From an uncultured Eubacteriales bacterium (GTDB lineage Bacteria > Bacillota > Clostridia > Christensenellales > CAG-138): 28,547 nucleotides of DNA. A model generated the notes under the pieces. It did no database searches, was not told the origin of the DNA, and worked only from the letters and a program-made list of their open reading frames with translations. The translations under genes were made by a program, and so were the position numbers. The stretch is taken from positions 1 through 28,547 of the forward strand of contig URSN01000012.1 in the NCBI GenBank assembly GCA_900550525.1, given 5' to 3'. Positions 1 to 28,547 of this stretch are shown one piece after another (position 1 is the stretch's first letter; the number at the start of each line of letters is the position of its first letter).

Positions 1-48
1 GTGCCCGCCTCGCCCCCTGTTTCTTGGGCCGGGGGGCGCGTGTTTCCC

Positions 49-79
49 CGGGGCGGGGGGTGGCGCTCCCCCCGCCCCG
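49..79 (-). terminator. Stem-loop just downstream of the GntR gene
   Basis: A perfect 12-bp inverted repeat (49-60 with 68-79, 7-nt loop) lies nine bases past the stop codon of the minus-strand GntR gene. It is almost pure G+C and would be very stable. No T-run follows it on the minus strand, so it is either a weak intrinsic terminator or a 3' mRNA-stabilising hairpin. Bases 1-48 show no other feature. Confidence 0.4.
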
Positions 80-87
80 CCCGGCCA

Positions 88-783
88 TCAGACGGCGAAA
101 TAGTCGGGATAGCGCTGCATCAGCTCCGGCAGCGCGCCGCGGTACCCGGCCGTCAGGTGCTCGTGGAGGAAGGCGTCCATGTCCTGTTCGCTGCGCGTGA
201 CGAGCGCGCGCAGCAGCTCGCAGTGCTCCTCGTGCGCGGGCCAGAGCTGCTCGGTGCCCAGGCGCACCTGCAGGCGGCGCACCCGGTCGTGGTGGGTGAC
301 GATGCGCATGACGGTCGTCCAGGTCCAGGGCTTGCGCGCGGCGAAGTAGAGGAGCTTGTGGAAGGCGTTGTCCAGCTCCATATAGCCGTCCAGATCGCCC
401 GTTTGCAGGCACAGCTTCTGCTGCTCGATGTTGGCGCGCAGGCGGGCGATGTCCTGCCCGTCGGCCTTTTTGACGGCCTCGCGGAAGATGGCGCACTCGG
501 CGTGGTAGCGCAAAAACACGCCCTCCTCCACCGCGTCCAGATCGATGCGCGACACCATGCTCGAGCGCTGCGGCTGCACGGTGACGAGCTTGGATTCCAC
601 CAGCGACACGATCGCCTCGCGGATGGGCGTGCGGCTCACGCGCAGCGCCTGCGACAGCTCCGCGTCCACCAGCAGCATGCCCGGCGGGAAGTCGAGCGTC
701 ATGATGCGGTTGTAGAGCACGCGGTAGGCGTACTCGCGCGCGTTTTCGCCCGGCGCTTTGGCCGGGAACGGGGCCTGGTCCAT
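88..783 (-). CDS. GntR-family transcriptional regulator, FadR/FCD subfamily
   Basis: A 231-residue DNA-binding regulator. The N-terminal winged helix-turn-helix (about residues 14-78) contains the typical GntR recognition segment around VSRTPIREAI. The C-terminal all-helical FCD ligand domain (about 88-220) carries the D-x3-H pattern (LDNAFH) and later His residues (HEEH, LHEHL) that usually bind a metal and a carboxylate effector. The start is set by an AGGAGG motif about 7 nt upstream of ATG. It is the last gene of the minus-strand uxaE-uxuB set, 95 nt after uxuB. FCD regulators in such positions usually sense a pathway sugar acid and repress both divergent transcripts. Candidate operators are the TGATATAT-type sites at 4054 and 4133. 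The effector (fructuronate, tagaturonate, mannonate or gluconate) cannot be told from sequence. Confidence 0.93.
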   Translation of the reverse strand: MDQAPFPAKAPGENAREYAYRVLYNRIMTLDFPPGMLLVDAELSQALRVSRTPIREAIVSLVESKLVTVQPQRSSMVSRIDLDAVEEGVFLRYHAECAIFREAVKKADGQDIARLRANIEQQKLCLQTGDLDGYMELDNAFHKLLYFAARKPWTWTTVMRIVTHHDRVRRLQVRLGTEQLWPAHEEHCELLRALVTRSEQDMDAFLHEHLTAGYRGALPELMQRYPDYFAV

Positions 784-878
784 GCGGCCACCTCCTCGGG
801 GGAAACGGTGCGGCCACGCCCGGCCGGACAGGCCGGACGGGGCCAGAAGCGGCGCTCAGGCCGCTCTCATGCGGGTGG

Positions 879-2498
879 TTACGCCTCCGATACGCGGCGG
901 TGCAGCGCGGCGCGCACCGCGCCGGGGCCCGTGATGAGCTCGGCAAAGCACGCCTCGACCTGCTCGCCAAGGCCGGCCTTATAGAGGTCCACGCCCATGA
1001 TCCGCTCGTCGCTGAGCACGGGGCTGAGCAGCGCGTGCACGTCGCACGGCGCGCCGAGCTTCACGCCGGCAAAGCGCGGCGCGAGCATGGGCATGAGCGG
1101 GTCGTCGCTCGGCTGGAACGGCTTGCCGTCGTCGCCCACGGCCATCAGGTAGCGGCACCAGGCGGCCAGCACGAACGGGATGAGCTTGAGGTCCTTCACG
1201 CAGAGCGTAGCCGACGCGGCGTACTTTTTGATCGTGCTGCCGAAGCGGATGGCGATCTTCTGCGACGTATCGGTGGCGATGCGCTGCGGCGTATCCTGAA
1301 GGAACGGGTTCGGGAAGCGCTTGCCGATGACCTCGTCGATGAACGCGCGCGGGCTGATGACGCCCGGGTCCACCACGACGGGCAGGCCCTCGCGGTAGCC
1401 GACGATCTCCACGAGCTTTTTCAGGTCCGCGTCCTGCATCTCGGCCGAGATGCGGGTGAAGCCCAGCAGGCAGCCGAGCACGGCCAGGCACGTGTGCAGC
1501 GGGTTGAGGCAGGTGCACACCTTCATCGTCTCCACCATATCGACGACCTCGCGCGTGGCGAAGATGACCCCGGCGCGCTCGAGCGGCGGCCGGCCGTTGG
1601 GGAACGCATCCTCGATGACCAGGTACTGCGCCTCCTCCGCGTTGACAAACGGCGCGACGAACGAGCGGCGGCCCGTCACGCGCACGCCCATGTCCGCAAG
1701 GCCGTCCGCCTCCAGCATCTCGCGCACGGAATCGTCCGGCCGCGGGGTGATCTTGTCGATCATGCTCCACGGGAAGGACACGCGCGCGCGGTCGTGCACA
1801 TAGGCGGCAAAGTCCGCGCCGCACAGCCCGCGCTCGGCCCACGCGTCGGCAAAGGCGCACACGGCCGCCTCAAGGCGCGAGCCGTTGTGCGAGCAGTTGT
1901 CCATGCTCACCAGCGCGATGGGCGCGCCGCCGGCGGCGAAGCGCTCGTGGCACAGCGCGGCGATCTTGCCGATGTAGCTCTCGGCGCGCTCCGGCCCGTT
2001 CTCCATGTCGGCGAGCACGGCGGGGAAGTATTCGCCGTGGCCGTCGCGGATGTTGTAGCCCTTTTCGGTGATGGTCAGGCTCGCCATCTTGAGCGTGGGC
2101 GAGCGGAACGCGCGCACCAGGCGCGCCCAGTCGTCCGAGCCGCGGTCCATGGAGAGGCTGTCCACCACGCTGGCGATGACGGTCTTGTGGATGCGGCCGT
2201 CGGCGCAGAGCGTGGCCAGCACCGAGAGGTTGTCGAACGGGCGGTACGCCACGTCCAGGATCTCCGTGTCGAAGCCCTCGGCCACGGCGATGCCCGTGTC
2301 CATCAGGCCCGCGTTGAGCAGCTCCTGGCAGAGGTTGGCGACGAACGCGCGGAAGATGTTGCCCGCGCCAAAGTGCACCCATTCGGGACGCTCGGCGGTG
2401 TTCTTCGCCACGGCGGCGCGGTCGAACGCGGGCAGCGCGTAGCCCTTTTCGCTCAGCGCGGCGCGCTCGGTCAGGATGGTCTGCTGGTTCAGTTTCAT
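879..2498 (-). CDS. uxuB: D-mannonate oxidoreductase / fructuronate reductase (mannitol dehydrogenase family)
   Basis: A 539-residue cytosolic enzyme of the polyol-specific long-chain dehydrogenase family that interconverts D-fructuronate and D-mannonate with NAD(H). The N-terminal Rossmann domain has the HFGAGN nucleotide-binding motif at residues 42-47. The C-terminal catalytic domain holds the family active-site signature K-x5-N-x2-H at K326, N332 and H335. The ATG at 2498 is chosen because AAGGAGG lies upstream; the reading frame is open further upstream but would overlap uxaE. The gene lies 23 nt after uxaE, so the two are surely cotranscribed. A tagaturonate reductase (UxaB) or another family polyol dehydrogenase is possible. 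With an epimerase that converts tagaturonate to fructuronate next door, fructuronate reductase is the economical reading. Confidence 0.9.
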   Translation of the reverse strand: MKLNQQTILTERAALSEKGYALPAFDRAAVAKNTAERPEWVHFGAGNIFRAFVANLCQELLNAGLMDTGIAVAEGFDTEILDVAYRPFDNLSVLATLCADGRIHKTVIASVVDSLSMDRGSDDWARLVRAFRSPTLKMASLTITEKGYNIRDGHGEYFPAVLADMENGPERAESYIGKIAALCHERFAAGGAPIALVSMDNCSHNGSRLEAAVCAFADAWAERGLCGADFAAYVHDRARVSFPWSMIDKITPRPDDSVREMLEADGLADMGVRVTGRRSFVAPFVNAEEAQYLVIEDAFPNGRPPLERAGVIFATREVVDMVETMKVCTCLNPLHTCLAVLGCLLGFTRISAEMQDADLKKLVEIVGYREGLPVVVDPGVISPRAFIDEVIGKRFPNPFLQDTPQRIATDTSQKIAIRFGSTIKKYAASATLCVKDLKLIPFVLAAWCRYLMAVGDDGKPFQPSDDPLMPMLAPRFAGVKLGAPCDVHALLSPVLSDERIMGVDLYKAGLGEQVEACFAELITGPGAVRAALHRRVSEA

Positions 2499-2521
2499 GG
2501 CTGTGCTCCTCCTTGTCAGCG

Positions 2522-3970
2522 TTACTGCCGGGCTGCCAGATAGCGCAGGTGGCGGCCGATGTGGCGCACCAGGCCGGCATAGTATTCCTCCTCGTGCGCG
2601 GCCATGAACGGGAAGAACGCGTCGGCGAACCATTTCTCGTTCAGCAGCAGGCCGTAGGCGATGTGCAGCGTCTGGCGCGAGGCGGGCAGGTCGAGGTATT
2701 CGGGCAGGTAGGCGTCGCTTTGCAGCTCGATGTTCGGGATGTCCTGCGGGTTGGTGGAGACGTGGTAGTACTTCTCCGCCTCGCTGCGGCGCTCGATGGC
2801 GAACTTGTGCGCCCGGCGGTAGAGCGCCGGGTCGTGCGCCGCCACCACGCGCATGGCCTCGAGCCAGTTGGTGCCCGCGGTCTTGACGTGCACGCGCCCG
2901 CCGGTCACGCGGCCGACGGTCGAGAACACGGAGAACTTGTCCGAGCCGGAGTGGACGGACAGCTTGTAGCCGAAATGGTCCGCGATCTGCTGGTGCGCGA
3001 CGAAATCGCGGTAGAAGGCGTTCAGGTCGCCATGGTATTCCACGCCCTTTTCAAACTCGCCCGAGAAGTGCGGCGCGACGCTGACGGGCTTGACGCCCTG
3101 CCGGGCCAGCTCCTGGGCGACGATGAAGTGCTCCGCCGGGGTGGTGATGGTGCGCGTCTCGTCGATGGACAGCTCAAAGTCCACGTCCGCGGTGCGGATC
3201 TCGTCGATATAGCGGTAGCAGCTCTCCGCGTGGCGCACGGCGCGGTAGAACACGAGCACGATGCGGCGCAGCTGCGCGGCCGTCAGCTCGCCCACGATGG
3301 GCAGCGCGCGGCCGAGGTATTCCGCCTCGTAGTGCGCGCGCACGTCCGCCGGCAGCGCGGCGTAGGCCGCCTCGCCCTGCGCGTCGGACAGGGCGGCGGC
3401 GTGGATGTCGATGTGCTCGGAACAGTCGAGCGTGATCATCGTGCAGCCGCTCTCGAGGGCGTACTTGATCTCCTCCTTCGTCTTGAGGTGGTCGCCGTCG
3501 GCGCCGTAACCGTCCCGGTAGCCCTCCTGGAACACGCCGAAGTCCGCGTCGGCGTTCTCGTCCGCTTTGGTGCGGTTTGTGAGCGTCAGCTCGCGGATGG
3601 ACTGCTGCGCCAGCACCGGGTAGACGTCCTGACCCGCGATGGCGCGCACATGGCCGGGCGTGGCCAGGCCGAGCCGGTCGCCCAGGCCCATGGTGAAGGC
3701 GTGCCCGGCGTGGCTGCGGGGCCGGGTGAACGGGAAGAGCGCCTGCAGCGCCTGCGCGATCTCCACCGAGCGCGGGCAGAGCCTGACGCTGCCCGCCTGC
3801 TCGCCGCAAAAGTCTGCGGCCCTGTCGCCCGCGACGGCGAGGCGCTTGTCGAGCCCCGTGCGCACGATGGCGCAGGCGGTGCCCTCCGCGGCGGCGGCGG
3901 AGCGCTCGTACACCTTCGCGCCGTCCAGGCCGCCGAGCAGGCCGAGGAGTGAATCGATCGTGATGGACAT
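2522..3970 (-). CDS. uxaE: Tagaturonate/fructuronate 3-epimerase family protein
   Basis: A 482-residue protein that I recognise as the UxaE (tagaturonate epimerase) family, known from Thermotoga and many Clostridia. It epimerises D-tagaturonate, from galacturonate, to D-fructuronate, so both hexuronates can share one reductase. Length fits the family. Conserved-looking blocks include the histidine/acid-rich segments around HFSGEFEKGVEYHGD and SVHSGSDKFS in the C-terminal half, consistent with a metal-dependent barrel enzyme; exact ligands cannot be assigned here. The start at 3970 follows AGGAGG by about 8 nt; an upstream in-frame ATG would run into the promoter. First gene of the minus-strand transcript, divergent from uxaC. 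The call rests on recalled family similarity plus the strongly supportive neighbours. Confidence 0.88.
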   Translation of the reverse strand: MSITIDSLLGLLGGLDGAKVYERSAAAAEGTACAIVRTGLDKRLAVAGDRAADFCGEQAGSVRLCPRSVEIAQALQALFPFTRPRSHAGHAFTMGLGDRLGLATPGHVRAIAGQDVYPVLAQQSIRELTLTNRTKADENADADFGVFQEGYRDGYGADGDHLKTKEEIKYALESGCTMITLDCSEHIDIHAAALSDAQGEAAYAALPADVRAHYEAEYLGRALPIVGELTAAQLRRIVLVFYRAVRHAESCYRYIDEIRTADVDFELSIDETRTITTPAEHFIVAQELARQGVKPVSVAPHFSGEFEKGVEYHGDLNAFYRDFVAHQQIADHFGYKLSVHSGSDKFSVFSTVGRVTGGRVHVKTAGTNWLEAMRVVAAHDPALYRRAHKFAIERRSEAEKYYHVSTNPQDIPNIELQSDAYLPEYLDLPASRQTLHIAYGLLLNEKWFADAFFPFMAAHEEEYYAGLVRHIGRHLRYLAARQ

Positions 3971-4023
3971 GGGAAAAACCTCCTGTAAGAATGTGTTGAA
4001 AGCGTGGACCGTTTGCAGCTTTA

Positions 4024-4051
4024 AGTATAGCACCATCGCAGGGAAAGTCAA
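4024..4051 (-). promoter_or_regulatory. Sigma-A-type promoter for uxaE-uxuB-gntR
   Basis: On the minus strand TTGACT (4051-4046) and TATACT (4029-4024) are separated by 16 bp, with an extended -10 TG one base upstream of the hexamer. It lies about 54 nt before the uxaE start codon. Confidence 0.75.
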
Positions 4052-4053
4052 AC

Positions 4054-4063
4054 AAATATATCA
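4054..4063 (-). promoter_or_regulatory. Candidate GntR operator upstream of the uxaE promoter
   Basis: TGATATATTT on the minus strand is a half-degenerate copy of the 10-mer palindrome found at 25138. It abuts the uxaE -35 box. Short AT-centred palindromes of this kind are typical FCD-GntR operators; the assignment is inferred. Confidence 0.45.
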
Positions 4064-4123
4064 CGGCCGGGGGGCATAAAATATCTGCGCCGCCTTGATT
4101 TTTGAAAAAACATACCGGGCTTG

Positions 4124-4152
4124 TTGCTTTTCTGATATATTAGTGCTATACT
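4124..4152 (+). promoter_or_regulatory. Sigma-A-type promoter for uxaC operon
   Basis: TTGCTT (4124-4129) and TATACT (4147-4152) with a 17-bp spacer and an extended -10 TG at 4144-4145. It reads right toward uxaC, whose ATG is 77 nt downstream of the -10. Confidence 0.75.
4133..4142 (+). promoter_or_regulatory. Candidate GntR operator within the uxaC promoter spacer
   Basis: TGATATATTA sits between the -35 and -10 boxes of the uxaC promoter, so a bound repressor would block polymerase. It differs by one base from a perfect palindrome. Its centre is 79 bp from that of the copy at 4054, which would allow a looped or cooperative repressor complex on the divergent promoters. Confidence 0.5.
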
Positions 4153-4228
4153 GGCCTCGTCAACGCCGCCCGGGCACGCCCCGGCGCGCGCGACACCCCA
4201 CCGCGGACAAGAAGAAAAGAGGGAAGCT

Positions 4229-5653
4229 ATGAAGCCGTTTCTGGACAAGGATTTCCTGCTCGGCAGCGATACGGCCCGCGCGCTGTACCACGACCATGCC
4301 GAAAAAATGCCCATCGTCGATTACCACTGCCACATCGACCCGAACGAGATCGCGGACGACCGCCGCTACGAGTCGATCACGCAGGTGTGGCTCGGCGGCG
4401 ACCACTACAAGTGGCGCGCCATGCGCTCGGCCGGCGTGCCGGAGCGCCTCATCACCGGCGACGCGGACCCGGAGGAGAAGTTCCTCGCCTGGGCGGAGAC
4501 GGTGCCCAAGCTCATCGGCAACCCGCTCTACCACTGGACGCACCTGGAACTGCAGCGCTATTTCGGCATCGACGAGCCGCTCTCGGGCAGGAATGCAAAG
4601 GCGGTCTACCGCGCGTGCAACGAGGCGCTGGCAAAGCCGGAGCTGTCCGTGCGCGGCATCATCAAAAAGAGCAACGTGAAGCTCATCTGCACCACCGACG
4701 ACCCGGCGGACGGGCTGAGCGCGCACGCGCGCATCGCGGCCGACCCGACGTGCGAGGTCGCCGTGCTGCCCGCCTTCCGGCCGGACAAGGCCATGCGCGC
4801 GGACAAGCCGGACTTTGCCGCGTACATCGGCCGCCTTTCGGCCGCGTGGGGCCAGCCCATCGCGCACATGGACGACCTGCGCGCGGCGCTGTGCGCGCGC
4901 ATCGCGTACTTTGACGCGCGCGGCTGCCGCGTGCGCGCCCACGGCATCGATACGGCGCTGTGCGTGCTCGCCGGCGAGGAGGAGCTCGAGGCCATCCTGC
5001 AAAAGGGCCTTGCCGGCGAGCCGGTGGACCAGCGCGAGTCGGAGGCGTTCCAGACGGCGCTGCTGCTCACCTGCGCGCGGGAATACCAGGCGCGCGGCTG
5101 GGTCATGCAGCTGCACTTTGGCTGCATCCGCAACAACTCCACGCGCATGTTCGAGCGCCTCGGGCCGGACACGGGCTGCGACGCGATGAACGACGAGGGG
5201 CGCAACGCGCCGCGCCTGGCGCGCTTCCTCGACCTGCTCGAGCGCGAGGACGCGCTGCCGCGCACCATCCTCTACTCGCTCAACCCCGCCGACAACGGCG
5301 TCATCGGTACGGTGATGGGGTGCTTCCAGACCGATTCGGACATCGCCGGCCGCATCCAGATGGGCAGCGCCTGGTGGTTCAACGACCACAAGGCGGGCAT
5401 GGAAAAGCAGCTGACCGACCTGATGGACCTCGGCGTGGTCAGCACGTTTGTGGGCATGCTCACCGACAGCCGCAGCTTTTTGAGCTATACCCGGCACGAG
5501 TACTTCCGCCGCATCCTGTGCAGCGTGTTCGGCACGCTCGTGGAGAACGGCGAATACCCGGACGACCGGGAGGCGCTCGGGCGGATCGTGCGCGACATCA
5601 GCTACAACAACGCCCTGCGCTATTTCCGTTTTGACGAGATCCTCAAACCATAA
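4229..5653 (+). CDS. uxaC: Uronate isomerase (glucuronate isomerase)
   Basis: A 474-residue amidohydrolase-superfamily enzyme that isomerises D-glucuronate to D-fructuronate and D-galacturonate to D-tagaturonate, the entry step of hexuronate catabolism in the cytosol. The N-terminal metal-site HxH is seen in VDYHCHIDP (H33, H35), and the family-typical segments CTTDDP and LQLHFG-like (MQLHFGCIRNN) follow. Length matches the family, about 470 residues. The start follows an AGAGGGAAG ribosome binding site. It is the first gene of the rightward transcript, with the PfkB kinase starting 25 nt after its stop. Its product feeds the two enzymes encoded on the divergent transcript, UxaE and UxuB, which ties both transcripts into one pathway. 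Confidence 0.96.
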   Translation: MKPFLDKDFLLGSDTARALYHDHAEKMPIVDYHCHIDPNEIADDRRYESITQVWLGGDHYKWRAMRSAGVPERLITGDADPEEKFLAWAETVPKLIGNPLYHWTHLELQRYFGIDEPLSGRNAKAVYRACNEALAKPELSVRGIIKKSNVKLICTTDDPADGLSAHARIAADPTCEVAVLPAFRPDKAMRADKPDFAAYIGRLSAAWGQPIAHMDDLRAALCARIAYFDARGCRVRAHGIDTALCVLAGEEELEAILQKGLAGEPVDQRESEAFQTALLLTCAREYQARGWVMQLHFGCIRNNSTRMFERLGPDTGCDAMNDEGRNAPRLARFLDLLEREDALPRTILYSLNPADNGVIGTVMGCFQTDSDIAGRIQMGSAWWFNDHKAGMEKQLTDLMDLGVVSTFVGMLTDSRSFLSYTRHEYFRRILCSVFGTLVENGEYPDDREALGRIVRDISYNNALRYFRFDEILKP

Positions 5654-5678
5654 CCATTCATCTTCAGGAGGGACAGCC

Positions 5679-6737
5679 ATGAAACGCTATGCACTCGTCG
5701 TGCCCACCAGCATGGGCGTCCGCATCACCCCGGCGGACCGCCAGCCCGTGCACATCAGCCACAACTATTACATGCAGGCCACCAGCGCGGAGACGAACGT
5801 GGCCAGCGTGCCGGCGGCGCTCGGCCTGCCGGTCAAGGTGCTCACCACGTTCGTGGAGGGCTCGCCCATCGCCGCCTTCATCAAGGCGGACCTGCGCAGC
5901 CGCGGCATGGAGTTCGAGGGGCCGGAGGTGCCCCAGGGCGGGCCGTGGGGCTACCGCCACCAGTTCAACATCGCCGACAGCGGCTTTGGCATGCGCGGCC
6001 CGCGCGTGCAGAACGACCGCGCCGGCGAGGTCGGCCGCACGCTGAACGTGAAGGATTTCGACCTGGACCGCATCTTCGGCCAGGAGGGCGTGGAGGTGCT
6101 GCACCTGTCCGGCCTCATCGCGGCGCTCTCGCATGAGACGAGCGTGTTCTGCCTCGAGCTTGCGCGCGCGGCCAGGCGCTACGGCACGCGCGTCTCGTTC
6201 GACCTCAACTACCGCGCCTCGTTCTGGAAGGGCCGCGAGCAGGAGCTCGCCGACACCTTCCGCGAGATCGCTTCCGTGGCGGACATCCTCATCGGCAACG
6301 AGGAGGACTTCCAGCTCTGCCTCGGCGTGCAGGGCCCGGAGGCGGGCGGCAAGGATCTCGGCTCCAAGATCGACAGCTTCAAGGAGATGATCCTGCGCGT
6401 GCGCCAGCAGTACCCCAACGCGACGACGTTCGCCACCACGCTGCGCCAGGTCGTCAGCGCCAACGAGCATCTGTGGGGCGCGATCCTGCTGCGCGAGGGC
6501 GAGTGGTACGTGGCCGAGCCGCGGCCGATCCAGGTGCTCGACCGCATCGGCGGCGGCGACGGGTTCGTCGGCGGCCTGCTCTACGGCGTGCTCCGCGGCT
6601 GGGGCGGCGAGGACTGCCTGCACTTTGGCTGGGCCACCGGCGCGCTCGCGGCGACCATGCTCAACGACTATGCGCAGCCGGCCGACGAGGAGCAGGTGTG
6701 GGCCGTGTGGAGCGGCAACGCCCGCGTCAAGCGCTGA
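5679..6737 (+). CDS. PfkB-family sugar-acid kinase, 2-keto-3-deoxygluconate kinase-like
   Basis: A 352-residue ribokinase-fold kinase. Signature 2 near residues 288-297 reads DRIGGGDGFVGG, a variant of the usual D-x-GAGDAF in which the catalytic Asp is kept. The segment FDLNYRASFW (about 174-183) resembles the D-x-NYR-x2-LW motif typical of KDG kinases. The start ATG follows AGGAGG; the frame is open upstream into uxaC. KDG kinase normally acts after mannonate dehydratase. That enzyme is not in this window, while gnd and a LarA-type epimerase are. Two roles therefore remain: KDG phosphorylation using a dehydratase encoded elsewhere, or phosphorylation of a sugar acid such as gluconate. The motif favours KDG, and the gene order makes gluconate worth testing. 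Confidence 0.85.
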   Translation: MKRYALVVPTSMGVRITPADRQPVHISHNYYMQATSAETNVASVPAALGLPVKVLTTFVEGSPIAAFIKADLRSRGMEFEGPEVPQGGPWGYRHQFNIADSGFGMRGPRVQNDRAGEVGRTLNVKDFDLDRIFGQEGVEVLHLSGLIAALSHETSVFCLELARAARRYGTRVSFDLNYRASFWKGREQELADTFREIASVADILIGNEEDFQLCLGVQGPEAGGKDLGSKIDSFKEMILRVRQQYPNATTFATTLRQVVSANEHLWGAILLREGEWYVAEPRPIQVLDRIGGGDGFVGGLLYGVLRGWGGEDCLHFGWATGALAATMLNDYAQPADEEQVWAVWSGNARVKR

Positions 6738-6789
6738 AACCGACCCCCCGTGCGGGACAACGAGTACAGAATATAAAAGGAGAGAGACA

Positions 6790-8241
6790 ATGAAAGCGGA
6801 TATCGGTCTGATCGGCCTTGCGGTCATGGGCGAGAACCTCGTGATGAACATGGAGTCCAAGGGCTTCACGGTCGCGGTGTACAACCGCACCACCTCCAAG
6901 GTGAAAAACTTCGTGGAGGGGCGCGCCAAGGGGCTCAACATCATCGGCACCTACTCCCTTGAGGAGCTGGTGGCCGCGCTGAAAAAGCCCCGCCGCGTGA
7001 TGATGATGGTCAAGGCCGGCGCGGCGGTGGACGAGCTGATCGACACGCTCATCCCGCTGCTCGAGCCGGGCGACATCCTCATCGACGGCGGCAACAGCCA
7101 CTTCCCGGATACCATCCGCCGCACGCAGTACGTCGAGTCCAAGGGCCTGCTGTACATCGGCACCGGCGTGTCCGGCGGCGAGGAGGGCGCGCTCAAGGGC
7201 CCGTCCATGATGCCGGGCGGCTCCCCGGCCGCGTGGCCGCACGTCAAGGACGTGTTCCAGGCCATCTGCGCCAAGGTGGAGGACGGCTCCCCCTGCTGCG
7301 AGTGGGTGGGCGAGAACGGCGCCGGCCACTTCGTCAAGATGGTGCACAACGGCATCGAGTACGGCGACATGCAGCTCATCTGCGAGGCGTATCAGCTCAT
7401 GCGCGACGGCCTCGGCATGACGTGCGACGAGATGCACGAGGTGTTCAAGGCGTGGAACGAGACGGAGCTGGACAGCTACCTCATCGAGATCACGCGCGAC
7501 ATCCTCGCCTTCAAGGATACCGACGGCAAGCCGATCGTTGAGAAGATCCTCGACACCGCGGGCCAGAAGGGCACCGGCAAGTGGACGGGCATCGCGGCGC
7601 TGGACGAGGGCGTGCCGCTCACGCTCATCGGCGAGGCGGTGTTCGCGCGCTGCCTCTCGGCCATGAAGGAGGAGCGCGTCGAGGCGGCCGCGCACTTCCC
7701 CAAGGCGGATATGCGCATCGCCTGCGCCGACCGCGCCGCCTTCATCGAGAAGATCCGCCAGGCGCTCTACGCCTCGAAGATCATCTCCTACGCGCAGGGC
7801 TACACGCTCATGCGCGCCGCGGCCAAGACCTACGGCTGGAACCTGAACTACGGCGGCATCGCGCTCATGTGGCGCGGCGGCTGCATCATCCGCTCGGTGT
7901 TCCTGGGCAAGATCAAGGAAGCGTACGACAAGGACCCGCAGCTGCAAAACCTGCTGCTGGACGAGTACTTTGGCAATACCATCCGCAGCCTCGTGCCGGC
8001 CTGGCGCGACGTGGTGGCGGAGGCGGTGCGCCACGGCATCCCGATGCCCGCGTTCTCGTCCGCGCTTGCGTATTTTGACGGCTACACGTCCGCAAAGCTC
8101 CCGGCCAACCTGCTGCAGGCGCAGCGCGACTATTTCGGCGCGCACACCTACGAGCGGCTGGACGCGCCGCGCGGCGAGTTCTTCCACACCAACTGGACCG
8201 GCCACGGCGGCAGCACGTCCGCCTCGACCTACACGGCCTGA
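6790..8241 (+). CDS. gnd: 6-phosphogluconate dehydrogenase (decarboxylating)
   Basis: A 483-residue enzyme oxidising 6-phosphogluconate to ribulose 5-phosphate plus CO2 with NADP+. The N-terminal Rossmann motif GLAVMGENL (9-17) is followed by NRT at 32-34, the pattern usual for NADP+ binding. The substrate loop SGGEEGALKGPSMMPGG starts near residue 128. The catalytic residues K183 and N187 lie in HFVKMVHNGIEYGDMQL. A GTGKWT motif and a C-terminal Gly/Ser/Thr tail (TGHGGSTSASTYTA) complete a full-length dimeric-type enzyme. AAAGGAGAG precedes the ATG. It sits 52 nt after the kinase in a hexuronate operon. A pentose phosphate enzyme here suggests that a gluconate/6-phosphogluconate branch belongs to the pathway. 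Confidence 0.97.
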   Translation: MKADIGLIGLAVMGENLVMNMESKGFTVAVYNRTTSKVKNFVEGRAKGLNIIGTYSLEELVAALKKPRRVMMMVKAGAAVDELIDTLIPLLEPGDILIDGGNSHFPDTIRRTQYVESKGLLYIGTGVSGGEEGALKGPSMMPGGSPAAWPHVKDVFQAICAKVEDGSPCCEWVGENGAGHFVKMVHNGIEYGDMQLICEAYQLMRDGLGMTCDEMHEVFKAWNETELDSYLIEITRDILAFKDTDGKPIVEKILDTAGQKGTGKWTGIAALDEGVPLTLIGEAVFARCLSAMKEERVEAAAHFPKADMRIACADRAAFIEKIRQALYASKIISYAQGYTLMRAAAKTYGWNLNYGGIALMWRGGCIIRSVFLGKIKEAYDKDPQLQNLLLDEYFGNTIRSLVPAWRDVVAEAVRHGIPMPAFSSALAYFDGYTSAKLPANLLQAQRDYFGAHTYERLDAPRGEFFHTNWTGHGGSTSASTYTA

Positions 8242-8247
8242 CCGCGT

Positions 8248-8294
8248 GCGGCGCGCGCCCCCGTCCGGGACCGGATGGGGGCGGCGCCGCTTTT
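8248..8294 (+). terminator. Strong stem-loop with T4 between gnd and the LarA-like gene
   Basis: An imperfect stem of about 19 bp (8248-8268 with 8271-8290, one bulged and one wobble position) is followed by TTTT at 8291-8294. It would act as a partial or full intrinsic terminator after gnd, or as a stabilising hairpin. No AT-rich promoter is visible between it and the next start at 8359. Confidence 0.6.
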
Positions 8295-8358
8295 CCCGCA
8301 TCACAGGCGCAGCGGCGCGCGCAGCAGGCGCGGCGGCGCTGCGGAAAGGAGCTTCATC

Positions 8359-9642
8359 ATGGAACTGTTTTACCGCGCGGCCACGGACGAGGGCCTCAGC
8401 CGCGAGCAGATCCGCGCCGCGCTCGTGCGCTCGCTCGAGGGGCGCAGCCCGAAAAAGGCGCTGCTGATCCCGCCGGATTACACGCGCTACCATTCCAACG
8501 CCGGCTACATCACCAACGTCTACTACCACCTGCTCACGGACGCGGGCTGCGCGGTGGACGTGCTGCCGGCGCTGGGCACGCACGTGCCCGTGACGCAGGC
8601 GGAGGCGGCCGACATGTTCGGCGACATCCCGTTCGACAGGTTCATCACGCACAACTGGCGCACGGATGTGGTGCGCCTGGGCGAGGTGCCGGCCGATTAC
8701 CTCAGGGAGATCACCGACGGCCTGTGGACCGACCCGGTCAGCGTGGAGATCAACCGCCGCGTCATGGACCCGTCCTACGAGCTGATCCTCTCCGTCGGCC
8801 AGGTCGTGCCGCACGAGGTCATCGGCATGGCCAACCACGCCAAGAACCTGTTCGTCGGCGTGGGCGGCAGCGACATGATCAACAAGAGCCACATGGTCGG
8901 CGCGGTCTACGGCATGGAGCGCATGATGGGGCGCGACCACACGCCCGTGCGCAAGATCCTCGACTATGCGCTCGAAAAGTACCTGGCCGGCCGGCCGATC
9001 GTCTTTGCGCTGACGGTGACGACCGCGCCCGGCGGCAACATCCACACGCACGGCCTGTTCATCGGCGACACGCGCCGCGTGCTGGAGGAGGCCGTGGCGC
9101 TCGCGCAGCAGAAGAACATCGACTTTGTGGAGACGGGCATCAAAAAGTGCGTCGTCTACCTCGACCCGAAGGAGTTCCACACCACGTGGCTGGGCAACAA
9201 GGCCGTGTACCGCACGCGCATGGCCATCGCCGACGGCGGCGAGCTGATCGTGCTCGCGCCCGGGGTGGATCATTTCGGCGAGGACCCGGCCATCGACCGG
9301 CTCATCCGCAAGTACGGCTACTGCGGCCGGCTGAAGGTGCTCGAGCAGTTCCGCGCGCCGGAGAACCAGGTCCTGCGGGACAACATGGGCGCCGCGGCGC
9401 CCCTGATCCACGGCTCGACCGACGGGCGCTTCTCCATCACCTACGCCGTGCGGCCGCACATCACGCGCGAGGAGATCGAGGGCGTGCACTTCAAGTGGGC
9501 GGATTACGACGAGATGGCCGCCCGCTACGACCCGCGCAGGCTCAGCTACGGCTACAACATCCTGCCCGGCGGCGAGGAGGTCTACTTCATCCCCAACCCC
9601 GCGCTCGGCCTGTGGATCGACCGCTCCCGCTTCCAGGACTGA
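8359..9642 (+). CDS. LarA-superfamily nickel-pincer racemase/epimerase, candidate D-mannonate/D-gluconate 2-epimerase
   Basis: A 427-residue member of the lactate-racemase (LarA) superfamily. Visible signatures are D-x-T-R at 40-43, GTH at 73-75 (H75), and the block holding H152, K162 and H178. The H152-K162-H178 spacings of 10 and 16 equal those of LarA His174, Lys184 (which tethers the nickel-pincer nucleotide) and His200 (nickel ligand), as I recall that protein; H75 would match His108. The hydride-transfer machinery therefore looks intact. The start is set by GAAAGGAGC upstream of ATG 8359. LarA relatives are known to racemise or epimerise various 2-hydroxy acids, including gluconate/mannonate. 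With UxuB (makes mannonate) and Gnd (uses 6-phosphogluconate) beside it, mannonate-gluconate epimerisation is the best inferred role. No larB, larC or larE cofactor gene is in the window. Confidence 0.88.
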   Translation: MELFYRAATDEGLSREQIRAALVRSLEGRSPKKALLIPPDYTRYHSNAGYITNVYYHLLTDAGCAVDVLPALGTHVPVTQAEAADMFGDIPFDRFITHNWRTDVVRLGEVPADYLREITDGLWTDPVSVEINRRVMDPSYELILSVGQVVPHEVIGMANHAKNLFVGVGGSDMINKSHMVGAVYGMERMMGRDHTPVRKILDYALEKYLAGRPIVFALTVTTAPGGNIHTHGLFIGDTRRVLEEAVALAQQKNIDFVETGIKKCVVYLDPKEFHTTWLGNKAVYRTRMAIADGGELIVLAPGVDHFGEDPAIDRLIRKYGYCGRLKVLEQFRAPENQVLRDNMGAAAPLIHGSTDGRFSITYAVRPHITREEIEGVHFKWADYDEMAARYDPRRLSYGYNILPGGEEVYFIPNPALGLWIDRSRFQD

Positions 9643-9763
9643 AGCGGCGGCGCGCCCGCGCGGCGAACCGGTATTCGCGCGGCGAACCCCGCACGTGTGC
9701 GCCCGGCGCGGCGGCCCCATACAAAGCGCCGGGGGATTGCAGGCAAGCAATACCTTCTTCTGC

Positions 9764-9801
9764 GGGAACGGCATGGCCTTTGCCATGCCGTTCCCCGTTT
9801 T
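9764..9801 (+). terminator. Intrinsic terminator of the rightward uronate operon
   Basis: A perfect 14-bp stem (9764-9777 with 9782-9795) closes a CTTT tetraloop and is followed by CG and TTTT. It lies 121 nt after the LarA-like stop codon and is the clearest transcription end for that operon. Confidence 0.85.
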
Positions 9802-9840
9802 ATCGGGCTTTCGCTTTGCACGGAGCCGGCGGCCCCGGAA

Positions 9841-9870
9841 AATAAGCGCCCCCGTCCCAAAGGACGGGGG
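9841..9870 (-). terminator. Intrinsic terminator of the DUF1015-lysC operon
   Basis: A perfect 9-bp stem (9849-9857 with 9862-9870, 4-nt loop) is followed on the minus strand by the T-rich stretch GCGCTTATTTTCC. It lies about 90 nt past the lysC stop codon, and the neighbouring 9764 hairpin may add bidirectional termination. Confidence 0.7.
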
Positions 9871-9958
9871 TCATGGGAAAGCAATGTTGCCCATGCACGA
9901 ACGGCATGGCGTTTGCCGCGCCGCGGCCCGGGCGGCGCGGGGAAGCGCCCGCGCGCCC

Positions 9959-11275
9959 TTAGGCGAAGGCGTTGTAGATGGCGCGCACGGCGGCCTCGAA
10001 ATCGCCGCTCTCCACGCCGACGATGATGTTCATCTCGGACGAGCCCTGGTCGATCATGCGCACGTTGACGCCCGCCTCGTAGAGCGCGTTGAACAGCTTT
10101 GCGGCGGTGCCGATGTTGCGCACCATGCCCTTGCCCACGGTGGCGATGAGCGCCATGTTCGACTGCAATTCGACGGTCTTGGGGTTGCAGTCGCGCCGGA
10201 TCTCGCGCAGCACGGCCTCCAGGTGCTCGCGCAGCTTCGTGTCGGCCACGACCAGCGACATCGTGTCGATGCCGGAGGGCACGTGCTCAAACGAGATGTT
10301 GTAGCGGTCGAGCACGCGCAGCAGGCGGTAGCCAAAGCCTACCTCGTTGTGCATGTTGTCCTTGAACACGGTGATGACCGTGAAGCCCGTGCGCCCGGCC
10401 ACGCCGGTGAGCACGCCCTCGCGGCGGTAGTATTGCAGGTAGCTGTCCGGCACGACCATGGTGCCCGGCTCGTCGGGCGCGTTGGTGTTGCGCACGTTGA
10501 TGGGGATGTGCGCCTTGCGCACGGGGAAGATGGAATCCTCGTGCAGCACGGTCGCGCCCATGTAGGAGAGCTCGCGCAGTTCCGAATACGTGACCGTGCG
10601 GATGACCTTCGGGTCCTTGACGATGCGCGGGTCCGCCATGAGGAAGCCCGACACGTCCGTCCAGTTCTCGTACACGTCGGCGTGCACGGCGCGCGCGACG
10701 ATGGCGCCGGTGATGTCCGACCCGCCGCGCGAGAACGTTTTGATGCTGCCGTCGCGCCTGCGGCCGTAGAAGCCGGGGATGACCAGCCGGCTGCGCCCCT
10801 CCAGCCGCGGCGTCCATTTCTGCGTGGTCTCGCCGTCGTAGGTGCCGTCGGAATGGAAGCAGATCAGCTCCGCCGCGTCCACGAACGTAAAGCCCAGATA
10901 GTCGGCCAGCAGCAGGGCGTTGAGGTATTCGCCGCGGCTGGCGATGTAGTCCTCGCTCGCGCCGTTTTCCAGGTTCTTGCGCACGGCGTTGAGCTCCGCC
11001 TCGATGTGCGTGGACAGGCCCAGCGCCCGCTCGATCTCCACATAGCGCTCGGCGATGGTGTCGAACGTATCGTAAAAGGACACGCCCTCGGCGTGCTGCG
11101 CATGGCACAGGTACAGCAGGTCCGTGACCTTGTCGTCGCCCGGGAAACGCTTGCCCGGCGCGCTCGGCACGGCGAACTGGCGCGCCCCGTCCGCCTCGAT
11201 GATCGCGCGGACCTTGGCAAACTGCGCGGCGTCGGCCATGGAGCTGCCGCCGAATTTGGTCGTTTTGATGGCCAT
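9959..11275 (-). CDS. lysC: Aspartate kinase with C-terminal ACT domains
   Basis: A 438-residue aspartokinase that phosphorylates aspartate for lysine, threonine, methionine and diaminopimelate synthesis. The amino-acid kinase motif KFGGSS is at residues 7-12. SRGGSD (about 187-192) and TDVSGF/ADPRIV (about 210-222) are typical aspartokinase substrate/ATP segments. Two ACT regulatory domains fill residues about 300-438, implying feedback inhibition by an end product, which cannot be identified from sequence. A weak ribosome binding site (AGGGGAG, about 12 nt) precedes the ATG at 11275. The gene starts 39 nt after the DUF1015 gene on the same strand and probably shares its promoter at 12704. 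Confidence 0.95.
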   Translation of the reverse strand: MAIKTTKFGGSSMADAAQFAKVRAIIEADGARQFAVPSAPGKRFPGDDKVTDLLYLCHAQHAEGVSFYDTFDTIAERYVEIERALGLSTHIEAELNAVRKNLENGASEDYIASRGEYLNALLLADYLGFTFVDAAELICFHSDGTYDGETTQKWTPRLEGRSRLVIPGFYGRRRDGSIKTFSRGGSDITGAIVARAVHADVYENWTDVSGFLMADPRIVKDPKVIRTVTYSELRELSYMGATVLHEDSIFPVRKAHIPINVRNTNAPDEPGTMVVPDSYLQYYRREGVLTGVAGRTGFTVITVFKDNMHNEVGFGYRLLRVLDRYNISFEHVPSGIDTMSLVVADTKLREHLEAVLREIRRDCNPKTVELQSNMALIATVGKGMVRNIGTAAKLFNALYEAGVNVRMIDQGSSEMNIIVGVESGDFEAAVRAIYNAFA

Positions 11276-11314
11276 TGTGTTCCGTATCTCCCCTTCACCC
11301 CGGATGCGCCGCGC

Positions 11315-12643
11315 TCATCTTGCGATCTGGCGGCACTCCATGTAATAACGCTTTTCGTTCGCCTCGCCCATGGAGAAGGTCTTGCGCGGCAGCGCCCCGT
11401 CGTACACGACGGTGGGGAACAGCTGCGATTTCTCCATGGCCGGCAGCAGGAAGCCCGTGGCGTTCTCGCGCGCGGCGAGCTCGCGCACCACGTCCTCGCC
11501 GTGGATGTAGTCCACGCTCGCCTGCGGCGCCGCGGCAAGCACCGCGTCGATGGCGTTTTGCAGCGTGCCGACGGCCAGCTGCTGCGCCGGCTCGTGCACG
11601 AGGAGCGCGCCCTGCCCCTCCCGGCAGCAGAACGGCAGCGCGTGCCCCTGCCGCAGCAGGACGCCGATGGACCCGTCGTTTTCAAACCAGCGCGTCTCCA
11701 CGCCGCCGTTTTGCGCCTCGAGCGCCGCGCCGATGCGCCGGATGGCCTCGCGCCCGTCCAGGCCGAACACGACGCGGTGGATGGGCTCGAACTCGATGCC
11801 CTCGTCGTGGACGTTCTCCACCTCCACGAGCGCGTAGCGCGCCGGATGCGTGCGCCTGAGCCCCGGCTTGAGCGTGGCCTTGATGCGCTCCCAGTTGGCC
11901 TTGGCCGTGGCGAAGCTGTGGTTGCCGTCGCCCATGGCGAACAGCAGCGGCGCATGGTCGCCGTACTTGGCGCGGAACGCCTCCGCGTCGGTCAGCGCGG
12001 CGAGCGCGCCGAGCACACCGCGGATCATGCCCTCGTCGGAGACGAGGCGGCCCTCGATGTGCCCGCCGCCGAGCATGAGGTCGGTGTCGTAGAGCAGCTC
12101 CATCTCGTCCGCGCGCGCGGCGAGCGGCTCGATGACCGTGCGGCCCGGGTCGTCGATGAGCACGATGATGTGCGGCAGCTCGAGCTTGGCGCCCTCGCGG
12201 ATGCGCAGGCGCGGCGGGATGCGCGATTCGATCGTCCCCTCCGTGGCGCGGATGAGCGTCGTCGCGCCCTTGTGATAATCATACTGTTCAAGGTCGAGCG
12301 CCATGACCAGCCCGAGGCGCGTGCGCCCGGCCGCGGTGCGGCGCACCAGCGCAAAGCCCTGGTCGTATTTTTTGAGCACGCCGTGGCGCAGGTAGCCAGC
12401 CATGTTCGTGCGGATGGCGTCGATGCGCTGCGCCTCGTCGCGCGCGCCCAGGTATGCCTCCGGCAGGATGAGGTCGAGCGTGGTGGGCGCGCCCGCGGTC
12501 AGCTCGCGCACCTTCTCCCAGTATTCGGGCTGCGAGGTGAACTGGTCGCACGCCACGACGGCCCATTTTTCAAAATTCGTCCCCCGCGGCGGGAGCATGA
12601 TGTTTGGTACGAGTACGCCGACGTTGTTCCGATACCGATCCAT
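11315..12643 (-). CDS. DUF1015 family protein
   Basis: A 442-residue protein that I recognise as DUF1015, a widespread bacterial family of unknown biochemical role. Visible family blocks include the N-terminal region PNIMLPPRGTNFEKWAVVAC, a charged centre, and MGDGNHSFATAKANWE (about residues 230-245), the most characteristic segment. No signal peptide or membrane segment is seen, so it is cytosolic. The ATG at 12643 follows GGGAGG. The frame is open far upstream, but that stretch crosses the promoter and the opposite-strand trkA gene and is a shadow. It forms a two-gene transcript with lysC. Its function is not known, and the neighbour hints only loosely at amino acid metabolism. Confidence 0.87.
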   Translation of the reverse strand: MDRYRNNVGVLVPNIMLPPRGTNFEKWAVVACDQFTSQPEYWEKVRELTAGAPTTLDLILPEAYLGARDEAQRIDAIRTNMAGYLRHGVLKKYDQGFALVRRTAAGRTRLGLVMALDLEQYDYHKGATTLIRATEGTIESRIPPRLRIREGAKLELPHIIVLIDDPGRTVIEPLAARADEMELLYDTDLMLGGGHIEGRLVSDEGMIRGVLGALAALTDAEAFRAKYGDHAPLLFAMGDGNHSFATAKANWERIKATLKPGLRRTHPARYALVEVENVHDEGIEFEPIHRVVFGLDGREAIRRIGAALEAQNGGVETRWFENDGSIGVLLRQGHALPFCCREGQGALLVHEPAQQLAVGTLQNAIDAVLAAAPQASVDYIHGEDVVRELAARENATGFLLPAMEKSQLFPTVVYDGALPRKTFSMGEANEKRYYMECRQIAR

Positions 12644-12703
12644 GTGTCCGATCCTCCCGAAAGAAAGATGCCCGGGGCTGCGCCGCCCCCTGTGGTTCCT
12701 TCT

Positions 12704-12732
12704 ATTATAGCCGCGCGGCGGCCCGCCTGCAA
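12704..12732 (-). promoter_or_regulatory. Promoter of the DUF1015-lysC operon
   Basis: On the minus strand TTGCAG (12732-12727) and a perfect TATAAT (12709-12704) with a 17-bp spacer, 60 nt before the DUF1015 start. The -35 is extended by an upstream TTC, as in the divergent trkA promoter. Confidence 0.8.
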
Positions 12733-12814
12733 GAAAAAAACGCGGCCGCGCCCCATTTTGCGCCGCCGCGGGCGGCCCCGGGAAGAAACCGCAGCCCGGC
12801 GCGCGGGGGGATTC

Positions 12815-12843
12815 TTGCAATCGGTGCAGGCCGTGGGTATAAT
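12815..12843 (+). promoter_or_regulatory. Promoter of trkA-trkH
   Basis: TTGCAA (12815-12820) and a perfect TATAAT (12838-12843) with a 17-bp spacer, about 91 nt before the trkA ATG. Confidence 0.8.
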
Positions 12844-12934
12844 GGAGAAAAAGCGGGAAACGGCCGGGGAAAGCGACCGTGCGCCGCCTGCGCGCAGCGG
12901 ATCGCGCCGGGCGGATGGGACGGAAGGAGGACGC

Positions 12935-14299
12935 ATGCGGATTTTTATCGTCGGCTGCGGCAAGATCGGGCAGACGCTTGCGCGGCAGCTGGTGGACGAG
13001 GCGCACGACGTGACCGTGGTGGATACCGACGGCCAGGTGCTCGAAAAGATCGGGAACATGCTCGACGTCATCTGCTATGAGGGCAACGGCGCGTCCTACC
13101 TGGCGCTGCGCGACGCGGGCGCGGGGGTGGCGGAGCTGGACATCGCCGTGACAGAGAGCGACGAGGTCTTCATGCTCTGCTGCCGCACGGCGCTCTAGCT
13201 CGGCGCGAAGAACACCGTCGCGCGCGTGCGCAACCCGGAGTATTTCGACCAGCTCTACTTCCTCAAGGAGGATCTGGGCCTGTCCATGGTCATCAACCCG
13301 GAGCTCACCGCCGCGCAGGAGATCGCGCGCATCCTGCGCATCCCGTCGGCGGCGCGGGTGGAGCTGTTCGCCAAGGGGCGCGCGGAGCTGGTCAGCTTCC
13401 GCCTGCCGGCGGACAGCCCGGTCATCGGCGCGCCGCTGTCGCAGCTGCCGCAAAAGCTCGGCGCGCGCGTGCTGTTCTGCGCGGTGGACCGCGGCGGCGA
13501 CGTCTCCATCCCCGACGGCGCGTTCGAGCTGCGCGCGGGCGACCGGGTGTACCTCACCGGCGCGGCGGCGGAGATCGCGGAGGCGTTTCGGCGCATGGGC
13601 ATGGTCTCCTCGCGCGTGCGCGACGTGATCATCGCCGGCGGCGGGCGCATCACCTATTACCTTGCCAACAGCCTCGTGCGCGCGGGCATGCGCGTAAAGA
13701 TCATCGAGCGCGACGCGGAGCGGGCCGCGGAGCTGGGCGCGCTGCTGCCCAAGTGCACCGTGCTGCGCGGCAGCATGGCCGACCATGAGCTGCTGCTGGA
13801 GGAGGGGCTCGCCGGCGCGGACGCGTTCGTGGCGCTCACGGGGCTGGACGAGGGCAACATCCTCGCGGCCATGTACGCCGCCTCGAGCGGCGCGCGCAAG
13901 GTCATCGCCAAGGTGAACAACGAGAACCTCACCCGCCTCATCCGCGACAGCAGCCTGGAGAGCGCCATCTCCCCGCGCGACCTGACGGCCAACCGCATCG
14001 TGGCCTATGTGCGCTCGGTCAATGCGTCGCTGGAGAGCAGCAACATCGAGTCGCTGTTCCAGATCGTGGGCGGCAAGGTGGAGGTGCTGGAGTTTCGGGC
14101 CGGGCGCGAGGGCGCCTATCTGCGCGTGCCGCTCAAGGACCTGGCGCTGCGCCCCGGCGTGCTGATCGCCTGCCTCGTGCGCAGCGGCAGGGCGCACATC
14201 CCCGGCGGCATGGACAGCATCGAGCCGGGGGACGGCGTGCTGGTGGGCACCAAGGACCATCACCTGACGGAGCTTTCCGATATCCTTGCAGAGCAGTAG
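12935..14299 (+). pseudogene. trkA: TrkA potassium-uptake regulator, interrupted by an in-frame amber codon
   Basis: Full length would be 454 codons, the usual TrkA size, encoding the peripheral NAD(H)-binding subunit that gates the TrkH channel. Two RCK units are visible. The first begins RIFIVGCGKIGQ (GxGxxG dinucleotide fold), and the second starts near residue 230 with DVIIAGGGRITYYLA. The frame is uninterrupted except for TAG at 13196-13198, codon 88, where relatives usually have a charged residue just before LGAKNT-ARVRNPEY. Homology resumes at once after it, in frame. GGAAGGAGG precedes the ATG. A downstream GTG at 13226 could restart translation but has no ribosome binding site and would lack most of the first nucleotide fold. 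Possible causes are a real mutation, a sequence error or readthrough. trkH follows 24 nt after the terminal TAG. Confidence 0.85.
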
Positions 14300-14323
14300 C
14301 GCCGGTCGGGAGGAACAGAGACC

Positions 14324-15772
14324 GTGAACAGACGGATGATCCTATACCTGCTCGGCAGGATACTGACGGTGGAGGCGGCGCTGATGGCCCCCTCCGCGGC
14401 GCTGGCCGCCATCTACGGCGAGGGCGACCTCTCCGCCTTCCTCATCTCGATGGCGCTGCTGCTGGCCGTGGGGCTGCCGCTTTCGGTGAACAAGCCGGAA
14501 AACAGCGCCATCTACGCGCGCGAGGGGCTCGTGACCGTGGCGCTTGCCTGGGTGCTCATGAGTGCGTTCGGCGCGCTGCCGATGGTGATCAGCGGCGCGA
14601 TCCCGTCGTATGTGGACGCGCTGTTTGAGATCGTCTCCGGCTTTACGACCACCGGCGCGTCGATCCTCTCCGAGGTGGAGTCGCTGCCGCGCGGGGTGCT
14701 GTTCTGGCGCAGCTTTTCGCACTGGGTCGGCGGCATGGGCGTGCTGGTGTTCGTCATGGCCGTGCTGCCCATGTCGGACGACCGCTCGATGGTGCTCATG
14801 CGCGCGGAGGTGCCGGGGCCGACGGCCAGCAAGCTCGTGCCGCGCATGCGCCAGACGGCCAAGATCCTCTACGGCACCTATTCGGTCATGACGCTCGTGC
14901 TGATCGTGCTGCTGCTGCTGGGCGGCATGCCCGCCTTCGACGCGGTGTGCAACGCCATGGGCGCGGCCGGCACGGGCGGCTTCAGCGTGCGCAACATCGG
15001 CATCGCGTATTACGACAGCGCGTATGCGGACGTGGTGCTCTCGGTGTTCAAGCTGCTGTTCTCCATCAACTTCAACCTGTACTACCTCATCCTCATCCGC
15101 CGCGTGCGCGAGGCGCTGCGCAGCGAGGAGCTGCGCTGGTTCGTGGCGATCGTGGCCGGCGCGACGGTCATCATCACGCTGTGCGTGCTGCCGCAGTACG
15201 GCACGCTCGGCCTGTCACTGCGGCATGCGTTTTTCCAGGTGTCCTCCATCATCTCCACCACCGGCTATGCCACGACGGACTTTGCGCTCTGGCCGGTGCT
15301 GGCGCAGGAGGTGCTGCTGGTGCTCATGTTCATCGGCGCGTGCGCCGGCTCCACCGGCGGCGGCTACAAGGTGTCGCGCCTGGCGATTGCGTGCAAGTCG
15401 TTCGGCGCGGAGCTGCGCCATGTGCTGCATCCGCGCGCGGTGACGACCATCCGCTTCGACGGCCGGGCCGTGGAACAGGAGACGGTCACCGGCACGCGCA
15501 ACTACCTCATCGGCAGCATGCTCATCCTGACGGTGGTGACGCTGCTCATCGCGCTGGACGGGTTCGACTTTACGACGAACTTCTCCGCCACGCTCTCGTG
15601 CTTTAGCAACATCGGGCCCGGGCTTGCCCAGGTGGGGCCGATGAGCAACTTCGGCGCCTATTCGCCGTTTTCCAAGCTCCTGCTCACGGCCACCATGCTG
15701 GCCGGGCGGCTGGAGGTATTCCCCATCGTGCTGCTGCTCTCGCCGCGCACCTGGCGGCGCAGCGCCGCCTGA
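14324..15772 (+). CDS. trkH: TrkH-type potassium uptake channel subunit
   Basis: A 482-residue polytopic membrane protein that forms the K+ translocation pathway with TrkA. The four pore-loop repeats of the Trk/Ktr/HKT superfamily are visible as SGFTTTGAS (about 105), GAAGTGGFS (about 213), STTGYATTD (about 311) and SNIGPGL (about 427), each with the selectivity-filter glycine. Hydrophobic helices flank each one. GTG 14324 is the start, preceded by GGGAGGA at a 9-nt distance. It lies in the same reading frame as trkA, separated by the trkA terminal TAG. It is cotranscribed with the interrupted trkA, so if trkA is inactive TrkH would lack its normal gating partner. Confidence 0.95.
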   Translation: MNRRMILYLLGRILTVEAALMAPSAALAAIYGEGDLSAFLISMALLLAVGLPLSVNKPENSAIYAREGLVTVALAWVLMSAFGALPMVISGAIPSYVDALFEIVSGFTTTGASILSEVESLPRGVLFWRSFSHWVGGMGVLVFVMAVLPMSDDRSMVLMRAEVPGPTASKLVPRMRQTAKILYGTYSVMTLVLIVLLLLGGMPAFDAVCNAMGAAGTGGFSVRNIGIAYYDSAYADVVLSVFKLLFSINFNLYYLILIRRVREALRSEELRWFVAIVAGATVIITLCVLPQYGTLGLSLRHAFFQVSSIISTTGYATTDFALWPVLAQEVLLVLMFIGACAGSTGGGYKVSRLAIACKSFGAELRHVLHPRAVTTIRFDGRAVEQETVTGTRNYLIGSMLILTVVTLLIALDGFDFTTNFSATLSCFSNIGPGLAQVGPMSNFGAYSPFSKLLLTATMLAGRLEVFPIVLLLSPRTWRRSAA

Positions 15773-15808
15773 CGGCGCGCGGCACGGACCCGTAAGGAGG
15801 CGTTTATC

Positions 15809-16303
15809 ATGAACAAGACCATCGTCAGCACCAGCGCCGCGCCGGCGGCCATCGGCCCCTACTCGCAGGGCGTGCGCGTCGGGGACCTGTTTTTCTTCTC
15901 CGGCATGATCCCCATCGACCCGGCCACGGGCGCGCTCGTGGGCGAGGACGCGCCCGCGCAGGCCGAGCAGGTGTGCCGCAACATCCGCGCGCGGCTCGCC
16001 GCCGCGTCGCTCACGCCGGCGCACATCGTCAAGACGACGGTGTTCCTGACCGATCTTTCCGCCTTTGCCGCGGTGAACGAGGTGTACGCGCGGCTGTTTG
16101 ATAGCGTGCCGCCCGCGCGCTCGTGCGTGGAGGTCGCCGCGCTGCCAAAGGGGGCGCTGGTGGAGATCGAGTGCGTCGCCGCGCTGTGCCGGCCGCCTGA
16201 GAGGGCCCGGCCCCGCCGGGCGCGCCGCATTATGGCGGCCGCACACAAAAATGTCGCGGAAAAGACGAACTGCCGTAATGCCCGTTTAACATTTTCCGGG
16301 TAA
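15809..16303 (+). CDS. ridA: RidA/YjgF family enamine/imine deaminase with a C-terminal run-on
   Basis: The first 126 residues form a complete RidA protein, which hydrolyses reactive 2-aminoacrylate and related enamines and acts as a homotrimer in the cytosol. Family landmarks are APAAIGPYSQ (11-20), the catalytic-type Arg in PPARSCVEV (R104) and ALVEIECVAAL at the normal C-terminus. A further 38 residues, rich in Arg, Ala and Pro, have no family counterpart that I know. Their coding DNA contains a terminator-like stem (16205-16221). The original stop therefore seems to have been lost, and translation runs to TAA 16301. AAGGAGG precedes the ATG. The gene follows trkH by 36 nt, in the same direction. 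Confidence 0.92.
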   Translation: MNKTIVSTSAAPAAIGPYSQGVRVGDLFFFSGMIPIDPATGALVGEDAPAQAEQVCRNIRARLAAASLTPAHIVKTTVFLTDLSAFAAVNEVYARLFDSVPPARSCVEVAALPKGALVEIECVAALCRPPERARPRRARRIMAAAHKNVAEKTNCRNARLTFSG

Positions 16304-16534
16304 GATAAGGACAACCGGAGCGGGCGCCGTACCATCGGCGTGCAGAACGCCGCGGCGCTGCGGGCGACCCGGCCGCAGGCATCATCTTCCTTTTTCCTGT
16401 ATGGCGGCCCGTTCCGGGGATCGAATCGACCGGGCCGCGCCCTCTTGCAAAGGCGCGTCCGGCGCGCGGCATCCGCTGCGGCGCGGCCGGACGCCTCTCG
16501 ATACAGCCAAAAAAGAATAAGCGAGGTGCCCATC
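16304..16534. other. Non-coding gap with a large imperfect hairpin upstream of the SDR gene
   Basis: No ORF or clear promoter is seen. The region holds a 7-bp inverted repeat at about 16405-16437 and a stronger imperfect stem of about 17 bp spanning 16451-16496. The latter is followed by an A-rich stretch and the ribosome binding site of the next gene. It may be a structured 5' leader; no known riboswitch class is recognised. Confidence 0.5.
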
Positions 16535-17575
16535 ATGAAACGGCTGTTCATCATCACCGGCGTGGGCGGCCATGTCGGCAACAATATCGCAAGGCTCCTG
16601 CTCTCGCGCGGCGAGCAGGTGCGCGGCCTGGCGCGCGAAAACGAGGACGTGACCATGCTCTACGGCACGGACATCTCCATCGTGCGCGGCGACGTGCGCC
16701 GCATCGAGACGCTCGAGCCCCTGTTCTACGGCGTGGACCCGGATTGCGGCGTGATCTTCATCCACACGGCGGGGCTGATCAACATCGGCTCGCGCAACCT
16801 CGACCAGGTGGAGCAGGTCAACGTGGGCGGCACGAGGAACGTGCTCGAGCTGTGCCGCCGCCATCATGTGCTGAAGATCGTCTACATCAGCTCCGTGCAC
16901 GCCATCCCGGAGCAGCCGCAGGGCGTGACCATGACGGAGGTCAGCTCCTTCTCGCCTGAGCGCGTGGTGGGCGCGTACGCCAAGTCCACGGCCGCGGCCA
17001 CGCAGCTCGTGCTCGACGCGGCGCGCGACGGGCTGGACGCGACGGTCGTGCACCCCTCCGGCATCATCGGCCCGGACGATTACGGCAAGGGCCACATGAC
17101 GCAGATGATCGAGAGCTATTTGAACGGCAGCCTGACCGCCTGCGTCGAGGGCGGGTACGACTTTGTGGACGTGCGCGACGTGGCAGAGGGCGTGATCGAA
17201 GCGGCCGAGCACGGCCGCCGCGGCGAGTGCTACATCCTCTCGGGCGGGTATGTGCGCGTGCGCGACCTGCTCGACCGCCTGCACGAGATCACGGGCCGCC
17301 GCCGCGTCTCCACGGTGCTGCCGATGTGGTTTGCGCGGCTGACCGCGCCGCTGGCGGAGCTGTTCTACCGCATCCGGGGCGAGGCGCCGCTGTACACGCG
17401 CTATTCGCTCTTCACCCTCACGTCCAACGCGAAATTCTCCTGCGCCAAGGCGCGGCGGGACCTGGGCTACCACGCGCGCGACCTCAACGCCACGCTGCGC
17501 GACACCGTGCTCTCGCTCATGCGGCAGGGGCGCGTCAAGCGCAAGAAGGTCCCGGCCATGCTGCTGGTCAAGTGA
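16535..17575 (+). CDS. Extended SDR, NAD-dependent epimerase/dehydratase (3-beta-HSD-like) with altered YxxxK motif
   Basis: A 346-residue Rossmann protein. The dinucleotide motif is TGVGGHVGNNIA (residues about 8-19), and the central catalytic Ser lies in VYISSVHA (about 115-122). The Tyr of the usual YxxxK motif is present in GAYAKSTAAA, but the position four residues later is Thr (ACG), not Lys. The segment HPSGIIGPDDYGKG matches the extended SDR substrate region. A short polybasic tail (RVKRKKVPAM) ends the protein. GAGGTG precedes the ATG. Homologues act on sugar nucleotides, flavonoids or sterols; the substrate here is unknown. Because the catalytic Lys is missing, the activity may be reduced, rescued by the neighbouring Lys, or replaced by a binding role. 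It stands between ridA and the polysaccharide genes. Confidence 0.85.
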   Translation: MKRLFIITGVGGHVGNNIARLLLSRGEQVRGLARENEDVTMLYGTDISIVRGDVRRIETLEPLFYGVDPDCGVIFIHTAGLINIGSRNLDQVEQVNVGGTRNVLELCRRHHVLKIVYISSVHAIPEQPQGVTMTEVSSFSPERVVGAYAKSTAAATQLVLDAARDGLDATVVHPSGIIGPDDYGKGHMTQMIESYLNGSLTACVEGGYDFVDVRDVAEGVIEAAEHGRRGECYILSGGYVRVRDLLDRLHEITGRRRVSTVLPMWFARLTAPLAELFYRIRGEAPLYTRYSLFTLTSNAKFSCAKARRDLGYHARDLNATLRDTVLSLMRQGRVKRKKVPAMLLVK

Positions 17576-17662
17576 GCGCGCCGCGCCGGGCGGGGATTCC
17601 CGCCCGGCGCGCTCCGCGTTGCGCCCGCCGCCCCCATCTCCCGCTTGCGGCATGCCGCGCAT

Positions 17663-17714
17663 TTTCGCCGCGCGCCGTTTCCGCGCCCGTTTCGCCGCGC
17701 GCCGTTTCCGCGCC
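17663..17714. repeat. Two-copy 25-bp tandem direct repeat (27-bp period)
   Basis: The units 17663-17687 and 17690-17714 are identical and are separated by CG. Each contains CGCGCGCC flanked by TTTC. They lie in non-coding DNA. Confidence 0.85.
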
Positions 17715-17777
17715 GTCTCCCGTGTTCCGCCCGCCGCCTGCGCGCCCGCCCGGTCAACGCCGGGGCGGGCTATCTCG

Positions 17778-17805
17778 CGCCCGCGCACGGGGCCGGGCGT
17801 TTTTT
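17778..17805 (+). terminator. Intrinsic terminator with T6
   Basis: The 6-bp G+C stem CGCCCG/CGGGCG (17778-17783 with 17794-17799) is followed immediately by six T residues. It would end transcripts from the SDR gene before the polysaccharide promoter. Confidence 0.65.
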
Positions 17806-17862
17806 GCTGTGACCGCGCCCATCCCGCCCGCCGCTGCGCATCGGCCGTGCGCCGGGCGGCCC

Positions 17863-17882
17863 CGCCGCTGCGGCGCGTTTTT
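17863..17882 (+). terminator. Second short terminator-like hairpin with T5
   Basis: CGCCG-CTG-CGGCG (17863-17875) is followed by CG and five T residues, just upstream of the glycosyltransferase promoter. It probably reinforces termination. Confidence 0.5.
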
Positions 17883-17891
17883 GCCGGGATA

Positions 17892-17920
17892 ATGACAGAC
17901 GGCGGCGCTTGTGGTATACT
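17892..17920 (+). promoter_or_regulatory. Promoter of the polysaccharide cluster
   Basis: ATGACA (17892-17897) and TATACT (17915-17920) are separated by 17 bp, with an extended -10 TG. The first start codon is 33 nt past the -10. It is the only convincing promoter before the five cluster genes. Confidence 0.65.
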
Positions 17921-17952
17921 GTTGAAAAACCGACGGCAGGGGAGGCGCGGCC

Positions 17953-18825
17953 ATGGCGGACCTGACGGCGATCATCCTTACGCGCAACGAGGAGGCGAAC
18001 ATCGCCCGCTGCATCGATTCGCTCCGGGGCTTTGCCCGGCGCGTGGTGGTCGTGGATTCGGGCAGCACGGACGATACGGCGGCCATCGCCCGCGCCCACG
18101 GCGCGGAGGTGGTCGAGCATCCGTTCACCTATTATGCGGCGCAGTTCAACTGGGCCATTGAGCACACCGGCGCCGCGACGGAGTGGCTGCTGCGCCTCGA
18201 CGCGGACGAGCGCTTCCCCCCCGCGCTGTGCGCCGAATGCGAGGCGCTGCTCTCGGGCGCGGCGGCGGACGTGACGGGCGTGTCGATGGAGGCGGATTTC
18301 TACTTCCTCGGCCGCCTGCTGCGCCACGGCGGCAGCAAGCGGCGCAAGATCATGATCTTCCGCCGCGGCCACGGCGCGCTGGAGGACCGCAAGCGCGATG
18401 CGCACACCATCCTGCTGGACGGGCGCTATGTGCGCGCAAAGCACCGCTTCGAGCACCATGACGTGAAGGACCTTGGCGACTACATCGCCCGCTGCAACTG
18501 GTACGCCATCCGGGAAAAGCAGGATTATCTGGCCTATCTGGCCGGGGCGGACGAGTCGGTCAATACGGACGCGGCGCTGCAGCGCACGCGCAAAAGGAAA
18601 TTCGGCCTGTATTACCGCGCGCCCATGTTCCTGCGCGCGTGGCTCTGGTTCATCTACAAATACATCTTCTGCGGCGGGTTCCTCGACGGCGTGCCGGGCC
18701 TGGTGTACCACTTTTTCGAGTGCTACTGGTACCGCTTCCTCGTGGACGCGCGGATCTATGAGCAGCGCGTGTGCGGCGGCGGCGAGGAACCGCTGACGGC
18801 CTTTGGCCAGGAGGCGCGCCGGTGA
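17953..18825 (+). CDS. Glycosyltransferase family 2, WaaE/KdtX-like
   Basis: A 290-residue GT-A fold transferase acting at the cytoplasmic face of the membrane. The N-terminus has the family opening ILTRNEEANIARCIDSL and VVVDSGSTDDT (nucleotide binding, about residues 8-45). The metal-binding DxD motif appears as RLDADE (about 82-87). The C-terminal part has aromatic, amphipathic stretches (FIYKYIFCGGFLDG) common in the WaaE-like subgroup, which adds a hexose to a lipid-linked or core sugar. The donor and acceptor cannot be named. GGGGAGG lies about 7 nt before the ATG. The stop overlaps the next start (GTGA), giving translational coupling. It is the first gene of the cluster. Confidence 0.92.
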   Translation: MADLTAIILTRNEEANIARCIDSLRGFARRVVVVDSGSTDDTAAIARAHGAEVVEHPFTYYAAQFNWAIEHTGAATEWLLRLDADERFPPALCAECEALLSGAAADVTGVSMEADFYFLGRLLRHGGSKRRKIMIFRRGHGALEDRKRDAHTILLDGRYVRAKHRFEHHDVKDLGDYIARCNWYAIREKQDYLAYLAGADESVNTDAALQRTRKRKFGLYYRAPMFLRAWLWFIYKYIFCGGFLDGVPGLVYHFFECYWYRFLVDARIYEQRVCGGGEEPLTAFGQEARR

Positions 18826-19907
18826 GCGGGCGCATCCTCATGGTGGTCACGGTGCGGCTCTCCGGCGGCGGCGTGGCCGGCTATGCGCTGCGCAGCTGCG
18901 AGGCGATGGGCCTGCCGGTGGACGTCGCGGCCATCGAGGAGCCGGGGCCGGCCGTGCGCGCGCGCGTGGCGGGCTTTGGCGGCGCGCTGCACGTGCTCCG
19001 GCGCAACCGCGATCCGCTGGGCTATGTGCTGGCGCTGCGGGACGTCGTGCGCGCGGGCGGCTACCGGACCGTCTGGTGCCACGGCAACAGCGCCACGCTC
19101 GCGGCGGACCTGCTGGGCGCGCGGCTGGGCGGGGCCGCGGCGCGCATCGCGCACGCGCACAACACCGCCTGCAGCCATATGGCGCTGCACCGCCTGCTGC
19201 GGCCGCTGATGAACGGGCTGGCCACGCACCGCTTCGCCTGCGGCGAGGCGGCGGGGCGCTTCCTGTACGGGGACAGGCCGTTCACCGTGTGCAAAAACGG
19301 CGTGGATACGGAGGCGTTCGCCTTCTCGGCGGCGGCGCGGCGCGCCGCGCGCGCCGCGCGGGGCTTTGACGGGGAGGCGTTCGTGGCCGGCACGGTGGGG
19401 CGGCTGGACGAGGCGAAGGACCCGCTGCTGCTGGCGGAGGCGTTCGCGCTGCTGCGCCGCGCCCGGCCGCAGGCGCGCCTGCTCGTGGTGGGCGACGGGC
19501 CGCTTGGCAAGGCGCTGGGCGATCGCCTTGCCGCGCTGGGCTTAGCGGAGGCGGCCGTGTGCGTGGGCGCGCGGCCGGACGTGCCGGAACTGCTCTCGGC
19601 CATGGACGCGTTCGTGCTGCCGTCGCGGCACGAGGGATTCCCGCTCGCGCTGGTGGAGGCGCTCTGCTCCGGGCTGCCGTGCCTGGTGGCGGATACCGTC
19701 GCGCGCGAGACGGACGTGACGGGGCGGGCCGGCGTTTTGCCGCGCGAGGCGGCGCGTTTTGGGGAGGCGCTCGCCGGGCTGTCTCCCGCGCCCGACGCGC
19801 TGCGCGCGGCGGCGCATGCGGCCGTGCGCGCGGCGGGATACGATATCCGCGATACGTCGGCGGCGCTCAGGCGCCTGCTGCTCGCCGCGCAGGAGGGGCG
19901 CGCATGA
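18822..19907 (+). CDS. Glycosyltransferase family 4 (GT-B fold)
   Basis: A 361-residue GT4-type transferase. The N-terminal acceptor domain begins RILMVVTVRLSGGGVAGYAL. The C-terminal Glycos_transf_1 domain has GTVGRLDEAKDP, VVGDGPLG and the nucleotide-sugar E-x7-E motif in HEGFPLALVEALCSGLP. GTG 18822 is chosen because AGGAGG lies exactly upstream and it gives a 4-nt overlap with the preceding stop; an earlier in-frame ATG would lie deep inside the neighbour. The segment around residues 165-190 is an Ala/Arg-rich linker. It overlaps the next gene by 4 nt. It likely adds one sugar to a surface polysaccharide repeat unit; linkage and sugar are unknown. Confidence 0.93.
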   Translation: MSGRILMVVTVRLSGGGVAGYALRSCEAMGLPVDVAAIEEPGPAVRARVAGFGGALHVLRRNRDPLGYVLALRDVVRAGGYRTVWCHGNSATLAADLLGARLGGAAARIAHAHNTACSHMALHRLLRPLMNGLATHRFACGEAAGRFLYGDRPFTVCKNGVDTEAFAFSAAARRAARAARGFDGEAFVAGTVGRLDEAKDPLLLAEAFALLRRARPQARLLVVGDGPLGKALGDRLAALGLAEAAVCVGARPDVPELLSAMDAFVLPSRHEGFPLALVEALCSGLPCLVADTVARETDVTGRAGVLPREAARFGEALAGLSPAPDALRAAAHAAVRAAGYDIRDTSAALRRLLLAAQEGRA

Positions 19908-20980
19908 AGCGGCTGCTCATCATGACGCACAACATGGCCGGCGGCGGCTGCGAGCGCGTGATCGCGCAGCTTGCCAACCGGTTTGCGGACTGGGGGATCG
20001 CCTGCACGATCGTTACGGAATACGCCTGCGAATCGTTTTACCCGCTCGACGCGCGCGTGCGCCTTATGCCGCTGCTGCCGGGCGGCGCGTGCCCGAGCCG
20101 CAGCATCCCGCGCGCGTACCTTGCGCTCAGGCGGCTGGTGCGGCGCGAGCGGCCGGACGTGGTCTTGGCCATGCCGGAGAAGGTGAACGTGTGGACGGTG
20201 CTGTTCCTGCTCGGCAGCGGCGTGCCCGTCGTCGTGTCGGAGCGCAACGACCCGCGCCGCCACCCGGAGAGCCGCGTCAAGCGCCTGCTGCGCGCGCTGC
20301 TGTACCCGTTTGCGCGCGGCTTCATCTTCCAGACGCAGGGGGCGGCGGCCTGCTTTTCCCGCCGCATCCGCGCGCGCGCGGCCATCCTGAAAAACCCGCT
20401 GGACGCGGCGCGCCTGGGATCGCCCTGGGAGGGGGAGCGGGAAAAGCGCGTCGTGTTCGTCGGCCGGCTGGAGGCGCAAAAGAACGTGCCGCTGCTAATC
20501 AGGGCGTTCGCCCGCTTCCATGCCGCGCATGAGGAGTGGACGCTCTCGCTCTACGGGGACGGCTCGGAGCGCGCGCCGCTGGAGGCGCTCGCCCGCGCGC
20601 TGCTGCCGGCGGGGGCGGCCGTGTTCGAGGGCGCGCGGCCGGACGTGGCGGACTGCATCCGCCGCGCGGGCGCCTTTGCGCTCAGCTCCGATTTTGAGGG
20701 CATGCCCAACGCGCTGATCGAGGCGATGGCGCTCGGCCTGCCCTGCGTGGCGACCGACTGCCCGAGCGGCGGGTGCGCCGCGCTGCTCCGCGACGGGGAG
20801 AACGGCCTGCTCACGCCCGCAGGGGACGAGGCGGCGCTGTGCCGGGCGCTCTGCCGCCTGGCGGACGAGCCCGCGCTGGCCGCGTCGCTCGGCCGGGCGG
20901 CGCGCCGCGTGGCGGACGAGCTCGACGACCGGCGCGTGGCCGGGGAATGGAGGGAATATCTTGCAGACTGCTGCCGGTAG
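19904..20980 (+). CDS. Glycosyltransferase family 4 (GT-B fold), second paralogue
   Basis: A 358-residue transferase. It opens with MTHNMAGGGCERVIAQLANRF, the pattern of GalNAc/hexose transferases of the PglJ/PglH-like group. Donor-domain motifs VVFVGRLEAQKNVPLLI, LYGDGSER and the E-x7-E-type motif in SDFEGMPNALIEAMALGLP follow. ATG 19904 overlaps the preceding TGA (ATGA), and AGGAGG is upstream. Its stop is TAG at 20978, after a normal-length C-terminus. In the frame beyond this stop there is only a shadow of the next gene, which shows TAG works as a genuine stop here. The last 20 nt overlap the TTG start of the polymerase-like gene. Confidence 0.93.
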   Translation: MKRLLIMTHNMAGGGCERVIAQLANRFADWGIACTIVTEYACESFYPLDARVRLMPLLPGGACPSRSIPRAYLALRRLVRRERPDVVLAMPEKVNVWTVLFLLGSGVPVVVSERNDPRRHPESRVKRLLRALLYPFARGFIFQTQGAAACFSRRIRARAAILKNPLDAARLGSPWEGEREKRVVFVGRLEAQKNVPLLIRAFARFHAAHEEWTLSLYGDGSERAPLEALARALLPAGAAVFEGARPDVADCIRRAGAFALSSDFEGMPNALIEAMALGLPCVATDCPSGGCAALLRDGENGLLTPAGDEAALCRALCRLADEPALAASLGRAARRVADELDDRRVAGEWREYLADCCR

Positions 20981-22205
20981 GGAGAGATGGAACCGCGCGC
21001 TGGACGCCGCGAGCGACGCCGCGCTGGCCATCTGCCTGTTTACGACGTTTTCATTCCAGCATACGCTCGTGTCCACCACGGGCATGGGGCTGATGCTGCT
21101 GGTGGCGCTCGTGCGCTTTGCCGTGCGGCCGCGCTTCTACGGCTCGGTATGGTACCTCGGGTACGCGCTGGTCATCGCCTGGGGCGCGGTGGGCGTGCTG
21201 GCCGGCTGGGCGATCGAACAGGCGACGGCGCTGGCCATGTGCAAAACGATGTGCGTGGGGCTCGGGTTCATGCTCGTGGTCCATCAGCTCGTCGTGCAGC
21301 GGCGCAACGCGGAGATGAGCCTGCTGATGTGCCTGCTGGCGTGCCTTGCGACGATGGCCTACGCGCTCATCGGCGAGCGGGAGAACCTGTTCGAGACGCG
21401 CGTCGGCAGCGCGGTGAACATCTACCCCAACGACCTGGCCATGATCCTGTCCATCGGCTACGGCGTCGCCATCCACCGCGCGTGCGAGCGGCGGCGCTGG
21501 AACGAGCTGATCCCGGCGCTGCTGCTGGCGGGGACGGTCCTGCTGACCGGCTCGCGCAAGGGCATGGCCATGCTCGTGCTCATCCCGGCGGCCTACCTGC
21601 TCTGGCGCGACCGGCGGCATTTGAGGCGCAACCTGCTCGTGCTCGCGGCGCTGCTCATCGCGCTGGCCGCGGCGGTGCTGTGCATCCCGCCGCTCTATCA
21701 GGTCATCGGCGTGCGCTTTGTGGAGCTGTTCCGCACGGTGTTCGGCGGCGCGGAGACGGAGGGCTCCTATCTGGAGCGCATGAGCCTGCTGCGCCAGGCG
21801 TGGGCGATGTTCCTCGAGCGGCCGCTGACCGGCTGGGGGCTGGACTGCTACCGCTTCAACGGCGTGACGCGCGTGACGTATTCGCACAACAACCCGCTGG
21901 AGCTGCTCGTCTCCGGCGGCCTGCCCGCGCTGCTGCTGTACAACGGGCCGCAGCTCTATGCGCTCGTGCAGGCGGAGCGCCGCGCCGGACGGCACTTCGC
22001 TCTTTAGATCGTGGTCGCGCTCACGGCGTGGTTCTTGATTGCGGACGTGCTGACCATCAGCTATTACCTGCGCCAGCAGCTGCTGCCCATCGCGCTGATG
22101 CTGGGCGTTTCGCGCCTGATCGCCGCCGGCGGGGACGAGCAGGACGGGACGCGGCTGCCGCGCCGGCTGGGGCTGCTGCGCCGCGGGCCGGGCGGCGGGG
22201 CGTAG
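20961..22205 (+). pseudogene. O-antigen polymerase/ligase-like membrane protein, interrupted by an in-frame amber codon
   Basis: A multi-spanning membrane protein of the O-antigen ligase/polymerase (Wzy_C, PF04932) type; 414 codons if read through. About ten hydrophobic helices are visible. The segment RPLTGWGLDCYRFNGVTRVTYSHNNPLELLVSGG (about 290-323) is the characteristic periplasmic-loop signature with conserved G-x-G and SHN. TAG at 22005-22007 (codon 349) interrupts it in frame. The downstream 65 codons encode a further helix pair (IVVALTAWFLIADVLTISYY, LLPIALMLGVSRLIA) that completes the family architecture, ending at TAG 22203. The start is TTG 20961, supported by GGAGG about 6 nt upstream and coupling to the previous gene; no ATG fits. 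Without readthrough the product loses its last membrane segments. Confidence 0.8.
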
Positions 22206-22208
22206 GCC

Positions 22209-23723
22209 GTGGAGCGCAGCCTGCAGGGCCGCGTCGCCGGCGCGGCGCGCTGGTCCGTCGCAGCGGAGGTGGCGGCCAAACTGGTCAGCCTCGGCGTCAA
22301 CATGCTGCTGGCGCGCCTGGTCGCGCCCGCGGCGTACGGCGTGCTGGCCACGGCCATGATGGTCACGAGCTTTGCCGACCTGTTTACGGACGCGGGATTC
22401 CAGAAATACCTCGTGCAGCACGAGTTTTCGTCCGATGCGGAGCGCTCCGACGCGGCGAGCGTCGCGTTCTGGACGAACCTTGCGTTCTCGCTCGCGCTCT
22501 GGGCGCTGGTGTGCCTGCTGCGCGAACCCATCGCCGCGCTGGCCGGCAGCCCCGGCTACGGCGCGGTGGTCGCGGTCGCCTGCGCGCAGCTGCCGCTCAC
22601 GGCGTTCACCTCCGTGGCGATGGCGCTGCTGCGGCGCGCGCTGGACTTTCGGCGGCTGTTTTTCCTGCGCATGGCGCAGAGCGCCGTGCCGCTCGTGGTC
22701 ACGGTGCCGCTGGCGCTGCTGGGCCTGTCGCACTGGGCGCTGGTGCTCGGGACGCTGGCCGGGCACGCGGTCAACGCCGCGGCGCTGCTGCTGACCGGCA
22801 TCTGGCGGCCGCGCCTGTTCTACCGGCTGCGGGTGCTGCGCGGGATGTTCTCCTTCTCGTTCTGGACGATGCTGGAGTCCGTCTCCATCTGGGCGTGCAG
22901 CTGGTTCGACCTGTTCCTCATCGGGCATGCGTTTTCGGAATACTATCTCGGCCTGTACCGCAACGCGGTCAACAACGCCGGCGCGCTCATCGCGCTGGTG
23001 ACCACGCCGGTGTACACGGTGCTCTTCTCCGGCCTGTCGCGCCTGCAGGAGGACGCGGCGGGCTTTTCCGGCCTGTTCTACGCGACGCTGCGCTCGCTCG
23101 CGTTCCTCGTGTTCCCGATGGGGGCCGGTCTGTTTCTCTACCGCGATCTGGCAACGAGCGTGCTGCTGGGCAGCCAGTGGATGGAGGCCGTGCCGGTCGT
23201 CGGGCTCTGGGCGCTCTCCTCGGCGCTGATGGCGGTCGTCTCCTCGCCGTGCAGCGAGGTGCTGCGCGCAAGGGGCCTGCCGCGCGCGTCGCTGCTGTGC
23301 CAGATGATCAAGCTCGCCCTGTCGGTCGCGGCGGGCGTGTGGGCCATTCCGCACGGGTTCCTCGCGGTGGTCTGCGCGTGCGTGGCCATGCGCTTTACGC
23401 TGCCGGTCGCGCTGTGGGCCGTGCTGCGCCTGCGCTGCGGGTTCCGCATCGCCGAGCTGCTGCGCACGCTCTGGAAGCCCGCGCTGTGCACGGGGCTGAT
23501 GGCGCTGCTGGCGCTGCTGCTGCAGCGCCTGGGCGGCGGCGCGCTGTGGAGCTGGTGCTCGATGGGGCTGTGCGCGCTGTTCTATGCGCTGCTGCTGTTT
23601 CTCTTTGCACGGGATGAGGTGCGCTCGCTTGCGGCCTGGCTGCTGCCGGCGCGCCGGGGCGCGCAGGAGCCGCCCAAAAACGCGGACGCCGCTTCCAATC
23701 GGGAAGGGGGGGCTTCCGATTGA
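22209..23723 (+). CDS. Wzx-type oligosaccharide flippase (polysaccharide biosynthesis protein, MOP superfamily)
   Basis: A 504-residue integral membrane protein with some 12-14 predicted hydrophobic helices, of the Polysacc_synt (MATE/MOP) superfamily that flips undecaprenyl-linked repeat units across the membrane. Early family features are GAARWSVAAEVAAKLVSLGVNMLLARLVAPAAYG and SFADLFTDAGFQKYLVQ. The best start is GTG 22209, only 3 nt after the stop of the polymerase-like gene and in the same frame. Its ribosome binding site is poor (GGGCGGGG), so it may depend on coupling to upstream translation. That would make it sensitive to the amber codon at 22005. A hydrophilic 25-residue tail ends in a hairpin-forming sequence. 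Confidence 0.92.
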   Translation: MERSLQGRVAGAARWSVAAEVAAKLVSLGVNMLLARLVAPAAYGVLATAMMVTSFADLFTDAGFQKYLVQHEFSSDAERSDAASVAFWTNLAFSLALWALVCLLREPIAALAGSPGYGAVVAVACAQLPLTAFTSVAMALLRRALDFRRLFFLRMAQSAVPLVVTVPLALLGLSHWALVLGTLAGHAVNAAALLLTGIWRPRLFYRLRVLRGMFSFSFWTMLESVSIWACSWFDLFLIGHAFSEYYLGLYRNAVNNAGALIALVTTPVYTVLFSGLSRLQEDAAGFSGLFYATLRSLAFLVFPMGAGLFLYRDLATSVLLGSQWMEAVPVVGLWALSSALMAVVSSPCSEVLRARGLPRASLLCQMIKLALSVAAGVWAIPHGFLAVVCACVAMRFTLPVALWAVLRLRCGFRIAELLRTLWKPALCTGLMALLALLLQRLGGGALWSWCSMGLCALFYALLLFLFARDEVRSLAAWLLPARRGAQEPPKNADAASNREGGASD

Positions 23724-23728
23724 AGCGG
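23689..23728. terminator. Hairpin spanning the flippase stop codon
   Basis: A 16-bp stem with one bulge (23696) and one extra G (23703) folds around a six-G loop and includes the TGA at 23721. On the plus strand no T-run follows. On the minus strand a T5 run comes about 11 nt later, so it could also stop read-through from ilvE. Confidence 0.45.
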
Positions 23729-23870
23729 CATACCAAAGGTCCGCGCTCTGCGACGCACATGGGGGGATGTCCGCCGCATATCTCTCTCCGCGCCGTCGCC
23801 GGGGCCTGCCCGGGCGGGATGCGGAGCTGATGTCGTTATGTCGTTGCTGCGCGCCGTGCGGGCGCGCCGG
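23724..23870. other. Convergent spacer between flippase and ilvE
   Basis: 147 nt without a gene. It holds a 7-bp stem (23849-23855 with 23861-23867) adjoining the ilvE stop and a short direct repeat ATGTCGTT (from 23830). No canonical terminator with a T-run is seen here. Confidence 0.5.
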
Positions 23871-24932
23871 TCATACCGGGACGATCCAGCCGTGCGGGTC
23901 CCTGCGTCGGCCGTACTGGATGCCGGTCAGCTCGTCGTAGAGGCGCTGCGCCACCGGGCCGCTCTTCCCGCCGCTGATCTGGAGGCACACGTCGCCGTAG
24001 CGCAGCTCGCCGATGGGGGAGATGACCGCCGCCGTGCCGCAGCCGAACGCCTCGTCCAGCTTGCCGGCGTGCGCCGCGTCCATCAGCTCGTCCACCGGCA
24101 GCAGGCGCTCCTCCACGGGGATGCCCCAGTCGTGCAGCAGCTCGATGCAGCTGCGCCGCGTGATGCCCGGCAGCACCGAGCCGGTGAGCGCCGGCGTGAC
24201 CACCGTGCCGTCGATGCGGAACATGACGTTCATGCTGCCGACCTCTTCGATGTAGCGGCGCTCCACGCCGTCGAGCCAGAGCACCTGCGAGTAGCCCTGC
24301 TGCTCGGCGCGCGCGCCCGCCCGGTTGGCCGCGGCATAGTTGCCGCCGCACTTGGCGTAGCCCGTGCCGCCGCGCACGGCGCGCACGTCCGCCGTCTCGA
24401 TCATGATGCGGACCGGGTCGATCCCTTCTTTATAATAGCTGCCCGAGGGCGACGCGATGATGCAGAACAGCGCGTGCTCGATCGTATGGATGCCCAGGCT
24501 CGGATCGGTCGCGATGAGGAACGGCCGCAGGTAGAGCGACGTGCCGTCCGCGGCGGGCACGAAGCGGCGGTCGAGATCGACCAGCGCCCGGAGCGCCTGC
24601 ATCGCGTCGTCCGCGTCGAAGGCCGGCAGGCCGATGCGCTCGGCCGAATCCTGCATGCGGCGCATGTTGTCCATCGGGCGAAAGAGCTGCACCTGCCCCT
24701 CGGCGGTGCGGTACGCCTTGAGCCCCTCGAACACCTCCGCGCCATAGTGGAACACCGCGGCGGCAGGGGGGAGCGGGAGCGGCGCGTAGGGCACGATGCG
24801 CGCATCGTGCCAGCCCTGCGGCGCGTCGTACTCCATCACAAACATGTGGTCGGTGAACAGCTGCCCAAAGCCCAGCGGCCCGGACGGCGGCTCCTTGACA
24901 GGCGCGGCGCTTTTGACGATGCGGATGTCCAT
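23871..24932 (-). CDS. ilvE: Branched-chain amino acid aminotransferase
   Basis: A 353-residue fold-type IV PLP enzyme that transaminates leucine, isoleucine and valine with their 2-oxo acids. FHYGAEVFEGLKAYR (about 61-75) and LYLRPF (about 133-138) are hallmark segments. The PLP-binding lysine is K194 in TGYAKCGGNYAA. EVGSMNVMF and the TGSVLPGITR block (phosphate binding) follow in the expected order. Length matches the bacterial IlvE group. The ATG at 24932 has a modest AAGGGG/GGAAG ribosome binding site. It stands alone on the minus strand between two plus-strand clusters and has its own promoter at 24993. Confidence 0.96.
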   Translation of the reverse strand: MDIRIVKSAAPVKEPPSGPLGFGQLFTDHMFVMEYDAPQGWHDARIVPYAPLPLPPAAAVFHYGAEVFEGLKAYRTAEGQVQLFRPMDNMRRMQDSAERIGLPAFDADDAMQALRALVDLDRRFVPAADGTSLYLRPFLIATDPSLGIHTIEHALFCIIASPSGSYYKEGIDPVRIMIETADVRAVRGGTGYAKCGGNYAAANRAGARAEQQGYSQVLWLDGVERRYIEEVGSMNVMFRIDGTVVTPALTGSVLPGITRRSCIELLHDWGIPVEERLLPVDELMDAAHAGKLDEAFGCGTAAVISPIGELRYGDVCLQISGGKSGPVAQRLYDELTGIQYGRRRDPHGWIVPV

Positions 24933-24992
24933 CTTCCAAACGACCCCTTCCCCACGGGCGGAAATACCGCCGCATTTTCCATATACGATGAT

Positions 24993-25021
24993 ATCTTAAC
25001 AGGCCGCGCTCCTTCCTGCAA
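24993..25021 (-). promoter_or_regulatory. Candidate promoter of ilvE
   Basis: On the minus strand TTGCAG (25021-25016) and TAAGAT (24998-24993) with a 17-bp spacer, about 60 nt upstream of the start. The CTTGCA -35 form is the same as at 12732 and 12815. TGATATCTTA (24989-24998) overlaps the -10 and loosely resembles the TGATATAT operator family. Confidence 0.55.
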
Positions 25022-25126
25022 GCGGTTTTTTTCTTTTTTTTGCGCTCCGCCCGCACAAAAATGGGGGGAACGGCGCGGAAAATGAGGGCAAAGGACACGC
25101 GCGCGGGGAAATTTGCGGACGATGGG

Positions 25127-25155
25127 TTGACAAAAGCTGATATATCATATACAAT
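25127..25155 (+). promoter_or_regulatory. Strong promoter of the ABC transporter operon
   Basis: A consensus TTGACA (25127-25132) and TACAAT (25150-25155) with a 17-bp spacer. It is the best -35 in the window and lies about 350 nt before the first start codon, implying a long leader. Confidence 0.8.
25138..25147 (+). promoter_or_regulatory. Palindromic operator candidate inside the ABC-operon promoter
   Basis: TGATATATCA is a perfect 10-bp palindrome within the promoter spacer, in the same position relative to -35 and -10 as the 4133 site in the uxaC promoter. A wider inverted repeat CTGATAT/ATATCAG lies at about 25137-25143 and 25162-25168. Confidence 0.5.
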
Positions 25156-25504
25156 TTGGCCATATCAGCAAAAGGGGGTGCGCGCCATGCGCCGGCCGGC
25201 CGGGATCGAACCATGCGTCAGCTGTACCGCTGCGGGCGCCGTGCGCGCCGCCAGCCGTCCCGCCCTGCCCGTCCGTCCTTTTGGCGGGCTGTTTTTTATG
25301 GCGTATGCGTATGGCCGCTATCCCGTCTGCGGCCGGCTTGCGCGGGCCGCGCGGCCGGGGGCGTGCTGAAGAACCCATCGTTGTTCAGCAGCCCTGCCGG
25401 CGCCGGCGGGGCTGTTCTCTTCCGGCGGGGCCGCCCGCCGACAGGGCCCGGTGCGCCGGGCGCATCAATCCGATCCCGAACGGATCACAAGGAGGAAACC
25501 GGTT
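25156..25504 (+). other. Long structured leader of the ABC transporter operon
   Basis: About 345 nt between promoter and first gene, with no credible ORF. It contains the attenuator at 25252-25297, a stem at 25365-25389 (GCTGAA/TTCAGC core), a perfect 24-nt inverted repeat at 25390-25413 with a pyrimidine-rich follower, and a 6-bp stem at about 25424-25439. GTGCGCGCC occurs twice in direct orientation. The rest of the gap (24933-25126) has the ilvE promoter and AT-rich DNA only. Confidence 0.6.
25252..25297 (+). terminator. Attenuator-like intrinsic terminator in the ABC-operon leader
   Basis: The stem CCCGCC/GGCGGG (25259-25264 with 25283-25288) is extended by CAG/CTG (25252-25254 with 25289-25291) across a bulge. 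It is followed by six T residues at 25292-25297. It lies about 130 nt past the predicted transcript start and more than 200 nt before the gene, so it would act as an early conditional terminator. Confidence 0.7.
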
Positions 25505-26533
25505 ATGAAGAAATGGATCGCCCTGCTGCTTGCGGCGCTGCTCGTCCTCTGCTGCGCGTGCACCGCACAGCAGCCCAGCCTGAACGATGCGGACGCGACC
25601 GAAGCGCCCGCCGCAGACGCCACCCAAGCGCCCGCCGATGCGACCGACGCGCCCGAGGAGGGCGGCGAGGCGGCCTACCGCGTGGGCATCATCCAGCTCA
25701 CCGAGCATGCGGCGCTCGACGCGGCGCGCGAGGGCTTTGTCGCCGCGCTGGAGGCGTCCGGGCTCGACATCGAGATCGAGACGCAGAACGCCCAGGGCGA
25801 GCAGACGGTGTGCGCCACCATCGCCACGAAGTTCGTCAACGACGAGGTGGACCTGATCCTTGCCATCGCCACGCCGGCGGCGCAGGCCGCGGCGCAGGCC
25901 ACGCGCGACATCCCCATCCTCGTCACGGCGGTGACGGACCCGGCCGCCTCCGGCCTGGTCGCGAGCAACGACGCGCCGGGGGGCAACGTCTCCGGCACGA
26001 GCGACATGAACCCCGTTGAGGAGCAGGCGCGGCTGCTGACCCAGCTCGTGCCGGACGCCAAGACCGTCGGCATCATGTACCACTCCTCCGAGGACAATTC
26101 CATCCTCCAGGCCGAGATGGCGCAGCAGGCGCTCGAGGCGCTGGGGCTGACGGAGGAGGTCTTCACCTGCGCCGACGGCACCGAGGTGCAGGCCGTGGCG
26201 CAGAGCGCCGTGAGCAAGGTGGATGCGATCTACCTGCCCACCGATAACCTCATGGCCGATACCATCGCCACCATCTCGATGGTCTGCACGCCGGCGGGCG
26301 TTCCGATCATCTGCGGCGAGGCGAACATGGTCGACGGCGGCGGCACGGCCACCTACGGCATCGATTACTACCGCCTCGGCGAGCAGCCGGCCGCGCAGGC
26401 CATCCGCATCCTGAGCGAGGGCGCGGACGTTTCGGCCATGCCCATCGAGTACTACAGCGCGGAGCTGGAGTTGGTCGTCAACGAGGAGGCCATGGCGCAG
26501 CTGGGCCTGACCGTGCCGGAAGAACTGCAATAA
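25505..26533 (+). CDS. ABC transporter substrate-binding lipoprotein, ABC_sub_bind (TrpX-like) family
   Basis: A 342-residue exported lipoprotein. A Lys-Lys start, hydrophobic core and LCCAC lipobox predict cleavage before C19 and lipid anchoring. An Ala/Asp/Thr/Pro-rich linker with three DAT-x-AP-like repeats (residues about 28-46) tethers the binding domain. The rest has the periplasmic-binding-fold order of the ABC_sub_bind (PF04392) family: VGIIQLTEHAALDAAREGF, IATKFVNDEVDLILAIATPAAQA, IPILVTAVTDP, VGIMYHSSEDNS, AIYLPTDN and GVPIICGEANMVDGGG. Known relatives bind tryptophan, tyrosine or other small molecules; the ligand is not predictable here. AAGGAGG precedes the ATG. It is the first gene of a three-gene operon behind the leader at 25156. 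Confidence 0.93.
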   Translation: MKKWIALLLAALLVLCCACTAQQPSLNDADATEAPAADATQAPADATDAPEEGGEAAYRVGIIQLTEHAALDAAREGFVAALEASGLDIEIETQNAQGEQTVCATIATKFVNDEVDLILAIATPAAQAAAQATRDIPILVTAVTDPAASGLVASNDAPGGNVSGTSDMNPVEEQARLLTQLVPDAKTVGIMYHSSEDNSILQAEMAQQALEALGLTEEVFTCADGTEVQAVAQSAVSKVDAIYLPTDNLMADTIATISMVCTPAGVPIICGEANMVDGGGTATYGIDYYRLGEQPAAQAIRILSEGADVSAMPIEYYSAELELVVNEEAMAQLGLTVPEELQ

Positions 26534-26542
26534 CCGCTGACG

Positions 26543-26576
26543 GCGGCGCGTCCGCCCGCGCGGGCGGGCGCGCCGC
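26543..26576 (+). other. Intercistronic hairpin between binding protein and permease
   Basis: An 8-bp outer stem (26543-26550 with 26569-26576) and a 6-bp inner stem (26553-26558 with 26561-26566) are separated by a 2x2 mismatch. No T-run follows. Such hairpins often protect the binding-protein mRNA so that it is made in excess over the membrane subunits. Confidence 0.6.
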
Positions 26577-26606
26577 ACGCATCAAAGCAAAGGAACCCGA
26601 TCGCAT

Positions 26607-27521
26607 ATGGACAGCATTATGTCGTTCCTCAACGCCTGCCCCGGGGCGGTGTCGCAGGGCATCATCTGGGGCATCATGGGCGTGGGGGTGTTCATCACGT
26701 TCAAGGTGCTCGACTACGCGGATCTCACCGTGGACAGCAGCCTGTGCACCGGCGGCGCGGTCAGCGCCATGCTCATCGGCATGGGCATGCACCCGGTGCT
26801 CACGCTCGTGTTCGCCACGCTCGCCGGCATGGCCGCCGGCGCGGTGACCGGGCTGCTGCACACCAAGCTGGAGATCCCCGCCATCCTCTCCGGCATCCTG
26901 ACGCAGCTGGCGCTCTACTCGATCAACCTGCGCATCATGGGCCGCGCCAACGTCAGCCTGCTCGGCCAGCCGACGATGATCACGCTGCTGGACATCCCGC
27001 AGGCCATCCTCGTCGGCGGGCTCGTCGCCGTGGTGATGATCGCCGTGCTGTACTGGTTTTTCGGCACGGAGATCGGCTGCGCGGTGCGCGCCACGGGCGA
27101 CAACGGGAACATGGCCCGCGCCATGGGCGTCAATACGGATACGATGAAGGTGCTGGGCCTGACCATCTCCAACGGCATGGTCGGCCTTGCGGGCGCGCTG
27201 CTGGCGCAGTACCAGGGCTATGCGGACGTGCAGTCCGGCCGCGGCGCGATCGTCATCGGCCTTGCGAGCGTCATCATCGGCGAGGTGCTCATCGGCAGGC
27301 GCGCCAACTTTGCCGTGCGCATGGGCTCGATCATCGTCGGGTCGATCGTGTACTACGTCATCATCTCGTTCGTGCTGCAGCTGGGCCTGAACACGTCGGA
27401 CCTCAAGCTGTTCAGCGCGCTCGTGGTCGCCATCGCGCTGGCCATCCCGTCGCTTCGGCAGAAGCTGGCGCTGCGGCAGAAGCTGGCGCTGCGCGGCGGC
27501 GCGGCCGGGAAGGGGAGGTGA
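26607..27521 (+). CDS. ABC transporter permease, branched-chain/TrpY-like
   Basis: A 304-residue membrane subunit with about eight to nine hydrophobic helices. It resembles the LivH-type (BPD_transp_2) permeases that partner ABC_sub_bind proteins. Family-like segments include GIIWGIMGVGVFITFKVLDYADLTVD near the N-terminus, and TEIGCAVRATGDNGNMARAMGVNTDTMKVLGLTISNG (about 152-188), the cytoplasmic coupling loop that contacts the ATPase. The C-terminal tail contains RQKLAL twice, from an exact 18-bp tandem duplication. An AAAGG motif precedes the ATG. The stop is followed after 6 nt by the ATPase start. Confidence 0.94.
   Translation: MDSIMSFLNACPGAVSQGIIWGIMGVGVFITFKVLDYADLTVDSSLCTGGAVSAMLIGMGMHPVLTLVFATLAGMAAGAVTGLLHTKLEIPAILSGILTQLALYSINLRIMGRANVSLLGQPTMITLLDIPQAILVGGLVAVVMIAVLYWFFGTEIGCAVRATGDNGNMARAMGVNTDTMKVLGLTISNGMVGLAGALLAQYQGYADVQSGRGAIVIGLASVIIGEVLIGRRANFAVRMGSIIVGSIVYYVIISFVLQLGLNTSDLKLFSALVVAIALAIPSLRQKLALRQKLALRGGAAGKGR
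27456..27491 (+). repeat. Exact 18-bp tandem duplication in the permease C-terminus
   Basis: CGGCAGAAGCTGGCGCTG occurs at 27456-27473 and again at 27474-27491, in frame, and duplicates the six residues RQKLAL. Confidence 0.95.
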
Positions 27522-27527
27522 GGCGGC

Positions 27528-28322
27528 ATGTTGACCATCACAAACGTCAGCAAGACCTTCCACAAGGGCACCGTCAACGAAAAGGTCGCCCTGCGCGACA
27601 TCAACATCACCTTTGAGACGGGCGATTACGTCACCGTCATCGGCGGCAACGGCGCGGGCAAGAGCACGCTGCTCAACCTCATCGCCGGCACGTATCCGGC
27701 CGACGGCGGCTCCATCCTGCTCGACGGCGTGGAGCTGACGCGCCTGCCGGAGCACCGGCGCGCGAGCATGCTCGGCCGCGTGTTCCAGGACCCGATGATG
27801 GGCACCGCCGCGGGCATGGGCATCGAGGAGAACCTCGCCATGGCCTACCGCCGCGGCCGCCGCCGCGGGCTGGGCTGGGGCATCAGCCAGGCCGAGCGCG
27901 CCAAGTACCGCGAGGCGCTCGGCGCGCTCGATCTCGGCCTCGAGGGGCGGCTCAGCACGAAGGTCGGCCTGCTCTCGGGCGGGCAGCGGCAGGCGCTCAC
28001 GCTCCTGATGGCCACGCTGCGCAAGCCGCAGCTGCTGCTGCTGGACGAGCATACCGCCGCGCTCGACCCGCGCACGGCGCAGAAGGTGCTCGCCCTGTCC
28101 GACCAGCTCATCGAGGAGAACGGGCTCACCGCCATGATGGTCACGCACAACATGCGCGACGCCATCGCCCACGGCAACCGCCTCATCATGATGCACGAGG
28201 GCGCGATCATCCTCGACATCAGCGGCGAGCAGAAGCGCAGCCTCACCGTGGAGGCGCTGCTCGAACGCTTCGCCAGGGCTTCGGGGGACGATTTTGCCAG
28301 CGACCGGGCGCTGCTCACCTGA
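27528..28322 (+). CDS. ABC transporter ATP-binding protein, TrpZ-like
   Basis: A 264-residue ATPase that powers the transporter from the cytosolic face. Walker A is GGNGAGKST (39-47), the Q-loop is in VFQDP, and the signature is LSGGQRQAL (about 149-157). Walker B and the catalytic Glu are in LLLLDEHTAALDP. The His after the Glu in place of the usual Pro is normal in this subfamily. The switch His is in VTHNMRDA. All motifs needed for ATP hydrolysis are present. The ribosome binding site AGGGGAGG lies inside the end of the permease gene, so the two are translationally linked. Last gene of the operon. Confidence 0.96.
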   Translation: MLTITNVSKTFHKGTVNEKVALRDINITFETGDYVTVIGGNGAGKSTLLNLIAGTYPADGGSILLDGVELTRLPEHRRASMLGRVFQDPMMGTAAGMGIEENLAMAYRRGRRRGLGWGISQAERAKYREALGALDLGLEGRLSTKVGLLSGGQRQALTLLMATLRKPQLLLLDEHTAALDPRTAQKVLALSDQLIEENGLTAMMVTHNMRDAIAHGNRLIMMHEGAIILDISGEQKRSLTVEALLERFARASGDDFASDRALLT

Positions 28323-28397
28323 GCGCGGCGGGGGCGGGCAGCGCCGCGGCTGAGCGCGCGAACCGCCGCCGTGCATGGGCGAACCGCCGCGCGGCGG

Positions 28398-28430
28398 AAG
28401 AAAAGCGGCCCCCGCGGTGCAGACGGGGGC
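28398..28430 (-). terminator. Minus-strand intrinsic terminator
   Basis: The 7-bp stem GCCCCCG/CGGGGGC (28408-28414 with 28424-28430) is followed on the minus strand by CGCTTTTCTT. It fits termination of a gene entering from the right edge. Confidence 0.55.
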
Positions 28431-28448
28431 GGATGCAGCGTACAAACA

Positions 28449-28480
28449 GGCCCGGGGCTGCCGGCCGGCAGCCCCGGGCC
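28449..28480. repeat. Perfect 32-bp inverted repeat
   Basis: 28449-28464 is the exact reverse complement of 28465-28480. It would form a very stable stem with a CCGG turn. On the minus strand TGTTTGT follows, so it may be a terminator for the possible edge gene; no T-run exists on the plus side. Confidence 0.75.
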
Positions 28481-28498
28481 ATGTCCGCGCCAGCGGGA

Positions 28499-28547
28499 TC
28501 ACCAGCCGCCCAACCACCACGCCAGCAACGCCCGCCTCGCCGCGGGG
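28499..28547 (-). CDS. Possible C-terminus of a gene entering from the right edge
   Basis: One minus-strand frame is open from the window edge to TGA at 28501-28499 and ends in LLAWWLGGW, a hydrophobic, aromatic ending plausible for a membrane protein. Two terminator-like hairpins follow on that strand. Only 15 codons are visible, so the call is tentative and the family cannot be named. Confidence 0.25.
   Translation of the reverse strand, partial: PAARRALLAWWLGGW

Follow-up and report, generated by a model that had tools for sequence, protein, structure and literature searches.

The gene cluster described here, part of a 28,547-nucleotide stretch of DNA (the window) from a probable gut bacterium, most probably channels hexuronates via mannonate and 6-phosphogluconate to ribulose 5-phosphate, with a LarA-type enzyme predicted to act as the C2 epimerase (probability about 0.8). 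For the cell, the likely outcome would be pentose phosphate made from sugar acids of the pectin type, by way of a C2 inversion with a nickel cofactor. This route is well supported, yet it is not new in outline; the new elements suggested by sequence comparison are the placement of a group-18 LarA epimerase (LarAH18), labelled only 'putative hexonate epimerase', in the mannonate route, and a putative separate family of PfkB kinases, which tracks LarAH18, adjoins Gnd and lacks both KDG-contact tyrosines. Profile matches confirmed the gene arrangement recognized in the sequence-only reading, with gntR, the uxuB-like gene and uxaE on one strand, and uxaC, the PfkB kinase, gnd and the LarA relative on the other:

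88..783, minus strand: GntR-family (FCD) regulator, probable local regulator (PF07729, 67.5 bits; PF00392, 45.6 bits)
879..2498, minus strand: UxuB-like reductase of the mannitol dehydrogenase family, probably fructuronate to D-mannonate (PF08125/PF01232)
2522..3970, minus strand: UxaE, tagaturonate/fructuronate epimerase (PF16257, 534.8 bits)
3971..4228, no strand: divergent intergenic region of 258 bases, predicted to hold probable promoters (direct reading)
4229..5653, plus strand: UxaC, glucuronate/galacturonate isomerase (PF02614, 658 bits; NF002794, 610 bits, cut-off 387)
5679..6737, plus strand: sugar-acid kinase of the PfkB family, probably a gluconate (or mannonate) 6-kinase (PF00294, 76.4 bits)
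6787..8241, plus strand: Gnd, NADP-dependent 6-phosphogluconate dehydrogenase (TIGR00873, 769.8 bits against 426.7)
8359..9642, plus strand: predicted LarAH group 18 nickel-pincer hexonate C2-epimerase (NF052594, 603.8 bits against 500)

Locus L001, that of the closest relative, holds a GntR copy at the same position (62% identity) and a copy of the UxuB-like reductase (74% identity). The name UxuB reflects family and context, because the reductase stays far under the cut-off of the NCBIfam fructuronate reductase model (105.7 bits, cut-off 603). At other loci a member of the SDR family is found in the cluster, the copy at L007 being a 'D-mannonate oxidoreductase' (NF006132, 424 bits against 281). 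Rfam returned no match in the window at the gathering score.

As a working scheme, UxaC would isomerize glucuronate and galacturonate to fructuronate and tagaturonate, which UxaE would interconvert, and the UxuB-like reductase would deliver D-mannonate. In place of the dehydration by UxuA, LarAH18 would use nickel-pincer hydride transfer to invert C2, and the PfkB kinase would phosphorylate C6, both steps together yielding 6-phosphogluconate, which Gnd would convert to ribulose 5-phosphate, CO2 and NADPH, with the GntR protein presumably regulating the cluster. Gene families, linkage, co-occurrence and residues are the observed basis of this scheme; from them we infer every enzyme activity, the order of steps and the regulation by GntR.

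The linkage of gnd and the kinase gene to larA18 is more than chance. Among 80 LarAH18 loci of other genomes, gnd (at least 50% identity) was present on 61 and the operon kinase (at least 60%) on 42; on the 52 loci where more than 6 kb precede larA, these numbers were 44 and 39, respectively, and the order kinase, gnd, larA was kept in 41 of the 42 loci having all three genes. No gnd preceded larA in 8 of these 52 loci, five of the 8 being records of Kiritimatiellae, Victivallales or Verrucomicrobia. A DUF3842 gene is a recurrent neighbour. In a class sample of 293 genomes, LarAH18 occurred in 27 of the 28 genomes with the kinase (Fisher 2e-29), or in 26 of 28 without the fragmented genome G154, which had been scored LarAH18-positive from three fragments.

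Whole-genome statements refer to relatives of the window's genome, not to that genome itself; these are mostly metagenome bins whose completeness is not shown. Fifty genomes were picked for gnd on the LarAH18 locus, representing 50 of the 61 such loci and omitting 30 of the 80 (L009, L018, L024, L026-L028, L030-L032, L035, L038, L041, L047, L048, L051, L052, L054, L056, L059, L060, L062, L068, L071-L076, L079 and L080). G6PDH was found in 3 of the 50, and the FGGY gluconokinase (TIGR01314) exceeded its cut-off in none, with a sub-cut-off signal in all 50; on these counts Gnd seems not to be fed by glucose. The FGGY gluconokinase was also considered as a hidden kinase, and rejected on its sub-cut-off scores (50/50).

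The LarA-like protein exceeds the curated cut-off of NF052594, the NCBIfam model 'nickel-dependent putative hexonate epimerase'; this group-18 model is its best NCBIfam family, which places it outside GntE groups 19 and 20, and its sole PDB match at E ≤ 0.001 is 4NAR (GntE2, 96 bits). Via the 4NAR alignment and the residue numbers given in PMC7583248, the catalytic and NPN-binding residues D72, R75, H108, H174, K184, H200 and K298 of LarA were matched to D40, R43, H75, H152, K162, H178 and K281 of the window protein. D40, R43, H75, H152, E153, V154, K162, H178, W277 and K281 are invariant in all 81 LarAH18 sequences (81/81). Besides the catalytic and NPN residues described for LarA and GntE2, the protein has the E-V loop, which Desguin et al. 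tied to hexonates, and it is regarded as a putative hexonate C2-epimerase of the mannonate/gluconate type. The literature found holds no reported activity for any group-18 LarA or for the PfkB operon kinase.

A most improbable alternative has LarAH18 convert some other hexonate or uronate and feed the kinase a product other than gluconate, with Gnd serving for NADPH only. It could draw on the 2020 LarAH paper, where no activity was assayed for group 18, and on the doubts of Desguin et al. that mannonate is the native substrate of group 19. However, UxaE and a mannonate-forming reductase share clusters with LarAH18, which makes D-mannonate its obvious substrate, and where G6PDH is missing (47/50), nothing else is evident that would supply Gnd with 6-phosphogluconate.

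Gene content, context and residues support the route through a LarA-type C2 epimerase as proposed in the sequence-only reading, but they do not fix the order stated there, with the epimerase before the kinase. The sequence from mannonate to gluconate and on to 6-phosphogluconate is slightly favoured, and the reverse order is a candidate because extracts of L. suebicus phosphorylate mannonate first (PMC6978723). If the same held here, PfkB would be a mannonate 6-kinase and LarAH18 a 6-phosphomannonate 2-epimerase, leading from mannonate through 6-phosphomannonate to 6-phosphogluconate. Such an order, though rather unlikely, fits the observations that both activities were present in the L. suebicus extracts, that extract without ATP made no gluconate from mannonate, and that the apparent Km for mannonate was low (PMC6978723); along these lines, the tested GntEs have high Km values for free D-mannonate (17, 120 and 9.4 mM). 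Against it stand the GntEs reported to act on free mannonate, and the L. suebicus paper itself, which favours homologs of gluconate kinase together with an aldose-1-epimerase-like protein, and whose text contains neither 'LarA' nor 'nickel' (PMC6978723).

The resemblance of the operon kinase to KDG kinases had been the main worry about the route. KDG kinases are indeed its nearest solved relatives, foremost that of T. maritima (2afb). In the S. solfataricus enzyme, KDG is recognized by Gly34, Tyr90, Tyr106, Arg108, Arg166, Asp258 and Asp294 (PMC5334617); these columns were matched by motif and order, without alignment to the S. solfataricus protein. With 40 orthologs aligned at 60% identity or more, the operon kinases keep Arg, Arg, Asp and Asp (R114, R179, D294, D330) in 41/41, but carry Ser at the Gly34 column (40/40), Asn for Tyr90 (40/40) and Asn for Tyr106 (40/41), and the operon kinase thus does not show the full KDG recognition set. 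The kinases linked to kdgA, on the other hand, retain Gly, Tyr and Tyr in 12/12. Of the 31 genomes with a KDPG aldolase, 17 were sampled for the aldolase locus; at 12 of these 17 loci, that of the closest relative of the window (L001/L084) among them, a distinct kdgK lay no more than 1.3 kb from kdgA. For this separate kdgK and the replacement of both KDG-contact tyrosines, the assignment of the operon kinase as a KDG kinase was rejected, and since its family is separate from the kdgA-linked KDG kinases of the same genomes, the worry is largely removed; a gluconate (or mannonate) 6-kinase is the probable assignment.

An Ashwell/Entner-Doudoroff or mixed pathway, with a KDG kinase in the operon and UxuA and KdgA encoded elsewhere in the genome, is accordingly very unlikely, the more so as the operon kinase tracks LarAH18 and Gnd. 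As the sequence-only reading had noted, UxuA and KDPG aldolase are missing from the window: tblastn with the proteins of a relative gave best E values of 0.66 and 0.088, none credible, and the UxuA and KdgA pair of an Ashwell locus was not found there. In the 50 relatives, UxuA was over cut-off in 11 (39/50 without), in favour of the suggested bypass; the KDPG/KHG aldolase, present in 31, together with the 11 UxuA genomes speaks for a mixed pathway. A simple replacement of UxuA by LarAH18 was rejected, as UxuA presence is no different in the class sample (12/36 LarAH18 genomes against 93/257 others). Because UxuA is not avoided beyond chance and the aldolase occurs in 31/50, both routes can coexist.

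Every cofactor residue of LarAH18 is kept, though 26 of the 50 genomes show none of LarB, LarC and LarE over cut-off (25 when G004 is credited with its truncated LarE match, 148.4 bits against 150); all three were found in 20, and a partial set in 4. This 20/26/4 split, and the lack of a LarC match in two LarAH18 genomes with main contigs of 3.13 Mb (G084) and 2.97 Mb (G202), led to the rejection of pure assembly gaps as the cause. An unassigned ECF S component (PF12822, below the cut-off of every NCBIfam family), often accompanied by a nucleoside-kinase-like gene, was present in 19 of 22 LarAH18 genomes without LarC, with weak LarC matches in G063, G081 and G331 scored as LarC-minus here and in the class sample; absences of S may be misses, because the search scored at most 11 first-look candidates per genome. 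The S gene adjoins larC, larA18 or another larA at six loci, and in the nearest relative of the window, where LarC alone exceeds its cut-off and LarB and LarE do not, it lies next to larC. In a phylogenetic control with six independent pairs on well-supported branches, S followed LarC loss in a mean of 2.6 (100 bits) or 3.7 (150 bits) pairs, and the opposite direction had a mean of 0.0 (one such pair in a few of the 200 pairings); with median p of 0.25 and 0.125, the control is underpowered. Rfam detected one tmRNA, one 6S RNA and no riboswitch on 20 S loci, and nothing, riboswitches included, on L049, L033 and L150. It is conceivable, at somewhat less than even odds, that these bacteria salvage the nickel-pincer cofactor: the S component would import a pincer nucleoside or nickel-free precursor, the uridine/nicotinamide-riboside-kinase-like enzyme often encoded after the S gene would form the nucleotide, and LarC would add nickel where only larC is kept. 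If so, LarAH18 owners would switch between synthesis and import of the cofactor, in the way known for B12 and like vitamins, and the nearest relative of the window would be a precursor importer. With roughly every second owner in the set missing the cofactor genes, sharing of the nickel cofactor between microbes becomes testable.

The analysis offers gene candidates for a conversion of mannonate to 6-phosphogluconate such as that in L. suebicus extracts, and it connects the whole PfkB family and LarAH group 18 with a single putative route found among gut Clostridia, Spirochaetota and other groups. Cultured owners of LarAH18 include Sporobacter termitidis, Peloplasma aerotolerans and Pseudoflavonifractor MSJ-30. 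If true, the route would let cells, most of them without a G6PDH match, draw NADPH and pentose phosphate from pectin sugars.

In the L. plantarum system, LarMNQO is a nickel ECF transporter linked to the lar genes; the relatives share the linkage of an ECF-type transporter to lar genes, but their S component is PF12822 and not a nickel (CbiM-type) component. With the canonical Ashwell pathway (UxuA, KdgK, KdgA) the cluster has an identical upper half and a kinase of the same superfamily in common, whereas UxuA and KdgA are absent from the window and the kinase lacks the KDG-contact tyrosines. Mannonate-gluconate epimerases are proven in GntE1 and GntE2, D-gluconate 2-epimerases of LarAH groups 19 and 20, and the Thermotoga route from mannonate via gluconate to pentose phosphate was proposed earlier (Rodionova et al. 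2012, as cited in later papers). As in these systems, hexuronate genes lie beside a LarA relative; in contrast to them, the window has LarAH group 18 and, in the place of the gntK gluconate kinase, a PfkB kinase, and G6PDH was not found in 47 of 50 LarAH18 owners. The galacturonate pathway of L. suebicus likewise runs through UxaC, UxaE and UxuB, from mannonate to 6-phosphogluconate and then Gnd (PMC6978723); while the conversion, kinase first, was shown there without genes, the candidate genes described here lie in one operon.

The hexuronate cluster at the start of the window, whose G+C content is 69%, is built from the following genes:

88-783, minus strand: gntR
879-2498, minus strand: uxuB-like gene
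2522-3970, minus strand: uxaE
4229-5653, plus strand: uxaC
5679-6737, plus strand: PfkB kinase
6787-8241, plus strand: gnd
8359-9642, plus strand: larA relative, a member of NCBIfam LarA group 18 (LarAH18), family label 'putative'

The gene set named in the sequence-only reading was found on both strands, and the UxuA and KDPG aldolase of related genomes, used as queries, gave no credible match within the window, as had been claimed. Judged from gene content, gene context in relatives and conserved residues, a route from hexuronate via mannonate and 6-phosphogluconate to ribulose 5-phosphate, employing a LarAH18 epimerase, is probably real (probability roughly 0.8). In the database, the window LarA falls into a 99%-identity cluster with 51 member sequences; a homolog at 86% is named Candidatus Aphodomorpha, which makes a gut bacterium of this kind the probable source. 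Beyond the cluster lie an aspartokinase-like gene (AA_kinase and ACT; 9959-11275, minus strand) and a DUF1015 match (about 11546-12592, minus strand), both probably unrelated to it, as well as TrkA/TrkH-type potassium uptake genes (13226-15772, plus strand) and genes for an ABC_sub_bind-type ABC transporter (25505-28322, plus strand).

A single profile scan of genome contigs (alignment of 19 homologs) provided the locus set; of 583 loci that were confirmed, it comprises the best 80. Among these 80, gnd (at least 50% identity) was present on 61 and the kinase (at least 60% identity) on 42, all of which carried gnd as well, with the order kinase-gnd-larA kept in 41 of the 42; UxaC, UxaE and UxuB-type proteins, each above 200 bits, were encoded on 24, 15 and 11 loci, respectively. 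Restricting the count to loci whose sequence extends more than 6 kb ahead of larA leaves 52, with gnd on 44 and the kinase on 39. Eight loci with such an upstream stretch have no gnd there (L024, L028, L032, L038, L052, L054, L059 and L071), five of them from Kiritimatiellae, Victivallales or Verrucomicrobia records; here, larA18 perhaps has another partner, or the genes are scattered. One SDR family was met on 34 of the same best 80 of 583 loci (E ≤ 1e-15; 27 above 300 bits, the query's own locus included), and its bearers probably make mannonate too, because the copy in locus L007 matches 'D-mannonate oxidoreductase' (NF006132, 424 bits versus a cut-off of 281). In a second sample, comprising 36 LarAH18 regions of class members, the same genes were present in shuffled order, with gnd in 28.

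At the level of whole genomes, 50 LarAH18 genomes, selected for gnd on the locus and mostly metagenome bins whose completeness is not shown, contained UxuA over cut-off in 11 cases (12 at E ≤ 0.001), KDPG/KHG aldolase in 31, G6PDH in 3, and FGGY gluconokinase over cut-off in none. In a separate sample, drawn from a single class and consisting of 293 genomes (a completeness filter of 95 was requested, actual values not shown), LarAH18 was found in 36 (35 over cut-off, one in fragments) and the kinase ortholog (at least 64% identity) in 28, of which 27 were LarAH18-positive. UxuA was present in 12/36 LarAH18 genomes versus 93/257 others, and LarC in 14/36 versus 129/257. According to these counts, kinase and epimerase travel together, and UxuA shows an association in neither direction.

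The weak link had been seen in the kinase, whose motif resembled KDG kinase. For 17 of the 31 genomes positive for KDPG aldolase, the aldolase locus was retrieved, and in 12 of these 17 loci another PfkB kinase resides within 1.3 kb of kdgA; these kinases are 50-100% identical to the copy in L001, the nearest relative of the window, in which kdgA-kdgK is found just 5' of the cluster, and that copy is 29% identical to the window kinase. Of the KDG-recognition residues listed in PMC5334617, both arginines and both aspartates are retained in all 41 operon kinases, but compared with the 12 kdgA-linked enzymes these carry Ser for Gly and, twice, Asn for Tyr, in columns matched by motif, with the Gly34 column less certain than the tyrosine columns. 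The doubt is largely removed by the altered Gly/Tyr contacts and the separate kdgK; the operon kinase would act on a hexonate that is hydroxylated at both C2 and C3. As to the order of steps, free mannonate is a substrate of GntE, with Km values of 17 and 120 mM in the available text of PMC7583248 and 9.4 mM in that of PMC11770544; phosphorylation comes first in L. suebicus extract, according to the available part of PMC6978723.

The supply of the nickel-pincer cofactor (NPN) is less straightforward. Among the 50 LarAH18 genomes, 23 have LarC, 21 have LarE over cut-off and 20 have LarB over cut-off; all three were present in 20, none in 26, and partial sets in 4 (LarC only in G001, G012 and G014, LarE only in G017). 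Genome G004, counted among the 26, has a truncated LarE match of 148.4 bits versus a cut-off of 150, such that the stricter count is 25. Ten catalytic, NPN and loop residues were invariant in 81/81 LarAH18 proteins, the 26 included. Absence of all three genes corresponds to 13 changes on the LarAH18 tree, and LarC presence in the class sample to 11, in each case at least 6 by well-supported branches; no LarC match was obtained in two class members whose main contigs measure 3.13 and 2.97 Mb. Genomes with larBCE yet without larA were noted in the mBio 2024 paper (PMC11796402), whose accessible text does not mention the reverse case. This puzzle of LarAH18 owners without NPN genes over cut-off is a more interesting, though tentative, lead than the route itself.

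Salvage of the cofactor, i.e. import of its nucleoside or a precursor through an ECF transporter S component (PF12822), may be considered, although we regard it as tentative and somewhat less likely than not. The S gene is located directly 5' of larC in the three LarC-only genomes and directly 3' of larA18 in the isolate Peloplasma aerotolerans (L049) and in UBA6235 (L033), the latter adjacency amounting to 2 of the best 80 of 583 loci, both in genomes without lar biosynthesis genes over cut-off; in G092 (L150) it directly precedes a LarA homolog of another group (E 2e-5). The stretches in which S adjoins larA18, larC or a larA homolog of a different kind are:

L049:11364-12730
L033:11242-12666
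L081:4696-6511
L082:6070-7836
L083:6455-8314
L150:4719-6544

A CobW/HypB/UreG-type GTPase, possibly a nickel chaperone, directly follows larC at L082:5117-6073. A nucleoside-kinase-like gene comes after S in L049 and L033, and a P-loop kinase directly after 37 of 52 S genes (a non-random set of best matches and chosen contexts); a profile search matched this kinase to uridine kinases and to nicotinamide riboside kinase 1, and its model (mean pLDDT 82) resembles uridine-cytidine kinases (best Foldseek E 7.5e-10). In the S contexts L101-L131 the nucleoside-kinase-like protein often has an N-terminal domain of roughly 150 residues, for which the two examples tested gave no Pfam match over cut-off; in L141, where DUF362 is also present, this domain stands alone after S. 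DUF3842 (PF12953) recurs as a neighbour of S in 14 S contexts and in L005 (tblastn), for example:

L133:7265-7714
L137:7217-7657
L141:7755-8213

The S component itself exceeded no NCBIfam cut-off, its nearest PDB match was a folate-type S component (E 6e-4), and a literature search found no paper joining ECF transporters and the pincer cofactor.

The class sample, which played no part in forming the idea, gave the following distribution.

S matches in class genomes (LarAH18+LarC-; LarAH18+LarC+; LarAH18-LarC-; LarAH18-LarC+; p for the first versus the third group, kinship ignored)
At least 100 bits: 19/22; 7/14; 48/128; 33/129; p 3e-5
At least 150 bits: 19/22; 4/14; 36/128; 24/129; p 3e-7
At least 200 bits: 10/22; 4/14; 27/128; 8/129; p 0.03

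S was also found in 8/9 class genomes with weaker LarA matches only and no LarC. Among LarAH18-negative genomes, S favours LarC absence (p 5e-4, 0.08 and 0.045 at 200, 150 and 100 bits), likewise with kinship ignored, and a phylogenetic pairs test had too few pairs. Salvage is, however, disfavoured by S in 40/119 class genomes that have no LarC and no LarA match of any strength, because of which the family may carry other cargo, by its absence at 100 bits from 3/22 LarAH18+LarC- genomes, and by the lack of S matches in all 36 class LarAH18 regions. The window contained neither S nor the adjacent nucleoside-kinase-like gene.

With regard to known systems, and as far as the accessible texts go, LarAH groups 19 and 20 were demonstrated to epimerise D-mannonate/D-gluconate in PMC7583248 (Desguin et al. 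2020), which also proposed group 18 as hexonate-acting and credited Rodionova et al. 2012 with the idea of mannonate entering the pentose phosphate pathway in this way. Phytophthora GntE was added in 2024 (PMC11770544, main text without 'group 18' or 'LarAH18'), and LarA-like structures were the subject of a 2025 paper (PMC12611868), whose available text contains neither 'gluconate' nor 'mannonate'; our literature search found no paper on a group-18 activity. In L. suebicus extracts, Valk et al. 2020 (PMC6978723, available part) showed that a mannonate kinase acts first and a 6-phosphomannonate 2-epimerase next, genes unknown. The proposal of mannonate being led via gluconate into the pentose phosphate pathway was right in outline but not novel, the route having been proposed earlier and the epimerisation shown for other LarAH groups. 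The epimerase and kinase families are new to an otherwise known route, which would be a known pathway extended by two candidate enzyme families.
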